This document shows, in pieces, positions 1-64,000 of a stretch of DNA of 64,000 nucleotides (position 1 is its first letter; every line of letters starts with the position of its first letter). The position numbers were made by a program, and so were the translations under genes. Below the pieces are notes generated by a model. That model searched no databases. It saw only the letters and a list, made by a program, of their open reading frames with translations, and was not told the DNA's origin. The stretch is from Thiosulfativibrio zosterae. GTDB lineage: Bacteria; Pseudomonadota; Gammaproteobacteria; Thiomicrospirales; Thiomicrospiraceae. The stretch is from contig NZ_AP021888.1 in NCBI RefSeq assembly GCF_011398155.1, forward strand, positions 1,285,501-1,349,500. Reading direction: 5' to 3'.

Positions 1-513
1 GCGCCATTTTGAACCGACTGGCATCATTTGCAAGGCTTCTGTCCAGCCTGCAATTACGCGGTTGACTGGGAACTGTGCCGGCTGTCCACGCACAACAGAG
101 CTATCAAACACTGTGCCATCAATTAAAGTGCCGTGGTAGTGCGTTGAAACCGTTGAAGTGGCTGAAGGCATATCGCCTTGACCTTCGGTTAAGATTTCAT
201 ACTGTAATCCAGATGCAGTAATCATCACGCCCGTTTTTTGCGCGTTTTCTGCTAAAAAAGCTTCACCAGCAGCGGCAGCCATTTTGCCTTTTTCGGCTTC
301 TTTGTCAGCCATGATTTGGTGCATTTCTTCAAACGCTTTCATAAACGCCTGTTGGTCAATCGGGCTGGCTTTGCCTTCTAAAGCATCCATCACGCCTGCG
401 GCAACCGCTGAAGGATTAACGCCTTCAAATGGGTCTGACGCCAATTGATCGCCCATTTGACGGCCAATGCCGTAACTAACGATTTCTGAAGTGGTGGTGA
501 ATTGCTGAGACAT
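1..513 (-). CDS. fklB: FKBP-type peptidyl-prolyl cis-trans isomerase, FklB/Mip-like (C-terminus beyond window)
   Basis: Partial gene: 171 codons are visible from the ATG at 513 and the reading frame runs off the left edge without a stop. The N-terminus (MSQQFTTTSEIVSYGIGRQM) and the helical stretch after it match the dimerisation domain of FKBP22/Mip-type isomerases. The last visible part (ITASGLQYEIL ... HYHGTLIDGTVFDSS) is the start of the FKBP catalytic fold. The family catalyses proline cis-trans isomerisation and helps proteins fold. No signal peptide is seen, so a cytoplasmic FklB-type protein is more likely than a periplasmic FkpA/Mip. The product name is firm; the exact paralogue (FklB or FkpA) is inferred. 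Confidence 0.85.
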   Translation of the reverse strand, partial: MSQQFTTTSEIVSYGIGRQMGDQLASDPFEGVNPSAVAAGVMDALEGKASPIDQQAFMKAFEEMHQIMADKEAEKGKMAAAAGEAFLAENAQKTGVMITASGLQYEILTEGQGDMPSATSTVSTHYHGTLIDGTVFDSSVVRGQPAQFPVNRVIAGWTEALQMMPVGSKWR

Positions 514-553
514 GGTTTGAAGTCCTGTTTTAAAAAAAGAGCGTAGTTTAGCA

Positions 554-570
554 TAAGTCAGCGTGACTTA
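554..570. promoter_or_regulatory. Perfect 7-3-7 palindrome upstream of fklB
   Basis: TAAGTCA-GCG-TGACTTA lies in the 78-bp gap between umuD and fklB, which are both on the minus strand. On the minus strand it ends just before TGCTAAACT, a plausible extended -10 element for fklB. It therefore fits an operator placed between -35 and -10. It has no run of T, so a terminator is less likely. The function is inference. Confidence 0.35.
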
Positions 571-591
571 AAAATCGCTGAAATTTTTGAG

Positions 592-1218
592 TTATTTAAA
601 CTGATGAATGGTAGCGGTTACCACACCCCAAATCACCACTTCAGATTCTTCTCTGACAGGAATAGGTGGGTAGTTATCATTCTCAGGTACCAGCCAAGTG
701 CCTGTCGATTTAATGGAAAGGCGTTTCACAGTGAGTTCACCATCTAGTGCGGCGATAACGATTTTGCCGTCGCTGGGTTTCAGGCTTTTATCAACTACCA
801 GTAAGTCGCCATCAAAAATGCCAATTTTTTTCATGGAATCCCCTTGTACGCGTAGCAAAAAAGTCGACTCTTTATGGGGGATGAGTTGGTCGTTTAGATT
901 TAAGCGGTCTTCAATATAATCGTCCGCTGGACTCGGAAACCCAGCAACCACTTTATGGCTATAAAGGTTGAGCCTATTGGCCTCGGGATCTTGTTCATCA
1001 GTGGCTAAATAAACTTGTGCTTTATTTTTGGCGAGTGCTTGGAGTTCATTTTTAATTTGGCGTTGCTTGTCTATTTCGGCAGTTTCTCGCAGCCAGTTTT
1101 TAACTAAAGTGACTTTAGATTCTGGAATACGAATCACTTTGGTGTCTTCACCAAATAAGCCACTGCCTTTTTTGCGGCCTGCACCGCTGCGTTTTCCGCC
1201 ATGTGTTTTTTCTGTCAT
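592..1218 (-). CDS. umuD: UmuD-like S24 self-cleaving regulator with long N-terminal extension
   Basis: 208 residues, much longer than the 139 of E. coli UmuD. The C-terminal half is a LexA/UmuD S24 peptidase: cleavage site Ala92-Gly93 followed by FPSPADDYIED, nucleophile Ser128 in GDSM, and general base Lys165 in LTVKRL. The first 70 or so residues carry a basic GGKRSGAGRKKG segment and a helical region, which may bind DNA, as in the long UmuDAb-type repressors of Acinetobacter. It is divergent from umuC with a 75-bp gap, not in the usual umuDC operon. This suggests it could both regulate the locus and, after RecA-stimulated cleavage, partner UmuC. The peptidase assignment is firm; the repressor role is inferred. 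Confidence 0.85.
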   Translation of the reverse strand: MTEKTHGGKRSGAGRKKGSGLFGEDTKVIRIPESKVTLVKNWLRETAEIDKQRQIKNELQALAKNKAQVYLATDEQDPEANRLNLYSHKVVAGFPSPADDYIEDRLNLNDQLIPHKESTFLLRVQGDSMKKIGIFDGDLLVVDKSLKPSDGKIVIAALDGELTVKRLSIKSTGTWLVPENDNYPPIPVREESEVVIWGVVTATIHQFK

Positions 1219-1226
1219 TTTGAATT

Positions 1227-1265
1227 TTGTAACATTATTTTTGAATTAGAGTTAAAATTGTAACA
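1227..1265. promoter_or_regulatory. Two TTGTAACA direct repeats in the umuD-umuC divergent promoter region
   Basis: TTGTAACA occurs at 1227-1234 and again at 1258-1265, 31 bp apart (about three helical turns), in the only intergenic space between the divergent umuD-like gene and umuC. No canonical CTGT-N8-ACAG LexA box was seen here. The repeats are therefore candidate operators for the long UmuD-like protein or another SOS regulator. Seen: the repeat. Inferred: its function. Confidence 0.4.
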
Positions 1266-1293
1266 CTAATCAAAAAATGGAATGTGAATATTC

Positions 1294-2673
1294 ATGAAAG
1301 TCTTGTCTAAATCGCCAGAAAAATCAGTCTTTGCGTTAATTGATGGCAACAGTTTTTATGCTTCCTGCGAAATCGCTTTTCAGCCGCATTTGAGCCATCG
1401 ACCCGTAGTGGTTTTATCCAATAATGATGGTTGCATCGTTGCGGCTAACCAAATTGCCAAAGATTTGAATGCAGAGCTCATGCAAACGGTTAAAACGCTT
1501 GGGCCGGGTGGTTATCGTTCGGCAGTGATGGATAATATGATGTTTCAACCTTACTTTAAGGTGAAAGACATTTTAGAAAAATACCGAGCCGCTGTATTCA
1601 GTTCTAATTATGAGCTTTATGCGGATATGTCGAGTCGTATGCATCGCATTGTGGGTGAGTTTGCGCCTCGACAAGAAATTTACTCAATTGATGAGAGTTT
1701 TTTAGACTTAACCGGTATGCACAACTTTAACCTGACAACCTTAGCATTGCAGATTAAAGATAAGGTTAAGCAAGATATTGGTATTCCGGTGGCAGTTGGC
1801 ATAGGGCATTCTAAAACACTGGCTAAGTTAGCCAATCACTTGGCTAAAAAGCAAGCTCAGCATCAGGGCGTTTTAGATTTAACTCAGTGGGATGAAACCA
1901 CTTTAAATGCCGTGTTGGCTAAGGTGGATGTTGGTAAAGTGTGGGGCATTGGCTCACGCTTAAGCCAGCAACTTAAACAACAGGGGGTTGCAACGGTTGC
2001 TGATTTAAAACAGGCCAACCCTAAAACCATGCGTAAAACCTATGGCGTGGTGATGGAGCGCACTTGGCGAGAGTTGCACGGTGAGTCCTGCTTATCACTT
2101 GAAGAGGTCAGCGCCCATAAGAAGCAAATTATTTCTTCGCGTTCATTTGGTGTGCCGATTACGGCTTATGTGCAAATGGAGCAGGCGGTGGTTTCTTATA
2201 CTTGCCGAGCCGCTGAAAAATTGCGCTCGCAAGGTTCGGTGTGTGCGTTTATCTCGGTGATGGTGACCACCAATCCTTTTGCTAAGGATGCGCCGTTTTA
2301 TCGTAACCAACAAACAATAGGGCTTATTTATCCCAGTGATAACAGTATTTTATTAACGAAATTGGCCAAACGAGCTTTAAAGTCTATTTGGCGAGCCGGT
2401 TATGCTTATCATAAAGCCGGTGTCACCTTAGGTGATATTGATTTAAAGCGTGCGTTACAAGAAGATATTTTTGCACCCAATCCAAAGTATTCGGGCAATC
2501 CTAAGCAGGCGGCTTTAATGCAAGTGATGGATGGTATTAATCAACGAGATGGCCGCAATACGCTATTTTTAGGCGCATCGGGCATTAAAAGTAAAAATAC
2601 TTGGCAGATGAGACGCAATCTGATGTCACCGCGTTATACCACGCGTTGGTCAGAATTATTGCAAGTACGCTAG
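1294..2673 (+). CDS. umuC: UmuC, Y-family DNA polymerase V catalytic subunit
   Basis: 459 residues, slightly longer than E. coli UmuC (422). The N-terminus has the Y-family palm motif FALIDGNSFYASCE with the first catalytic Asp, then VVLSNNDGCIVA, and IYSIDESFLDL carries the second acidic pair (Asp-Glu). A helix-hairpin-helix region (KVWGIGSRLSQQLK) and the little-finger domain follow. The C-terminal RRNLMSPRYTTRWSEL is typical of UmuC. The enzyme performs translesion synthesis with cleaved UmuD'. It is divergent from the umuD-like gene, so coupling to its partner depends on the shared promoter region. Confidence 0.95.
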   Translation: MKVLSKSPEKSVFALIDGNSFYASCEIAFQPHLSHRPVVVLSNNDGCIVAANQIAKDLNAELMQTVKTLGPGGYRSAVMDNMMFQPYFKVKDILEKYRAAVFSSNYELYADMSSRMHRIVGEFAPRQEIYSIDESFLDLTGMHNFNLTTLALQIKDKVKQDIGIPVAVGIGHSKTLAKLANHLAKKQAQHQGVLDLTQWDETTLNAVLAKVDVGKVWGIGSRLSQQLKQQGVATVADLKQANPKTMRKTYGVVMERTWRELHGESCLSLEEVSAHKKQIISSRSFGVPITAYVQMEQAVVSYTCRAAEKLRSQGSVCAFISVMVTTNPFAKDAPFYRNQQTIGLIYPSDNSILLTKLAKRALKSIWRAGYAYHKAGVTLGDIDLKRALQEDIFAPNPKYSGNPKQAALMQVMDGINQRDGRNTLFLGASGIKSKNTWQMRRNLMSPRYTTRWSELLQVR

Positions 2674-2695
2674 CCGTTGGCGGCCGCCAATAAAA

Positions 2696-2717
2696 AAGGC
2701 CTTCAATTGAAGGCCTT
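2696..2717. terminator. Bidirectional terminator between umuC and proS
   Basis: Perfect 9-bp stem AAGGCCTTC / GAAGGCCTT with an AATT loop, flanked by an A run on the left. It lies between the convergent umuC (ends 2673) and proS (ends 2738). Confidence 0.8.
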
Positions 2718-2737
2718 AGTTAATTAGTTAAGGAGCA

Positions 2738-4453
2738 TTATTTTGCCAGTTTGCTTTGTAAAAAGCTCATAAACTCCGCTTGCGGAATTTCTTGTGATTC
2801 TGCATCACGGCGATATTTATACTCTAACATGCCATTATCCAAGCCGCGCTCACCAATGACGATGCGATGTGGAATCCCAATCAAATCCATGTCGCTGAAC
2901 ATCACGCCAGGACGCTCACTGCGGTCATCTAACAAAACATCAATGCCTTGTGCTTGTAAATCTTTGTAAAGCTGTTGGGCGATTTCGGCCACGCGTGGTG
3001 ACTTATGCATTTGCATAGGCACAATACACACTTGGAAAGGCGCAATGCTTTCTGGCCAAATAACGCCCTTGTCGTCGTAATTTTGTTCAATCGCTGCGGC
3101 AACCACGCGAGTCACGCCTATGCCGTAACAACCCATTTCTAAAATTTGCGCACGACTGTTTTCGTTTTGCACATTGGCATTGAGTGCGGTGGAATATTTG
3201 TTACCCAGTTGGAAAATGTGGCCGACTTCAATCCCGCGACGGATTTCAATATGCCCATGTCCGCAAGGAGAAGGGTCGCCTTTAACCACATTACGCAAGT
3301 CAGCCACTTCGGTAATTTGGGTATCTCTGTCCCAGTTAGCGCCTGTAAAATGGAAGCCATCTTCATTGGCACCACACACAAAGTCTGCCATATGCGCCGC
3401 AGAGCGGTCGACGATGACCGGAATTTTTAAATCAACCGGACCAATCGAGCCGGCCTTGCAACCCGCCGCATCCATAATGGCTTGATCAGAAGCAAAGGCA
3501 AACGGCTCTGCCACTAAGGGGTGTTTAACGGCTTTGATTTCATTGAGTTCATGATCACCACGCAATACCAAAGCCACCACAGGGTGTGCTTCGGTTGCCC
3601 CTTGCACCAACAGCGTTTTGGCGACTTTCTTTTGTTTTAGCTGTAAGAAATTACATACATCTTCAATGCTGTGTTTGTTGGGCGTTGCGACTTTGGTGAG
3701 TGCTTCGGTAGCTGCAGGGCGCTCACCTTTGGGTGCTAAGGCTTCTGCCAATTCGACGTTGGCCGCAAAATCTGAGTGGGTTGAGAAGGCAATGTCATCT
3801 TCACCCGAGTCGGCGAGTACATGAAATTCGTGCGAACCATCGCCACCGATTGACCCTGTATCAGCTTGCACAGGACGGAAATCTAAGCCCAAACGACTGA
3901 AGATTCGGCAATAAGCAGCATGCATTTCATCATAGGTTTCTTGTAAGCTTTCGCGGTCCATGTGAAAAGAGTAAGCGTCTTTCATAATGAATTCGCGTGA
4001 ACGCATCACGCCAAATCTAGGACGAATTTCATCACGAAATTTGGTTTGAATTTGATAAAAGTTAACCGGTAGCTGTTTATAACTGCGAATTTCTTTGCGC
4101 ACCAAATCGGTAATAATTTCTTCATGCGTTGGGCCTAAAGCAAAGTCGCGTTGATGACGGTCTTTAAAACGCAATAATTCTGGACCATAGTCATTAGCAC
4201 GCCCAGACTCTTCCCAAAGTTCCATAGGTTGTACCACAGGCATTAACACTTCTTGTGCGCCAGAACGATTCATTTCTTCTCGAATAATCGCCTCTACTTT
4301 TCTTAAAACACGAACACCCAGTGGCAACCAGTTGTAAAGACCGCCCGCTAAGGGGCGGATAATACCGGCACGAATCATCAGCTGATGGCTAATGACAACG
4401 GCATCAGAAGGGGTTTCACGGGTTGTGGCAAGTAGAAGGTTGGATGTTTTCAT
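2738..4453 (-). CDS. proS: Prolyl-tRNA synthetase
   Basis: 571 residues from the ATG at 4453; 17 further in-frame codons upstream (to 4504) do not look like family sequence. [20 protein letters not shown] is the standard start of bacterial type ProRS. Class II motifs are present: [10 protein letters not shown] and [21 protein letters not shown] (motif 2). The YbaK-type editing insertion lies roughly at residues 230-380, [13 protein letters not shown] is motif 3, and an anticodon-binding domain follows. It charges tRNA-Pro and hydrolyses Ala-tRNA-Pro. A minus-strand AAGG lies about 10 nt before the chosen start. Confidence 0.97.
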
Positions 4454-4531
4454 GAAGTGATAAGACCTTAAAATGGGCAAAAATAATGGGGCGTATTTTA
4501 ACACGCACGCGCTAAAAGACTTAAGTTAATC

Positions 4532-6574
4532 TTAGGTCAAATGTTGGATTGCGGATGTTTGTGACTGTGAGTCCATAGCAAAGTGTTTTTGGTTGTATTC
4601 TTGCAACCAAATTTCGAAGGCTTGGGCATTAAGAGGGCGTGAACCATAATACCCTTGATATTTCTGACAGTGAATAGCAGCTAGATAATTCACTTGATGC
4701 AGCGTTTCTATACCTTCTGCAACCACTTTGATATTAAGCGTTTTAGCGATATTAACCATGGTTTCTATAAATATAGCGCCCGTATTGGTGTCATAGTCAT
4801 CCATAAAGGACTTGTCTATTTTTAAGGTATTGATGGGGAGTCGTTTTAGATAAGACAGGGATGAGTAGCCAGTACCAAAATCGTCTAAGGCAATACGAAT
4901 ACCTGTCGCACGCAATTTTTTAATTAAGCTTAGGTTGTCGTTGGAGTCTTCTAGTAACACTGATTCAGTCATTTCCAATTCAATATTTTGGGGTGCGGCT
5001 TCGGTTTCTTTCATTAGGTTTAAAAAGAATTTTTCAAACTGTGGGTCATTTAATTGGTGCGCGGATAAATTTATCGACATTTTTAGAGAACCAACATTAG
5101 CCTTAAGCCAAGCGGTTTGCTGGCGAATGGCGGTTTCTAAAATCCAGTAGCCAAGTTTTACGATGAGCCCGTTTTTTTCTGCGGCAGGAATAAACTCTAG
5201 GGGTGAAATCGTGCCTTTGGTCGGGTGATTCCAACGAATCAGGGCTTCTACGCCAACCACTTTTTGAGTGCGGAGTTCAATTTGAGGTTGGTAGTAGAGT
5301 TCGAAAGCATCGGTTTGCAATGCTTGTCGCAAATCGGCTTCCATGGACATTTCATAGTTCACTTGGTCTTGCAGGGATTGCGTGAAGTATTTATATTGGT
5401 TTTTACCAGACTTTTTAGCATCGTACATCGCCATATCGGCAGATTTCATCAAGCCAGTTAAGTCCACGCCATCATGCGGATAAAAGGCAACCCCTAAACT
5501 TGCAGAAACGCTTAGAGGGTGTTCTTGGACAAGAATGGGCTCTGACAAAGCTTGTAGCAAGCGGTCTAGAACATGATTTAAGTCACGCATACTTAAGTCA
5601 TTGCTCATCACGATAACAAACTCATCTCCACCCACTCGAGCAATAATGTCGTATTCTCTGAGTTGATCACTCAAAATATGGGCAATGGATTTCAGCAGTT
5701 CATCACCAATATCATGCCCTAAGGTATCGTTAACCGTTTTAAAATTGTCTAGGTCAATAAATACCAGCGCAAATTCAGCGTTAGTTCTTTTGGACTTGGC
5801 AATTAACCATTTAAGGCGTTCTTGAAGTAGGTTGCGGTTAGCCAAACCACTAAGATTATCGGTTCTGGCAAGGTTGTAAAGGTCTTGTCTTTCTTCTTCT
5901 AGGCGTTGGAAGGTTTGTACCATAGAAGCACGAACATACTCCAACTCTTTAATTTTAAAAGGGGTGGGTTTTTCAGATTGGTAATAGGCATACTGGCGCA
6001 AGCGCTCAAAAGGAAAGGTGATGTATTTACGCAACACCAGCCAGAAAATCAGCAGCGTTAACAGGGGAAGCAAGCCAAACACAAATAAAAATCGATTTCT
6101 AATGTCTTGAAAATAATTTTGTAAGAATTTTTGATCACTGTAAAAATAAAGGCTTAAGAGCTCAGGTTGATCTTGAACAAAATAATGGACCTTAGCCTCA
6201 TAAATGGGTTGTTTAAGTAACTGAGAGGTTGTTTTGGGGAGTGTGGTTGTTTTTAAGTCATGCGCTGAGGGTGGCGTAACAATGTTGGGGTTGGTGGTTA
6301 AAAGTACTTTTTGATCTTTAACCAGTGTAATTGCCGCATAGGATTTGGTATTCACTACTTTACGAATGAGTAAAGATTTAAATTGATTAACTGATTGTAG
6401 GTCTGTCATTTGTGACGAAATAATATACGACATTTCAGCGAGGTCTTGGCCAATACTGTCTAAAACTAGGTCGGTCTTTTTTTGTTGGTCTAAGTGAAAA
6501 TAAACCATAAAAACCAAATAAAAAACGCCTGTTAAGGACAGGAGTGAAATCAAGAAAAATCGTTTAATACTCAT
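4532..6574 (-). CDS. Membrane-bound GGDEF-EAL cyclic-di-GMP enzyme
   Basis: 680 residues. A TM helix at about 8-26 is followed by a roughly 130-residue periplasmic sensor region and a second TM at about 162-182. Then come a linker coiled coil, GGDEF (about 240-400) and EAL (about 415-660). Both catalytic motifs look intact: RVGGDEF with an RxxD product-inhibition site (REYD) five residues upstream, EALIRW, and DDFGTGYSS with AEGIET. It could make and degrade c-di-GMP. Its start overlaps the stop of the upstream lipoprotein gene by one base (TAATG), which implies translational coupling. The likely input is that periplasmic binding protein. The net activity cannot be read from sequence. Confidence 0.93.
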   Translation of the reverse strand: MSIKRFFLISLLSLTGVFYLVFMVYFHLDQQKKTDLVLDSIGQDLAEMSYIISSQMTDLQSVNQFKSLLIRKVVNTKSYAAITLVKDQKVLLTTNPNIVTPPSAHDLKTTTLPKTTSQLLKQPIYEAKVHYFVQDQPELLSLYFYSDQKFLQNYFQDIRNRFLFVFGLLPLLTLLIFWLVLRKYITFPFERLRQYAYYQSEKPTPFKIKELEYVRASMVQTFQRLEEERQDLYNLARTDNLSGLANRNLLQERLKWLIAKSKRTNAEFALVFIDLDNFKTVNDTLGHDIGDELLKSIAHILSDQLREYDIIARVGGDEFVIVMSNDLSMRDLNHVLDRLLQALSEPILVQEHPLSVSASLGVAFYPHDGVDLTGLMKSADMAMYDAKKSGKNQYKYFTQSLQDQVNYEMSMEADLRQALQTDAFELYYQPQIELRTQKVVGVEALIRWNHPTKGTISPLEFIPAAEKNGLIVKLGYWILETAIRQQTAWLKANVGSLKMSINLSAHQLNDPQFEKFFLNLMKETEAAPQNIELEMTESVLLEDSNDNLSLIKKLRATGIRIALDDFGTGYSSLSYLKRLPINTLKIDKSFMDDYDTNTGAIFIETMVNIAKTLNIKVVAEGIETLHQVNYLAAIHCQKYQGYYGSRPLNAQAFEIWLQEYNQKHFAMDSQSQTSAIQHLT

Positions 6575-7506
6575 TAGTTAAGCGTGGCCTCTAATGGAAA
6601 TTGCGCTTCTTGAAGTCGCTGATTCAGTTCGGGAGAAATGTCTTTATTGAGCCATTGAATACTGTCTAGGCTAGATAAAAACTCTGGGTAACTTGGGTTT
6701 TCTAGATAGATTTTTACTTTTTCGTAATAAGCCTTGGGATGGGCGTGTAAATCTTGCAGGCTTCTGTCTAACAGTAATTTTAGGGTTCGAAATTGCGCTG
6801 CGTGTTTTTTAAATGTTTTGGGTTCAGTGTAAAGGGCATCTATGACCAACAGTTGCAAGTCATCGCCGGTTGAACTGATGGTTGTCATGCCTTGTTTATT
6901 TAATTGATGGTTAAAAGGCTCATAGGTAACCACGACAAAAAAAGGACTTTTGTTAGGATCCTCAGCTGGATTTTTTGCTTTAAAACGATTCGTCACTTCT
7001 GTGTGAATTTTAATTTGATCTTGGTTGATAAAATTAAATGACTTATTTGTCAGAGCGTTCGCTTTAATAAAATCTTTAAATATGAGCGAGTTAACGGAGT
7101 TGATTTCTAGATAAACATCTATCTGGCCAGGCGTTTCTTGGAGTTGCTTAATCGAGCCATTGCTCATGACCATGTCGCCACCATTTGACTTATCTAACAT
7201 AATGACTGGCATTAAATCGGGTTTGGATTTTTTGGCTTGTTGATATTCGAACTGAGTGCCGGTAAAGGCGTCAAATCCAGCATTTTCATAAAGAGATAAA
7301 CTTTCGCCTAAAGACACCACTGTGTAAAGTTCAATGTTGTTTTCAACCAACCAACCCTGTTCTTTAGCATAAAACAAAGGCGAGTACCCAATCCAAGAAT
7401 TGGCAATAATCTTAAGAGGTTTTTCAGTTTGTAAAGAACAACCACTCAAGCTGATAGAGAGCCACAATCCCAAAAAAAGTACAAGGGTTTGATGGAAGCG
7501 GGTCAT
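6574..7506 (-). CDS. Substrate-binding-protein-like lipoprotein (NMT1/SsuA fold), likely sensor partner
   Basis: 310 residues. A signal peptide with lipobox LSGC indicates acylation at Cys23. The start of the mature protein (LKIIANSWIGYSPLFYAKEQGWL) is typical of NMT1/THI5 and SsuA-type periplasmic binding proteins. No ABC permease or ATPase is nearby. The gene is instead coupled (TAATG) to the membrane GGDEF-EAL enzyme and preceded by a small lipoprotein gene. The simplest reading is a ligand receptor that controls the c-di-GMP enzyme from the periplasm. The ligand is unknown. Fold: confident. Signalling role: inference from the overlap. Confidence 0.75.
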   Translation of the reverse strand: MTRFHQTLVLFLGLWLSISLSGCSLQTEKPLKIIANSWIGYSPLFYAKEQGWLVENNIELYTVVSLGESLSLYENAGFDAFTGTQFEYQQAKKSKPDLMPVIMLDKSNGGDMVMSNGSIKQLQETPGQIDVYLEINSVNSLIFKDFIKANALTNKSFNFINQDQIKIHTEVTNRFKAKNPAEDPNKSPFFVVVTYEPFNHQLNKQGMTTISSTGDDLQLLVIDALYTEPKTFKKHAAQFRTLKLLLDRSLQDLHAHPKAYYEKVKIYLENPSYPEFLSSLDSIQWLNKDISPELNQRLQEAQFPLEATLN

Positions 7507-7523
7507 AGTGATTTTTTAAACCG

Positions 7524-7712
7524 TTACTTATCTAAAGTTTTGCATTTTTCAATCGCAGCCCAATATTTAGGATTGCTGGATTTAGAATTGCTGGTTGCTG
7601 TGGCATCCCAATACTGACTGGCATCAGCCTTGCATTTTTCGTATTCGGAAGTACTGCAAGCAAAAAGCGCAATGCTAAATGAAAAAAGCGTCAGGGTTAA
7701 AAGTACTTTCAT
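7524..7712 (-). CDS. Small lipoprotein of unknown function
   Basis: 62 residues with a clean lipoprotein signal (hydrophobic stretch ending LFAC, acylated Cys19). The mature part is about 44 residues, with two further cysteines in the related contexts EKCKADASQYW and EKCKTLDK, so a disulfide is possible. I do not recognise a family. It lies 17 bp upstream of the binding-protein lipoprotein on the same strand, probably the first gene of a three-gene operon ending in the GGDEF-EAL enzyme. Confidence 0.7.
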   Translation of the reverse strand: MKVLLTLTLFSFSIALFACSTSEYEKCKADASQYWDATATSNSKSSNPKYWAAIEKCKTLDK

Positions 7713-7786
7713 GAAAAGATAACCTTTAAAAAGCTAATAATAAAAAATAAGTATAGACAAAAATACTCAATTTTTCTTTAAAAATA

Positions 7787-7798
7787 ACCAGGCCTGGT
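7787..7798. repeat. Iterated palindrome ACCAGGCCTGGT, copy 1
   Basis: Exact 12-bp palindrome in the divergent gap between the small lipoprotein and dgt. It is extended to AACCAGGCCTGGTT, with AAAAAT to the left and GTTTTT to the right. Confidence 0.95.
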
Positions 7799-7848
7799 TG
7801 TTTTTGAGTATGATTATTCAATAATTTAACTCAAAAGGTAAGCAACCT

Positions 7849-9201
7849 ATGCAAGAAGAACTGTTATGGACCGAACGCTACACAGATTTTTTGGCAGACC
7901 AACCTTCTAGGCCTGCCAGAATTGTGTATCAACGAGACAGGGCGCGTGTTATCCATTCAGCTTCTTTTCGACGCTTACAAGCCAAAACTCAAATTTTTGG
8001 TCTGAATGAATCAGATTTTTATCGCACCCGTTTAACCCACTCGATGGAAGTCGCACAAATCGGTTCGGGCTTGGTTGAGCAGCTGATAACAGTGGGTGAT
8101 GGTCAGGCATATATGGATTGGTTGCCTTCTTTTTATTTGATAGAAGCCATTTGTTTGGCGCATGACTTGGGGCATCCGCCTTATGGTCACGGTGGTGAAG
8201 TGGCTTTGAATTATATGATGCGCCATTACGGTGGGTTTGAAGGCAATGCACAAACTTTACGAATAATGGCCAATTTGGGTGAATATACCCCTCAAAATGG
8301 TATCGATTTATCAAGGCGCGCCACTTTAGGGGTTTTGAAATACCCTGCCTTTTATAACGACATTACTCGTCAAAACTCAGCCTATCAATTGCAACTACAA
8401 GAGCCTACGGTTTCAGACTTTAGAACCTTAGAAATGCGGCGCTGGAATCCCCCTAAAAGTAGCGTTTATTGTGAAGAAAAAAAGGTTTACGACTGGGTAA
8501 TGTCGGCCTTTTGCGAAGCAGATAGAAAACTGTTTACCGAATTAGTCGATTCTGAAAGTGATTTAGGTTTTAAACGCACTCGTTACAAAGCCTTTGATAC
8601 GACCATTATGGAATTGGCGGATGACATTGCCTATGGTATTCATGATTTAGAAGATGCCGTAGCCATGAAGATGGTGCCCAAGGTTTTGTGGGAAAAAGAG
8701 GTCATGCAACATCCTGATTTTTTAGCCAATCCTTTATGGGACGATGAGATGACCGAAATGTTGTTTAGCCACAGTTCTAAAGGGAGAAAGCACGCCATAT
8801 CCAAAATGGTGGGAATCATGGTAGAAAGTATTTATGTCACTGAAAATACCGTGTTTGAACATCCACTGTTGCGCTACCAAGCCCGTTTAGGGGAGGCAGA
8901 AATGCGCATTTTAGAACGCCTCAAGCAATTTGTTTATACCCATGTGATTACCTTGCCAGAAGTGAAAAGTATGGAATACAAAGGACAGTTAATTGTGTTG
9001 GAGTTATTTAAGTCGTTACGCGCCAATCCTGCTGCTTTATTACCCAGAAGCACCTATGCAAAATACCAAAATGCAGAAAGCACCGTGGCGCAACAACGAG
9101 TCATTTCGGATTACATAGCGGGAATGACCAATACTTACGCCGCCAGAATGTATGCAAAACTGTTTATGCCAACGCAAGGGTCAATTTTTGATCGGATGTA
9201 A
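7849..9201 (+). CDS. dgt: dGTP triphosphohydrolase (HD domain)
   Basis: 450 residues. Family landmarks are RDRARVIHSASFRRLQAKTQ, the metal-binding RLTHSMEVAQIG, the HD motif LAHDLGHPPYGHGGE, and FDTTIMELADDIAYGIHDLEDA with the last metal ligand. It hydrolyses dGTP, and often other dNTPs, to the nucleoside and triphosphate. The length and the interrupted HD layout fit the longer Dgt subfamily. It is transcribed alone, convergent with hemL, and separated from it by a strong hairpin. Confidence 0.93.
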   Translation: MQEELLWTERYTDFLADQPSRPARIVYQRDRARVIHSASFRRLQAKTQIFGLNESDFYRTRLTHSMEVAQIGSGLVEQLITVGDGQAYMDWLPSFYLIEAICLAHDLGHPPYGHGGEVALNYMMRHYGGFEGNAQTLRIMANLGEYTPQNGIDLSRRATLGVLKYPAFYNDITRQNSAYQLQLQEPTVSDFRTLEMRRWNPPKSSVYCEEKKVYDWVMSAFCEADRKLFTELVDSESDLGFKRTRYKAFDTTIMELADDIAYGIHDLEDAVAMKMVPKVLWEKEVMQHPDFLANPLWDDEMTEMLFSHSSKGRKHAISKMVGIMVESIYVTENTVFEHPLLRYQARLGEAEMRILERLKQFVYTHVITLPEVKSMEYKGQLIVLELFKSLRANPAALLPRSTYAKYQNAESTVAQQRVISDYIAGMTNTYAARMYAKLFMPTQGSIFDRM

Positions 9202-9203
9202 GA

Positions 9204-9230
9204 AAACCCTCTCTTCAATAGAGAGGGTTT
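9204..9230. terminator. Bidirectional terminator between dgt and hemL
   Basis: 10-bp perfect stem AAACCCTCTC / GAGAGGGTTT with a 7-nt loop, between two convergent genes. Confidence 0.85.
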
Positions 9231-9238
9231 GAGCAAGA

Positions 9239-10519
9239 TTAAAGTTTTGCCATAACTCTATCTGCGGCGGCAATGGTGGCTTCAATATCAGCACTGGTAT
9301 GTTTTGAAGATACAAAGCCAGCTTCATAAGCTGAAGGTGCCAAATAAATCCCTTCTTGTAACATACCGTGATAAAACGCTTTGAATTGTTCCATGTCACC
9401 TTTTGCAACTTGGACAAAACGGCTGATGTTTTTCTCTGTATTGAAAAAGAAACCAAACATACCGCCCACTTGGTTGGTGGTAAAAGCAATACCATGTTTA
9501 TCAGCCGCAGCTTGCAAACCATCCACTAATTGTTTGGTTCTGGCTTCTAGGTTTTCAAAAAAACCATCTGCTTGAATCAATTCTAAGGTTTTTAAGCCCG
9601 CTGCCATAGCGATTGGATTACCCGACAAAGTACCTGCTTGGTAGATTGGACCTAAAGGCGCGATGCGTTCCATAATGGCGCGTTTACCCCCAAAAGCACC
9701 CACGGGCATTCCGCCGCCGATGACTTTACCAAAAGTGGTGATATCGGGAATCACATTAAAACGACCCTGCGCACCTTGTAATCCCACACGGAAACCGCAC
9801 ATCACTTCATCAAAAATCAATACTGTTCCATACTGATCGCAGACTTCACGCAAAGTTTCTAAAAATCCAGCTTCAGGGGGGATGCAGTTCATATTGCCCG
9901 CGACTGGCTCAACGATAATACAGGCAACTTCAGAACCAATTTCTGCAAACACTTGTTTGACTTGCTCGGCATCATTGTGCGTTAAAGTGATGGTGAGTTC
10001 AGCTAAAGCAGCGGGTACGCCGGGTGAAGAGGGTTCGCCCAAGGTCAACATGCCAGAGCCTGCTTTAACCAATAAAGAGTCCGAATGACCGTGGTAACAG
10101 CCTTCAAACTTAACGATTTTGTCGCGACCTGTGTAACCACGCGCTAACCGAATCGCTGTCATGGTGGCTTCTGTGCCTGAGCTCACCATGCGAACCATAT
10201 CCATAGACGGAATCAGTTCACACACTTTATCCGCCATGGTCGTTTCGATTTCGGTTGGCGCACCAAACGACAAACCATCAACGGCTTTTTTCTGAACCGC
10301 TTCAATCACTTCTGGGTGAGCATGGCCTAAAATGGCAGGCCCCCAAGAGCCCACATAATCAATATATTGTTTGTCATCCGCATCAATTAAATAAGCGCCT
10401 TTGGCCGCTTTAAAAAATACGGGATCTCCCCCAACGCCTCTAAAGGCACGCACTGGCGAGTTAACACCACCAGGAATATGCTTTTGAGCCGCGATAAAAA
10501 GATCATGAGATTTTGACAT
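9239..10519 (-). CDS. hemL: Glutamate-1-semialdehyde 2,1-aminomutase
   Basis: 426 residues, the usual length. [26 protein letters not shown] is the family N-terminus. The PLP lysine is in [18 protein letters not shown], and [10 protein letters not shown] carries the PLP-ring aspartate. The enzyme converts glutamate-1-semialdehyde to 5-aminolevulinate in the C5 tetrapyrrole pathway. The short downstream distance (36 bp from the rhodanese gene start region) would allow cotranscription with the upstream rhodanese/TlpA pair. Confidence 0.97.
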
Positions 10520-10555
10520 GGAAATTCCTTTAAAAATAAATAGGGAGAGGGGATT

Positions 10556-10996
10556 TTAATTTTGTTTTGATTTTAACCAATCTAAGTAGCCGCCAAACAT
10601 TACCCGCGCATTTTCATAGCCGAGTAGGCGTAAAGCCATATGTGCTTTAGATGACAAGATACCTGTATCGCAATAGAGGATGATCATCTTGTCTTTTGGT
10701 AATTCATCTAAGTGATTAAGAATGTCACGCCACTCAATATGAATGGCATTAGGAATGTGACTGACAGCATAATCTTGAGATTTGCGCGTATCAATGATTA
10801 GGGCTTGGTGTTGCATTTCATTCACTAAAGCAGGGGTTAAAACACCATCGCCAAAACTCGCAAACTCAAAATAACCCTGTAAGTTATCCAAAACTTCAGG
10901 ATTGGGTTCGTCCGAAATGGCAAGTGGAGCATTCATCAACAGAGAACTGCCCAGAATCAGTGGTAAAAATTTTTGGATGCTTAGATTGGGTTTCAT
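10556..10996 (-). CDS. Exported single-domain rhodanese-like protein
   Basis: 146 residues: N-terminal signal peptide (hydrophobic to about 27), then one rhodanese domain. The domain has ALIIDTRKSQDYAVSHIPNAIHI (CH2A region) and the active-site loop with Cys109 in ILYCDTG. A role in periplasmic sulfur transfer is plausible in a sulfur oxidiser, but the substrate is unknown. Its start overlaps the upstream thioredoxin-fold gene by 4 bp (ATGA), so the two are coupled. Confidence 0.85.
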   Translation of the reverse strand: MKPNLSIQKFLPLILGSSLLMNAPLAISDEPNPEVLDNLQGYFEFASFGDGVLTPALVNEMQHQALIIDTRKSQDYAVSHIPNAIHIEWRDILNHLDELPKDKMIILYCDTGILSSKAHMALRLLGYENARVMFGGYLDWLKSKQN

Positions 10997-11499
10997 AATT
11001 TTGGACTCATCTGTTTAATGCGTTCTTCAACCTGAGCAAAATCAATGTCGCCAATTTTTTGGTAAACAATTTTGCCATTGGGGGCAATCAAAAAGCTGGT
11101 AGGTGTCAATAGGATGTCACCAAAATCTTTGGCGATTTTTCCATCAGAGTCCATGACAAAAACAAAAGGGTAATTATTAGCGGCAATAAATTTTTCAACC
11201 TGTTCTTTGGGATCATAGTCCATAGAAACGGCCACTAATTCAAAACGGTCGCCCAATTCTTTTTTCATGGCGGCAAGGTGTGGCATTTCTGCAACACAAC
11301 CTGGGCATGAGGTTGCCCAAAAATTAACCAATACGGGCTTTAGGGGTTTGCTCAAATCAATTTGCTGTTCTTGAACAGTGACTTTGATATTAGGTGCTTG
11401 CCCTAAACCGTCACTGAAAACGGTTAGGTAAAGCAGTGTGCCCAATAGTAAAGCTACAAGCAAACCAAAAATTTTGCTGCCAATATTTTGCATAACCAA
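10993..11499 (-). CDS. Membrane-anchored TlpA/ResA-like thiol-disulfide oxidoreductase
   Basis: 168 residues. One N-terminal TM anchor (about 8-28) precedes a periplasmic thioredoxin fold with the active site Cys65-Pro-Gly-Cys68 in NFWATSCPGCVAEMPHL and a cis-Pro loop (LLTPTSFLI). Such proteins reduce disulfides in periplasmic clients, often in cytochrome c maturation. The overlap with a periplasmic rhodanese suggests the pair handles a thiol or persulfide together. The family is firm; the partner role is inferred. Confidence 0.88.
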   Translation of the reverse strand: MVMQNIGSKIFGLLVALLLGTLLYLTVFSDGLGQAPNIKVTVQEQQIDLSKPLKPVLVNFWATSCPGCVAEMPHLAAMKKELGDRFELVAVSMDYDPKEQVEKFIAANNYPFVFVMDSDGKIAKDFGDILLTPTSFLIAPNGKIVYQKIGDIDFAQVEERIKQMSPKL

Positions 11500-11538
11500 A
11501 CTCCTAGAGTGAAATCAGTTTTTGAAAACCTGAGAAAA

Positions 11539-11562
11539 AAAACGGGCCGTAAAGCCCGTTTT
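11539..11562 (-). terminator. Intrinsic terminator of rpiA
   Basis: AAAACGGGC / GCCCGTTTT, 9-bp stem with a 6-nt loop, 18 bp beyond the rpiA stop on the minus strand and followed by an extended T run in that direction. Confidence 0.85.
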
Positions 11563-11579
11563 GTTGGCGAATAAAGCCA

Positions 11580-12242
11580 TTAGGCTTCTACTTTTTCAAC
11601 GCCAGTTGGGGTGCCATATAAAATAACATCCGCTTTACGAGCGGCAAATAAGCCATTAGTGACCACACCAACAATGCCGTTTAACTCGTTTTCTAAAGCA
11701 ACGGGATCGGTAATCTGCAAACCGTGTACATCCAAAATAACATTGCCATTGTCTGTAGTGAAACCATCACGCAAAACGGGTTCGCCGCCAAAGCGTTTTA
11801 CAATTTCACGCGCCACATAACTTCTTGCCATAGGGATAACTTCAATTGGTAAGGGGAATTTACCCAATACGCCGACTTTTTTAGATTCATCTGCAATACA
11901 CACAAATTTTTTGGCTACGGCTAAAACAATTTTTTCACGAGTTAAAGCACCACCGCCGCCTTTGACCAAATGGCAGCCTGCATCAGCTTCATCTGCGCCA
12001 TCAATGTAGACAGAAATTTCTGCAACCGAATTTAAATCAAGCACTGGAATACCATGGCCTTTTAGACGAGCTGCAGAGGCTTCTGAAGAAGCTACTGTGC
12101 CTTCGATGGTATGTTTAATTTTAGCCAATTCGTCAATAAAAAAGTTGGCGGTTGAGCCAGTTCCAACCCCAATAATGGTTTCTGGAACAACATAATCGAT
12201 AGCGGCTTTAGCAACGGCTTGTTTTAATTCATCTTGAGTCAT
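11580..12242 (-). CDS. rpiA: Ribose-5-phosphate isomerase A
   Basis: 220 residues, full length. Motifs are [23 protein letters not shown] with the catalytic Asp, and [12 protein letters not shown]. It interconverts ribose-5-P and ribulose-5-P in the pentose phosphate pathway, and in an autotroph also in the Calvin cycle. It is monocistronic, with a strong terminator behind it. Confidence 0.97.
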
Positions 12243-12339
12243 GGTTTCTATCCTAGGTTTGGTTTATTTTCGAGTCATATTATTTTAAGCATTTTCGACC
12301 AAAAGTATAGTCAAAGCATAAATGGATGTGAAAACGCTT

Positions 12340-12813
12340 TTACTGACTGTGACTGCCGCCGGGTGTGTTGTAAATAACCGGTGGTGGTTGAACTGCAGGC
12401 ACTTCATGAACCAATTGCGGGGGTAACTCGCCTTCTTTACGGTCTAAAATGTCCATAATCAGTCCAGATTGAGAAACATAATATTTATCTGGGTAGACAT
12501 GAACAACTTTATAGGTCAAAGGGCGGAGTTGACGCGCTTGTTCTGCTAAAGGTTTACCTTTAATCATATAAAGACCACAGGTTGAGGAGCCTTTGTAAAC
12601 TTCTCCTTTAGGCATACCTTCTTGGTCTTTAAAACTGATCATGCCGCGTCGGTCAATTTCGGTTTTTAAAACTTCTTTACGCTCTGCGTTAGCCGAGTTG
12701 TATTCCAAACATAAGTCAATCGTTCTAGAAACGGTTAAGTCTTCGGCTGCAAAAACGGAGCTATTTGCCATTAAAAGACAGCTTAGGGTAAGTGTTTTGA
12801 TAGGTGTGCGCAT
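12340..12813 (-). CDS. Periplasmic hypothetical protein
   Basis: 157 residues. A signal peptide is cleaved around SSVFA-AEDL. The mature part has two cysteines about 40 residues apart (DLCLEYNS and SSTCGLYMI), perhaps a disulfide, and a Pro-rich tail (VQPPPVIYNTPGG). I do not recognise a family. It stands alone between rpiA and the copper chaperone gene. Confidence 0.6.
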   Translation of the reverse strand: MRTPIKTLTLSCLLMANSSVFAAEDLTVSRTIDLCLEYNSANAERKEVLKTEIDRRGMISFKDQEGMPKGEVYKGSSTCGLYMIKGKPLAEQARQLRPLTYKVVHVYPDKYYVSQSGLIMDILDRKEGELPPQLVHEVPAVQPPPVIYNTPGGSHSQ

Positions 12814-12907
12814 TGGGCTTCCTTGCTAATTTAATCAGCATGTATTTTATCCAATAACGAAGGACAGTGCATTGAAGGAGTGTGAATGGGTTTTGCTTGA
12901 ATAAAAA

Positions 12908-12938
12908 AAACGAGCGCTCTTTTAAGAAACGCTCGTTT
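12908..12938 (-). terminator. Terminator downstream of the PCu(A)C gene
   Basis: AAACGAGCG / CGCTCGTTT with a 13-nt loop, about 27 bp after the stop of the minus-strand copper chaperone gene. The A run at 12902-12910 becomes a T run on the minus strand. Confidence 0.8.
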
Positions 12939-12964
12939 GTTTGAGAGGGATTACAAAATATAAA

Positions 12965-13444
12965 TTAGTGTTGCATGTGCATTTTCATGCCGCCCATGCC
13001 CATTAAAGATTTCACTGGCATTTCAACTGTTTTTTGGCTGCCATCTTCAAAGGTTAGGTCAACTTTAACCTGGTCACCAGCTTTAATGCCTTGGTTGAGG
13101 TTAATCAGCATGATGTGTAAACCACCCGGTTGCAAAGCGGTTTCACCATGCGCAGGAATAACAATGTTTGGAATTTGACGCATTTTCATCACGCCATTGT
13201 CGTGAGTGTGTTCGTGTAGTTCTACTTTTTTAGCCACAGTAGAGTTAGCGCTGACCAATTTAATGTCTTGGTCGCTGTTGTTTTTAAGCGTCATAAAGCT
13301 GGCAGAAGCCATAGCGGTTGGTGGCACTTCACGAGCGAAGGGGTTTTCAATCAAAATGTTTGCGGCTTCATTGGCCATCGCTGAAAAACTGCTGACTGAG
13401 GTTAAGCCAATAAGCGCCATTTTTAAAAGAGTTTTGTTGAGCAT
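12965..13444 (-). CDS. Periplasmic copper chaperone PCu(A)C
   Basis: 159 residues: signal peptide (cleaved near SAMA-NEAA), then the PCu(A)C fold. The copper ligands follow the H-M-H-M pattern: ELHEHTHDNGVMKMRQ and GGLHIMLINL. A C-terminal GMGGMKMHMQH tail is rich in Met and His and may bind more copper. It delivers Cu(I) to the CuA site of cytochrome oxidase, working with SCO. The sco gene is the adjacent upstream gene (17-bp gap), so the two form an operon for oxidase metallation. Confidence 0.92.
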   Translation of the reverse strand: MLNKTLLKMALIGLTSVSSFSAMANEAANILIENPFAREVPPTAMASASFMTLKNNSDQDIKLVSANSTVAKKVELHEHTHDNGVMKMRQIPNIVIPAHGETALQPGGLHIMLINLNQGIKAGDQVKVDLTFEDGSQKTVEMPVKSLMGMGGMKMHMQH

Positions 13445-13461
13445 TTTAAGAGTTTCCTTTT

Positions 13462-14067
13462 TTATTTAAGGTTTTGTTGGATGGTTTTAATAAAATCGTC
13501 TGGAGCCGTTGCATGCGGTAATTGCGTTACTAGGTTGCCGTTTTGGTCAATCACATAAGTAAAGGCTGAGTGATCGACAGCGTAATATTCATCTTGTGGA
13601 TTTTTTTGGTGTGACAAATATACCACCCCGTAGTTTCTGGCAATTTGAGTAATGTTTTCAGGTTTGCCGGTTAAGCCTATGGCGTTCATTTCAAAATAAC
13701 CGGTGTATTGTTTTAGGCGTTCAGGCGTATCACGAACGGGGTCTACCGACACAAATAAGATTTGAACCTTGGCCTTCTGTTCAGGCGTTAAGCGCTGATA
13801 GGCAACAGATAAGTTGCCCAAATTGGTCGGGCAAATATCTGGGCAAAAGGTATAGCCAAAGTACAATAAAACCAATTTGCCTTTAAAGTCACTGAGCGAT
13901 TGTGTGCCTTGCACACTCATCAATGAAAAATCGCCACCCTGAGGTCGGTCATTCGAAATTAAATTTGCGGTGCGTTCTTCAGAATTCTGAGTTATGGCTG
14001 GCCAAATAATAATGCCCAAGCCAATTAAAATGCCGGCAAGGATAATACCGAGAATAGATTTGTTCAT
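13462..14067 (-). CDS. SCO1/SenC family copper-transfer protein
   Basis: 201 residues: N-terminal TM anchor (about 5-24) and a thioredoxin-like periplasmic domain. The copper motif CxxxC is at Cys75 and Cys79 (FGYTFCPDICPTN), with the third ligand His166 in YAVDHSAFTYVID. It acts with PCu(A)C in CuA assembly of a terminal oxidase and is the first gene of that two-gene operon. Confidence 0.93.
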   Translation of the reverse strand: MNKSILGIILAGILIGLGIIIWPAITQNSEERTANLISNDRPQGGDFSLMSVQGTQSLSDFKGKLVLLYFGYTFCPDICPTNLGNLSVAYQRLTPEQKAKVQILFVSVDPVRDTPERLKQYTGYFEMNAIGLTGKPENITQIARNYGVVYLSHQKNPQDEYYAVDHSAFTYVIDQNGNLVTQLPHATAPDDFIKTIQQNLK

Positions 14068-14396
14068 GTAAGGTCCTAAGGTTTATCAACCCAAAAGGGA
14101 ATCATTAATCTAAATTATTGTTTTGAATAAAGTTGCGATATGGCAAGATTTTATCAGAACATCCTAGGTTGAGATGAACCTAGTAAAGGCAAAAAACTGC
14201 TTGTTGATTCAAAAATTGGATTTTAAATGATTTTAGAGGTTTGCAAATTTTAAACTCTTAAGAAATTGGGTTAACTTATGAGAAATACTGTCAAAACCTT
14301 GAAGTGTGGGTGCTTAAATGATTCATATCAATTTTTAAAGCCGGCCGATGGGGTTTGTTATAATCATTCGATTAAACTTAAATGAAAGGATTGTGC
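14068..14396. other. Intergenic region between sco and ilvA
   Basis: About 330 bp of AT-rich DNA between divergent genes. Seen: an inverted repeat CTAGGTT / AACCTAG at 14164-14183 without a T run, and the ilvA promoter near the right end. No gene could be supported here. Confidence 0.6.
14356..14364 (+). promoter_or_regulatory. Extended -10 promoter of ilvA
   Basis: TGTTATAAT (TG-N-TATAAT) with a consensus hexamer at 14359-14364, 33 bp before the ilvA ATG. No good -35 was seen, as is usual for extended -10 promoters. Confidence 0.6.
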
Positions 14397-15920
14397 ATGC
14401 CCGTTGAAATTTTGCGTCGAGTTTTAAGTGCGCCTGTTTATGATGTGGCCATAGAGACGCCTTTAGAAAGAGCGCCGTTAATTTCTAAAAAAACCCTCAA
14501 TGATGTTTGGCTAAAAAGAGAAGATTTACAACCGGTCTTTTCCTTTAAATTACGCGGCGCCTATAACCGTATGGTGCACTTAACAGAAGAGCAACGCGCC
14601 AAAGGCGTAATTGCGGCATCGGCGGGTAATCATGCGCAGGGCGTGGCTTTATCGGCGACCAAAATGGGGGTTAAGGCCATTATTGTGATGCCACGCACCA
14701 CACCCTTAATTAAAGTGAATTCTGTGCGTAATTTGGGTGGCGAAGTGGTTTTGTTTGGTGACAGTTACGATGAAGCTTCCAAGCACGCTAAACAAATGTG
14801 TGAAGCGCAGGGTTTAACCTTTATACATCCTTATGATGATTTAGATGTTATTGCAGGGCAAGGCACCATTGCTTTAGAGATGTTACGCCAGCATAAACCG
14901 TTTGACATTATTTTTGTCTGCGTAGGCGGTGGCGGTTTAATTTCTGGCATAGCGTCAGTGATTAAACAAGTATCGCCCAGTACCAAAATTATCGGTGTTG
15001 AACCTGAAGATGCAGCTTGTATGACTGAGGCCTTAAAGGCGGATGAGCGCGTTATTTTAAAACAAGTCGGATTGTTTGCCGATGGCGTGGCAGTGGCTCA
15101 AGTGGGTGAAATTCCGTTTAGGATTGCCAAAACCTGTGTGGATGCAATGGTCACTGTAACGACCGATGAAATTTGCGCCGCCGTAAAAGATATCTTTGAA
15201 GACACCAGAGCTATTGCAGAGCCAGCCGGTGCGGTTGGTTTGGCGGGCATGAAAAAATATTTGGCAGAGAATCATTTAACCGGCTTAAGCATTGCTGTGA
15301 CACTCAGTGGTGCCAATATGAATTTTGATCGTTTGCGCCATATTTCTGAGAGAACCGAAATCGGTGAAAAACGCGAAGCCGTTTTTGCGGTGACTATTGA
15401 TGAAAAGCCGGGTAGCTTTAAGCGATTTTGTGAATTATTAGGGGATAGACGCGCCATTACGGAATTTAATTATCGTTATGCAGACAGTCAAAAAGCCATC
15501 GTATTTGTCGGTGTGAGAACAGAGGGTGGTACATCTGAAAAAGAAGCCTTAATTAAAGAGTTGCGGGGTTGTGGTTATGCCATTGAAGACATGAGCGACA
15601 ACGAAATGGCTAAACTGCATTTGCGTTATATGGTGGGTGGTCATGCAAAAGGCATTGAAAACGAAACGCTGTATCGTTTTGAGTTTCCGGAAAGACCGGG
15701 CGCTTTGTTGCAGTTTTTAATTCAAATGAGCGAAGAGTGGAATATCAGCTTGTTTCATTATCGCAACCACGGTGCTGCTTTTGGGCGTGTATTGGTTGGT
15801 GTGCAAGTGCCTAAAGAGCAACATTCGCAATTTGAATGTTATCTCGAAAACTTGGGTTATCCTTATGTCTGCGAGCAAGATAATCCAGGCTATCAACTCT
15901 TTTTAAGACCGATTGCTTAA
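14397..15920 (+). CDS. ilvA: Threonine deaminase (biosynthetic)
   Basis: 507 residues from the ATG at 14397. An earlier in-frame ATG (14382) lies before the AAAGGA ribosome-binding site at 14385-14390, so the later start is preferred. The PLP lysine is in FSFKLRGAYNRM, with ASAGNHAQGVA and GGGGLISG for phosphate binding. Two C-terminal ACT-like regulatory domains (about 330-507) point to the isoleucine-inhibited enzyme. It makes 2-oxobutanoate from threonine. Confidence 0.96.
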   Translation: MPVEILRRVLSAPVYDVAIETPLERAPLISKKTLNDVWLKREDLQPVFSFKLRGAYNRMVHLTEEQRAKGVIAASAGNHAQGVALSATKMGVKAIIVMPRTTPLIKVNSVRNLGGEVVLFGDSYDEASKHAKQMCEAQGLTFIHPYDDLDVIAGQGTIALEMLRQHKPFDIIFVCVGGGGLISGIASVIKQVSPSTKIIGVEPEDAACMTEALKADERVILKQVGLFADGVAVAQVGEIPFRIAKTCVDAMVTVTTDEICAAVKDIFEDTRAIAEPAGAVGLAGMKKYLAENHLTGLSIAVTLSGANMNFDRLRHISERTEIGEKREAVFAVTIDEKPGSFKRFCELLGDRRAITEFNYRYADSQKAIVFVGVRTEGGTSEKEALIKELRGCGYAIEDMSDNEMAKLHLRYMVGGHAKGIENETLYRFEFPERPGALLQFLIQMSEEWNISLFHYRNHGAAFGRVLVGVQVPKEQHSQFECYLENLGYPYVCEQDNPGYQLFLRPIA

Positions 15921-15934
15921 GCCTTTTATCAACT

Positions 15935-15982
15935 AAAAAGCCGCTAAAAATGACCAGGCCTGGTTGTTTTTAGCGGCTTTTT
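15935..15982. terminator. ilvA/ygfA terminator with the 12-bp palindrome at its tip
   Basis: AAAAAGCCGCTAAAAA (15935-15950) pairs with TTTTTAGCGGCTTTTT (15967-15982). The 16-nt centre is TG-ACCAGGCCTGGT-TG, so the whole 48-bp element is almost one perfect inverted repeat. It separates the convergent ilvA and ygfA. Confidence 0.85.
15953..15964. repeat. Iterated palindrome ACCAGGCCTGGT, copy 2
   Basis: Exact copy located in the apical part of the ilvA/ygfA terminator hairpin. Confidence 0.95.
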
Positions 15983-16025
15983 GCGTTTTTAGTCGGTTTA
16001 ATTAGTGTGTTTTTAATCGGTTTAA

Positions 16026-16646
16026 TTAATGTGTTTTAAAATGGTAAATTTGCTGTTCGCTGATTAATGCATCTAGTGGCACATCCCAGCTTGCACTGCT
16101 GATGAAACTGACTTTTTGGCATTCATGTGCCCAACCAACCAGTTTAGGTCGAGACATCATGGCTTTATGCTGTTGGCGTTTAAAAGCAAACGCTCTATCG
16201 TAAAAACCACCCCCCATGCCAATACGATGTCCTTGCTCATCAAAGCAAGTCAAAGGCACGATAATTAAATCAAGTTGTTTGCCGTGCAGATGATGTTGCT
16301 GTTTGATGTGAGGTTCAAGCATTTTTAAATGATTTTTAAACATTTTGCTTTTCGGAAGATACTCAGCAAAGGCCATAGGGCGACCACGCAAGGTTTTTAG
16401 AACGGGCAAATAAACACGATGCTGGCTATGCCAGAGTGCTTGAATAAGAGGGTTAGTCCCTAATTCGCCATCTTGAGATAAAAAAACGGCAATTTTTTTG
16501 GGTCGTTGTAACCAAGCAGATTTCAGTAAGCGTGAGGTGGCTTGTTTGGCATGTTGAATTTGTTGGCTATGACTCAGTGAACGGCGTTGTTCACGGCACC
16601 ATTTGCGCAAAGATTTTGGATCAGAAGCGGGAGTTAAAGGATTCAT
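16026..16646 (-). CDS. ygfA: 5-formyltetrahydrofolate cyclo-ligase
   Basis: 206 residues. An N-terminal basic helix (LRKWCREQRRSLSHSQQIQH) precedes IIVPLTCFDEQGHRIGMGGGFYDR, the signature nucleotide and substrate loop of the family. It converts 5-formyl-THF to 5,10-methenyl-THF. It lies directly downstream of 6S RNA, as in E. coli, and is probably made from the 6S readthrough transcript. Confidence 0.94.
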   Translation of the reverse strand: MNPLTPASDPKSLRKWCREQRRSLSHSQQIQHAKQATSRLLKSAWLQRPKKIAVFLSQDGELGTNPLIQALWHSQHRVYLPVLKTLRGRPMAFAEYLPKSKMFKNHLKMLEPHIKQQHHLHGKQLDLIIVPLTCFDEQGHRIGMGGGFYDRAFAFKRQQHKAMMSRPKLVGWAHECQKVSFISSASWDVPLDALISEQQIYHFKTH

Positions 16647-16659
16647 AAAATTAACTCAG

Positions 16660-16829
16660 AAATGGGACATACGAGCCGGGCAAAAAACACCTTGAACCGT
16701 AAAGTTCAAGTGGCAGCCTCCACTTAAGATTTAGGTTTCTCGGACATAAGCGAGAATCTCACCATCGAAAGCTTCTGACCCCAGGGTCATAATTATCGGA
16801 ACGGGGTTTAAAACCCAACCCGTATGCTT
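16660..16829 (-). ncRNA. ssrS: 6S RNA
   Basis: The minus-strand transcript between zapA and ygfA has the conserved 6S features. The closing stem pairs CATACGGGTTGGG near the 5' end with CCCGGCTCGTATG near the 3' end. The 3' half contains GGTGAGATTCTCG, CCGAGAAACCT and the hairpin CTTGAACTTTACGGTTCAAG, as in E. coli 6S RNA. It mimics an open promoter and sequesters sigma-70 RNA polymerase in stationary phase. Synteny (zapA-ssrS-ygfA) matches. The ends are approximate: the 5' end is set about 7 nt past the -10, the 3' end after the closing stem. Confidence 0.9.
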
Positions 16830-16835
16830 GGTTTT

Positions 16836-16844
16836 ATTATAGCA
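16836..16844 (-). promoter_or_regulatory. 6S RNA promoter, extended -10
   Basis: On the minus strand TGCTATAAT, an exact extended -10 (TG-N-TATAAT), about 7 bp before the inferred 6S RNA 5' end. Confidence 0.65.
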
Positions 16845-16885
16845 CCGGCTAAAATGAAGTGTTGTGTTTTGTTGCAAACTTTTAA

Positions 16886-17152
16886 TTATTTAGCTGATTG
16901 GTCAGTAACTTGATTCAAAATGTCTTCAACTTGGCTGTCGAGTTGCAGGCAATATTGTGTTGCGTCATCTTTTAAACTTAAGTAATCATAGCAAAGATTT
17001 AATGCCACCATCAGAACCTTGCTCTCACCTTTTAAATTTTCGACTTGATCCAGTTTATCTTCTAGCAGTGTGGCGGCCTCAATCAAGCGGGCTTTATCTT
17101 CTTCTGCGCAGGGAACATGGAAGGTATGGTTCATGAGAGTCAGAGTAAGCAT
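16886..17152 (-). CDS. zapA: Cell division protein ZapA
   Basis: 88 residues from the ATG at 17152, preceded by AAAGGGA about 7 nt upstream; a longer frame to 17203 has no such support. The N-terminal beta strands (MLTLTLMNHTFHVPC) and the C-terminal helical coiled coil (LLEDKLDQVENLKGESKVLMVALNLCYDYL) are ZapA-like. It bundles FtsZ protofilaments at the Z ring. Position next to ssrS matches E. coli. Confidence 0.88.
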   Translation of the reverse strand: MLTLTLMNHTFHVPCAEEDKARLIEAATLLEDKLDQVENLKGESKVLMVALNLCYDYLSLKDDATQYCLQLDSQVEDILNQVTDQSAK

Positions 17153-17263
17153 TGGGTGTCCCTTTGATGTTTTATTTGGGTCTTTGAGCCATTTTGGTCT
17201 CATTAAAACCCGATTAGTTTATGGTATTATTCACAAATTAGTTTCAGTAAACAAGGAAAGACA

Positions 17264-17833
17264 ATGGATTTTAATCAAGTTAGTGAAGTTTTAGCACCGT
17301 TTCCAGAATTAGAGTCTGCCTCATTTGTACATGGTATGTTGGTGGGTCTAATGAGTGGTGACAGTGAAATTAAAGAAACTGTTTGGATTAAAAAACTCAT
17401 CGAAGAAGCTGATATCAAATCAGTTAAAGAGTCTTTCTTGCAAGTGTTGCATCAACTTTACCTTGAAACAGATGCGGGATTAAACGGCTCCGGTTTTGAT
17501 TTTGCACTGTGCATTCCTGACGATACTGAAGAGCTTGGATTTCGAGCCAGTATGTTGGGGCAATGGGCCGAGGGTTATCTGTATGGTATGGGGCTGTTAG
17601 GTAAATCTGACAAAGACTTGGCACGAGAAGTCATTGAGTTTTTAAGCGATCTAGGTGACATTGCTGGAATTGATGCGGCAGGTTTGAGCGAACCAGGTGA
17701 TGAAGAAGAAGCAGATTTTATGGAAATCAGCGAGTTTGTGCGCATGGGGGTGCTGATGGTCAATGAAGAATTAAACCCAACGCAGGCGGCACCCATTATG
17801 GAAGCTGAGTGTCCAACGGATACCTTGCAATAA
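17264..17833 (+). CDS. ygfB: YgfB/UPF0149 family protein
   Basis: 189 residues, acidic, UPF0149 family (FVHGMLVGLMSG; QWAEGYLYGMGLLG). It is the first gene of the operon ygfB-pepP-ubiH-ubiI, conserved in gammaproteobacteria, and is divergent from zapA. In Pseudomonas the homologue affects ampDh3 expression; its role here is unknown. The stop overlaps the pepP ATG by one base (TAATG). Confidence 0.92.
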   Translation: MDFNQVSEVLAPFPELESASFVHGMLVGLMSGDSEIKETVWIKKLIEEADIKSVKESFLQVLHQLYLETDAGLNGSGFDFALCIPDDTEELGFRASMLGQWAEGYLYGMGLLGKSDKDLAREVIEFLSDLGDIAGIDAAGLSEPGDEEEADFMEISEFVRMGVLMVNEELNPTQAAPIMEAECPTDTLQ

Positions 17834-19155
17834 TGACTCTGCAAAATTCTATTTGTGCCGCCAGAAGGGCAAAACTGCTGGGTGAATTGCCCATCAATTC
17901 TGTGGTATTGGTTCATTCGGGTGAAGAACTGATTCGCAATCATGATGTAGATTATCCTTTTAGAGCGCTGAGTGACTTTAATTACTTAACTGGTTTTGCT
18001 GAACCCGACAGTGTGCTGGTGTTGGTCAAAAAGGCAGAAGAAACTGCGGTTATTTTTTGTCGACCTAAAGATCCTGAGCAAGAAACTTGGCAAGGTAGAC
18101 GCTTAGGTGTCGACAAAGCAGCCGCTACTTTGGGTGTGAATCAGGCATTTGCAATCGAACAGTTGGATGAGCAAGCGGAAATTTTTTTAGAAAATATCGA
18201 GCATGTTTTTTTCAGTTTTTCGCAATTGGCATTTTGGCAACCAAAGTTGTTAAATTGGTTACCAAAGTTAAAGTCCAAAGTTCGCAAAGGTATTCAAGCA
18301 CCCAGCCAGCTCAGAGACCTAGATTTAATTTTGCATGAGTTGCGTTTGATTAAATCGGCCGATGAACTTCAACTGCTGCGCCAAGCCGCTCAAATATCCG
18401 TTCAAGGGCATTTATCGGCCTTAAAAATGACCAGGCCTGGTCAATTTGAGTATCAAATTCAAGCCAGTTTAGAGCATACTTTTAAACAATTAGGCTCTCC
18501 CAGAGTGGCATTTAATTCAATTGTCGCAGGTGGTGAAAATGCCTGTATTTTGCATTACACAGAAAATGATGCCGTTTTAAAACATGGTGATTTAATTTTA
18601 GTGGATGCGGGTGCTGAGTTTGCCGGTTATGCAGGTGACATTACCACCACCTTCCCTGTGAGTGGTCAATTCTCAGTCGCACAAAAACAGCTTTATGAAA
18701 TTGTCTTGGCGGCTCAGCAAGCAGCCATTGCCGTTATAAAACCAGGTGTCGCCTACAACCAAATTCATCTTGCTGCTGCAAAAGTGATTATTGCAGGTTT
18801 GGTTAAATTGGGGTTGTTGCAGGGCGAAGAGTCAGAACTGCTAAAGGACGAAAGCTACAAACGATTTTTTATGCATGGAACTGGACACTGGTTAGGTCGG
18901 GATGTGCATGATGTTGGTTTGTACAAAATTAACGGTGACTGGCGAGATTTAGAGCTAGGCATGGTTGTTACGGTTGAGCCAGGCATTTATATTCCTTCGG
19001 AGAGTGAAGGGGTTGACTCAAAATATTGGGGCATCGGCATTCGTATTGAAGATGATGTGTGGGTTACCGACACAGGATGTGAAGTGTTGACACATGGTCT
19101 TCCAAGAACACCAGAGGAAATAGAACAATGGATGAAAAACAACTCCCTACATTAG
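17833..19155 (+). CDS. pepP: Xaa-Pro aminopeptidase P
   Basis: 440 residues from the ATG at 17833. An ORF start at 17809 lies inside ygfB and is less likely because of the TAATG coupling. The N-terminal domain (FNYLTGFAEPDSVLVL) precedes a pita-bread metallopeptidase domain with metal ligands in DAGAEFAGYAGDITTTFP, HGTGHWLGRDVHDVG, VEPGIY and RIEDD. It removes N-terminal residues before proline. Palindrome copy 3 lies inside it and encodes Thr-Arg-Pro-Gly. Confidence 0.95.
   Translation: MTLQNSICAARRAKLLGELPINSVVLVHSGEELIRNHDVDYPFRALSDFNYLTGFAEPDSVLVLVKKAEETAVIFCRPKDPEQETWQGRRLGVDKAAATLGVNQAFAIEQLDEQAEIFLENIEHVFFSFSQLAFWQPKLLNWLPKLKSKVRKGIQAPSQLRDLDLILHELRLIKSADELQLLRQAAQISVQGHLSALKMTRPGQFEYQIQASLEHTFKQLGSPRVAFNSIVAGGENACILHYTENDAVLKHGDLILVDAGAEFAGYAGDITTTFPVSGQFSVAQKQLYEIVLAAQQAAIAVIKPGVAYNQIHLAAAKVIIAGLVKLGLLQGEESELLKDESYKRFFMHGTGHWLGRDVHDVGLYKINGDWRDLELGMVVTVEPGIYIPSESEGVDSKYWGIGIRIEDDVWVTDTGCEVLTHGLPRTPEEIEQWMKNNSLH
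18430..18441. repeat. Iterated palindrome ACCAGGCCTGGT, copy 3 (inside pepP)
   Basis: Exact copy in the pepP coding sequence, read ACC-AGG-CCT-GGT (Thr-Arg-Pro-Gly). It is flanked by AAAAATG on the left. Confidence 0.95.
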
Positions 19156-20363
19156 ATTCGGCTACCAAGAAAGTCTTTATTTCTGGTGGCGGCCCGGTGG
19201 GTTTAATGCTGGCGATAGGATTGGTGCAAAAAGGGTTTTCGGTTATTTTGGCAGAAAAGAATGCCGATTTTGCATCAGAGGGCGCGGCTCATCATGGGTC
19301 TTTTGATGGCAGAGTGCTGGCGTTAACTTACGCCTCTAAACTGTTTTTAGAGTCCTTAAATTTATGGTCATCCTTACAATCCAAAGTCACGGAGATTCAT
19401 TCTGTCCATGTGTCTCAAAAAGGGTACTTAGGTGTGACCCATCTCCATGCCTCAGAAATGGGTGTTCCTGCGCTAGGTTATAGTATATCTGGCTCTGATT
19501 TAGGTCAGGTTTTATGGCAAGCCTGTCAACAGTTACAAGCAGCTGATCAGGCATGCTTACAGATTTTGTGCCCAGCAGAACTCATTGATTTGCAACAAGA
19601 TGAATCGGCTGTTCAATTAAGTCTGCAAACAGAATTTGGGTCTCAGACACTGGATGTTGATTTTGTGGTTGGCGCTGATGGAACACAATCCAAGGTAAGA
19701 GAATTACTGGGTTTGCCCATTGAAATTAAAGATTACGATGCTTATGGTGTGATTGCCAAAATAGAAACAGAGCTTGCGCCAAATCATTGGGCCTATGAGC
19801 GTTTTACCACACAAGGGCCAGTTGCCTTGTTGCCAATGGGTGGCCATGCCAGTAAAGCAGTATTGGTGTGTGAGTCCAAAGATATTGACACTGTAAAAAG
19901 TTTGGATGACACAGCGTTTATGGCCTTATTTGCTGAAAAAATGGGCGAAAGACTCGGTGCGTTTACGCAGGTTTCTGAAAGAGTGTTTTATCCGTTAAAA
20001 GAAACTTATGTTCCACAAATGGTTCAGGGGCGAGTGGTTTTAATGGGGAATGCTGCCCATACTCAGCATCCAGTCGCGGCTCAAGGTTTAAACTTAGGCA
20101 TTGCCGATATTGAGGCATTTTTGCAACAGGCTAATCACCTAATCAATCCTGAAATGGATGTGGCGCCTGTTCTTGAGTCTTACGCCAAACAACGCGCTGA
20201 GCATCATCAAAAAATAATGGGGCTTACCGATGGTTTAATTGAATTGTTTCAAGCGCCATCACCGGTAATTGGTCATCTAAGGGGTATTGGTCTAATGGCA
20301 ATGCAGTCGTTGAGTCCGCTCAGAAAACGCTTCTCAAAATTAGGCATGGGGATAAATCAATAA
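19128..20363 (+). CDS. ubiH: Ubiquinone biosynthesis FAD-dependent hydroxylase UbiH
   Basis: 411 residues. It has the N-terminal FAD-binding GGGPVGLMLAIGL, the VVGADGTQSKVRE motif typical of aromatic hydroxylases, and GNAAHTQHPVAAQGLNLGIAD. The start lies 28 bp inside pepP and is preceded by AGAGGA at about 19112, which supports it. UbiH hydroxylates C1 of the ubiquinone ring. The order pepP-ubiH-ubiI supports the paralogue choice over ubiF. Confidence 0.9.
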   Translation: MDEKQLPTLDSATKKVFISGGGPVGLMLAIGLVQKGFSVILAEKNADFASEGAAHHGSFDGRVLALTYASKLFLESLNLWSSLQSKVTEIHSVHVSQKGYLGVTHLHASEMGVPALGYSISGSDLGQVLWQACQQLQAADQACLQILCPAELIDLQQDESAVQLSLQTEFGSQTLDVDFVVGADGTQSKVRELLGLPIEIKDYDAYGVIAKIETELAPNHWAYERFTTQGPVALLPMGGHASKAVLVCESKDIDTVKSLDDTAFMALFAEKMGERLGAFTQVSERVFYPLKETYVPQMVQGRVVLMGNAAHTQHPVAAQGLNLGIADIEAFLQQANHLINPEMDVAPVLESYAKQRAEHHQKIMGLTDGLIELFQAPSPVIGHLRGIGLMAMQSLSPLRKRFSKLGMGINQ

Positions 20364-21640
20364 TGCAATCCAATCTACAAGTTGAAATTTCAGATGCTGA
20401 AAAAACCAATATTATCAATACTGTTTGGGATGTGGTCGTCGTTGGTGGCGGAATGGTTGGCGCTGCCGCTGCACTGGGTTTGGCTCAGGCAGACTTTAAA
20501 GTGCTGTTGCTAGAAAAAACACCTCCTCAATTGCAATGGTCTAATACTCATCCTTATGAAACGCGCGTCAGTGCTTTAACCAGAGCTTCAGAGAACATTC
20601 TGAGAAACCTGGGAGCCTGGTCTGGGGTTGTCTCTCGACGAGGACATGCATTTAAGGCAATGCATATTTGGGATGAAGCCAGTTCTGGCGAAGTGCATTT
20701 TTCGGCCGCTGACATACATGAACCCAATCTAGGTTTTGTGGTTGAAAACTCAGTCATTCAGGCGGCAATTTGGGATCAGATTGTTTTGTCAGACAAAATT
20801 ACTACCCTATTTGATAGAACCGTTGGCGAGCTTTCATTAGAGGAAGATTTTGCAAAACTTGAACTGGAAGGACTTGGTCATGTTCAGACCAGGTTGATTG
20901 TTGGTGCCGATGGTGCGCAGTCGTTTATTCGAAATAAAGCGCATATTGGCCTTGAGACGCATGATTATGGTCAGTGTGCCGTGGTGGGTTGTGTTCAAAC
21001 CGAGTTGCCTAATGAAGATACCTGTTGGCAGCGATATCAAAAAGACGGTCCGTTTGCGTTTCTAGCTATGGACGAACAAATGAGTTCTATTGCTTGGTAT
21101 TTGCCGCTTGAAAAAATGGAGTGGGCATTGAGTTTGGACGATGCGTCTTTTGCAAAACAAATTGAAATAGCTTCCGAAGGTCGTTTAGGTAAGATTTTAA
21201 AAATTGCTGAAAAAGCAGCATTTCCTTTAACGCGACGCCATGCAGAAGCCTATGTCAAACCGCATTTAGTCTTGGTGGGGGATGCTGCTCATACCATCCA
21301 TCCTCAAGCTGGACAAGGGGTAAATTTAGGGTTGCTAGATGTTGCGGCTTTAATCGAAACCCTGAGCAATGCAAAACTTGAAAATGCCCATAAGGACTGG
21401 TCTAGATTTGCGGTTTTGCGTCGTTATGAAAGATGGCGCAGAGGGGATAATGCAATTGTTCAGCGTTCAATGGAAGGTTTTGATTGGATGTTTAAGCAGG
21501 ATACTCAACTTAAAAATTCGGTGCGAAGCGTGATACTACCTTTAGCAAACCGCCTAGCGCCTGCCAAAAATTGGTTAATGCTGCAAGCCCTTAAAGGGCG
21601 TGAGGCAACCCCTTTGTTGGCTAAAGGACTGGTTCATTAA
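20363..21640 (+). CDS. ubiI: Ubiquinone biosynthesis FAD-dependent hydroxylase UbiI/VisC-like
   Basis: 425 residues. FAD dinucleotide motif VVVGGGMVGAAAALGLAQ, IVGADGAQSFIRN, and GDAAHTIHPQAGQGVNLGLLD. It is the same family as the preceding gene, coupled to it by a one-base overlap (TAATG). By operon position it matches UbiI, which hydroxylates C5. UbiF/UbiL-type specificity cannot be excluded from sequence alone. Confidence 0.87.
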   Translation: MQSNLQVEISDAEKTNIINTVWDVVVVGGGMVGAAAALGLAQADFKVLLLEKTPPQLQWSNTHPYETRVSALTRASENILRNLGAWSGVVSRRGHAFKAMHIWDEASSGEVHFSAADIHEPNLGFVVENSVIQAAIWDQIVLSDKITTLFDRTVGELSLEEDFAKLELEGLGHVQTRLIVGADGAQSFIRNKAHIGLETHDYGQCAVVGCVQTELPNEDTCWQRYQKDGPFAFLAMDEQMSSIAWYLPLEKMEWALSLDDASFAKQIEIASEGRLGKILKIAEKAAFPLTRRHAEAYVKPHLVLVGDAAHTIHPQAGQGVNLGLLDVAALIETLSNAKLENAHKDWSRFAVLRRYERWRRGDNAIVQRSMEGFDWMFKQDTQLKNSVRSVILPLANRLAPAKNWLMLQALKGREATPLLAKGLVH

Positions 21641-21641
21641 T

Positions 21642-22523
21642 ATGGCAATTAACTACAAGGCTTTATTGGGGGTCGCAGGGGTTCATGCAAACGAGAATGA
21701 TCGTGCACAGCGCTTCGGAACTTTATTTTCTTATTTGGTCTTGTTAGCACTTTTAGGTGTGGTTGTTCAGCTGATATTAGATTATTCAGAAGTTCATTTT
21801 AATGGGATTTGGTTGTCTTTGGCTGTTTGGTGGATATTTTTTGCGGAGTTTGTGGTTAGCTTAAGTTTGGTGGATCAAAAAGTTCGTTATATCCGCCATA
21901 ATTGGTTGAATTTAGTCATTATTTTCTTAGCTTTTCCTTGGATGGAGTGGGGCGGTGATTGGGCAGTCATATTTAGAGCCTTGCGTTTAATTCTATTTGT
22001 AAGGGTGCTGGTAACGGTTATTGAAGATGTAGTGGCTATTTTAAGACGCAACAGTTTTGGGCGCGTTTTAGCGGCAGCAGTCGTGTTTGTGGTGATTTCA
22101 GCGGCCATTTTTTCGGCCATAGAAGATAAGCCTTTTACATCAGGTTTATGGTATGCCCTAGTTACCATCACTACGGTCGGTTATGGGGATGTTGTTCCCT
22201 TAACGGATAATGGGCGCTTTTATGGCGCCTTTTTAATTATATTTGGTGTGGTACTATTTTCTTTGTTAACTGCAAACATTTCAGCTTTTTTGGTGGGCGC
22301 TGAACAAAAGAAAATGGAAAGTGAAATTCTAAAATATGTGCAGTTAACCGAGCAACGCATGGCGGAGCAGTCTAAAAGGCATGAGCAAATGTTGGAGTCG
22401 ATGTTAAAAGAAATTGATGACAGGCTTATTGTTCTTGAGAAAAAAATTCATGAGAAACAAACAGAAACCTTGCAAAATCATCTTAAAAGTATTGAACAAC
22501 ATTTGAAGGATAGGTCGAGATAA
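21642..22523 (+). CDS. Voltage-gated-type K+ channel with C-terminal coiled coil
   Basis: 293 residues from the ATG just after the ubiI stop; an earlier frame start (21600) lies within ubiI. About six TM helices are seen. A selectivity filter TTVGYGDVVP lies between the last two (about 170-180), and an S4-like helix RALRLILFVRVLV has regularly spaced arginines. A coiled-coil tail of about 60 residues (MAEQSKRHEQMLESMLKEI) follows. It probably conducts K+ across the inner membrane. Its place at the end of the ubi operon is unusual; whether it is cotranscribed is inferred from the 1-bp spacing. Confidence 0.85.
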   Translation: MAINYKALLGVAGVHANENDRAQRFGTLFSYLVLLALLGVVVQLILDYSEVHFNGIWLSLAVWWIFFAEFVVSLSLVDQKVRYIRHNWLNLVIIFLAFPWMEWGGDWAVIFRALRLILFVRVLVTVIEDVVAILRRNSFGRVLAAAVVFVVISAAIFSAIEDKPFTSGLWYALVTITTVGYGDVVPLTDNGRFYGAFLIIFGVVLFSLLTANISAFLVGAEQKKMESEILKYVQLTEQRMAEQSKRHEQMLESMLKEIDDRLIVLEKKIHEKQTETLQNHLKSIEQHLKDRSR

Positions 22524-22681
22524 TTTCTGTTTAATACCCCTCAATAGGCTTATATTAAAGCCTTCTAACAGGGTAATATAAAGATAATTTTGACTTTCAT
22601 GTAATAAAGTTTTATATTCACCTCCATCAATTTTTTTTATAAAAAATTCACTTAATTAGTTTTTACTCTAAGGCAAATTTA

Positions 22682-23632
22682 ATGGCTGATAGACGACTCC
22701 AAGTATTTCACACAGTAGCGCGTGTGATGAGCTTTACCAAAGCAGCTGAAACACTGCATATGACGCAACCCGCAGTGACTTTTCAGGTTAAGCAACTCGA
22801 AGAATTCTTTAACACTCGTTTATTTGATCGAACGCATAATAAAATCACACTGACCGACGCGGGCAAGGTGGTTTATGACTACTCAGAAAAGATTTTGGAT
22901 AGTTATGAAAAGATGAACAACGAAGTTCGCGAATTAACAGGTGAAGTGACTGGAAGTCTGATTATTGGTGCCAGCACCACTATTGCAGAGTATTTGCTGC
23001 CAAGTCTATTAGGTGTTTTTAAAAAGCAGTTTGAAGATGTTAATATTCGTTTGCAAGTCGGTAACACGGATGCCATCGTTTCAATGGTTGAAAACAATAT
23101 GATCGATTTGGGTGTTGTTGAAGCCCCTGTCTATAATAAAAACCTTGAAGTAGATGTTTGCCGCCTTGATGAGATGCAGTTGATCGTTCCTGTTAACCAT
23201 CCTCTAGCCAATCGCAATAAAATTTCAGTTGAACAGATTCGTAAGTATGGCTACATCTCTCGTGAAGAGGGTTCTGGTTCGCGTGCAGTTATTGACAACT
23301 ATATTCGTGAGCAAGGCTTAAGTTATAGCGACTTGAAGGTGGTTATGGAGCTTGGTAGCCCAGAGGCCGTCAAAATGTCGGTGGAATCTGATGTAGGTAT
23401 TGCAATCGTTTCTCGCACCACTTTATCAAAAGAGTTGCAGTTAGGTACTTTAAAAGCCATTCCTTTAGATCCACCACTTTACAGACCTTTTTCTCATGTG
23501 AGACAAAAGCATAAGTTTAGACATAGAGCCGTTGGGGAATTGTTAGATTTTGCGGTTACCTATTGCAAAGAGCGAGCTTTAGAGCAAGGATTCCGTATTC
23601 CTACTGAAGAAGAGAAAGAAAAGTTTCGTTAA
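22682..23632 (+). CDS. LysR-family transcriptional regulator
   Basis: 316 residues. An N-terminal winged HTH (LQVFHTVARVMSFTKAAETLHMTQPAVTF region) is joined to a CysB-type effector domain (GSLIIGASTTIAEYLLPSLLGVF). There is no clear divergent target: the upstream neighbour, the K+ channel gene, runs in the same direction. The effector domain resembles CysL/CbbR-like members, but the ligand cannot be assigned. A 150-bp AT-rich gap precedes it and a strong terminator follows. Confidence 0.9.
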   Translation: MADRRLQVFHTVARVMSFTKAAETLHMTQPAVTFQVKQLEEFFNTRLFDRTHNKITLTDAGKVVYDYSEKILDSYEKMNNEVRELTGEVTGSLIIGASTTIAEYLLPSLLGVFKKQFEDVNIRLQVGNTDAIVSMVENNMIDLGVVEAPVYNKNLEVDVCRLDEMQLIVPVNHPLANRNKISVEQIRKYGYISREEGSGSRAVIDNYIREQGLSYSDLKVVMELGSPEAVKMSVESDVGIAIVSRTTLSKELQLGTLKAIPLDPPLYRPFSHVRQKHKFRHRAVGELLDFAVTYCKERALEQGFRIPTEEEKEKFR

Positions 23633-23657
23633 TATTTGATGAATCTTAAGAAGTAAG

Positions 23658-23684
23658 AAAAAAGGCGGATTTACCGCCTTTTTT
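23658..23684. terminator. Terminator between LysR gene and phoH
   Basis: AAAAAAGGCGG / CCGCCTTTTTT with a 5-nt loop, between the convergent LysR gene and the phoH-like gene. It can work in both directions. Confidence 0.9.
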
Positions 23685-23710
23685 GTTTTTTGGACTTTGT
23701 TTTTGGACTT

Positions 23711-25120
23711 TTATAAGTTTTCGTTTGCAAACTCAGCCAATCGAGAGCGTTCACCTTGTTTTAAGGTGATGTGAGCACTGTGTTCCCAATATTTAAATCG
23801 ATCCACAACATAAGTTAAGCCTGTGGTGGTTTCAGTTAGGTAGGGTGAATCAATTTGTCCAATGTTTCCTAAACAGACTATTTTTGACCCTTCGCCTGCA
23901 CGAGTAATTAGTGTTTTCATTTGTTTAGGGGTTAAGTTTTGCGCTTCGTCTAGAATAATGAATTTTTTCTGAAAAGTACGCCCACGCATGAAGTTCATAG
24001 ATTTTATTTTGATGCGGCGATTCATCAGTTCTGTGGTGGTGTCTTTCTCCCATTTGCTGACATGACCTTCAGTTTGCGACAAGACTTCAAGGTTATCCAT
24101 TAATGCTCCCATCCAGGGCGTCATCTTTTCTTCTTCAGTGCCGGGTAAAAAACCAATATCTTCACCAACAGGTATGGTGGCACGGGTCATGATGATTTCT
24201 GAGTATAAATTGTCTTCAAGCGTTTGTTCTAAAGCTGCCGCAAGGGTTAAAAGGGTTTTACCCGTTCCCGCGACACCCAGTAAAGAGACAAATTCAATCT
24301 CAGGGTCCATTAAGAAATTAAGCGCCATATTTTGCTCTTCATTACGAGCGCTTATCCCCCAAATGCTTTTTTTGCTTTGCTGAAAGTTTTGCATATATTC
24401 AAGCGTTGCAATATTGTTTTCTACTTTTCGAACAATGGCACTAAATCCCGCTTCATTTGGGCTAATTAAACATTGATTGGGATACCAGTGAACCGTGTTA
24501 TCGATTTCGATTTCATAAAAAGTTCGACCATCATTTAACCAAGACTTCATGCGATGCGCATTTTGCTCAAAAAAGTGTTCGTCTAAATAATCCCAACCGG
24601 TATAAAGCAAATCGGCATCTTCTAAGACGCGGTCATTGTAATAGTCTTCAGAGTGCAGTCCAACAGCGGAAGACTTTATTCTCATGTTGATGTCTTTGGT
24701 AACCAAAGTGACATTGCGCTGCGGATAGAGTTCTTTCAGCGCTAAGCCAGTTTGCAGAATATGGTTATCTGCTTTGTGGCTGGGGAGCGAGGCAGGTAAT
24801 TCTGCTTTTAGGGGTTCAGTTTCAAAATAAAGTTTACCTAAATGCAGTGTTTGGCCATCTTTTAAGGGGTGAATGCGTTCAAGGCTGAGTCCTGCTTTGA
24901 TTTCTTCAAAAGTGGCATTGCAAATGATTTGATCAATTAGGCGGTTTGTCTCGCGTACATTTCGAGAAACTTCAGACATCCCTTTTTTGCCAGCATCTAA
25001 CTCTTCTAGAACGGTCATGGGTAATAAAATGTCATGTTCTTCAAAATTAAACAGCGCCATAGGGTCGTGCATCAGAACATTGGTATCTAGGATAAATAAG
25101 CGTTTAGAATCTTGATTCAT
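23711..25120 (-). CDS. PIN-PhoH fusion ATPase (PhoH2/YlaK type)
   Basis: 469 residues. An N-terminal PIN ribonuclease domain (FILDTNVLMHDPMALFNF, LEELDAGKKG, VTKDINMRIK) is followed by a PhoH ATPase with Walker A GVAGTGKTLLTLA at about 285, Walker B KFIILDEAQNLTP, and GNIGQID. PhoH2 proteins unwind and cleave RNA in an ATP-dependent way. There is no separate antitoxin gene nearby, so a housekeeping RNA role is more likely than a toxin. It is 33 bp downstream of the peroxiredoxin gene, probably one operon. Confidence 0.9.
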   Translation of the reverse strand: MNQDSKRLFILDTNVLMHDPMALFNFEEHDILLPMTVLEELDAGKKGMSEVSRNVRETNRLIDQIICNATFEEIKAGLSLERIHPLKDGQTLHLGKLYFETEPLKAELPASLPSHKADNHILQTGLALKELYPQRNVTLVTKDINMRIKSSAVGLHSEDYYNDRVLEDADLLYTGWDYLDEHFFEQNAHRMKSWLNDGRTFYEIEIDNTVHWYPNQCLISPNEAGFSAIVRKVENNIATLEYMQNFQQSKKSIWGISARNEEQNMALNFLMDPEIEFVSLLGVAGTGKTLLTLAAALEQTLEDNLYSEIIMTRATIPVGEDIGFLPGTEEEKMTPWMGALMDNLEVLSQTEGHVSKWEKDTTTELMNRRIKIKSMNFMRGRTFQKKFIILDEAQNLTPKQMKTLITRAGEGSKIVCLGNIGQIDSPYLTETTTGLTYVVDRFKYWEHSAHITLKQGERSRLAEFANENL

Positions 25121-25153
25121 TTGTGCTTCCTTAAAGTGTGAGTAATCGTGTAT

Positions 25154-25621
25154 TTAGAGATAAGTTTTTAAAGTGTCTATAACCGATGCAACATGCCCTT
25201 TAACAGAAACTTTTCGCCATTCATGAATCAATTTACCTTCTGGGTTGATTAAAAAAGTAGATCGTTCAATGCCAAGGTATTCTTTGCCATAGTTTTTCTT
25301 TAATTTGATGACATCAAATAATTGGCAGAGGGTTTCATCAATATCCGCAATCAGTTCAAATTTAAAATTCTGTTTCGCGATGAAATTTTGATGCTTTTTT
25401 AAGCTGTCTTTTGATACCCCAATCACTTGTGTGTTGAGAGATTTTAATAATTCTACTTGCTCAGAAAACTCTAAACCTTCGGTTGTGCAACCAGGTGTGT
25501 TGTCTTTGGGGTAGAAATATAACACAGTGAATTGCCCCAGAAAGTCTTTTGAAGTCATGTATTTGTCGGGGGTTGATGTGACTGAAAACTCTGGAAGAGT
25601 ATCGCCAATTTTGATGCTCAT
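25154..25621 (-). CDS. bcp: Peroxiredoxin Bcp/PrxQ (thiol peroxidase)
   Basis: 155 residues. The peroxidatic Cys45 sits in PKDNTPGCTTEGLEF. The usual resolving Cys five residues later (Cys50 in E. coli Bcp) is Leu here. The other cysteine in view is Cys99 (DETLCQLFDVI), so it may act as a 1-Cys enzyme or use Cys99. It reduces peroxides with thioredoxin. It lies upstream of the PIN-PhoH gene. Confidence 0.92.
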   Translation of the reverse strand: MSIKIGDTLPEFSVTSTPDKYMTSKDFLGQFTVLYFYPKDNTPGCTTEGLEFSEQVELLKSLNTQVIGVSKDSLKKHQNFIAKQNFKFELIADIDETLCQLFDVIKLKKNYGKEYLGIERSTFLINPEGKLIHEWRKVSVKGHVASVIDTLKTYL

Positions 25622-25812
25622 ATGCTTACCTTTGAGAAGAAATACAAGGTTAGTATGCCGTCTTTAAATAGGATATTCCAATGAAATTTCGTTGAAATTA
25701 ATTGAGGGTTTTTAAGCCCCGCAAAGTCGGGAATAATTGCTTGAAGAAAAGGGCTTTAGGCGGTAATATTACGCTCCTGTAACTTGTAAAGTAATTCTTA
25801 GGGAGTAAACCT

Positions 25813-26691
25813 GTGTTTAGAGGCAGCATGGTTGCGTTGGTAACCCCAATGCATGAGGATGAGTCTGTTGATTTTGAAGCTTTAGAGAAATTGGTTGAGT
25901 TTCACATAAAATCAAAGACCAAGGCCATCGTTGCGATGGGCACTACCGGTGAATCTGCCACTTTAACTTTTGAAGAACATTGTGAAGTCGTCAGATTTGT
26001 TGTTGAAAAAACAGCTGGTCGCATTCCAGTGATTGCAGGCACAGGAGCCAATTCTACTCAAGAAGCTATTGAATTGACTGAATGCGCCAAAAAAGCAGGG
26101 GCTGATGCTTGTTTACTGGTTACGCCTTATTACAATAAACCGACTCAAGAAGGCTTGTACCTTCACCATAAAAAAATAGCTGAATCGGTTGATATACCTC
26201 AAATTTTATACAATGTACCTGGGCGCACAGCCTGTGATATGTTGCCTGAAACCATTGCCAGATTAGCCAGCGTTAAAAATATTATTGGTGTAAAAGAAGC
26301 AACGGGTGATTTAACGCGTGTGACTAAAATTCAAGATTTACTCGCAGGTCAAGAGTTTGATTTATACACGGGTGATGATGCAACGGCCATCGATTTTATC
26401 TTGATGGGTGGACACGGTGGTATTTCAGTCACCGCAAATGTTGCCCCGCTTGAACTCAGTGAAGCCTATGACTTAGCCTTAGCAGGTAAAGCAGAAGAAG
26501 CCAAAGCCAAAGACGCACCTTTGCAGGGTTTACACAGCAAATTATTTGTAGAAGCCAATCCAATCCCCGTTAAATGGGCAATGAATCAAATGGGGCTGAT
26601 TGGTCCCGCCTTGCGTTTACCTTTGACGCCCTTGTCAGCTCAATGTCATGATGTAGTTAAACAAGCGATGATCGAAGCAGGAATTATTTAA
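25813..26691 (+). CDS. dapA: 4-hydroxy-tetrahydrodipicolinate synthase
   Basis: 292 residues with a GTG start, preceded by TAGGGAG at 25799. Motifs: [23 protein letters not shown], the catalytic Tyr in [10 protein letters not shown], and the Schiff-base Lys in [10 protein letters not shown]. It condenses pyruvate and aspartate semialdehyde in lysine/diaminopimelate synthesis. bamC follows with no gap, as in E. coli. Confidence 0.96.
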
Positions 26692-27882
26692 GTGTCTTAT
26701 TCAAACAGTTTGCCTTACTCTTTAACCTCTCATAAAACTTTATGGACTTCTTGTGTTTTATCAGCTTTGTTAGCCTTATCAGGCTGTGAATCTTTAAACT
26801 CTAAAGATGCTTCTGGCTCAGAAGGGGATTACAGATCCACTGAGTCTTCGCTGTCACAATCACTTGAAATGCCCCCAAATCTCATAGCGCCCAACTTTCA
26901 AAAAGACGAGTTTTACAAAATTATTGATAGCGCTAGCACCGAAGAAACCAATTTGATTCCTTCTTATCAAGCTAAGGGCTTAGCAGTTAAGTCTAATTTG
27001 GGTGAACGCTGGTTAGAAATGGACACGGTTGATGGTGATAAGGTTTGGACCGGTCTAGAAGCATTTTTAAACTCTATGGGCTTTAGTATTAAATCGGCTC
27101 GTAAAGATATTGGGGTGATTGAAACCAACTTTACGCCTAGAAAAGAGTTGGTTCCGCTTGATGATCAAGGCCCTTTAACCAAGCTATTAAACAGCTGGCG
27201 TTCAGAGTTCGCAGAAGGTGCCTATGATCGTTTGATTGCCCGTGTTGAAATGGATGCGCAAACTCAAAAGACGCGTGTTTATTTTTATCATGCCAATATT
27301 TTCAGCGGGGTAGACGCAGATGGTGACACCACGCTGGGTAATTCCAAAATCCGTCCAAGCAATCCATTCTTTGAAGCAGAAGCTTTATATCAGGCAATGA
27401 TTTTCTTCGGTGCTGTTCAAGCAGATGCATTGCAGCAAATTGAAATGACTGAAAATCGTATGGAGTTAACTCAGGGGACGGCTTTTGATGGTTTGAAACT
27501 AAAAGCTGGTTTAGAAGAATCCTGGACTTACTTTAAAGCCATGACTTATCGTGTCAATTGGTCCATTGAAAAAATGGATGCTGATAATCACCAGGCCTGG
27601 TTAAAATTACCTGACGAAATTAGAAAAGATACCTCACTCACTTCTAAGTTAGCTTTTTGGCGTGATAAAGATTCTATGGTGTTGCCAGAAATCATCAAGT
27701 TTAGTTTAACACCCATTGAAGATGCTAAGACTGGTCAGCCTATCGATCCACCTATGAGCCTTTTGCAGGCGCGTTCGCTTGATGAAGAAGTGCCTTTAGA
27801 TGAGGCTGCCCGTAAATTGGTGTTTGAGCGTTTAGGGTTGCTCAATACAAAAAATTCTGAAAAAGATGTTGGCTCAAAATAA
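26692..27882 (+). CDS. bamC: Outer membrane assembly lipoprotein BamC
   Basis: 396 residues with a GTG start immediately after the dapA stop. A signal peptide ends in lipobox LSGC (Cys33). An unstructured N-terminal region (LEMPPNLIAPNF) precedes two helix-grip domains (about 100-200 and 230-330). Part of the BAM complex that inserts beta-barrel proteins. The dapA-bamC order supports the name. The DNA includes palindrome copy 4, encoding His-Gln-Ala-Trp. Confidence 0.85.
   Translation: MSYSNSLPYSLTSHKTLWTSCVLSALLALSGCESLNSKDASGSEGDYRSTESSLSQSLEMPPNLIAPNFQKDEFYKIIDSASTEETNLIPSYQAKGLAVKSNLGERWLEMDTVDGDKVWTGLEAFLNSMGFSIKSARKDIGVIETNFTPRKELVPLDDQGPLTKLLNSWRSEFAEGAYDRLIARVEMDAQTQKTRVYFYHANIFSGVDADGDTTLGNSKIRPSNPFFEAEALYQAMIFFGAVQADALQQIEMTENRMELTQGTAFDGLKLKAGLEESWTYFKAMTYRVNWSIEKMDADNHQAWLKLPDEIRKDTSLTSKLAFWRDKDSMVLPEIIKFSLTPIEDAKTGQPIDPPMSLLQARSLDEEVPLDEAARKLVFERLGLLNTKNSEKDVGSK
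27590..27601. repeat. Iterated palindrome ACCAGGCCTGGT, copy 4 (inside bamC)
   Basis: Exact copy in bamC, read in the frame CAC-CAG-GCC-TGG (His-Gln-Ala-Trp), a different frame from copy 3. Confidence 0.95.
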
Positions 27883-27909
27883 AGTCTGATTCAATTTAGG
27901 TTTTGATTT

Positions 27910-27938
27910 AAGCCTCTACAGATATTTAGAGGCTTTTT
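27910..27938 (+). terminator. Terminator of dapA-bamC
   Basis: AAGCCTCTA / TAGAGGCTT, 9-bp stem with an 8-nt loop and a T5 tail, ending 17 bp before the purL start. Confidence 0.85.
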
Positions 27939-27954
27939 GTTATAAGGAAATATT

Positions 27955-30900
27955 ATGCAAGTTATTTGGGGTAATTCAGCGCTTTCTGAATATCGTCGTG
28001 GTCAGCTTTTAACTAAGTTGAGTGCAGTGGGTGACATCACAGAAGTCCATGCGCAATATATTTATGTTATGGACTGCGATGAAATTCTTTCTGCGGAAGA
28101 AGAAAGTCATCTTAAGAAATTGCTCAATGGTGATCAGTCTGATAAGACCTTACCCTTAACCAAAAATGCTTGTATTGTTGCACCTCGTGTCGGCACCATT
28201 TCTCCTTGGGCCTCTAAAGCAACCGATATAACTCATACTTGCGGCATTAATCGTATCAAGCGAATTGAGCGAGCCATTGTTTATCGCTTTGTTGGCATTG
28301 AAGCAGGCTTGCAGTCACAAATGGAAGCCATGATTCACGACCGAATGATGCAAACAGTATTCCATGACATCGTCGATTTGAAGGCACTTTTTTCACATCA
28401 ATCGCCAAAAGCTTACAGTGAAGTGGATGTTTTAGGTGGTGGCAGACCGGCATTAGAAGCCGCAAATAAATCCATGGGTTTGGCATTATCATCTGACGAA
28501 ATTGATTATCTAGTGTCTGCTTTTGAAGGGTTAAAGCGCAATCCTGTTGACGCTGAGTTGATGATGTTTGCACAAGCGAACTCTGAACATTGTCGTCATA
28601 AAATTTTTAATGCTGATTGGACGATTAATGGTGAAGATAAATCTCATTCGTTGTTCGGCATGATTCGTAATACTTATCAAAAAAATCCTCAAGGCGTTTT
28701 ATCTGCTTACAGTGATAACGCGGCAGTGGTTGAGGGGTCTTTGGCCTCCAGATTTTTTCCAGATCCAAAAACACGCGTATATGCAGCTCATCCAGAAAAT
28801 GTACATTTTCAAATCAAGGTTGAAACCCATAACCATCCCACGGCTATCTCTCCTTGGCCAGGTGCTGCAACGGGTGCCGGTGGCGAAATACGAGATGAGG
28901 GGGCAACTGGCCGTGGTTCAAAACCTAAGTCAGGTTTAACAGGTTTTACCGTTTCTAACTTAAATATTCCAGGCTTTGAACAGCCATGGGAAAGACCTTA
29001 TGGCAAACCCTCTCGTATTGTATCTGCTTTAGATATCATGATCGAAGGCCCTTTAGGCGCGGCTGGATTTAACAATGAGTTTGGTCGTCCTGCCATTAAT
29101 GGTTATTTCCGTACCTATGAAAATGCCATGATTACGCATGATGGACTTGAAGTGCGTGGTTACCACAAACCCATTATGTTAGCGGGTGGTTTAGGGAATA
29201 TTCGTGAACAGCACATTAAAAAGAATATGATTCCGGTTGGCGCAAAACTGGTTGTTTTGGGTGGCCCTGCGATGTTGATTGGTTTGGGTGGTGGAGCTGC
29301 TTCATCGGTTGACAGCGGCGCAGGCTCTGAAAAACTAGACTTTGCATCAGTGCAACGCGAAAACCCAGAAATGGAGCGTCGTGCCCAAGAGGTTATTGAC
29401 CGTTGTACTTATTTAGGTGAAGAGTCTCCGATTGCATCAATTCATGATGTGGGTGCGGGTGGTTTATCCAATGCTTTCCCAGAGTTGGTCAATGATGCTG
29501 GGCGTGGTGGTAAATTTGATTTGCGTTCCGTGCCCAATGACGAACCCGGCATGTCTCCGATGGAAATCTGGTGTAACGAGTCACAAGAGCGTTATGTGAT
29601 TGCCATTTATCCTGACAAAATTGCACAGTTTGAAGCCATATGTCAGCGTGAACGCTGTTTATATGCCATAGTCGGTGAGGCAACCGCTGAACAAAAGCTG
29701 GTGGTAAACGATACGGTTTTTGACAATAATCCCGTGGATATGCCCCTTAATGTGTTATTGGGCAAACCACCCAAAATGCACCGTACGGCAGAAAGCCGGC
29801 AAATTCCGCAGCCTGGTTTTGAAACGGCTGTGCTGGATTTAACAGATGTGACAGAGCGCTTATTAAGCTTGCCAACCATCGCCAGTAAAAGTTTTTTAAT
29901 CACCATTGGTGACCGCTCTATTACCGGTATGGTGACGCGTGATCAAATGGTGGGTCCTTGGCAGGTTCCGGTAGCCAACGCTGGGATTACATGTAGTGAT
30001 TATTTAGGTTACACCGGTGAAGCCATGGCTTCTGGGGAAAGACCGCCGGTGGCGTTGATTAACCCCAAGGCTTCAGCACGCTTGTCGATTGCAGAGGCGA
30101 TTACCAATATAGCCTGTGCTAAGATCGCCAAAATGAGCGATATTAAAATTTCTGCTAACTGGATGGCAGCAGCTGGGCATCCGGGTGAAGATTCTGCGCT
30201 TTATGATGCAGTAGAAGCGGTGGGCATGGAGCTTTGCCCTGCACTGGGTATTGCGGTTCCAGTGGGTAAAGACTCTATGTCGATGAAGACCGTTTGGGAA
30301 GACAATGGGGTTGCAAAATCAGTTACTTCACCTATGTCACTCAATATTACCACCTTTGCACCTGTAGAAGATGTTCGTAAAACGGTCACACCGCAATTGC
30401 GTAACGATTTGGGTGCGACAGAATTGTTATTGATTGATTTGGGTCGCGGTCAAAACCGTGTCGGCGCGAGCTGCTTGGCTCAGGTTTACAATCAATTAGG
30501 TGATGTATCCGCTGACTTGGATAATGCGCAAGATTTATTGAATTTGTTTGATGCGGTGCAAGCCTTAATGGCTGATGACTTATTGTTGGCTTACCATGAC
30601 CGCGCCGATGGTGGATTGTTAGTCACCCTGCTAGAAATGGCATTTGCAGGTCACACAGGTTTAAATGTGGATGTATCTACTTTAGGAGCTGAGCCGATTG
30701 CAGCTTTGTGTGCGGAAGAGGTCGGTGTTGTCATTCAAGTTAAACAAGCCGATAAAGACAAGGTTGAAGCCATATTGAATCAATTCAAGCTTGCTGATAT
30801 GTCGCACTGGATTGCAGAGCCGTCAGATACGGATGACATTATTATTGTTTGTAATGACGAAGTATTGTTGGATGAGTCTCGTAAAGCATTGCAACAAATT

Positions 30901-31839
30901 TGGTCAGAAACTTCTTATCGTATGCAGGCCATTCGTGATAATGCGGATTGTGCGCAACAAGAGTTTGATGCCATCGAGCATGACGAAAATACGCATTTGA
31001 ATCCGCTGGTCACTTTTGATATCAATGACGATATCACCTTGCCATATGCACATTTGCCAAGACCCAAAGTGGCTATTTTGCGGGAGCAGGGTGTTAATGG
31101 TCAGCAAGAAATGGCAGCGGCCTTTACGAAAGCAGGTTTTGATGCCGTTGATGTACATATGACGGATGTTTTATCTGGCGAACTCAGTTTTGATGACTTC
31201 CGCGGTCTAGTGGCTTGTGGTGGTTTCTCTTATGGGGATGTGTTGGGTGCAGGTCGCGGTTGGGCAAATTCTATTTTGTTTAACGATACAGCTCGCAGCA
31301 CTTTTGAAACATTCTTCAAACGCCAAGATACTTTTACACTGGGTGTTTGTAATGGTTGCCAAATGTTGTCTAATCTTAAAGAGATTATTCCTGGGGCTGA
31401 AGGTTGGCCAGCTTTTGTGCGTAATCAGTCTGAACAATTTGAAGCGCGTTTTTCGCAGGTTGAAATTGTTGACTCTCCATCCGTGTTACTCAAAGGAATG
31501 GCGGGTTCTCGCATTCCGGTTGCTGTGGCACATGGTGAAGGTCGTATGGATTTTGGTGCAGGTTCAATGGCGGATGTTGAAGGTTTGGTTGGTGTGCGTT
31601 ATGTTGATGCGGCTGGCAATCCGACTGAAGCTTATCCCTTTAATCCAAATGGAACTCAAGCAGGTTTAACCGGTTTGACCACACCCGATGGTCGCGTGAC
31701 CATTATGATGCCACATCCAGAACGCGTTTTTAGAGCAGTGCAAAACTCTTGGCATCCAGATGACTGGATTGAAGATGCACCTTGGATGAGATTGTTTAGA
31801 AATGCTCGTAAATGGGTAGCCGACACGGTTGACGCCTAA
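27955..31839 (+). CDS. purL: Phosphoribosylformylglycinamidine synthase, large single-chain type
   Basis: 1294 residues, the usual length for the proteobacterial fused enzyme. An N-terminal PurS-like domain is followed by the synthetase halves ([38 protein letters not shown]) and a C-terminal class I glutamine amidotransferase. That last domain has its nucleophile in [13 protein letters not shown] and His-x-Glu in MPHPERVFR. It makes FGAM from FGAR in purine synthesis. It is transcribed alone with its own short leader. Confidence 0.98.
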
Positions 31840-32016
31840 GCTTTCTTGAGTTTGGGGTGTTTTGCGTATAAGTAAAACCTTATTGGTATATAACCACAGC
31901 TTATTAGACTTATGCGGTTAATTGCATTAGTATTAATAAAATTTATTTCAACGCTTGCGCTATTGAATTTATTTAATAGTTCAAGCCAATTTAACTGACT
32001 AAAACGGAGCGGACCT

Positions 32017-33930
32017 ATGTCTCTAAATCGTCGTGAATTTCTTCATGTAATGTCTTTGGCAGCAGCAGCAGGTATGTTACCTGGTACTGCAAAAGCAATG
32101 TCTGGAAGTCCAGCTAAGAAAATGGGTTCAGCAGCCACTGCTGAAATGTACAATCTACCTATGAAAGGTAAGGTTCGTTTACTGCACATCACAGATACTC
32201 ACGCACAATTAAAGCCAATTTATTTCCGCGAGCCTAATGTAAACCTAGGTACTGGTCCAGCATTCGGTAAGTTACCACACGTTGTTGGAACTAAATTATT
32301 GAAAGAAATTGGTGTTGCGGAAAACACACCTTTAGCACACGCATTTTCATATATTAACTTCCAAGATGCCTCTGAGCAATATGGTAAGGTTGGTGGTTTT
32401 GCACACGTTAAGACTTTGTTAGATAAGCTACGTGAAGCAGCTGGCGGACAAGACAATACCTTGACTATGGACGGTGGTGACTTGTGGCATGGTTCTGGTA
32501 CGGCCCTTTGGACTCGTGGACAAGATATGGTTGAAGCCTCTAACTTGTTAGGTGTTGACATCATGACAGGTCACTGGGAATTCACTTACAAAGAAGAAGA
32601 AGTTTTAACAAACCTTAACAAGTTCAAAGGTGAATTTTTAGCGCAAAACATTCGTGTTAAAGAAGATTCCTTGTTTGGTGACGCTTACCGTGAAATGGTT
32701 GGTCAGCAAAATGGTATGGGTCTTTATGATGAAGAGTCAGCTCGCCCATTCAAACCTTACACTGTTAAAATCGTTAACGGTGAAAGAGTTGCTGTTGTTG
32801 GTCAAGCTTTCCCACGTACTGCAAATGCTAACCCACAATCTAACTTCCCAGACTGGTCATTTGGTTTACGTGAAGATGATTTACAAGACACTGTAAACCA
32901 TATCCGTGAAAATGAAAAAGTGGCTGCAGTTGTGATGATTTCTCACAACGGTATGGACGTTGATATCAAAATGGCATCACGTGTTGATGGTATTGATGCA
33001 GTATTCGGTGGTCACACGCATGATGGTATTGCTAAGACAATCCCAGTTAAAACACCTAATGGTGGTGTTTGTCACGTAACTAACGCAGGTTCAAACGGTA
33101 AGTTTGTAGGTTGTATGGACTTAGACATTGTGAATGGTAAATTAAAAGGTGTTAACTACACTTTATTACCAGTGTTCTCAAATGTACTAGCAGCAGATGC
33201 AACCGTTCAAACATTTATTGATCACCTATACACTAAAAAGTATGATGAAAACATCATTGAATCTCGTGACCCATCGCGTGCTTACAGCAAAGAGCGTTTA
33301 GGTAAAACTTATGGTGAAATCTTAGGTGAAGAATTAGCTGTTGCTGAAGATACTTTATACCGTCGTGGTAACTTCATGGGTACTTGGGATCAAATCATTG
33401 TTAACGCCTTGCGTGAAGAGCACGATACTCAAATCGCTATGTCAGCAGGTGTTCGTTGGGGAACTTCAGTTCTTGCGGGTGAAATGATCACTATGGAACG
33501 TGTGATGGACGAAACTTCAATGACTTATGGTGAAACTTATAAGTCTGAAGTGACTGGTGCACAAATGAAAGATATCCTAGAAGGTATCTGTGAAAACCTA
33601 TTCCAAAAAGACCCATACCTACAATCGGGTGGTGACATGGTTCGTTTAGGTGGTATGGATTACACTTGTGAGCCAAATGCTTCCTTAGGTAACCGTATTT
33701 CTGAAATGCGTTTAGATGATGGTACGCCACTTGAAGCCAACAAAAAGTACTCTGTTGCTGGTTGGGCTCAGGTTGAGGCCGTTGGTTCTGGTCGCTTAAT
33801 GTGGGATGTGGCTGCTGATTACTTGCGTAACCACAAATCAAGCACTAAGTTGAAGAAAGTAAACCATCCTAAGCTTAAAGGCGTTAAAGACAACCCAGGT
33901 ATCGAAAACTACCCAGGTCAAATGGCTTAA
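32017..33930 (+). CDS. soxB: SoxB, periplasmic thiosulfate-oxidation hydrolase
   Basis: 637 residues. A twin-arginine signal (NRREFLHVMSLAAAAGML) is followed by a calcineurin-like metallohydrolase with Asp60 and His62 in ITDTHAQL, DGGDLWHGSGT, GHWEF, SHNGMDVD and GGHTHDG as dimetal ligands. A 5'-nucleotidase-type C-terminal domain follows. SoxB hydrolyses sulfate off SoxY-bound cysteine S-thiosulfonate. It stands alone with no other sox gene within view. Dispersed sox genes are known in the Thiomicrospira group. Its codons look biased as in strongly expressed genes (many GGT, CGT, AAC, TTC). RBS GGAGCGG. Confidence 0.97.
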   Translation: MSLNRREFLHVMSLAAAAGMLPGTAKAMSGSPAKKMGSAATAEMYNLPMKGKVRLLHITDTHAQLKPIYFREPNVNLGTGPAFGKLPHVVGTKLLKEIGVAENTPLAHAFSYINFQDASEQYGKVGGFAHVKTLLDKLREAAGGQDNTLTMDGGDLWHGSGTALWTRGQDMVEASNLLGVDIMTGHWEFTYKEEEVLTNLNKFKGEFLAQNIRVKEDSLFGDAYREMVGQQNGMGLYDEESARPFKPYTVKIVNGERVAVVGQAFPRTANANPQSNFPDWSFGLREDDLQDTVNHIRENEKVAAVVMISHNGMDVDIKMASRVDGIDAVFGGHTHDGIAKTIPVKTPNGGVCHVTNAGSNGKFVGCMDLDIVNGKLKGVNYTLLPVFSNVLAADATVQTFIDHLYTKKYDENIIESRDPSRAYSKERLGKTYGEILGEELAVAEDTLYRRGNFMGTWDQIIVNALREEHDTQIAMSAGVRWGTSVLAGEMITMERVMDETSMTYGETYKSEVTGAQMKDILEGICENLFQKDPYLQSGGDMVRLGGMDYTCEPNASLGNRISEMRLDDGTPLEANKKYSVAGWAQVEAVGSGRLMWDVAADYLRNHKSSTKLKKVNHPKLKGVKDNPGIENYPGQMA

Positions 33931-33958
33931 TCATTTAAGATTAAGTTAGTAGAGTTAC

Positions 33959-33986
33959 AAAAAACCCTCGATTCGAGGGTTTTTTT
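33959..33986 (+). terminator. soxB terminator
   Basis: AAACCCTCGA-T-TCGAGGGTTT with a T7 tail, about 30 bp past the soxB stop. It may also serve the convergent nuclease gene. Confidence 0.88.
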
Positions 33987-34009
33987 ATTTGAGACCTTTT
34001 ACAATTTAT

Positions 34010-35416
34010 CTATCTACGCAATTGCGTAATCTGCAGTGCTTGATTTGGCTTTAATAAAAAGTTACATAAAATTTTGTAAGTATCCAATTCAATCATTAAA
34101 TCTTCTTGTTTAGAAGTTATCAAATCTTCTAAGTCTGACTCATTATCCGCACTACCTAACCAGCACCATTGGTCAATTAAATGAATTTGTTCGATGTTTT
34201 CTGACATTTCTTTAACCAAGATCGGTGTTTTCCATGGCCAGACCTTTTGTTTAAGAGGTTGCAATGCCATTTCTAGGCGTAGATTATAAAGCTCTGGTTT
34301 TTCCTGCCCAACACAAGCGCCTTTGCAGCGTTTTAATTGAAATGCGAAGCAGGTCCCAGATTTTTTCTTTTCTAAACCTGTCAGTCGTTGGCAAAGTTGA
34401 TGTTGAGCCACGCGTTTTTCTAAGTCTTCCAATGCTTGCTTTTTTGAACGATATAAACCATAAGATTGTATGAGTTCAGCGGGCGATAAATCACTTGTGG
34501 TGTTCAAAATTAAGGTGTTATAGCCAGCAGCATCTTTGCTTAACGCAAAGCGCCATAGGTGAGTTGTTTTTCTCAGTCGGACATTATAGGTTGGGCTAAT
34601 GCGTTTAACTTCTCTGGCTTCAAGCAGTTGTGCTCCTAAATCTCCGCTGCACTCTGTCCAGTCAATATGAGCAATTTCTTGTGTTATTTTGTGATCTTTG
34701 GCAGTTTGTTGTCCGGCACTAAAGTGACTGAGAATTCGGGTGCGTAGGGTGACCGATTTGCCAACGTAGATAACTGTGCCAGCCGCATTATAAAACCGAT
34801 ACACGCCTGGGGAATCTGGGCAGTTTTCAAGGGTTTCTGCATCTAAATTTGGTGGCAAACTGGGTTGTTTTAATTGTTCAAGCAGGGCTTGCTCAATCAC
34901 CGTGCTTGAATGATATTCTGGCAGTTTTTGAAAAAATTGCCATATCATTTCAGCATCGCCCATCGCTCTGTGTCGAGCATCGCAGGTGAGTTGAAAGTGT
35001 TCAATAATTTGGTCTAAACCGTGGCGTTGTGCTTCTGGAAAGAGCTGGCGAGACAATTTAACGCTACAAATAACAGGGGCTTTAAAGTCTAAGCCAACTT
35101 GCTTGAAGGCCGCTTTAATAAAACCATAATCAAAACGAGCATTATGTGCCACAAAGGTTTTATGGCTTAACCAAGCGGCTAATTCTTCTGCAATCTCTGC
35201 AAAAGAGGGCGCATCCATCACCATGGCGTTACTGATGCCCGTGAGGCGAGTAATCCAAGGCGGAATACTTTTTTGAGGTTTTAGAAGCGTTTGATAGCGT
35301 CCAACTTCTTCACCGTCACTGATGTGAATTAAGGCGATTTCGGTTATTTCTGCTTGATGGAGTTTGCCGCCGGTGGTTTCTATGTCAACAAAGACCAGAT
35401 CTTTTAAATTTGCCAT
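34010..35416 (-). CDS. DnaQ-type exonuclease fused to a UvrC-like GIY-YIG nuclease
   Basis: 468 residues from the ATG at 35416; a frame extension to 35437 uses TTG. Residues about 8-175 form a DEDDh 3'-5' exonuclease: FVDIETTGG, HNARFDYGF, HRAMGDAE. Residues about 200-290 form a GIY-YIG endonuclease as in UvrC/Cho (DSPGVYRFYNAAGTVIYVGKS). A Cys-containing C-terminal region (SGTCFAFQLKRCKGACVGQE) resembles the UvrC linker. It probably acts in DNA repair. It is coupled to a tiny upstream membrane-peptide gene (TAAGATG). Confidence 0.88.
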   Translation of the reverse strand: MANLKDLVFVDIETTGGKLHQAEITEIALIHISDGEEVGRYQTLLKPQKSIPPWITRLTGISNAMVMDAPSFAEIAEELAAWLSHKTFVAHNARFDYGFIKAAFKQVGLDFKAPVICSVKLSRQLFPEAQRHGLDQIIEHFQLTCDARHRAMGDAEMIWQFFQKLPEYHSSTVIEQALLEQLKQPSLPPNLDAETLENCPDSPGVYRFYNAAGTVIYVGKSVTLRTRILSHFSAGQQTAKDHKITQEIAHIDWTECSGDLGAQLLEAREVKRISPTYNVRLRKTTHLWRFALSKDAAGYNTLILNTTSDLSPAELIQSYGLYRSKKQALEDLEKRVAQHQLCQRLTGLEKKKSGTCFAFQLKRCKGACVGQEKPELYNLRLEMALQPLKQKVWPWKTPILVKEMSENIEQIHLIDQWCWLGSADNESDLEDLITSKQEDLMIELDTYKILCNFLLKPNQALQITQLRR

Positions 35417-35417
35417 C

Positions 35418-35513
35418 TTACTCAGACTGACAACCAATCAAGAAAAATAGAGCGATAGAGATGAAAACAAAGGCCATCGCCAAATAGATAAAAATAGGGC
35501 TAAATTCAAGCAT
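35418..35513 (-). CDS. 31-residue membrane peptide
   Basis: ATG at 35513 with AAAGAG about 8 nt upstream. The product starts MLEFSPIFIYLAMAFVFISI and ends FFLIGCQSE: one strong TM helix with a short polar tail and a Cys near the end. Its TAA is followed after one base by the ATG of the exonuclease gene, so translation is probably coupled. I do not recognise a family. It could instead act as a leader peptide for the nuclease gene. Confidence 0.55.
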   Translation of the reverse strand: MLEFSPIFIYLAMAFVFISIALFFLIGCQSE

Positions 35514-35786
35514 AAAGGATCTCTTTAAATTAATCTTAACTATCTTAATATTTTACCATTGGATAGAATTTGAAACTTTTGAAGCCTTAAGTTTTTAACT
35601 GTTTTTTTGGAGTTTAAATGAATTTTGCATGCATAAGATTAATCATAACAATGACTTAAAATTTATTTTTCAATATTATTTCATTCATCATTAACCAAGT
35701 CTTCATCTTTAGGTTTAACGGTTAAGTGATATTAATGCGGGGTTTTCAGTAGAATACTCTTTAATTGCAAAAGCCAAGGAGCTGAG

Positions 35787-36833
35787 ATGATTTACAACAA
35801 TTTAGGCGCTTCAGATATTCAGGTCAGCCGTATTTGTTTGGGCACTATGACTTGGGGAGAACAAAATACTCAAGAAGAAGCCTTTGCGCAAATGGATTAT
35901 GCATTAGAGCAGGGCGTTAATTTTTGGGATACGGCCGAACTTTATGCGATTCCACCTAAAGCCGCGACTTACGGTAAAACTGAAATCATGATTGGTAATT
36001 GGTTTGCCAAAACTCATAAGCGTTCGCAAATTATTTTGGCTAGCAAAATGGCAGGGCCGGGCCCTGGATTTGTCGATCATATTCGAGGTGGACATAGCCA
36101 ATTTAATGCTCAACAAATTCCATTAGCGATTGACGCATCTCTAAAGCGATTGCAAACAGATTACATTGATTTGTACCAACTTCATTGGCCCGAAAGACCG
36201 ACCAATTATTTTGGACAATTAGGATTTCATGCACCCCAAAAACCCGCCGAGTTTACCCCGTTTGAAGAAACGCTCTTGGCATTAAGTGAACAGGTGAAGG
36301 CAGGCAAAATTCGCATGATAGGTTTGTCTAATGAAACCGCTTGGGGAGTGATGAAGTTTTTAGAAACGGCGCAACGCTTAGGCCTAGAAAAAATCATCAC
36401 GATTCAAAACCCTTATAGCTTGCTGAACCGCAGTTTTGAAGTCAATTTAGCCGAAGTCAGTCATCATGAAAAAGTGGGCTTGTTGGCCTATTCACCTTTA
36501 GGTTTTGGTGTTCTCAGTGGTAAATATTTAAATGGTCAAAAACCTAAAGGGGCTCGTTTATCCTTATTTAACAATTACACACGCTATTCAAGTCCAAATG
36601 CCCAAAAAGCAACCGAGCTGTATGCCGCTTTAGCCAAAGGCAATGGCTTAACGCCCACCCAATTAGCGCTGGCATTTGTGAACAGTCGCCCCTTTGTGAG
36701 CGCAAATATTATTGGGGCAACCACCATGGAACAACTCAAAGAAAATATTGCATCCATAGAGATTCAGTTGTCTGACGAGGTGTTGGCCCAAATTGAGCGT
36801 ATTCACAGCCAATATACTTATCCTTCTCCTTAA
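35787..36833 (+). CDS. Aldo/keto reductase (Tas/YajO-like)
   Basis: 348 residues. (beta/alpha)8 reductase with CLGTMTWGEQNTQEEA, the catalytic set Asp/Tyr/Lys/His in NFWDTAELYAIP, ILASKMAG and LYQLHWPERP, and NADPH-binding IIGATTMEQLKENI. It resembles E. coli Tas. The substrate is unknown. RBS AAGGAG 7 nt before the ATG. Confidence 0.9.
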   Translation: MIYNNLGASDIQVSRICLGTMTWGEQNTQEEAFAQMDYALEQGVNFWDTAELYAIPPKAATYGKTEIMIGNWFAKTHKRSQIILASKMAGPGPGFVDHIRGGHSQFNAQQIPLAIDASLKRLQTDYIDLYQLHWPERPTNYFGQLGFHAPQKPAEFTPFEETLLALSEQVKAGKIRMIGLSNETAWGVMKFLETAQRLGLEKIITIQNPYSLLNRSFEVNLAEVSHHEKVGLLAYSPLGFGVLSGKYLNGQKPKGARLSLFNNYTRYSSPNAQKATELYAALAKGNGLTPTQLALAFVNSRPFVSANIIGATTMEQLKENIASIEIQLSDEVLAQIERIHSQYTYPSP

Positions 36834-36844
36834 GGTTTTTTAGC

Positions 36845-36869
36845 GCCGATTAATGGATTCATAATCGGC
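36845..36869. other. Hairpin between aldo/keto reductase and hydrolase genes
   Basis: Inverted repeat GCCGATTA / TAATCGGC with a 9-nt loop. No T run follows on the plus strand, so it is a weak terminator candidate at best. Confidence 0.4.
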
Positions 36870-36885
36870 AAACGAGTTTCCTCAA

Positions 36886-37752
36886 ATGTTCTATTGGTTA
36901 ATCCCTTTGCTGTTGATTGCGGCTTTTTTGGTGGCAATCCACATCAGTTTTCGTGCGCCGCGTTGTCCCAATCTTGAGCAACCAACCGCTTATGATTTAC
37001 CCTTTAAGTTGATTGCTTTCAAAGGGCTACAAGGAACATTGTTGTCTGCGTGGTGGATTGAGGCAGCTCAAAAAAGTGATACGACCGTTTTAATCTTGCA
37101 TGGCTGGGGTGCCAATAAAAGCATGATGTTACCCTTGGCCAAACCCTTTTATGCGGCGGGCTTTAATGTGTTATTGATAGATGCGCATAATCATGGAGAC
37201 AGCCAAAAGAGAGGGGTATCGAATATGCCCAAATTTGCTGAAGACCTGAATTCAGCCATCAACTGGCTGCAAAAACACTATCCCACTGAAAATCAAAAGC
37301 AAATTATTGTAGGGCACTCAGTGGGTGCGGCGGCCACTTTATTGGCAGCCTCACAGGACATTCATGCCAATGCGTTTATCGCTATTTCGAGTTTTGCACA
37401 CCCCAAGTTAATGATGCAAAGATATCTAAAACGCTTAGATGTTTTTCCTGGGTTAGTTACTTTGATTTCTAGTTATGTGCAATGGGTCATAGGCTATCGG
37501 TTTGATACGATTGCTCCGGTCAATACACTTCAGCAAATTCACAAACCTGTATTACTCATCCACGGTGATGCAGATCAGGTCATTCCGCTAAGTGACCATC
37601 TTTTGCTTTGCCAAGCGGCGGCAAAACAGTCGGTTGAGTGTCTGGAAATTGCTGGAGCAGATCACGATTCAATTGATAAAATAGAGCTGCATTTTAATAA
37701 GGTACTCAACTTTATTGAAAAATATTTAAATGCGTCTAGCAGTCAAAATTAA
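36886..37752 (+). CDS. Membrane-anchored alpha/beta hydrolase
   Basis: 288 residues. An N-terminal TM helix (FYWLIPLLLIAAFLVAIHI) precedes an alpha/beta-hydrolase fold: oxyanion region ILHGWGANKSM, nucleophile elbow GHSVGAA, Asp in HGDADQVIP, and His in GADHDSIDK, so the Ser-Asp-His triad is complete. Substrate unknown; an esterase or peptidase of the BEM46 type is possible. Confidence 0.85.
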   Translation: MFYWLIPLLLIAAFLVAIHISFRAPRCPNLEQPTAYDLPFKLIAFKGLQGTLLSAWWIEAAQKSDTTVLILHGWGANKSMMLPLAKPFYAAGFNVLLIDAHNHGDSQKRGVSNMPKFAEDLNSAINWLQKHYPTENQKQIIVGHSVGAAATLLAASQDIHANAFIAISSFAHPKLMMQRYLKRLDVFPGLVTLISSYVQWVIGYRFDTIAPVNTLQQIHKPVLLIHGDADQVIPLSDHLLLCQAAAKQSVECLEIAGADHDSIDKIELHFNKVLNFIEKYLNASSSQN

Positions 37753-37773
37753 GCAAAAAAGCCCCTAAAACTA

Positions 37774-37785
37774 ACCAGGCCTGGT
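37774..37785. repeat. Iterated palindrome ACCAGGCCTGGT, copy 5
   Basis: Exact copy 22 bp after the hydrolase stop. The flanks extend it into a longer imperfect dyad from CCCCTAAAAC to GTTTTTGGG, which can act as the hydrolase terminator. Confidence 0.95.
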
Positions 37786-37839
37786 TGTTTTTGGGTTAAA
37801 AATACCATAAAAACATTAGCTTATTTAACGGAGTTAACA

Positions 37840-38433
37840 ATGAATCGAATTGTGTTGGTTGGCATACTTTTACTGTCTAACTTGTTAAGCTCTGTATCAC
37901 ACGCATCAGAAGAGGCTTTTTGGCAATTGCTTGAGGGCGGCCATAAAGTTTTGTTGGTCAGACATGCAACTCTCAGCGAAGAGTTTGGTAGTCCTTTTGT
38001 ATTGGATGACAGTTGTTTTAGTGAACGCAATCTGAGTGATTTTGGAAGAGAACAGGCTCGCTGGATTAACCAGCAACTTAAAGCCCACTCTATTTTAGTT
38101 GAAGCTGTTATGGCAAGCCCACATTGTCGTACCCAAGAAACCGCACAACTCTTGGCTGAAGGATTGCAACAGGTAACGGTTAACCCCAGTTTGCGCTTAA
38201 CCAAAGCGGTGAGTCCAGAAGTTGCAGAACGGAACATGGCAGCCACTCGAGATTTGATTCGCAATTATCAAGGCAAGGGAATTTTAATTTTGGTAACGCA
38301 TCGACCCAATATTGGGGAATTAATTTATCAAAGTATTGAGCCGGCAGAAATGGCGGTTGTTGAAGCTTTTGCGGGTGATACCTTTGATATTTTAGCGCGC
38401 TTGCAAGTCCCTTTGATTAACCAAAATCAATAA
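37840..38433 (+). CDS. Exported histidine phosphatase (SixA/PGAM branch)
   Basis: 197 residues. A signal peptide is cleaved near SVSHA-SEEA. The catalytic RHA motif (VLLVRHATLSEE), the Arg in ASPHCRTQETA and the second His in VTHRPNIGELI define the histidine phosphatase superfamily. The protein is probably periplasmic, so its substrate is unlikely to be a cytoplasmic phosphorelay. The substrate is unknown. Confidence 0.85.
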   Translation: MNRIVLVGILLLSNLLSSVSHASEEAFWQLLEGGHKVLLVRHATLSEEFGSPFVLDDSCFSERNLSDFGREQARWINQQLKAHSILVEAVMASPHCRTQETAQLLAEGLQQVTVNPSLRLTKAVSPEVAERNMAATRDLIRNYQGKGILILVTHRPNIGELIYQSIEPAEMAVVEAFAGDTFDILARLQVPLINQNQ

Positions 38434-38733
38434 CCCTTGAGTGAGCTTAACTGCCATTGAGCTACATTTGGGTGTCGCAAAGCCTTTGAACATGAGAGCT
38501 GCCTGATCATTAACCGCATTTTGTTGGTGAATTTTGGCAGAGTTATTCAGATTTATTGGTAAACTTCGTCTTTTAAATGACAAGACCGACAACGCAATGC
38601 CACAGTAAGCCATTTTTAATATCCTAATGGCTCAGCGTTTAAAGTCTGCGCACTCAAACTTTTACGACAGCCCATCAAAGGTGATAGGTTAAACCGCCAT
38701 CAAATTAAAATTTCTATACCTACAGGGAAAACC
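38434..38733. other. 300-bp gap before the GH15-like gene
   Basis: No supported gene. A 73-codon minus-strand frame covers much of it (38392-38613) but overlaps the histidine phosphatase end and shows no family features. A promoter for the downstream gene must lie here, but I could not place it. Confidence 0.5.
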
Positions 38734-41700
38734 ATGCACACAGAAAGCATAAAAACTTTAGATCGTTATTATCATCAGGTTTCCGATATTATTCTTGCTC
38801 GTCAAAATCCGATTACCGGTTTGCTGCCAGCCAGTACTGCCATTACGGCGCATGGCGATTATACCGATGCATGGGTTCGTGATAATGTTTACAGCATTCT
38901 GGCCATCTGGGGTTTAGGACTAGCCTATCGAAAAGTTAACGATACGGAAGGTCGTGCAGTGTTGCTTGAGCAGAGCGTTGTTAAGCTCATGCGTGGTTTA
39001 CTGATTGCCATGATGAAGCAATCTCATAAAGTAGAAGCCTTTAAATTTACCCAAAATCCGTTGGATGCTTTGCACGCTAAATATTCCACCACCACAGGGG
39101 ATTCGGTAGTGGGCGATGATGAGTGGGGACATTTACAATTAGATGCCACCAGCCTGTTTTTATTGATGCTGGCGCAAATGACTGCCTCAGGTTTGCACAT
39201 CATTTACACGTTGGAAGAAGTCCACTTTATTCAAAACCTAGTGCATTATATTGGGCGCTCTTACCGCACCCCTGACTATGGTATTTGGGAGCGTGGCAAC
39301 AAAATCAACCATGGTATTGCAGAGGTCAACAGCAGCTCAGTGGGAATGGCTAAGGCCGCACTAGAGGCCATGGATGGTTTTAACTGCTTTGGTTCAGAAG
39401 GGGGCATTAACAGTATTATTCATGTCATTCCCGATGAAATTGCCAGAGCGCGTATCACTTTAGAAGCAACTTTACCCGCAGAATCTCTCTCAAAAGAAGT
39501 CGATGCGGCAACGCTAAGTGTTATCGGCTTTCCAGCCTTTGCTTTAGAAGATGAGGAACTGGTTGACCTGACGCTTAATGAAGTGATTGATAAATTAGCG
39601 GGCAGATATGGTTGTAAGCGTTTCTTGCGAGATGGCCATCAAGCGGCGAATGAAGATGTTAATCGTCTGCATTACGAGCCAGAGGAGATGAAGCAGTTTG
39701 AGAATATTGAAAGCGAATGGCCGCTATTTTTCAGTTATCTGTTGCTGCATTTTTTATTCACCGACCAACCTGAAAAAGCCAAAGAATATCGTGAAAAACT
39801 AGAAGGTTTGCTGGTAGAACATAACGGGCAACAACTCTTACCAGAAATCTATTATGTGCCTTTAGAAAAGATAGAAGCGGAAAGACAAAATCCCGGTTCA
39901 CAAGAGCGTCTTCCTAATGAAAATGTGCCTTTAGTGTGGGCGCAAAGTCTTTATCTGTTGGGCGCTTTAGTGCAAGATGGTTTGCTCGACATCAGTGATA
40001 TTGATCCTTTAGGGCGTCACCAAAATATTGGTAAAAACATTGGCCGACAAATTCAGTTTTCTTTGATTGCTGAAAACGAAAAAGTTCAAGATAAACTGCA
40101 TGAATATGGCTTAGTGACGCAAACGCTGGCACAATTAAAGCCGATAGAAATTTTGTCGGCCAGTTCGCTGGCAGAAGCGTTTGAATCCTTAGGGCGTTGT
40201 AAAAGTCTTGGGCTAACCGGGCGACCTCAGCGCAACCCCAGAGGCTTAACCACCGCTTGTGTTTATGAGTATCAAGGCAATCAGTTTATTTTCCAACCAC
40301 AGTTTTTAAGTCGTCACGACTTTTATCTCACCCAAGATAACCGCATGTTGGTTAAGCGGTTAAAAATGGAAATGGGCTATATCTTTCGCCAATGGAATTT
40401 ACCGGGAAGACCTTTGGTGGTCATGGTGGTGGATGAAGCAATGCTCAGCCGAGCGGGCAAAAGTGCGCTATTCAACTTTATGGAGGAGTGCCGTCACGGT
40501 AAAGTTGCGGATATCCCTGTAAAACTGGGTATGCTGAAAAACTTTTTACCAACATCCGCCAAAAGAAACTTACATTATTTAGAACATGCGCCAGGTGCTC
40601 ACGAGCAAAGCGGTTTTTATTCTGAACAGTGTTTAGCGTTAAAGCAAATTCAAGCCAATTCTGCCAAAACGCTGGATGTGCAAGTGTGTCAAAAATGGGC
40701 AGATGCTGCTTTAATCGCGCAACTAGTGCATACCGAAAACTTGGCCGAGCAGTTTATGATGACTGAGATATTATTTCAGCGGCACGATGGCGCTTTCCAA
40801 ACCGGATTATCGGGTTCTGATGGAACGCCCTGCACCTTGCAAAAACTGATGGAAGCCATTTATCTGCAAGCCAAAGAAGTTAACGACTGGAATATCATTC
40901 GTCGAGCAGCGGCTTGGTTAGGAAAGCATGATATTGACTTGGAAGGTGCGCTAACCGAAATTTTGGTGCGCAAAATTGCCCTAAGTGTTTCTCGCCAATA
41001 CAGTAAACATTCCACCTTTAGACAACCTGCGGGTGCGGTAGAAATTCTTAGAATGATTAAAGAATTTAATCTGGATGACCTAAGAGCGCAAATTTTGACC
41101 CAAGAATTGATCTTAAATTTAGGCCTATTAATCCGCTCTCGCCCTGAGTTGCTCAATAATATGCCGTTGATCAGAACGGGCCAGCTATTGCAACTTTTGG
41201 CCGGCCATATTCGTTTTGCGCAAGGGCATGGCAGTGCTGATGATGCGTTGGATTTGTTAATGACCAAAGCACCTTACGAGATTGCTCAGGCACTTGAATA
41301 TGTGCTTGAACACTACGCAGATGTTCAAGAGCAAATTTACAAACAAGAATTAATGACCTTCGATAAAACTGAGCACGACTTATATTTGCCAAAATTTGAG
41401 TCTAATATGAACCCCGAACTAGGCGAAGCGTTTGACTGGTATGAATGGCGAAAAATTCATGGCAGTATTGGCCGTTATTCACCGGGATTTTATGAAGGTG
41501 CTTGGGATGTGGTTAACCAAACGGCTGGCCTGAGTATTGGTGACCAATGGAATCCTAAGTTGCGTTTAAATCATGCGCTCAGTGCCAATATGACTCGTGG
41601 TGAAAAACTGTTTCAAGACAAGGTAGATCATTTATTAAATAAAACACCATTGCCAGAAGTGCGTCGCCTTTATGCCGAAGCCATCATGGTGCTGGGGTTA

Positions 41701-41922
41701 ATTATGAAGGCCAATCAAGATTTGCACTCGCAAGACTTAATCTTTTTAGATGTGTTATTGGGGCATTCGGTGAGATTACACTGGTTATCCTTAGCCGACA
41801 ATCAATTATCAGCTTATGAAGATGACCGCGAAAAAGCTTGGCAAGCCTTCTATTTGTTAGCACCCAATGAAGTTGCCAATGCGATAGTAGAGGCATTCCG
41901 TTTTTTACATAAAGCACAATAG
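38734..41922 (+). CDS. GH15 / phosphorylase-kinase alpha-beta-like protein
   Basis: 1062 residues. The N-terminal part is an (alpha/alpha)6 GH15-like domain (ITAHGDYTDAWVRDNVYSI, DEWGHLQLDATSLFLLML, YGIWERG) like that of the phosphorylase b kinase regulatory subunits. A long C-terminal region matches the same family. RBS CAGGGAAA. Bacterial homologues have no settled function: either a glucoamylase-type hydrolase or a regulator of glycogen use. No signal peptide is seen, so it is cytoplasmic. The glucokinase gene 33 bp downstream suggests that glucose is released from an intracellular glucan and then phosphorylated. Confidence 0.82.
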   Translation: MHTESIKTLDRYYHQVSDIILARQNPITGLLPASTAITAHGDYTDAWVRDNVYSILAIWGLGLAYRKVNDTEGRAVLLEQSVVKLMRGLLIAMMKQSHKVEAFKFTQNPLDALHAKYSTTTGDSVVGDDEWGHLQLDATSLFLLMLAQMTASGLHIIYTLEEVHFIQNLVHYIGRSYRTPDYGIWERGNKINHGIAEVNSSSVGMAKAALEAMDGFNCFGSEGGINSIIHVIPDEIARARITLEATLPAESLSKEVDAATLSVIGFPAFALEDEELVDLTLNEVIDKLAGRYGCKRFLRDGHQAANEDVNRLHYEPEEMKQFENIESEWPLFFSYLLLHFLFTDQPEKAKEYREKLEGLLVEHNGQQLLPEIYYVPLEKIEAERQNPGSQERLPNENVPLVWAQSLYLLGALVQDGLLDISDIDPLGRHQNIGKNIGRQIQFSLIAENEKVQDKLHEYGLVTQTLAQLKPIEILSASSLAEAFESLGRCKSLGLTGRPQRNPRGLTTACVYEYQGNQFIFQPQFLSRHDFYLTQDNRMLVKRLKMEMGYIFRQWNLPGRPLVVMVVDEAMLSRAGKSALFNFMEECRHGKVADIPVKLGMLKNFLPTSAKRNLHYLEHAPGAHEQSGFYSEQCLALKQIQANSAKTLDVQVCQKWADAALIAQLVHTENLAEQFMMTEILFQRHDGAFQTGLSGSDGTPCTLQKLMEAIYLQAKEVNDWNIIRRAAAWLGKHDIDLEGALTEILVRKIALSVSRQYSKHSTFRQPAGAVEILRMIKEFNLDDLRAQILTQELILNLGLLIRSRPELLNNMPLIRTGQLLQLLAGHIRFAQGHGSADDALDLLMTKAPYEIAQALEYVLEHYADVQEQIYKQELMTFDKTEHDLYLPKFESNMNPELGEAFDWYEWRKIHGSIGRYSPGFYEGAWDVVNQTAGLSIGDQWNPKLRLNHALSANMTRGEKLFQDKVDHLLNKTPLPEVRRLYAEAIMVLGLIMKANQDLHSQDLIFLDVLLGHSVRLHWLSLADNQLSAYEDDREKAWQAFYLLAPNEVANAIVEAFRFLHKAQ

Positions 41923-41961
41923 TTTGCGCTGATTGAGTCGCATTACAATCAAGGAGTGAAG

Positions 41962-42945
41962 ATGAAACAAATTCTAGCCGGAGATATTGGTGGCACTAAA
42001 ACCGTGTTGGCGCTCTATCAGGTCAGCGATGACGGACTTAAAGAAGTTAAAAAATCCATGTTTGCCAGTGGCCAGCATGAACACTTTGAAGATTTATTGC
42101 GAGAGTTTTTGGGTTCCGCTACTCAAATCGATATGGCCTGTTTTGGGATTGCGGGCCCCATTAAAGAGCAGCGCTGTATTACAACCAACTTGCCTTGGAC
42201 GATTGATGCCTTAGAAATCAGTCAAAGCCTAAAAATCCCTAAAGTACATTTGTTAAATGATTTAGAAGCCGCTGCTTATGGTATTTTGCAGTTGAATCAG
42301 TTTCATGAACTAAACCCTTCTGCAATTGAAAGAGCAGGGCATATCGGTGTCATAGCGGCGGGAACAGGCTTGGGTCAAGCCGTTTTATTTTTTGACGGTA
42401 AAAAACACCATGCCATGCCATCAGAAGGGGGGCACTGTGACTTTGCGCCACAAAGTCTGCAAGAAGATCAATTGCTCGTCTTTTTAAGAGAACGCTTTAA
42501 GGGGCATGTCAGCCTTGAGCGAATTTTGTCTGGTGATGGCTTTGGTCACCTGTATGACTTTTTAAAAGCGTCAGGTTTTGCTCAAGTGAATCCAGAACTA
42601 GAGGCGAAAATGCAAACGGGTGACCGCAATGCCTTGATTAGCCAAATGGGACTGGAACAATCAGACCCAATATGCACAGAAGCCTTGCGCCTGTTTTGCA
42701 GAATTTACGGCGCAGAAGCAGGAAATCTCGCGCTAAAAGTATTGCCATTGGGCGGGGTTTATATTGCCGGCGGCATTGCACCGAAAATTCGTCAAGCACT
42801 GGAGTCCGGTATTTTTATGGAAGGGTTTTTAGACAAAGGTCGTATGACAAGAGCGATTGAACAGATACCCGTTAGAATCGTCGATGACCCAGAAGCACCA
42901 CTGTTAGGAGCAGCCTACTTTGCCAAAGTGTCTTTAAAAGATTAA
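41962..42945 (+). CDS. glk: Glucokinase
   Basis: 327 residues from the ATG at 41962. AAGGAG at 41951-41956 is its RBS, so an upstream in-frame GTG inside that RBS is rejected. ATP-binding GDIGGTKTVLALY, LLNDLEAAAYG with the catalytic Asp, VIAAGTGLGQA, and EGGHCDF (glucose-contacting Glu-His). It is the Glk family, not ROK. It makes glucose-6-phosphate from ATP and glucose, in an operon with the GH15-like protein. Confidence 0.93.
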   Translation: MKQILAGDIGGTKTVLALYQVSDDGLKEVKKSMFASGQHEHFEDLLREFLGSATQIDMACFGIAGPIKEQRCITTNLPWTIDALEISQSLKIPKVHLLNDLEAAAYGILQLNQFHELNPSAIERAGHIGVIAAGTGLGQAVLFFDGKKHHAMPSEGGHCDFAPQSLQEDQLLVFLRERFKGHVSLERILSGDGFGHLYDFLKASGFAQVNPELEAKMQTGDRNALISQMGLEQSDPICTEALRLFCRIYGAEAGNLALKVLPLGGVYIAGGIAPKIRQALESGIFMEGFLDKGRMTRAIEQIPVRIVDDPEAPLLGAAYFAKVSLKD

Positions 42946-42992
42946 ATTGTTCCAAGTAAAAGCCTCAATTGACTTAATTTGACATAAAAATA

Positions 42993-43004
42993 ACCAGGCC
43001 TGGT
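42993..43004. repeat. Iterated palindrome ACCAGGCCTGGT, copy 6
   Basis: Exact copy 48 bp after the glk stop, at the left border of the degraded mobile region. It is extended to TAACCAGGCCTGGTTA. Confidence 0.95.
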
Positions 43005-43028
43005 TATGGTTGCGTATTCAAGCGTTAG

Positions 43029-43181
43029 TATCTTCCAAAGGGAACCGACTTTAATCAAGTTACCCATAAACAGATAGATTTTGTTATGAACAGGCTAAAC
43101 ACTCGTCGTCGAAAAACACGAGATGGAAAACAACCCGCTGAGTTATTTTTAGGAAAAGCTGTTGATTTATTCGCTGCTTAA
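43029..43181 (+). pseudogene. IS30-family transposase C-terminal remnant
   Basis: The frame reads YLPKGTDFNQVTHKQIDFVM and continues NRLNTRRRKTRDGKQPAELF to a TAA. This is the conserved C-terminus of IS30-type transposases (YLPKGTDF; LN-RPRK; P-E-F). An in-frame TAG at 43026 sits where the family has Gln (R-Q-YLPKG), and nothing recognisable lies upstream. About 50 codons remain of roughly 340. Confidence 0.8.
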
Positions 43182-43628
43182 ATGAAGTTGCACTTAATAT
43201 GCGAATTCAAGATTAATAAACTACGCCATAAAAATGAATACCCAACTACAAATCCTCTATCAGACAAGGTTATTGAGCTTTTAAAATGTTGGCATGAGCA
43301 AAATGGTTCACCTCAATATGGATACGTGTTTGCAAATCCATCCACGGGAAAACCATTTTTACGTTTATACAAACCTTGGGAAAAGATTAAAGCCTTGGCT
43401 CAACTTCCAAATGAGCTTGAAAACTATACTTTAAGGCATAATTTTATCAGCCAGCTAGTAATGAATGGCGCAAACTTACTCAGTATCGCCAAGCTTGCAA
43501 CCACCAGCGTAGAAATGATTGAACAACATTACGGCCATCTTCAGCCAGATCTACAAACAAGATATATTAATGACTTTGCCAATCAAACCGATAATAAAAT
43601 TATCCAACTGGATAAAGTGGCGGTATAA
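43182..43628 (+). pseudogene. Tyrosine recombinase (integrase) fragment, C-terminal half only
   Basis: 148 codons. The end is a phage-integrase catalytic domain: PLSDKVIELLKCWHEQNG and YVFANPSTGKPF, then YTLRHNFISQLVMNGANLLS with Arg-His, and the nucleophile Tyr in EQHYGHLQP. The N-terminal binding domain and first catalytic Arg region are missing, and the frame starts at the junction with the IS30 remnant. It is probably inactive. What it once mobilised may include the toxin-antitoxin genes after it. Confidence 0.8.
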
Positions 43629-43631
43629 TCA

Positions 43632-43940
43632 ATGATAATTAAAAAATTTAGATTGGATGGAGGCTATCCCTTTGATGAAAGCCTTGCACAAATTAAAGAC
43701 CCATTGGCTAAGTCACGCGTCTTAGCCAGATTACGCCGACTAGAACTTGATAATCGCGGAGACTTTAAAAATATTGAAGGCTCTCTCTACGAATTGCGCA
43801 TAGACGTTGGCCAAGGCTGGCGCGTTTATTATCAGCAAAAAGGAGATGAGCTTGTTTTGCTTTTCTTAACGGGAAACAAATCAACCCAATCTAAAGACAT
43901 TGAAAAAGTAAAAGGATGGATTCATGAACAATCAAACTGA
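43632..43940 (+). CDS. HigB/RelE-superfamily toxin (HI1419-like)
   Basis: 102 residues. RelE-fold landmarks are SRVLARLRRLELDNRGDFKNI, LYELRIDVGQGWRVYYQ and LLFLTGNKSTQSKDI, typical of the phage-derived Gp49/HigB-like or HI1419 family. Such toxins cleave mRNA at the ribosome. It starts 3 bp after the integrase fragment and overlaps the antitoxin gene by 17 bp, with the toxin gene first, as usual for this family. Confidence 0.88.
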   Translation: MIIKKFRLDGGYPFDESLAQIKDPLAKSRVLARLRRLELDNRGDFKNIEGSLYELRIDVGQGWRVYYQQKGDELVLLFLTGNKSTQSKDIEKVKGWIHEQSN

Positions 43941-44208
43941 AGAAGATTTTAAAGTTTCAGATTATCTTCAAACCGCAGAGGATGTTAAAAATTATCTTCA
44001 AGCGGCTCTTGATGAAAACGACCCTGCTTTTTTTGTTGATGCGCTTGGAGTTGTCAGCAAATCAAAGGGGATGAAGCAAATTTCAGAACAAACTGGGCTT
44101 GGTTATCAAAGCCTTTATAAATCATTTGGCGAAGGTAAACACCCACGCTTTGAAACTGTTTACAAAGTCGTTCAAGCGCTAGGGCTAAACTTTAAATTAG
44201 TTGTATAA
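43924..44208 (+). CDS. Antitoxin of the HI1420 / HTH family
   Basis: 94 residues. The N-terminal part (KVSDYLQTAEDVKNYLQAALDENDPAFFVDALGVVSKSKGM) and the HTH (ISEQTGLGYQSLYKSFGEG) are typical of COG3636 antitoxins. It neutralises the preceding toxin and probably represses the operon. An RBS (GGATGG) lies within the toxin gene. Confidence 0.88.
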   Translation: MNNQTEEDFKVSDYLQTAEDVKNYLQAALDENDPAFFVDALGVVSKSKGMKQISEQTGLGYQSLYKSFGEGKHPRFETVYKVVQALGLNFKLVV

Positions 44209-44269
44209 TCATATCCTTAAATAAAATACCTACCTTATTTATAAATAATGTTGCATAACTTTAAAAAAA

Positions 44270-44425
44270 TATAGATAAAAGTCCTTGAGAACATCCGTCT
44301 AAAATTTGGGGTGTATTTAGAAGTTCGCCTTGTGCGTTTCGGTCAGCCACTAAAAACCAAATGCTGGGACGTCCAAGGCATTGTTGAAAACGCTGGGCTT
44401 TGACGAGTGACCAAATCAATTAATT
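44270..44425 (-). pseudogene. Unidentified C-terminal protein fragment
   Basis: A minus-strand frame open after a TAA near 44425 reads LIWSLVKAQRFQQCLGRPSI and continues FLVADRNAQGELLNTPQILD to a stop near 44270. It has protein-like composition but no start codon and overlaps the IS481-type remnant in another frame. I do not recognise it. It may be the tail of a gene cut by the insertion. Confidence 0.3.
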
Positions 44426-44597
44426 GGTCATTTCGATAGCTTCTCCAGCGGTTAATATCTTCAATATTCAGTTTTCGTGACTTGTTATTAAAGTTAGCAA
44501 TCAGCAATTTTGAGTAGTTATCGACAAAGGTTTGTTGATAGATTCTGCCAACACCTTTTAAGGTGCCAACATAGATTCTTTTTGATGCTTCGCTCAC
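44343..44597 (-). pseudogene. IS481/IS3-type transposase fragment
   Basis: 84 codons. IYVGTLKGVGRIYQQTFVDNY matches the start of the rve integrase core of IS481-like transposases, where the Asp of VD(N/T)YS is the first catalytic residue. After about residue 35 the sequence no longer looks like transposase. The rest of the element is missing. It abuts the 3' end of the CopD-like gene. Confidence 0.75.
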
Positions 44598-45064
44598 ACC
44601 CCTAAATAAGGGCCTGAAACGCCTATTATCGCCTCAAGAACCCCTAAGCTAAGGTTAATCGCAATGACTGGACGCATTTTTTGGTTCATTAATTTTCCTG
44701 CCTCAGGAAATTGTTGCTCCGCCACCAAGGTTTTAAACTTGGCAAACGGCACAAAATACAACCAAGCAAACAATACAATCATCAGCCAACCAATCCACTG
44801 CATGGCATGCAGATAGAGCGGCATGTGTGCTAAGTCGCCAAAACGGGCAAACCAGTCCCAATAGCCTGAGATAATCAGCGCAAAAATAAAGCCCCATACC
44901 CACGGGAAAAATCGCCCAAAAGCGTTCACCCAGAGTTGCAATCGCACAGGGGGTTCAAGCATCATCGCCGCAGGACGCAAAACACGATACGCGAAGAAAA
45001 TACCGCCCACCCACAAAACCGCCGCAACGGTATGAATCGACATCATTATGCTGTCAAAGACCAT
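44594..45064 (-). CDS. CopD-like integral membrane protein
   Basis: 156 residues with four TM helices. MSIHTVAAVLWVGGIFFAYRVLRPAA and the conserved FGRFFPWVWGF are typical of CopD-domain proteins. Several His and Trp residues lie near the membrane face. It may take part in copper or haem handling; there is no direct evidence. It starts 11 bp after the sulfurtransferase gene, so the two form an operon. The C-terminus ends cleanly just before the IS fragment. Confidence 0.75.
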   Translation of the reverse strand: MVFDSIMMSIHTVAAVLWVGGIFFAYRVLRPAAMMLEPPVRLQLWVNAFGRFFPWVWGFIFALIISGYWDWFARFGDLAHMPLYLHAMQWIGWLMIVLFAWLYFVPFAKFKTLVAEQQFPEAGKLMNQKMRPVIAINLSLGVLEAIIGVSGPYLGV

Positions 45065-45075
45065 AAAACACTCCT

Positions 45076-45924
45076 TTAAAATGGCAGTCCTTCTTCAATC
45101 GGCAACTCAGGGTTTCGTGACCATTCGTTCCAAGAACCAAAGTAGAGTTTTACATTATTCACACCCGCGGACTTCAGTGCAACCAAGGTATTAGAGGCGC
45201 GCGCACCTTTAAAGCAATACAAATAGACTGCAGAATCTTTGGTAATGCCCACGGTTTTACATTCGGCCAAAATTTCATCGGGGGTTTTTAATAAAGGCAC
45301 TTTGCCAGGTTTCATCATGCGATACCATTCAATCCAAACTGCGCCTGGCAATCTGCCTTTGCGTGGGCAAAACTCTTTGCCGTAAGGCGAAGAACTGTCG
45401 GCAATCCATTCATCGACATCGCGCACATCCAACAAGACAATGTCCGTTCCAAGCGCTTTTAGAACCGCTTCTTGATCCACCATTAAACTGTCACCCGTGT
45501 CTTTCACTGGGAAGGATTTGGCGGCGGGCATCACCGGTTCCATATTGATTGGGTAACCACCTGCTAACCAAGATTGGTACCCTCCGTGCAAAATGCTAAT
45601 TTTTTCATACCCTAAATAACCCAATATAAAATAACCACGGCAAGACTGACCAAAGCCCGTGTCCATTGAGTCTTCATAAAACACCGCGGTTTCGCTGCCC
45701 GATAAGCCCGCATCCCCAAACGCTTTGGCAAAGGTGGCTTTTAATTCTGCCAGGCCTTCTGGGCTAGACATGGCGAGATGAGTAAAAATACTGTGAATGT
45801 TGACGGCACCAGGAATATGACCTTGTTCAAAAGCCTCTGCTGAGCGGGTATCAATAATCACAACTGGCTCACGGTCAATCATTTGCGCCAAACTTGAAGC
45901 ATTAATCAGTAATGGGGTGGACAT
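45076..45924 (-). CDS. Two-domain sulfurtransferase (rhodanese)
   Basis: 282 residues from the ATG at 45924, which has AAGGAG 8 nt upstream; a six-codon extension is not supported. There are two rhodanese domains. The N-terminal one lacks the catalytic Cys; the C-terminal active loop is Cys237-Phe-Lys-Gly-Ala-Arg. A basic loop residue favours thiosulfate over mercaptopyruvate as donor. It can transfer sulfane sulfur to cyanide, giving thiocyanate. It is two genes away from a cyanate operon, which may be relevant. Confidence 0.9.
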   Translation of the reverse strand: MSTPLLINASSLAQMIDREPVVIIDTRSAEAFEQGHIPGAVNIHSIFTHLAMSSPEGLAELKATFAKAFGDAGLSGSETAVFYEDSMDTGFGQSCRGYFILGYLGYEKISILHGGYQSWLAGGYPINMEPVMPAAKSFPVKDTGDSLMVDQEAVLKALGTDIVLLDVRDVDEWIADSSSPYGKEFCPRKGRLPGAVWIEWYRMMKPGKVPLLKTPDEILAECKTVGITKDSAVYLYCFKGARASNTLVALKSAGVNNVKLYFGSWNEWSRNPELPIEEGLPF

Positions 45925-46303
45925 TTTCTTTCTCCTTAACATTCAACCTTATTGGGTTGGTTTAGCTGATTTAAAATGCATCCCCACGCTGGGTGCTAAC
46001 ACAACAATCGTGTATTTTTCTATCTTAAAAGCAGGCAATAGACCACCAAAGCAATACGGTTAGATATCAATAAGTTATTAAAAATCATTAGGTTATTCCC
46101 ATTTATTTATGTTTTTAAATGTAGATAAATGACAACATTAGGCAACAAACAAGAACATTCCAGTCTCTCGAAGTTGATTTTTCACCAGAACAGAAATTTA
46201 ATTAGACTGTCGTTTTTAGAAATGTTGCGCCATTAAACTGTTCCAGTCTAATAATACCGAACACCTTTTTTGATAATCATCTTAAAGGGCTTAAATTTTG
46301 TTT
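45925..46303. other. Intergenic region with a 9-bp inverted repeat
   Basis: 380 bp without a gene, between the sulfurtransferase start and the sigma-54 activator stop. ATTAGACTG (46201-46209) and CAGTCTAAT (46244-46252) form an inverted repeat, and another TTCCAGTCT lies at 46158. These could be a remnant of IS ends or regulator sites. The sulfurtransferase promoter should lie near the left end. Confidence 0.4.
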
Positions 46304-48190
46304 TTAGTTGATGTATTGATGTCTATTAATTTGATATTTTTTAATGCGAGATGCAAGTGTGGTGGGTTTTATTTTTAATGCTTCTGCCGCGCCATTTTGT
46401 CCAAATATTTTGCCACGGCAAGCTTTAAGTGCATTAATAATATTTTGTTTATCTAGGTTCGATAGTTCTTGTTTAGTTTGTATTTGAAATGTATTTTCAA
46501 TGTCGTTTTTTAAGGATGTGTAGTTCTGATTTGTTAGCGGTAGATTTAACTCCAGACGCGAATCGGTAGCTAAAATGATACCTCTTTCAATGACATTTAG
46601 TAATTCGCGAATGTTTCCAGGCCATTGATAATCAATTAATTTCTGTATATCACCTACGGTTAGTTGAATATTTGGTTTTACAAACTTTTTACGGGCAATT
46701 TTTAATAAGTGGTTAGCTAATAATGGAATATCTTCAGTCCTTTCACGCAGTGGGATTGACTCTATTGGGAAAACATTCAGTCTGAAAAACAAATCTTCTC
46801 GAAACTGTTTTTTTGCGACTTCTTCTTTTAAGTCTCGATTAGTTGCGGCAATGATTCTTACATCAACAGAGCGTGTTTTAGATTCACCGACGCGTTCAAA
46901 TTGCTGTTCTTGAAGTACACGCAATAGTTTTCCTTGTAACTCAAAAGGTATTTCACCGACTTCATCTAAAAAAAGCGTTCCGCCATTTGCTAACTCAAAA
47001 CGTCCTGCACGGTCATTTATTGCACCAGTAAAAGCCCCTTTAACATGACCGAAAAATTCACTCTCAAAGAGTTCTCTAGGGATAGAGGCGCAGTTCACTC
47101 TAATGAGTGGACGATTTTTGTGCTGACTACTATCATGAATTGCTCTGGCAATCAGTTCCTTACCTGTGCCTGACTCGCCACTAATGAGTACGCTAGCATC
47201 TGTAGGTGCAACCAGTTCAATTTGTTGAATGACTTTACGAATTGCGAGGCTTTTGCCAACAATTTCTTTATAGTGATGTTCTTCGCGATATTCTTCTTGT
47301 AAATAGGCATTTTCAAGTTCTAATCGTTTCTTTAGAGATTGCACTTCATTTAAGGCTTCGTGAAGTTTTCTTTCTGCAAGCTTCCTCTCGCTAACATCGC
47401 GAAAAATAACCACTGCACCTATGAGTTGATGGTTATCCATAATGGGCGTACTCGTGTATTCGACCGGAATAGGGTAATTATTTTTATGCCAAAAAATTTC
47501 ATTATCTACATGACGCACTTCACCATCCCTAAAGGCTGCATAGATATGACAGTTTTTGCTTTCATAGTGATTCCCATCCTCACGGCTATGGTGAATCATT
47601 TCATGCATGCTTTTACCTATCAGTTCTTCAGATTTCCAACCCAATATTTTTTCAGCCGCTGGGTTTATGAAAGTAGTTTTTCCGTGAATGTCCACACCGT
47701 AAATGCCTTCACCAGCGGCCTCAAGAATAAGTTTATTTTCGTGTTCAAACTCACGAAAAATATGCTCTATGGTTTTCCAGTGTTCCAATCCATTTTGATG
47801 TAAAAATTTAGCGTCTGATTTAATCCGCCTGCGATTTATTTCTTGTTGGCTTTGTAGCGTAAGGCAAATAAACTCTTTTCTTTGATTGCTATTTTGGGAT
47901 ATTTTTCCCGCACTAACCTCGAGATAAATCGGTTGATCATCATTAAATTGGATGTGTAAATCTCTTGTCCAAGCGGTTGTTTTAATAAGTGCTTCTTCAG
48001 TAAAAGTGAACAGAGTAGGGATGCAGTGCCGAAATAATTGAGTTGCTTTTAAAGTTGTGAGTGTTTTATTTGATTGCTTTAGTAAAGCTTCAGCAGCTAG
48101 ATTTACATAACAAATTTCATCCTTTACTGGGTCGATAATAATCATTGCATTAGGATTTTTGTTAAATGCATCACTAAAAATTTGAGACAT
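46304..48190 (-). CDS. Sigma-54-dependent activator with PAS sensors, adjacent to cyanate operon
   Basis: 628 residues. An N-terminal PAS-like region (about 1-115), a second PAS (about 155-270, [20 protein letters not shown]) and a coiled coil precede the AAA+ domain. That domain has Walker [15 protein letters not shown] for sigma-54 contact, and [10 protein letters not shown] Fis-type HTH is at the C-terminus ([19 protein letters not shown]). It has no receiver domain, so it senses its signal itself through the PAS domains. It is divergent from the cyanate operon, which has a -24/-12 promoter, so it is the likely regulator. Confidence 0.93.
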
Positions 48191-48274
48191 GTTTAGACTC
48201 TTTCAAAAAGTATGATTGTATTAAATGAGTGCAAATGAGCGCGTTTTAATAAACAAAGCAAGGCTTATACCGAT

Positions 48275-48327
48275 TACGAAATTTAGTAGTAGTGTTACGA
48301 AAAATTGTACTTTAACGAAAATTTGTA
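48275..48327. promoter_or_regulatory. Three TAC-N8-GTA dyads, candidate enhancer sites
   Basis: TACGAAATTTAGTA (48275-48288), TACGAAAAATTGTA (48296-48309) and AACGAAAATTTGTA (48314-48327) share the TAC-N8-GTA form (AAC in the third). They are spaced 21 and 18 bp apart. They lie about 95-150 bp upstream of the inferred start of the cyanate operon, the usual distance for enhancers of sigma-54 activators. Confidence 0.5.
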
Positions 48328-48396
48328 GTTATTTAGACGGTTGTTTTTAATGTAAAAATTCATGTTAAACAATTGGTTAAAAGTATTTTTATGTGC

Positions 48397-48411
48397 TGGC
48401 ATATCTTCTGC
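48397..48411 (+). promoter_or_regulatory. Sigma-54 (-24/-12) promoter of the cyanate operon
   Basis: TGGCATATCTTCTGC has the invariant GG (48398-48399) and GC (48410-48411) exactly 10 bp apart, as required for sigma-54. The expected start is near 48423, giving a leader of about 73 nt. The divergent sigma-54 activator gene makes the call strong. Confidence 0.75.
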
Positions 48412-48495
48412 TCAACATCTCATGATTTTAAAGAAATGAACACAATAGTTTAATTGCACCAAAATATTTACAAACCACGAGTCGAGGTATGAATC

Positions 48496-49962
48496 ATGTC
48501 ATTTAAAAGCTTGAACGATCCATTTAATGAAAAGAAAAGTTTGTTGCACAAAGCAGATTGCGATTGTCCAATTTGCAAAGTTGAATCATCACCGTTAAAT
48601 CCATCTCAAAAGCAGGCTGAAGTTGAGCGTTCTGTTTATGAGTCATCTATTCAAGTTTACGGTAGTCATGAAATGCCAGAGCATAATTCGGCTTTAGATA
48701 GTAATGAAGCCATTATGGACAGGGCAATTGAGAGTGCGGTTGTACGCTCGGTGTTTGGACACAATGAATTTAGTCGCCGTTCATTTTTAAGTATGGTTGG
48801 AGCCGGTACGGCTGCTGCGGTTTTGGGTACTGTATTCCCAATGGAGGAGGCCAAAGCCGCTTTGAAAGAATCTATGGGTATGGGAAAACTTGAAAAAAGT
48901 AAGCTCAACATAGGTTTTGTACCGATTACTTGTGCTACGCCAATTATTATGGCTCACCCAATGGGTTTTTATGAAAAAAATGGTCTTGATGTCAGTCTAA
49001 TTAAAACAGCTGGCTGGGCTGTGGCTCGTGATAAATCTTTAGCTAAAGAATATGATGCTGCACATATGTTGACACCTATGCCATTGGCAATGTCTATGGG
49101 GGCTGGTTCTACGGCTAAGCCATTCATTATGCCTACGGTTGAGAATATTAATGGTCAGGCAATAGTATTGCATGTTGATCACAAAGATAAGCGTGATCCA
49201 AAACAGTGGAAGGGCTTTAAGTTTGGCGTACCATTTGAGTATTCCATGCATAACTTCCTTCTTCGTTACTATGTTGCTGAACATGGTTTAGATCCAGATA
49301 AAGACATTCAAATTCGTGTCGTTCCACCACCAGAAATGGTTGCAAACTTACGAGCAGGAAACCTGGATGGTTACCTTTCACCTGACCCATTTAACCAGCG
49401 TGCAATTTGGGAAAAAGTCGGTTTTATTCATACATTAACTAAAGACATTTGGGAAGGACATCCTTGCTGTGCATTTGCCTGTAGCAAAGAGTTTGCTGTT
49501 GAAAACCCAAATACTTATGGTGCATTGTTAAGATCAATTATTGATGCAACTGAATATTCGGCCAAAGCTGAAAATCGCAAAGAAATATCTGCAGCGATTG
49601 CTCCTAAAAACTATCTAAATCAGCCTGTTCCAGTTATAGAGCAGGTATTAACGGGACGTTATGCTGATGGATTAGGTGGTGTTCAAAATGTTCCTGATCG
49701 AATCGATTTTGACCCTTTCCCATGGCATTCTATGGGTGTATGGATTCTAACGCAGATGAAGCGTTGGGGTTATATCGAAGGTAACATTGACTACAATAAA
49801 ATCGCCGAAGAAGTTTATTTAGCTGCTGAAACTGGGAAAGTTATGAAGGAGTTAGGTTATGCGCCTCCTGAAAAAACTTACAAAAACTACTTCATCATGG
49901 GCAAGGAGTTTGACTACAACAAGCCAGAAGAATATATCGCTAGTTTTGCAATTAAACGTTAG
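48496..49962 (+). CDS. cynA: Cyanate/nitrate-type ABC substrate-binding protein (NrtA/CynA)
   Basis: 488 residues. CmpA/NrtA-family binding protein: IGFVPITCATPIIMAHPMGF, GAGSTAKPFIMPT, FKFGVPFEYSMHNFLLRYY. The Tat motif SRRSFL is at residues 93-98, after an unusual N-terminal region of about 90 residues containing a Cys cluster CDCPIC (22-27). GAGG 8 nt before the ATG supports this start over an internal Met74. It binds cyanate (or nitrate) in the periplasm. The cyanase gene at the operon end favours cyanate. Confidence 0.88.
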   Translation: MSFKSLNDPFNEKKSLLHKADCDCPICKVESSPLNPSQKQAEVERSVYESSIQVYGSHEMPEHNSALDSNEAIMDRAIESAVVRSVFGHNEFSRRSFLSMVGAGTAAAVLGTVFPMEEAKAALKESMGMGKLEKSKLNIGFVPITCATPIIMAHPMGFYEKNGLDVSLIKTAGWAVARDKSLAKEYDAAHMLTPMPLAMSMGAGSTAKPFIMPTVENINGQAIVLHVDHKDKRDPKQWKGFKFGVPFEYSMHNFLLRYYVAEHGLDPDKDIQIRVVPPPEMVANLRAGNLDGYLSPDPFNQRAIWEKVGFIHTLTKDIWEGHPCCAFACSKEFAVENPNTYGALLRSIIDATEYSAKAENRKEISAAIAPKNYLNQPVPVIEQVLTGRYADGLGGVQNVPDRIDFDPFPWHSMGVWILTQMKRWGYIEGNIDYNKIAEEVYLAAETGKVMKELGYAPPEKTYKNYFIMGKEFDYNKPEEYIASFAIKR

Positions 49963-49984
49963 CAATAGTCATTAAACCCTGTGA

Positions 49985-50018
49985 CCAAGACTAAAGATAT
50001 TGATTATCTTAGTCTTGG
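49985..50018 (+). other. Hairpin between cynA and the permease gene
   Basis: CCAAGACTAA / TTAGTCTTGG, 10-bp perfect stem with a 14-nt loop, without a T run. It could stabilise the cynA mRNA 3' end or give partial termination, as often found after binding-protein genes. Confidence 0.55.
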
Positions 50019-50115
50019 CTTAACTGAGAATTTATGAGTGGCTTGCTACTCATGTTTTGTCTAAAAATTATTGATTATTTTAATTTGTGTGTAAAAGCTG
50101 TACTAGGAGTCTTAA

Positions 50116-50946
50116 ATGTTAAAATCGCTATCGCTTAGATCTGCACTGCTTTCAGTCGTCTTGTTAGCTGTTTTGCTGGGTTCTTGGGAGTTAATGAATC
50201 AAATTCCATCTGACAGCAAACCTATGACGGAATATGAAATGTTGATGGGTGGAGCCTCACAAGAAGCCCGTGTGCCGCCACCATCAGCAATTATTGAATT
50301 GGCAATAAAAGAACTGAGTGACCCTTTTTATGATGCTGGGCCAAATGATAAAGGAATCGGCATTCAGTTAGGGTATTCAATTTATCGTGTTTTGGTAGGT
50401 TTCTTTTTTGCTGCATTGATAGCCATTCCAGTCGGCTTTTTGATTGGAATGTCACCGTTAATGTATAACGCTCTAAATCCATATATTCAGGTTTTACGCC
50501 CCATTTCGCCTCTAGCTTGGATGCCTTTAGCACTCTTCATTATCAAAGACTCAGAAACGTCAGCAATATTTGTGATTTTTATTTGCTCTATATGGCCGAT
50601 GTTATTGAATACTGCGTTTGGTGTATCAAATGTTCGCAAAGATTGGATTAATGTTGCTAAAACTCATGAACTTAGTCCTATTAAGACAGCTTTATTAGTT
50701 ATTTTGCCAGCGGCTGCCCCAACAATTTTAACGGGGATGCGCATTTCAATTGGGATTGCCTGGTTGGTTATCGTTGCAGCAGAAATGTTGGTTGGTGGAA
50801 CGGGTATAGGTTATTACGTTTGGAATGAATGGAATAACTTGGATCTTGCCAGTGTCATTTTTTCAATCCTGATGATTGGTTTGGTTGGCATGCTTTTGGA
50901 TATGTTTTTGGCTTATGCCGCATTGTTAGTTGAATATAAAGAATAG
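50116..50946 (+). CDS. cynB: Cyanate ABC transporter permease (NrtB/CynB)
   Basis: 276 residues. Permease of the nitrate/sulfonate/taurine family with about six TM helices and the conserved EAA loop (NVAKTHELSPIKTALLVILPAAAPTILTGMRISIG), which contacts the ATPase. The N-terminal periplasmic stretch with KPMTEYEMLMGG is shared by NrtB proteins. It forms the membrane channel for the binding protein encoded before it and the ATPase encoded after it. Confidence 0.9.
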   Translation: MLKSLSLRSALLSVVLLAVLLGSWELMNQIPSDSKPMTEYEMLMGGASQEARVPPPSAIIELAIKELSDPFYDAGPNDKGIGIQLGYSIYRVLVGFFFAALIAIPVGFLIGMSPLMYNALNPYIQVLRPISPLAWMPLALFIIKDSETSAIFVIFICSIWPMLLNTAFGVSNVRKDWINVAKTHELSPIKTALLVILPAAAPTILTGMRISIGIAWLVIVAAEMLVGGTGIGYYVWNEWNNLDLASVIFSILMIGLVGMLLDMFLAYAALLVEYKE

Positions 50947-50954
50947 GATTGCGC

Positions 50955-51806
50955 ATGACATCAAAATTTCTTGAAGTACAAGGGTTAAAAAAGAGTTATC
51001 CGGGACAAAATAAGTCGGAATCTGTAACCATCTTTGAAAATGCCAATTTTAATATTGAAAAAGGGGAGTTTGTCTGTGTCATAGGACATTCTGGTTGTGG
51101 AAAATCAACAATTTTGAATATTTTGGCAGGTTTAGACGATGCCTCGGATGGGATTGTTTTAATGAATGGTCGAGAGGTTTCCGGCCCAAGTCTTGATCGA
51201 GGTGTTATTTTTCAAAACTACAGCTTATTGCCATGGCGTACTGCCTTGCAAAATATAACTTTTGCAGTGCAGGCTAGATGGCCGAACTGGAGTAAAGAAG
51301 ATGTCTTGGCTCATAGCCAAAAATATTTAGATTTGGTGGGGCTTAAAGATGCCATACATAGAAAGCCGTCTCAACTTTCTGGGGGAATGCGTCAACGTGT
51401 TAGCATTGCGCGTGCGTTTGCTACTCAGCCTCAATTGTTGCTTATGGATGAACCATTTGGGGCTTTAGATGCTTTGACAAGAGGGGTCATTCAAGAGGAG
51501 TTAATTAAGATTTGGAGTGAGGACAAGCAAACCGTATTTATGATTACCCATGATGTTGATGAGGCCATTTTGCTGTCAGATAGAATTTTATTAATGACGA
51601 ATGGTCCAAAGGCAAGAATTGCGGAATCCGTAAAAATATCGATACCAAGACCTCGAACACGCACGGATATTATTCATCATCCAAATTACTACAAAACCCG
51701 TAATCATTTGGTTGATTTTTTAGTTAACCGCTCCAAAACCCTTTCGGGTGAAAATCAAGAAACCGTTATAGGTAATTATCCAAAAGAAGTCATTTTTCAT
51801 GATTAA
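50955..51806 (+). CDS. cynD: Cyanate ABC transporter ATPase (NrtD/CynD)
   Basis: 283 residues from the ATG at 50955; an earlier TTG at 50949 is not preferred. Walker A IGHSGCGKSTILN, Q loop FQNYSLLPWRT, signature LSGGMRQRVSIARA, Walker B LLLMDEPFGALD, and H loop ITHDVDEA. It is NrtD-like, lacking the fused binding domain of NrtC. It powers uptake with the permease. It starts 8 bp after the permease stop. Confidence 0.92.
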   Translation: MTSKFLEVQGLKKSYPGQNKSESVTIFENANFNIEKGEFVCVIGHSGCGKSTILNILAGLDDASDGIVLMNGREVSGPSLDRGVIFQNYSLLPWRTALQNITFAVQARWPNWSKEDVLAHSQKYLDLVGLKDAIHRKPSQLSGGMRQRVSIARAFATQPQLLLMDEPFGALDALTRGVIQEELIKIWSEDKQTVFMITHDVDEAILLSDRILLMTNGPKARIAESVKISIPRPRTRTDIIHHPNYYKTRNHLVDFLVNRSKTLSGENQETVIGNYPKEVIFHD

Positions 51807-51864
51807 TATCCATAGGGTATTAGAGTTTAAATCTTAAAGTTAAAAGTAAAAAGAGGGGGATACG

Positions 51865-52305
51865 ATGACTAAAATTGAAATGACAGAAGCGATTATTCTT
51901 GCCAAAGCATCAAAGAATGTAGGCTGGTCTGAAATTGCTGCCGCGACAGGATTGAGTGAAGTTTATACAACCTCTGCTTGTTTGGGTATGAATCACTTAG
52001 ATTCTGAACCAGCAGCAAAATTATGTAATTTTTTAGGTTTAGACTCCACTGTAGAGGACACACTAAAAGCCTTTCCTCATAAGTCTTGGGATAAACTAGT
52101 GCCAACAGATCCATTAATTTATCGGCTATACGAAATTGTCGGCGTATATGGTCCGACTATGAAAGAGTTAATTCATGAAAAGTTTGGGGATGGCATTATG
52201 AGTGCTATCGACTTTACAATGGATATTGAAAAAGAAAAAAATCCAGCAGGAGACCGCGTGGTGATTACAATGAATGGTAAGTTTTTAGCTTATAAAGCTT
52301 GGTAA
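51865..52305 (+). CDS. cynS: Cyanase (cyanate hydratase)
   Basis: 146 residues. The N-terminal helical HTH-like region (LAKASKNVGWSEIAAATGLS) precedes the C-terminal catalytic domain. Its active-site residues Arg87, Glu90 and Ser113 correspond to E. coli Arg96, Glu99 and Ser122 (IYRLYEIVGVYGPTMKELIHE; GDGIMSAIDF). It converts cyanate and bicarbonate to ammonia and CO2. It is the last gene of the cynABDS operon, with a strong RBS (AGAGGGGG). No cynT carbonic anhydrase is next to it. It gives the cell a nitrogen source, and the CO2 can feed carbon fixation. Confidence 0.96.
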   Translation: MTKIEMTEAIILAKASKNVGWSEIAAATGLSEVYTTSACLGMNHLDSEPAAKLCNFLGLDSTVEDTLKAFPHKSWDKLVPTDPLIYRLYEIVGVYGPTMKELIHEKFGDGIMSAIDFTMDIEKEKNPAGDRVVITMNGKFLAYKAW

Positions 52306-52331
52306 TATTTCGAGAATATATTAAAAGTATT

Positions 52332-52538
52332 GATGATTTTCTTGCTCTATCCTGTCCCAAGGCGCAATTAAGTCATCAAATACTGATTAGACCCACTTCA
52401 ACCCGATCTTTAATCACCTTGCCTGATGGAATGATTTGAAACAAGTCGCCGTTTTCGCCTAGCAATACAGTTTGTGCCAGTTGGTGTTCTTTAATTAACT
52501 GTGCGTGGGCTTGTAAGTCAATGGCTTCGCCATGTACC
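52332..52538 (-). pseudogene. Duplicated 3' end of the RNase J-like gene
   Basis: This 207-bp segment matches 56933-57139 at an offset of exactly 4601 bp, with 7 differences by hand count and no gap. It contains the last 54 codons of the RNase J-like gene plus 44 bp downstream, and breaks off abruptly at CATGTACC. The copies are direct repeats that flank the kinase/REC-EAL pair. Confidence 0.9.
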
Positions 52539-52699
52539 CTATTCGTAAAAAAGTAGAGCAAGAAGCCGCTTTTAAACTCCCTGTTAAAACCTATCAGGCA
52601 CTTGGCTACGCCTGCAGCCGTATGTCTTTTAAAGGCTTGGGTGGTCGTTCTTTTAGCCCCTTTAATCAATCAAAACCATGGGGTTTTAAAAAAAAATAG
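52532..52699 (+). pseudogene. 55-codon ORF, probable C-terminal gene fragment
   Basis: The ATG is supplied by the duplicated RNase J segment. The frame then reads PIRKKVEQEAAFKLPVKTYQ and ends SKPWGFKKK. It is basic and protein-like but I do not recognise it. It is probably the 3' end of a gene fused to the repeat by rearrangement; a small real protein cannot be excluded. Confidence 0.35.
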
Positions 52700-53027
52700 A
52701 AAAAAAATTAGTTTTTGACCATAAAAAATTGTGTTTTTTAGTTATTTCAGTTAACTTTCTTTAGATTTTTCTAAAAATCTGCAACTGCTTGGTAAGCACA
52801 TAAATTAAATATGTCTAAAATTGATTAGCTGTCTTTGAATAGCTTGCCGATAACTTGTTATTGGCCACAATTTTTCGATTAAATCAGACAAATTTTTAAA
52901 CATTTTTTATCGATCAGTCGTGCAAAGCACATTCAACATTTCATAAAGGTGAATCTATTTGTAATGGGTTCGCGACTTAAAGCTGTTTTTTCAATTTAAC
53001 GGATTGAATTTAGGAGATGCCAAACTC
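52700..53027. other. AT-rich intergenic region upstream of the hybrid kinase
   Basis: About 330 bp, very AT-rich, without a supported gene. The promoter of the kinase/REC-EAL operon is expected here. TAGGAG at 53011-53016 is the RBS. Confidence 0.5.
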
Positions 53028-55676
53028 ATGACGCCAATATTTAAAAAGCAACTGATGTTTGCGCTACCTATTTTTTTAATTATTTTAGGGTTAATGCTCG
53101 CGGTATTTGAAATTGATCAGTCCTTGCGTGAAAAGACCATTATTCACAACTTTAAAAATGACACCAAACACATCGCGGAACACATTCAAAACCATTTGGT
53201 TGGGGTGAATTCTGATGTGCTATTTCTTGCCGCGCAAAAAAAAGCTTTGGGGACGTTATGCTACCAACATGAAGATAAACTGTCCAGCGGCTTGTCTGCT
53301 GAGTATTTGAAATTTATGGAACTCAATCCTCAGTATATTCAATTACGCTTAATTGACCTTATGGGGCAAGAAGTGGTTAGAGTTGACCGTATCCAAGATC
53401 AAGTCATTGCGACTCCTTATGAGGCTTTGCAAGACAAATCAGGGCGCTATTACTTTAAGGAAGCCGAGCATATTACCCCAGGCACTGTCTACCAGTCTTT
53501 ATTTGATTTAAATATAGAGCAGGGTGTGATTGAGCGGCCATTTAAACCCACAATTCGTTTTTTAAGCCCAGTGGTGGATGAACTTAATAAAACGGTGGGG
53601 TTTGTGGCGCTCAATTTAGACGCTTCTCGCCTATTAAATGAGCTTGAAATCTTTGCAAAAAATAGCAAAGGTGATGTTTATTGGGTGAATCGCAATGGCT
53701 ATTATTTTATGAGCCCAGATGAAAGCCAAAACTGGGGTTTTATGTTTGGTAAAACGGCTTGGAGCCTAGCTTCCGAGTTTGCAGATGTTTGGAGAAACTT
53801 GCCTAACATAGATGCTCAGGGAGACTTGTTAGATAACTCAGTCTTTTATCAGCTAGAGGTTTTAAATAGTCAAACGCCTATGTCAGCTGAGCAATTTAAT
53901 TATCATCAATTGCCTAATCAGGGGGCAGATATGCCTTGGTATGTGGTTGGTCGTTTAAATTTAAATGACTTGCCTGATTTGGTTTGGTGGCAACACTATT
54001 GGCCGTTGGTATTTTCCGCCTTATTAGCGCTGGTTTTATTATTTTTACTCAGATTGACGAGTCGCTTGGTGACAACGGTTTCAGAGCTGTCGCGTCGTGA
54101 GTCTGCATTAGTTGAGTCGCAAAATGCGGTGATGCAATCACAAACGCGATTCAAAGAATTGTTTGAAGCCGTCCCCGTTGGGTTGATGATTATTAATCAA
54201 CATGGACAGGTTGAGTCGAGCAATCAACAAATTAAACAATTACTTAATCTGAGCTTACCAAGTAGGCCTGATGAACAATTGACTAATTTGGTAAAAGAAC
54301 TCTTTAAGTTTGCTTTGCACCAAACGCTAGAGGATTTTTTTGCGGCGCCTAAAAGAGTTGAGGTCTTGCGTGATAACCCCTTTGTTTGCAGCTGCGATGG
54401 TGACATTCAAAAGTTTTTTGAGGTGATTATTGATCCTTTGTCTTATGGGCAAGAGCAGTTAGCGATTGTGGTGATGCGCGATGTGACTTCGGGGTTACAG
54501 ATAGAAGATCAACTGCGACAAAGTCAAAAAATGGAAGCGATTGGGCAACTCACCGGTGGCATTGCTCACGATTTTAACAATATGCTGGGTATTGTAATGG
54601 GCAATTTAGAGTTGTTAAAATTGAACTCAGAACAGGACGAAAAACAGCTAACTCGCATTGATAATATGATGACCGCCCTTAAAAATGCTGCCAGTTTAAC
54701 TCAGAAGTTGTTGGGTATTTCGCGCAAAAAAACGTTGAAGATTGAAACCATTGATGTGTCTTTGTTGATGAATGAAGTGCTTGAAATGTTGCATCGCACT
54801 ATTAAACATCGCATCCAAATTCACTATCAGTCTGGGTCTGATTTACCGCTTATTCGGGTGGATGCATCCGAATTATTGAATGCGTTGATTAATCTAGCCG
54901 TCAATGCTAAGGATGCCATGCCGGACGGGGGCAGTATATTTATCAAAACTGAGCGCGTTTATTTGGATGAAGCTTATGTGAATTCAATAGCCGAAAGTAT
55001 TCCAGAGGGTGAATATTTAAAAATTGAAGTTGAGGATACCGGTAGCGGCATTCCGCCAGAAATCATTGATAAGGTTCTAGAGCCTTTTTATACCACTAAA
55101 GAGATAGGTAAGGGCACGGGATTAGGCTTGGCGATGGTTTACGGGTTTATCAAACAATCTAATGGACACATGCATATTTATAGTGAGGTTGGCAAGGGTA
55201 CCAATATTCACATCTATTTACCGGTAGTAGAGGATGGCAGCTTAAAAACCCTTAGCGCAACGCCTAGCACACAATCATTAATACATTTGGCAGGAAAAAA
55301 AGTATTGGTTGTGGATGACGAAATTCACTTAGCAAGCATTTTAAAAGACTATTTGTTGTTGGATGGTATGGAATGTGATTTGGCTTTTACAGGTGACCAG
55401 GCCTGGTTGAATTTAACCCAAAAAAGTTACGATTTGGTGATTTCTGATATCGTGATGCCCGGCAAAATTGATGGTATAAAACTGGCTGAATTGATTCTAA
55501 CCCTAAAGCATCCTATGCCGGTGATTTTATGCAGTGGTTTTTCGAGTGATTTATTGGTGAAGCAACACCTAATGAATGGAGACATTTTATTTATTAAGAA
55601 ACCTTATTCGCGCGATATTGTTCAACAAACGGTACTTAAGGCATTTAAATGCTTAGGAGCCAATCATGCCAGCTAA
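53028..55676 (+). CDS. Hybrid sensor histidine kinase (Cache-PAS-HisKA-HATPase-REC)
   Basis: 882 residues from the ATG at 53028 after TAGGAG. TM at about 7-25, large periplasmic Cache-like sensor (about 35-315), second TM (about 320-345), PAS (about 375-490). The phospho-acceptor His is in IGQLTGGIAHDFNNMLG, an ATPase domain has GIPPEI and GTGLGLAM, and a C-terminal receiver (about 755-880) has DIVMPGK and KKPYS. It senses an external signal and may phosphorylate its own receiver or the next gene's product, whose start it overlaps by 11 bp. Palindrome copy 7 lies in the receiver. Confidence 0.93.
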   Translation: MTPIFKKQLMFALPIFLIILGLMLAVFEIDQSLREKTIIHNFKNDTKHIAEHIQNHLVGVNSDVLFLAAQKKALGTLCYQHEDKLSSGLSAEYLKFMELNPQYIQLRLIDLMGQEVVRVDRIQDQVIATPYEALQDKSGRYYFKEAEHITPGTVYQSLFDLNIEQGVIERPFKPTIRFLSPVVDELNKTVGFVALNLDASRLLNELEIFAKNSKGDVYWVNRNGYYFMSPDESQNWGFMFGKTAWSLASEFADVWRNLPNIDAQGDLLDNSVFYQLEVLNSQTPMSAEQFNYHQLPNQGADMPWYVVGRLNLNDLPDLVWWQHYWPLVFSALLALVLLFLLRLTSRLVTTVSELSRRESALVESQNAVMQSQTRFKELFEAVPVGLMIINQHGQVESSNQQIKQLLNLSLPSRPDEQLTNLVKELFKFALHQTLEDFFAAPKRVEVLRDNPFVCSCDGDIQKFFEVIIDPLSYGQEQLAIVVMRDVTSGLQIEDQLRQSQKMEAIGQLTGGIAHDFNNMLGIVMGNLELLKLNSEQDEKQLTRIDNMMTALKNAASLTQKLLGISRKKTLKIETIDVSLLMNEVLEMLHRTIKHRIQIHYQSGSDLPLIRVDASELLNALINLAVNAKDAMPDGGSIFIKTERVYLDEAYVNSIAESIPEGEYLKIEVEDTGSGIPPEIIDKVLEPFYTTKEIGKGTGLGLAMVYGFIKQSNGHMHIYSEVGKGTNIHIYLPVVEDGSLKTLSATPSTQSLIHLAGKKVLVVDDEIHLASILKDYLLLDGMECDLAFTGDQAWLNLTQKSYDLVISDIVMPGKIDGIKLAELILTLKHPMPVILCSGFSSDLLVKQHLMNGDILFIKKPYSRDIVQQTVLKAFKCLGANHAS
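55396..55407. repeat. Iterated palindrome ACCAGGCCTGGT, copy 7 (inside hybrid kinase)
   Basis: Exact copy in the receiver domain of the kinase, read GAC-CAG-GCC-TGG (Asp-Gln-Ala-Trp), the same frame as copy 4. Confidence 0.95.
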
Positions 55677-56856
55677 AGTTTTTGTATTAGATGATGAGTC
55701 TTTGTATGGACAGATGATTGCTGAGTTTGCTGATTTGTATCACCTAACAACCATTGCGCATGACGATGCCAGCAATTTGGAAACGCTGTTAACAGGTATT
55801 GATGATTTTAGTTTGTTCTTTTTAGATTTGCACATGCCCAAACACGATGGCATAGAGGTGTTACGCTTACTTGAGTCCTCGGGTTATCAAGGCAAAATTG
55901 TTTTAATGAGTGGATTTGATGAATCAGTATTGGCATCTGCGTATCACTTGGCAGTTACGCAAGGTTTGCGCGTAGTCGACACTTTAAGCAAGCCTTTTAA
56001 TTTGGATAAATTGCGCGGCATCTTGGCTGAGTTTGCCAGTGAAAAAAATCCGCCTAACTTACCAGTGCGACAGGCGTCAGCTGAGATCTCAAAACTTTCT
56101 CACGAAATGGTGATTAAGTCTTTGTATGAAGACAGGTTTATTTTGCATTATCAACCGCAAATTCGTTTGGTCGATCACAAATTGATTGGGCTAGAATGTT
56201 TGGTTAGGCTTAAAGGCGACCAGGGTTTGATTTACCCTGGGCAGTTTATAGAAGTGATTGAACAAAATGCCTTAACCAACTATTTGATTATGGCCGTGGT
56301 TAGGAAACTATGCGAGGATTACCAACGCTGTTTATCACAAATCCACGAGGTGACTTTTTCAATTAACGTGTCTGCGTTGGACTTAGATAATTTAACCTTT
56401 CCAGATTTTTTAGCAGACTTAATTGCTAAATGTCAGTTGTCACCTCAGCAAATCGTAATTGAAATTACTGAAAGTCGTGCGATAGAGCAAATCAAAATTG
56501 GATTGGATGTTTTGACTCGCTTACGTTTAAAAGGGTTTCATTTATCGATTGATGATTTTGGCACTGGCACAGCTGTACTAAGTAATATTAAAAATATGCC
56601 GTTTAATGAACTCAAGATTGATAAGTCTTTTGTGGATAGGCTTACTCGTGATGGGAGGACTAATCAATTAACACAAGATTTGATTCATATGGCGCACAAT
56701 TTAAAGTTGATGACCGTGGCTGAGGGTGTTGAGAATATCGAATCCTTAAATATTTTGAAAAAATTAGGTTGTCAAATCGTACAAGGTTATTACTTTGCCA
56801 AACCCATGGCAGCAGAAGACTTGATGAGTTGGGTTGCGCAAAATCAGTGGGATTAA
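55666..56856 (+). CDS. Response regulator with REC and EAL-type domains
   Basis: 396 residues. The receiver (1-120) has FVLDDES, the phospho-Asp in FLDLHMPKHDG and the Lys of LSKPF. The EAL domain (about 150-390) has ECL in place of EAL (GLECLVRL), keeping the catalytic Glu. DDFGTGTAV, ITES and AEGVEN are present. It may be an active or weakened c-di-GMP phosphodiesterase. The 11-bp overlap with the hybrid kinase and RBS GGAG make it the partner of that kinase. Confidence 0.92.
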   Translation: MPAKVFVLDDESLYGQMIAEFADLYHLTTIAHDDASNLETLLTGIDDFSLFFLDLHMPKHDGIEVLRLLESSGYQGKIVLMSGFDESVLASAYHLAVTQGLRVVDTLSKPFNLDKLRGILAEFASEKNPPNLPVRQASAEISKLSHEMVIKSLYEDRFILHYQPQIRLVDHKLIGLECLVRLKGDQGLIYPGQFIEVIEQNALTNYLIMAVVRKLCEDYQRCLSQIHEVTFSINVSALDLDNLTFPDFLADLIAKCQLSPQQIVIEITESRAIEQIKIGLDVLTRLRLKGFHLSIDDFGTGTAVLSNIKNMPFNELKIDKSFVDRLTRDGRTNQLTQDLIHMAHNLKLMTVAEGVENIESLNILKKLGCQIVQGYYFAKPMAAEDLMSWVAQNQWD

Positions 56857-56932
56857 TTTGCGATTAGCGCTAAAAGTTTTACAATAATTTTTTACCAAAA
56901 TAAGCGTCCTTAAAGTTGTTTGAGGATTTCAG

Positions 56933-57139
56933 GATGATTCTATTGCTCTATCCAGTCCTAAGGCGCAATTAAGTCATCAAATACTGATTAGACCCACTTC
57001 AACCCGATTTTTAATCACCTTGCCTGATGGAATGATTTGAAACAAGTCGCCGTTTTCGCCTAGCAATACAGTTTGCGCCAGTTGGTGTTCTTTAATTAAC
57101 TGTGCGTGGGCTTGTAAGTGAATGGCTTCGCCATGTACC
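56933..57139. repeat. Right-hand copy of the 207-bp direct repeat
   Basis: The intact 3' end of the RNase J-like gene and 44 bp beyond it. The left-hand copy is at 52332-52538. Recombination between them would delete 4601 bp, including both signalling genes. Confidence 0.9.
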
Positions 57140-58341
57140 GGTATGACCAAGGGTGGTTTGAGGTGTTGATACAATTCTACGATGTCCTGTTGGCTTGGAT
57201 GGCCTGATACATGAAGATGCTTATCTTTGTATTCTTCGGCGTGAATGACCGTGATGCCTTGCAATTTAAAGGCCTGTATCAAGTTTTGAATACGCACAAG
57301 GTTGTCTGGAATTTTGTTAGCACTGAATATAATGCAATCCTCCGCTTCAAGCCCCATAAATCTAGAGTTATTTCGAGCTAAACGCCATAAACCTGAGTTG
57401 GGTTCTCCTTGCGAGCCAGTCGTGATAAGCATGACTTCATGGCGGGGTAAATAACCCAGTTCATAAGGCGATAGTGCTTGCAGGTCGGCAGGCCAGTACC
57501 CATGAGCCTTGGCAAGACTGAGCATTTGCTCCATCGCACGCCCCATCACTGCAAAATATCGTCCTGATGCCTTAGCAACCCTAGCCAAAGTGATTAAGCG
57601 CGCTAGATTACTGCTAAAGCAACTGACCACAACTCGGTAGGGTTGTTGTTGAACGGTTTCCAACAGATCAGCAAAGCAGGCACTTTCTGAAGGCGTTTTA
57701 CCAGGCTTTAAGGCGTTGGTCGAGTCACCAATCAGAGCAACCAAGTTTTTGATGTGACCAAACGGTTTAAAACTAAAAGGGGCTTCTAAAAGGGGATTGG
57801 CATCCATTTTCCAGTCGGCTGTGTGCAAAACAGTCCCCAAAGCCGTGGAAATCTGAAGACTATGAGATTGAACAATTGAATGAGTTACCGGTAACCATTG
57901 CACTTCAAAAAACCCAACCGTAACTGGGTTTAGGGTCGCAATGGTATAAAGAAATCGACTGATGTCCAACTCCGCCTGAGCAAACTTACGCTCAATCAAG
58001 GCAGCGCTAAAGGCACTGGCGTAGATAGGGACTTGAAGTTGTGGCCATACATGAACCAAAGCGCCTAAGTGGTCTTCATGGCCATGGGTAATCACTATGC
58101 CTTGTAAGCGATTTTTTTGGCTTAATAAAGGGCTAATGTCTGGCACAACGCGTTGGGTTTGAGTTATTTCATTTGGCAGGGATAAAAAGCCCATGCCACA
58201 ATCCACCATCAAGTATTGCCCTGCATGACCATAAATCATCAGGTTTTGACCAATCTCTCCCACACCGCCAAGGGGCAAGCACCAGAGCTCACGCGAAGAT
58301 GGAATGGGAAACTCTGGTTTTGTTGTAAAAAAATTCAGCAT
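56977..58341 (-). CDS. RNase J-like metallo-beta-lactamase / beta-CASP nuclease
   Basis: 454 residues, shorter than the about 555 of Firmicutes RNase J, so the C-terminal domain is missing or reduced. Metal motif THGHEDHLGA, LHTADWKMD, beta-CASP region (VVSCFSSNLARL), TGSQGEPNSGL, and HVSGHPSQQD and IPVHGEAIHLQAHA near the end. It probably degrades or processes RNA. Its 3' end is the source of the direct repeat at 52.3 kb. It is 53 bp downstream of a small acidic protein gene on the same strand. Confidence 0.88.
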   Translation of the reverse strand: MLNFFTTKPEFPIPSSRELWCLPLGGVGEIGQNLMIYGHAGQYLMVDCGMGFLSLPNEITQTQRVVPDISPLLSQKNRLQGIVITHGHEDHLGALVHVWPQLQVPIYASAFSAALIERKFAQAELDISRFLYTIATLNPVTVGFFEVQWLPVTHSIVQSHSLQISTALGTVLHTADWKMDANPLLEAPFSFKPFGHIKNLVALIGDSTNALKPGKTPSESACFADLLETVQQQPYRVVVSCFSSNLARLITLARVAKASGRYFAVMGRAMEQMLSLAKAHGYWPADLQALSPYELGYLPRHEVMLITTGSQGEPNSGLWRLARNNSRFMGLEAEDCIIFSANKIPDNLVRIQNLIQAFKLQGITVIHAEEYKDKHLHVSGHPSQQDIVELYQHLKPPLVIPVHGEAIHLQAHAQLIKEHQLAQTVLLGENGDLFQIIPSGKVIKNRVEVGLISI

Positions 58342-58394
58342 TATGTTGATTGATCAAAAATTCGTACACAAGAACCGGTTTTTAATTAACTTGC

Positions 58395-58703
58395 TTAATG
58401 CCCTTTGATTTGACTCACCGGGAAAAAATGCTTAAGCCCATAGGGGTTTTCGATTTCCTTTTCCATCAAGGATTCCATATCATCCATCAAACCAGGATAC
58501 AGCAAGTCATATACGGTATTTAACTTTTCCAAGTCATCGTCTTCAACCTGAACTTCAATGACCATGGCTTCATCATTTTCGAAATATAAAATACTCATCG
58601 ATTCCAAATTCATCTTATCGTTTTCAAAATCGTACTCATCTTCACATTCTTTAACAATCCAACCCATTTCATCGCTCCATCCAAACATTTTACGAATATT
58701 CAC
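58395..58703 (-). CDS. Small acidic protein of unknown function
   Basis: 102 residues, rich in Asp and Glu (CEDEYDFENDKMN, EVQVEDDDLEKLN), no signal or TM. I do not recognise a family. It lies between folD and the RNase J-like gene on the same strand. Confidence 0.6.
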   Translation of the reverse strand: MNIRKMFGWSDEMGWIVKECEDEYDFENDKMNLESMSILYFENDEAMVIEVQVEDDDLEKLNTVYDLLYPGLMDDMESLMEKEIENPYGLKHFFPVSQIKGH

Positions 58704-58816
58704 AATTCACCTGAGTAAGCTTGTGGATAAATCGTTATAAAAAACTTAAGTATTTGGCAGCAAAGCGAAAATTAAATTCTAAACAGTCCTGCCCATTTTT
58801 TAAGCAAACCTAGAGA

Positions 58817-59662
58817 TTAGTCATAGGCTGCTTGCACAGTGTTTTCAAGCAAGGTTGCAATGGTCATAGGCCCAACACCACCAGGAACAGGCGTTATCCA
58901 GCTAGCCTTATCTTTGGCAATATCATATTCAACATCACCTACTAAACGACCATCGTCTAAGCGGTTAATACCCACATCAATCACAATTGCACCAGGTTTA
59001 ATCCAAGCCCCTTTGACCATTTCTGGGATACCAACACCTACTACGACTAAATCTGCCTCGGATACCTTCTGAGCCAAATCCTGAGTCGCACTGTGGCAAA
59101 CTGTTACAGTTGCACGAGCATTTAGCAATTCTAATGCCATAGGAACACCCACAATATTAGAAGCGCCAACCACAACTGCATTTAAACCACGCAATTGAAT
59201 ACCTGTTTTTGCCAACATGGTCATCACACCATGAGGTGTGCAAGGCGCTAAATTAAGGGTGCGAGTTGCCAATCTGCCCATATTGTAGGGATGAAAACCA
59301 TCAACATCTTTTTTAGGGTCGATTCTTTCAATAATGGCTTCAGAGTTAATATGCTTAGGAACCGGTAATTGAACAATAATACCGTGAACATCTTCTCTTG
59401 CGTTGAGCTCATCAATCTTGGCTAACAATTCCTCTTGAGTTGTTTCAGCAGGTAACTCTAAAGAAACATCATTAAAGCCAGCTTTCTCACAAGCAATCTT
59501 TTTGTTTCTTACATAAACTTGAGATGCTGGGTCTGCCCCCACCAAAATAACCGCCAAACCTGGGCGTGCTTTACCTTTAGCAACTTCATCACTAATTTTT
59601 TGAGCAATTTTCTCTCTCAATTCCAAGGCAATCGCCTTACCATCTAAAATTTTTGCGGTCAT
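58817..59662 (-). CDS. folD: Methylenetetrahydrofolate dehydrogenase / cyclohydrolase
   Basis: 281 residues from the ATG at 59662, with AAGGA 9 nt upstream. Catalytic Lys in [33 protein letters not shown]-binding [14 protein letters not shown], and [16 protein letters not shown]. It interconverts methylene-, methenyl- and formyl-tetrahydrofolate. It is divergent from the tRNA cluster. Confidence 0.97.
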
Positions 59663-59783
59663 TTTCAAAAATCCTTAAAACCAAATAAAAAAGTAAATAT
59701 ATGAATAATATTAAAAATCATAATGATAACTTAAAAGCTTGTCATCTAGATGTAAAATATTTTAAAAAAAGCTGAAATGCGTG

Positions 59784-59812
59784 TTGACAGCTACCATAGG
59801 CGTCTATACAAT
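59784..59812 (+). promoter_or_regulatory. Sigma-70 promoter of the tRNA cluster
   Basis: TTGACA (59784-59789), a 17-bp spacer, and TACAAT (59807-59812), followed by a GC-rich discriminator ACGCCGC. This is typical of stable RNA promoters under stringent control. The first tRNA starts 15 bp later. Confidence 0.8.
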
Positions 59813-59826
59813 ACGCCGCATCTTCA

Positions 59827-59903
59827 CGGAGTATAGCGCAGCCCGGTAGCGCACCTGTTTTGGGTACAGGTGGTCGGGGGTTCAAATCCCTCTACTCCGA
59901 CCA
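59827..59903 (+). tRNA. tRNA-Pro (UGG)
   Basis: 77 nt with a complete cloverleaf: acceptor CGGAGTA / TACTCCG, anticodon loop TTTGGGT with anticodon TGG, T loop GGTTCAAATCC, and an encoded CCA. Confidence 0.95.
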
Positions 59904-59962
59904 AATTCTATTTGGTTGAAACAACCTAGTTTCAGCCAGATGTTTAAAGCGGTTCGATTAAA

Positions 59963-60039
59963 GCGCCCATAGCTCAACTGGATAGAGCATCGCCCTTCTA
60001 AGGCGAGGGTTTCAGGTTCGAATCCTGATGGGCGCACCA
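59963..60039 (+). tRNA. tRNA-Arg (UCU)
   Basis: 77 nt. Acceptor GCGCCCA / TGGGCGC, anticodon loop CTTCTAA with anticodon TCT, T loop GGTTCGAATCC, encoded CCA. Confidence 0.95.
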
Positions 60040-60065
60040 TTTCGGTGGGTCGATCACACCATTAT

Positions 60066-60142
60066 GGCGGATGTAGCTCAGTTGGTAGAGCCCAGGATTG
60101 TGATTCCTGTTGTCGCGGGTTCGATCCCCGTCATTCGCCCCA
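60066..60142 (+). tRNA. tRNA-His (GUG)
   Basis: 77 nt including the extra G at position -1, which pairs with C73. Anticodon loop TTGTGAT with anticodon GTG, T loop GGTTCGATCCC, encoded CCA. It is the last of three tandem tRNAs on one likely transcript. Confidence 0.93.
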
Positions 60143-60732
60143 TTTATCTTTAAATTTTATGCACCTCCAAAATAATTAAACCCTGATATTCCTTAGTTTC
60201 AAAACCATTTTTGTTGGCTTTGTTTTACCTCAATACCTACATAAGATATTACAGATCAATTTAGTCCAAATTTTTGACTAGATAAAATACTCTTAGCCAT
60301 TTTTCGCGCCTAATTTGCGCTAAACCCAACCTGAATTAAAATCACCCTAAGATTTAATTTAAACTCATTTCGTTTTGCAAATATGTTCTGTTCAAGAAAA
60401 ACTGACAATTTTGATCTAGCAGAACCTTTGGATCGGCATAAGACAATATTACATATATTAAATACTTTGGATTTTTATTGTTTTGGCTCAGTAGCCATGA
60501 AATTTGCAAATTTATGGATGGAAAAGTCTTTAAAAATGCAGAACAAGTCAGCGCTAAAAGTGTCATTAGTCAAATTGCATTTTTAGATCAACCGCATTGT
60601 TACTGCTATTTGTTGGTTGAGCTGGATAGGAAGGTACAGTTTTTGAATCGATTGAAACTTAATTTTCGTCAAAGCGATTCTCAAATCAGTTTCACTTTTT
60701 GAGTTTGTTTACATAAAATAGACTTCAAATTT
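60143..60732. other. 590-bp region after the tRNAs, no clear gene
   Basis: Very AT-rich. Two overlapping plus-strand frames (60383-60586 and 60478-60702) could be one frameshifted gene. The second ends with a protein-like stretch (SQIAFLDQPHCYCYLLVELD), but neither has a good RBS or recognisable domain. DNA next to tRNA genes often holds remnants of integrated elements; nothing specific is seen. Confidence 0.35.
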
Positions 60733-60755
60733 AAAACCGCTTAAAGCGGTTTTTT
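60733..60755. terminator. Terminator AAAACCGC / GCGGTTTT
   Basis: Strong hairpin with A and T runs on both sides, just beyond the end of the minus-strand DUF5610-like gene. It can work both ways. Confidence 0.8.
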
Positions 60756-60780
60756 AATATTCAATCATTATGTTAGTAGG

Positions 60781-61434
60781 CTATTCAGCTTGATTGTTTT
60801 CTTCAGGAATAGGTTCTGGTGTTATCCCTAAATATTGGTTTTTAAAGTTTTCCATACCTTTTTGTACAAGGTCAGTGGTGGCGCTAAAGTTATCTTTAAC
60901 GAGGCCATCAAACACTTTGAGGTCTGACAAGATATTTTGTGCTTCGTCAAATCCTTGTTGTAATCCGCCGCCAACTACTTCTAAGAATTTGTTCATTAAC
61001 TCTTCACCTTGTAGTTCAGGATGTGCAGTTTGAAAGCCGCTTAAAAAGGCGGTGGCACTATTCACAATTCTTGCTGAAGTGTTTTCTGGATTCCAGTATT
61101 CGATGCCGCGTTTGTCCAAGTTTTCTTGAGTAATGGCATTGTCACCATAAGCATCACCCAGTTCGGCTTTGAATTTTTCGTTGAGTTTTTCAATAGCCGC
61201 TTGATAGGTCATTTTTAGACCATTTTCGGCGTTTTGGGTTTCGCCATTCCCAAACAAATGCGCTACTAAGCTGGCTTGTTTTTCATTGCGAATCGTCATC
61301 TGATCCACTTTGAGTTCACCCTTGCCTTGGCTGATAGATGAATAATCAATTTGGGTTTTTTCAGATGTTGTTTGAGTAAGGCCGGCCATTTTTTGGTAGG
61401 CGTTAACGCTGTTTGGAATTTGTGGAATAGACAT
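60781..61434 (-). CDS. DUF5610-like protein
   Basis: 217 residues from the second ATG. AGAGG lies 8 nt before it, but only 2 nt before the first ATG at 61440. Soluble, mostly helical, no signal peptide. The central part (LNEKFKAELGDAYGDNAITQENLDKRGIEYWNPENTSARIV) and FLSGFQTAHPELQGEELMNKF resemble DUF5610-domain proteins of unknown function. Pro/Glu-rich C-terminus. Monocistronic. Confidence 0.65.
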   Translation of the reverse strand: MSIPQIPNSVNAYQKMAGLTQTTSEKTQIDYSSISQGKGELKVDQMTIRNEKQASLVAHLFGNGETQNAENGLKMTYQAAIEKLNEKFKAELGDAYGDNAITQENLDKRGIEYWNPENTSARIVNSATAFLSGFQTAHPELQGEELMNKFLEVVGGGLQQGFDEAQNILSDLKVFDGLVKDNFSATTDLVQKGMENFKNQYLGITPEPIPEENNQAE

Positions 61435-61662
61435 GGCCATTTCCTCTTAAAACTAATGTGAATTCATTGTAAACCTAAAAGCATTCAATGACATCTTTCG
61501 ACATTCAGTTATTCAAAAATCTAGGTTTGCAAATAAGTTAGCGGCTGCATTTTAAGAAACTTTAGATAAATTTTTGTTTTAAATGAGTTTCTTAGCCTAT
61601 TCGATAAAGGTGTGCATGTGGTATTATTCCGCTTTTATTTTTCTAATGAGTTTTTAACAGTT

Positions 61663-62764
61663 ATGGCCATGGAATTAAACCCCATTTACAACCGTATCAA
61701 AGATTATTCTGAACGCACCGTGACGATTAGGGGGTATCTTTGACTTTGATACTAAGCAAGAGCGTTTAGTTGAAGTCTCACGCGAGTTAGAAGCCCCTGA
61801 TGTCTGGAATAATCCAGAGAATGCACAGGCACTTGGCAAAGAAAAATCGCAACTCGAAGTGGTTGTTGAAACCATTCTTGAGTTAGAAGATGGGCTTTCT
61901 TCAATTAAAGAAATCGTTGAGTTAGCTGAGATGGACGATGATCAAGGCATGGTTGATGAGGCGGTCGTGGAGCTGGATGAGCTGGGTGAGAAATTAGAAA
62001 AGCTCGAGTTTCAACGCATGTTCTCTGGTGAAATGGATCCCAATAATGCCTATCTTGAAATCCAGTCAGGTTCAGGCGGCACTGAGGCGCAAGACTGGGC
62101 GAATATGTTGCTCAGAATGTACTTGCGTTGGTGCGACCGTAAAGGCTTTAAAGCCGAAATCATGGAAATCTCAGATGGTGATGTGGCAGGCATTAAAGGC
62201 GCCACCATTCATGTGCAAGGGGATTATGCTTACGGTTGGCTAAGAACCGAGCTGGGTGTGCATCGTTTGGTGCGTAAATCACCGTTTGACTCTAACTCAA
62301 AACGCCATACTTCTTTCTCGTCGGTGTTTGTTTCGCCAGAAATTGATGACAGTTTTGAAATTGATATTAACCCAGCCGATTTGCGAATTGATGTTTATCG
62401 TGCCAGTGGGGCGGGTGGTCAGCATGTTAACCGAACAGAATCCGCCGTGCGTATTACCCACTTGCCAACCAATACAGTCACGCAATGTCAAAATGGTCGT
62501 TCACAACATCAAAACAAAGCCGAAGCCATGAAACAACTCAGAGCCAAACTCTATGAGCTAGAAATGCTGGCGCGTAATACCGAGAAACAAGCGCTTGAAG
62601 ATTCTAAATCGGATATCGGCTGGGGCAGTCAAATTCGTTCTTATGTGTTAGATTCTGGGCGTATTAAAGATTTGCGCACCAGCGTTGAAACCGGCAACAC
62701 CAGTGCGGTGTTAGATGGCGACCTAGATCAGTTTATTATTGCGTCGCTCAAAGCTGGCGTTTAA
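61663..62764 (+). CDS. prfB: Peptide chain release factor 2, with programmed +1 frameshift
   Basis: 365 residues encoded by 61663-61740 joined to 61742-62764. The ORF starting at 61859 is only the second part. The first 26 codons end at an in-frame TGA (61741-61743), and reading shifts +1 to continue [20 protein letters not shown]. The RF2 stop-recognition tripeptide SPF is in [14 protein letters not shown], and the GGQ of peptidyl-tRNA hydrolysis is in [12 protein letters not shown]. lysS follows after 78 bp, as in E. coli. Confidence 0.97.
61729..61744 (+). promoter_or_regulatory. RF2 autoregulatory frameshift site
   Basis: AGGGGGTATCTTTGAC: an internal Shine-Dalgarno-like AGGGGG 3 nt before the slippery CTT-TGA-C. 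When RF2 is scarce the ribosome pauses at TGA and slips +1. Confidence 0.95.
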
Positions 62765-62800
62765 AACAAGGCAAAAAGCCTTAAAAAGTATTCAATTTTA

Positions 62801-62812
62801 ACCAGGCCTGGT
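62801..62812. repeat. Iterated palindrome ACCAGGCCTGGT, copy 8
   Basis: Exact copy in the 78-bp spacer between prfB and lysS, flanked by TTTTA and CAAATTT. Confidence 0.95.
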
Positions 62813-62842
62813 CAAATTTCAGGCAAAGTTTAAGGAAAAATC

Positions 62843-64000
62843 ATGTCAAACGACAATCAAAATACGCCAGAAGCGGTCGCAGTTGATGAGAACAAAATTA
62901 TCGCTGAACGACGCGCTAAACTCACTGCACTCAGAAAAGATTGCCCAGCCAATGCGCATCCAAACAAGTTTAGACGCGATGCTATGGCAGCGGACTTGCA
63001 TGAAAAATATGATGCCATAGAGAAAGAAGCCATGGCAGAGATGGAGCCAATTCGCGTTAAGGTTTCGGGGCGTATGATGTTGCGTCGTATTATGGGTAAA
63101 GCCAGTTTTGCCACTTTGCAAGACATGTCGGGGCGTATTCAAATTTATGTAACTCGTGATGATTTGCCTGAAAACTTCTACAACGAACAATTTAAAAAAT
63201 GGGATTTGGGTGACATTGTTGCCGCAGAAGGTTTCTTGTTTAAAACCAACACGGGTGAGTTATCGATTCATGTCGAGCGTATCGAATTATTGACTAAGTC
63301 ATTGCGTCCGATGCCTGATAAGTTCCATGGTTTGCACGATAAAGAAATTCGTTATCGTCAGCGTTATATTGACCTTATGGTCAATCAAGAAAGCCGTGAT
63401 GTTTTTCAAATGCGCTCCAAAATTGTGGCGCATGTGCGTGCCTTCTTAACCCGCAAAGGGTTTATGGAAGTTGAAACGCCCATGATGCATGTAATTCCCG
63501 GTGGTGCTTCGGCTAAACCTTTTAATACGCATCACAATGCTTTAGATATGCCTTTATTCTTGCGTATTGCGCCAGAACTTTACCTAAAGCGTTTGATTGT
63601 TGGTGGTTTTGAAAAGGTGTTTGAAATTAACCGTAGCTTCCGCAACGAAGGGTTATCAACACGCCATAATCCAGAATTTACCATGGTTGAGTTTTATGAA
63701 GCCTATGAAGATTATGTAACCTTAATGGATCATACCGAAGAGTTGCTTAAAGAATTAGCCGTCTTAACCAAAGGTCAAACAGAGTTTGAATATCAAGGCC
63801 AAGTCTTTGATTTTGGAAAACCTTTTGACCGTTTAACCATGAAAGAATCCGTGTTGAAATACAACCCCAGTATTTCAATGGAACAGCTAGAAGATTTGGA
63901 GCAAGCGCGTGCTTTGGCTAAAAAATTACATTGCCATATAGAAGAGTCTTACGGCATTGGTCGTGTGGTGACAGAAATTTTTGAAGCCACCGTAGAAGAA
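62843..64000 (+). CDS. lysS: Lysyl-tRNA synthetase, class II (C-terminus beyond window)
   Basis: 386 codons to the window edge; the family has about 500. The N-terminal OB-fold anticodon-binding domain ([18 protein letters not shown]) is followed by the class II core: motif 1 [16 protein letters not shown] and motif 2 [20 protein letters not shown]. It charges tRNA-Lys. Probably cotranscribed with prfB; RBS TAAGGAAA. Confidence 0.97.

Follow-up and report, generated by a model that had tools for sequence, protein, structure and literature searches.

A hybrid kinase and REC-EAL pair between two copies of an rnj gene end in Thiosulfativibrio zosterae, a probable integration scar

When linear DNA homologous to the end of a gene entered Escherichia coli, 56 of 60 clones were PCR-positive for an insertion accompanied by partial duplication of that end, and the duplicated stretch measured 109-950 bp in the 14 clones that were sequenced (PMC3240628). 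The main route was partial degradation of the DNA, ligation to a circle, and a single crossover, and homology-facilitated illegitimate recombination was a minor one (4/60) (PMC3240628). The latter process has also been proposed for the T6SS and Rhs loci of Vibrio, which contain displaced 3' gene ends (PMC5361080). Among signalling systems, PvrS and PvrR of Pseudomonas aeruginosa PAPI-1 are a hybrid kinase and its REC-EAL phosphodiesterase neighbor, both encoded on accessory DNA (PMC2696094, PMC3842833), and PvrS is without its own Hpt domain (PMC2696094).

Here we describe a locus of T. zosterae, a bacterium of the sulfur-oxidizing type, in which a similar pair lies between two copies of the end of rnj. 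As in the E. coli pJA2 clones (PMC3240628), an insert is accompanied by partial duplication of a 3' end (207 bp here, against the range given above) and no integrase is found; recA-dependent recombination, by which pJA2 integrated, we also count as shared with the scar proposed below. The pJA2 case differs in that a conjugated plasmid was under selection and the clones lost gene function, whereas here the insert is natural and rnj is complete. The Vibrio loci (PMC5361080) are alike in that a module joins by way of shared gene sequence and the 3' end of the old gene is left as an orphan, but there the 3' part of the main gene was swapped, while here the same tail was kept and the orphan is nearly identical to it. 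The resemblance to PvrS/PvrR lies in the hybrid kinase lacking Hpt, the REC-EAL protein, and the accessory location; unlike in PAPI-1, neither fimbrial genes nor an rcs pair adjoin the pair.

The duplicated rnj end

The window, by which we mean the whole 64-kb stretch of DNA analyzed, lies in a host genome of 2.65 Mb assembled as a single contig. It holds one pair of direct repeats of at least 60 bp, the copies beginning at 52332 and 56933 (Table 1). A sequence-only reading of this DNA had described a gapless 207-bp repeat with its copies 4601 bp apart and about 7 mismatches. That description held to the base, with exactly 7 substitutions (96.6% identity), at 52339, 52341, 52353, 52358, 52408, 52475, and 52519 of the left copy, and the match of the second copy was well above chance level (E = 4e-95). 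The identical runs within the repeat include 49, 66, and 43 bp, 66 bp being the longest. As background we sampled 387 kb in other stretches of the same genome, and none of the other direct repeats inspected there duplicated a gene end at more than 95% identity; they were palindromic dispersed repeats, a tRNA-like exact repeat, paralogous genes, and one 84% pair. The dispersed palindromic repeats, found in several genome stretches (L209-L212, L226), have AGGCTAAAGCCT as their core, with a C-rich stretch after it. Elsewhere in the genome (L223 16821-17808), three near-identical small ORFs resembling those for carboxysome shell proteins were seen in tandem.

Table 1. Features of the locus, in window coordinates.
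Feature	Position	Strand	Description
Accessory region, ~25 kb	34010..58703		between soxB-like gene (to 33930) and folD (from 58817)
cynS (cyanase)	51865..52305	+	NCBIfam TIGR00673, 172.7 bits, above cut-off
Left repeat copy	52332..52538	-	truncated rnj 3' end, 54 codons, with 44 bp of downstream flank
Novel joint, rnj sequence to unrelated DNA	52538..52539		sharp; no extended match to the continuation of intact rnj
DNA after joint, ~160 bp	52539..52700		no homologue found, as DNA or as protein
Hybrid histidine kinase	53004..55676	+	periplasmic sensor domain, PAS, HisKA, HATPase_c, REC
REC-EAL protein, predicted cyclic-di-GMP phosphodiesterase	55666..56856	+	PF00563, 207 bits; PF00072, 45 bits
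Right repeat copy	56933..57139	-	functional rnj 3' end with 44 bp of downstream flank
rnj, RNase J-family beta-CASP ribonuclease, 454 aa, intact	56977..58341	-	PF22505, PF07521; TIGR00649

The repeat comprises the last 163 bp of rnj, stop codon included, and the 44 bp 3' of the stop. One copy had been taken for the functional 3' end and the other for a truncated one, and indeed the right copy completes the 454-aa frame and the left, which lies 26 bp past the cynS stop codon, retains 54 codons. At one position the left copy encodes D where all of the aligned intact sequences (7/7) have H, a change consistent with a dead copy. The rnj product carries metallo-beta-lactamase, beta-CASP, and RMMBL domains, the domain set of the RNase J family, and scored 312 bits against NCBIfam TIGR00649, under the 400-bit cut-off. 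Homologues in the family are 46-66% identical to it, the closest being that of Thiomicrospira microaerophila (65-66%). RNase J was patchy in the family, being found in 8 of the 35 other genomes searched, with differing neighbors in most; at the eight rnj loci examined in other genera of the family, the neighbors differ from those found here.

The joint at the inner border of the left copy (52538/52539) is sharp; the outer border, 52331/52332, is either an allele boundary or a second joint. Searches with the ~160 bp past the inner joint gave nothing useful as DNA in the same genome and 62 family genomes, as protein against plasmids and Pfam, or as exact 25-mers in viral contigs. Substitutions are denser in the flank (4/44) than in the coding part (3/163) of the repeat (Fisher p = 0.04). 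Their density near the point at which the sequences following rnj diverge, toward cynS or toward the REC-EAL gene, hints faintly at two alleles that had diverged before they were joined, and the same pattern could come from weaker constraint outside coding sequence. From the 3.4% divergence it follows that the copies either were different before joining or have been in the genome together for a while.

The kinase and REC-EAL proteins and their relatives

In the hybrid kinase, PF21623, PF02518, and PF00072 were detected above cut-off and the HisKA and PAS domains below it. The likelier start of its gene is the ATG at 53028, which is preceded by AGGAGA, and the gene overlaps that of the REC-EAL protein by 11 bp. 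In alignment the REC-EAL protein shows EAL catalytic motifs, namely E-C-L in place of E-A-L, SINVS, EITES, DDFGTG, the K in LKIDKSF, EGVE, and QGY. Its best PDB match was RocR (3sy8), with which it shares the REC-EAL architecture and catalytic motifs aligned along the chain but from which it is distant in sequence. We infer a phosphodiesterase that would be active in lowering c-di-GMP under control of the kinase.

A hybrid kinase with an adjacent REC-EAL response regulator is the arrangement of PvrSR-type systems, and PvrR was the best NCBIfam match of the REC-EAL protein, at 217.5 bits. The score falls short of the 580-bit equivalog cut-off, so that the protein is predicted to work like PvrR and is not classed as PvrR. 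Most likely, the cargo would work as a PvrS/PvrR-like pair in which a membrane hybrid kinase controls a phosphodiesterase that lowers c-di-GMP, and the signal probably passes from one to the other by way of a separate Hpt protein. RocS1, the partner of RocR, is by contrast an unorthodox sensor that carries an Hpt of its own (PMC2696094), a domain lacking from the kinase here. Searches of the unit for RNA families, promoters, and terminators gave nothing above cut-off, or matches scarcely above those in shuffled sequences.

The family comparison comprised 62 other genomes, all of other genera, the genus itself being represented by the window's own genome. The pair was found in 6 of the 62, namely G082, G034, G031 (two pairs), G012, G067, and, as a remnant, G030. 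Identities to the pair here were 35-43% for the kinase and 44-50% for intact REC-EAL proteins. Three of the pairs share one locus, by a yaaA-like gene, and the rest are at differing loci, that of G034 being situated among IS66 copies. None of the family relatives carrying the pair has it beside rnj. The module is accessory and position-variable across the relatives. Among 369 genomes of the class, no closer relative of the REC-EAL protein was found at E <= 1e-95. A viral origin of this protein was considered and rejected, the one match being to a distant EAL domain.

Two of the related loci showed features of their own. In G030 (L135 6972-7238), the REC-EAL gene beside the kinase gene is eroded to 88 codons, in which the start of REC is fused to the start of EAL. 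In the second pair of G031 (L139 3439-8512), the EAL protein has an extra C-terminal region of ~400 residues, and the pair adjoins homologues of the window genes at 4532-7506.

The surrounding region

The soxB-like gene, a cluster of tRNA-His, tRNA-Arg, and tRNA-Pro genes, and folD are contiguous in G027 and G033, two genomes of the group that is nearest by folD. Since the soxB-like gene and folD adjoin the tRNA cluster there and are ~25 kb apart here, the cassette lies in an accessory region. Beyond the tRNA cluster, the opposite flank varies by genome and in G030 holds apparent hydrogenase genes, as read from sequence. In the window, from 33930 to 60142, the orientation of the tRNA-Pro/Arg/His-folD block against its DUF5610-prfB neighbors is the reverse of that in two close relatives. 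Also inside the accessory region (window 43632-44208) are two small genes that resemble a toxin-antitoxin module of the Gp49/HI1420 type. A plasmid origin of the region was rejected for want of any match.

On the left of the repeat, cynS closes a cyanate/nitrate-type ABC transporter cluster at 48496-52305. A second cyanase gene of the genome, at L184 12224-12709, is 86% identical to cynS. The transporter cluster proteins are 90-96% identical to those encoded on a 4-kb contig (L191) of another genus, which also bears an IS110 transposase. Homologues of comEC and dprA, with scores above cut-offs, were found in the genome and make DNA uptake by the host plausible.

Origin and stability of the arrangement

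The insert lies between direct repeats of part of a resident gene, of which one copy completes the gene and the other is truncated, as expected of an integration scar. We consider it somewhat better than an even chance (roughly 55%) that the structure arose in this way, by entry of a ~4.6-kb fragment ending inside rnj into a chromosome carrying cynS-rnj, through ordinary recombination. The donor would have been a related strain in which the REC-EAL gene faces rnj, and in the recipient rnj would have faced cynS. The linear fragment would have consisted of the ~160 bp, the kinase and REC-EAL genes, and the last 207 bp of the rnj region. By one putative route the fragment circularized, with the rnj end joined to the 160-bp end at what is now 52538/52539, and a single crossover in rnj followed; by the other, it entered as linear DNA, recombining homologously within rnj and being joined illegitimately at the same point. 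Either route would give cynS, a truncated rnj tail, the cargo, and a whole rnj. Donor, direction, and route are what we infer from this arrangement. Because the repeat reaches through the stop codon and 44 bp beyond it, rnj stays whole and one novel joint is needed.

In favor of capture we counted the patchy occurrence of the pair at several loci of the family and the accessory state of the region relative to G027 and G033; against it we counted the ~160 bp by the joint without homologue and the composition of the module, which is not foreign-looking. The GC (0.39-0.40) and GC3 (0.39-0.41) of the module are near those of ordinary window genes, and composition was rejected as a sign of foreign origin. 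A scar of this kind falls within a familiar class of events, as its cargo does within a familiar class of signalling pairs, and leaves the general picture unchanged. It would offer a readable natural case in which a gene end takes on a signalling module, no integrase being involved and the gene remaining unbroken, and it predicts an exact deletion product.

An unlikely account, though the least so of those that compete with the scar, is that a 4.6-kb unit of the 160 bp, kinase, REC-EAL gene, and rnj tail was duplicated in tandem in place, after which most of the left unit was deleted down to the rnj tail by cynS. Tandem duplications are common and no donor is necessary, and the same joint at 52538/52539 and the same right-hand arrangement would result; yet this account requires a further event, which would place another arbitrary joint at 52331/52332, and left of the repeat there is no trace of another kinase or REC-EAL gene. 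A tandem duplication had been offered in the sequence-only reading as an alternative to the entry of an element. In its plain form it fails as a full account, since it would leave no unique DNA between the 207-bp copies, and it is possible with a second event, either deletion or insertion.

More doubtful is the mirror case, in which the kinase, REC-EAL gene, and rnj were resident and the cyanate cluster arrived with an rnj tail from a cynS-rnj strain. The cyanate cluster is itself accessory, given the second cynS and the protein match to the IS110-bearing contig, but DNA identity of the transporter cluster to that contig is just 78-80%, so the transfer is not a fresh one, and an extra joint is needed at the other end of the cyn cluster.

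Islands with tyrosine integrases typically target gene ends and restore the gene. A site-specific element that targeted the rnj 3' end with a replacement tail, and has since lost its integrase, would match this behavior and the variable position of the module in relatives. We regard it as improbable, since the relatives' pairs are not at rnj, no integrase remnant is found in the unit, and no att core can be delimited, the longest identical run lying inside a 97% repeat with scattered substitutions. The geometry had been read earlier as that of an element entering at a gene's 3' end and restoring it, with no integrase in the unit. Entry of DNA at the rnj 3' end with the gene left whole survives from that reading, and so does the lack of an integrase, neither an integrase nor a transposase gene being detected in the unit; an att-site element is not supported, given that lack, the scattered substitutions, and borders without inverted repeats. 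The ends of the unit bear neither an IS nor inverted repeats, in contrast to a composite transposon. An assembly or sequencing artefact is most improbable of all in a single-contig genome, with a repeat as short as 207 bp and 7 substitutions telling the copies apart.

Recombination between the repeats had been expected to remove the whole pair, and this is mechanically possible: a crossover would delete 4601 bp including the module and leave the 454-aa RNase J, full length in the predicted product. That the repeats form an inbuilt switch for excision, by which RecA recombination removes the pair in part of the population with rnj left whole, is in our estimate very unlikely; if true, it would mean heritable differences in c-di-GMP level and attachment. 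The 3.4% divergence speaks against an arrangement that is newly formed and flips freely. Among the predicted products, a crossover in the last 19 bp alone would bring the H to D change into RNase J.
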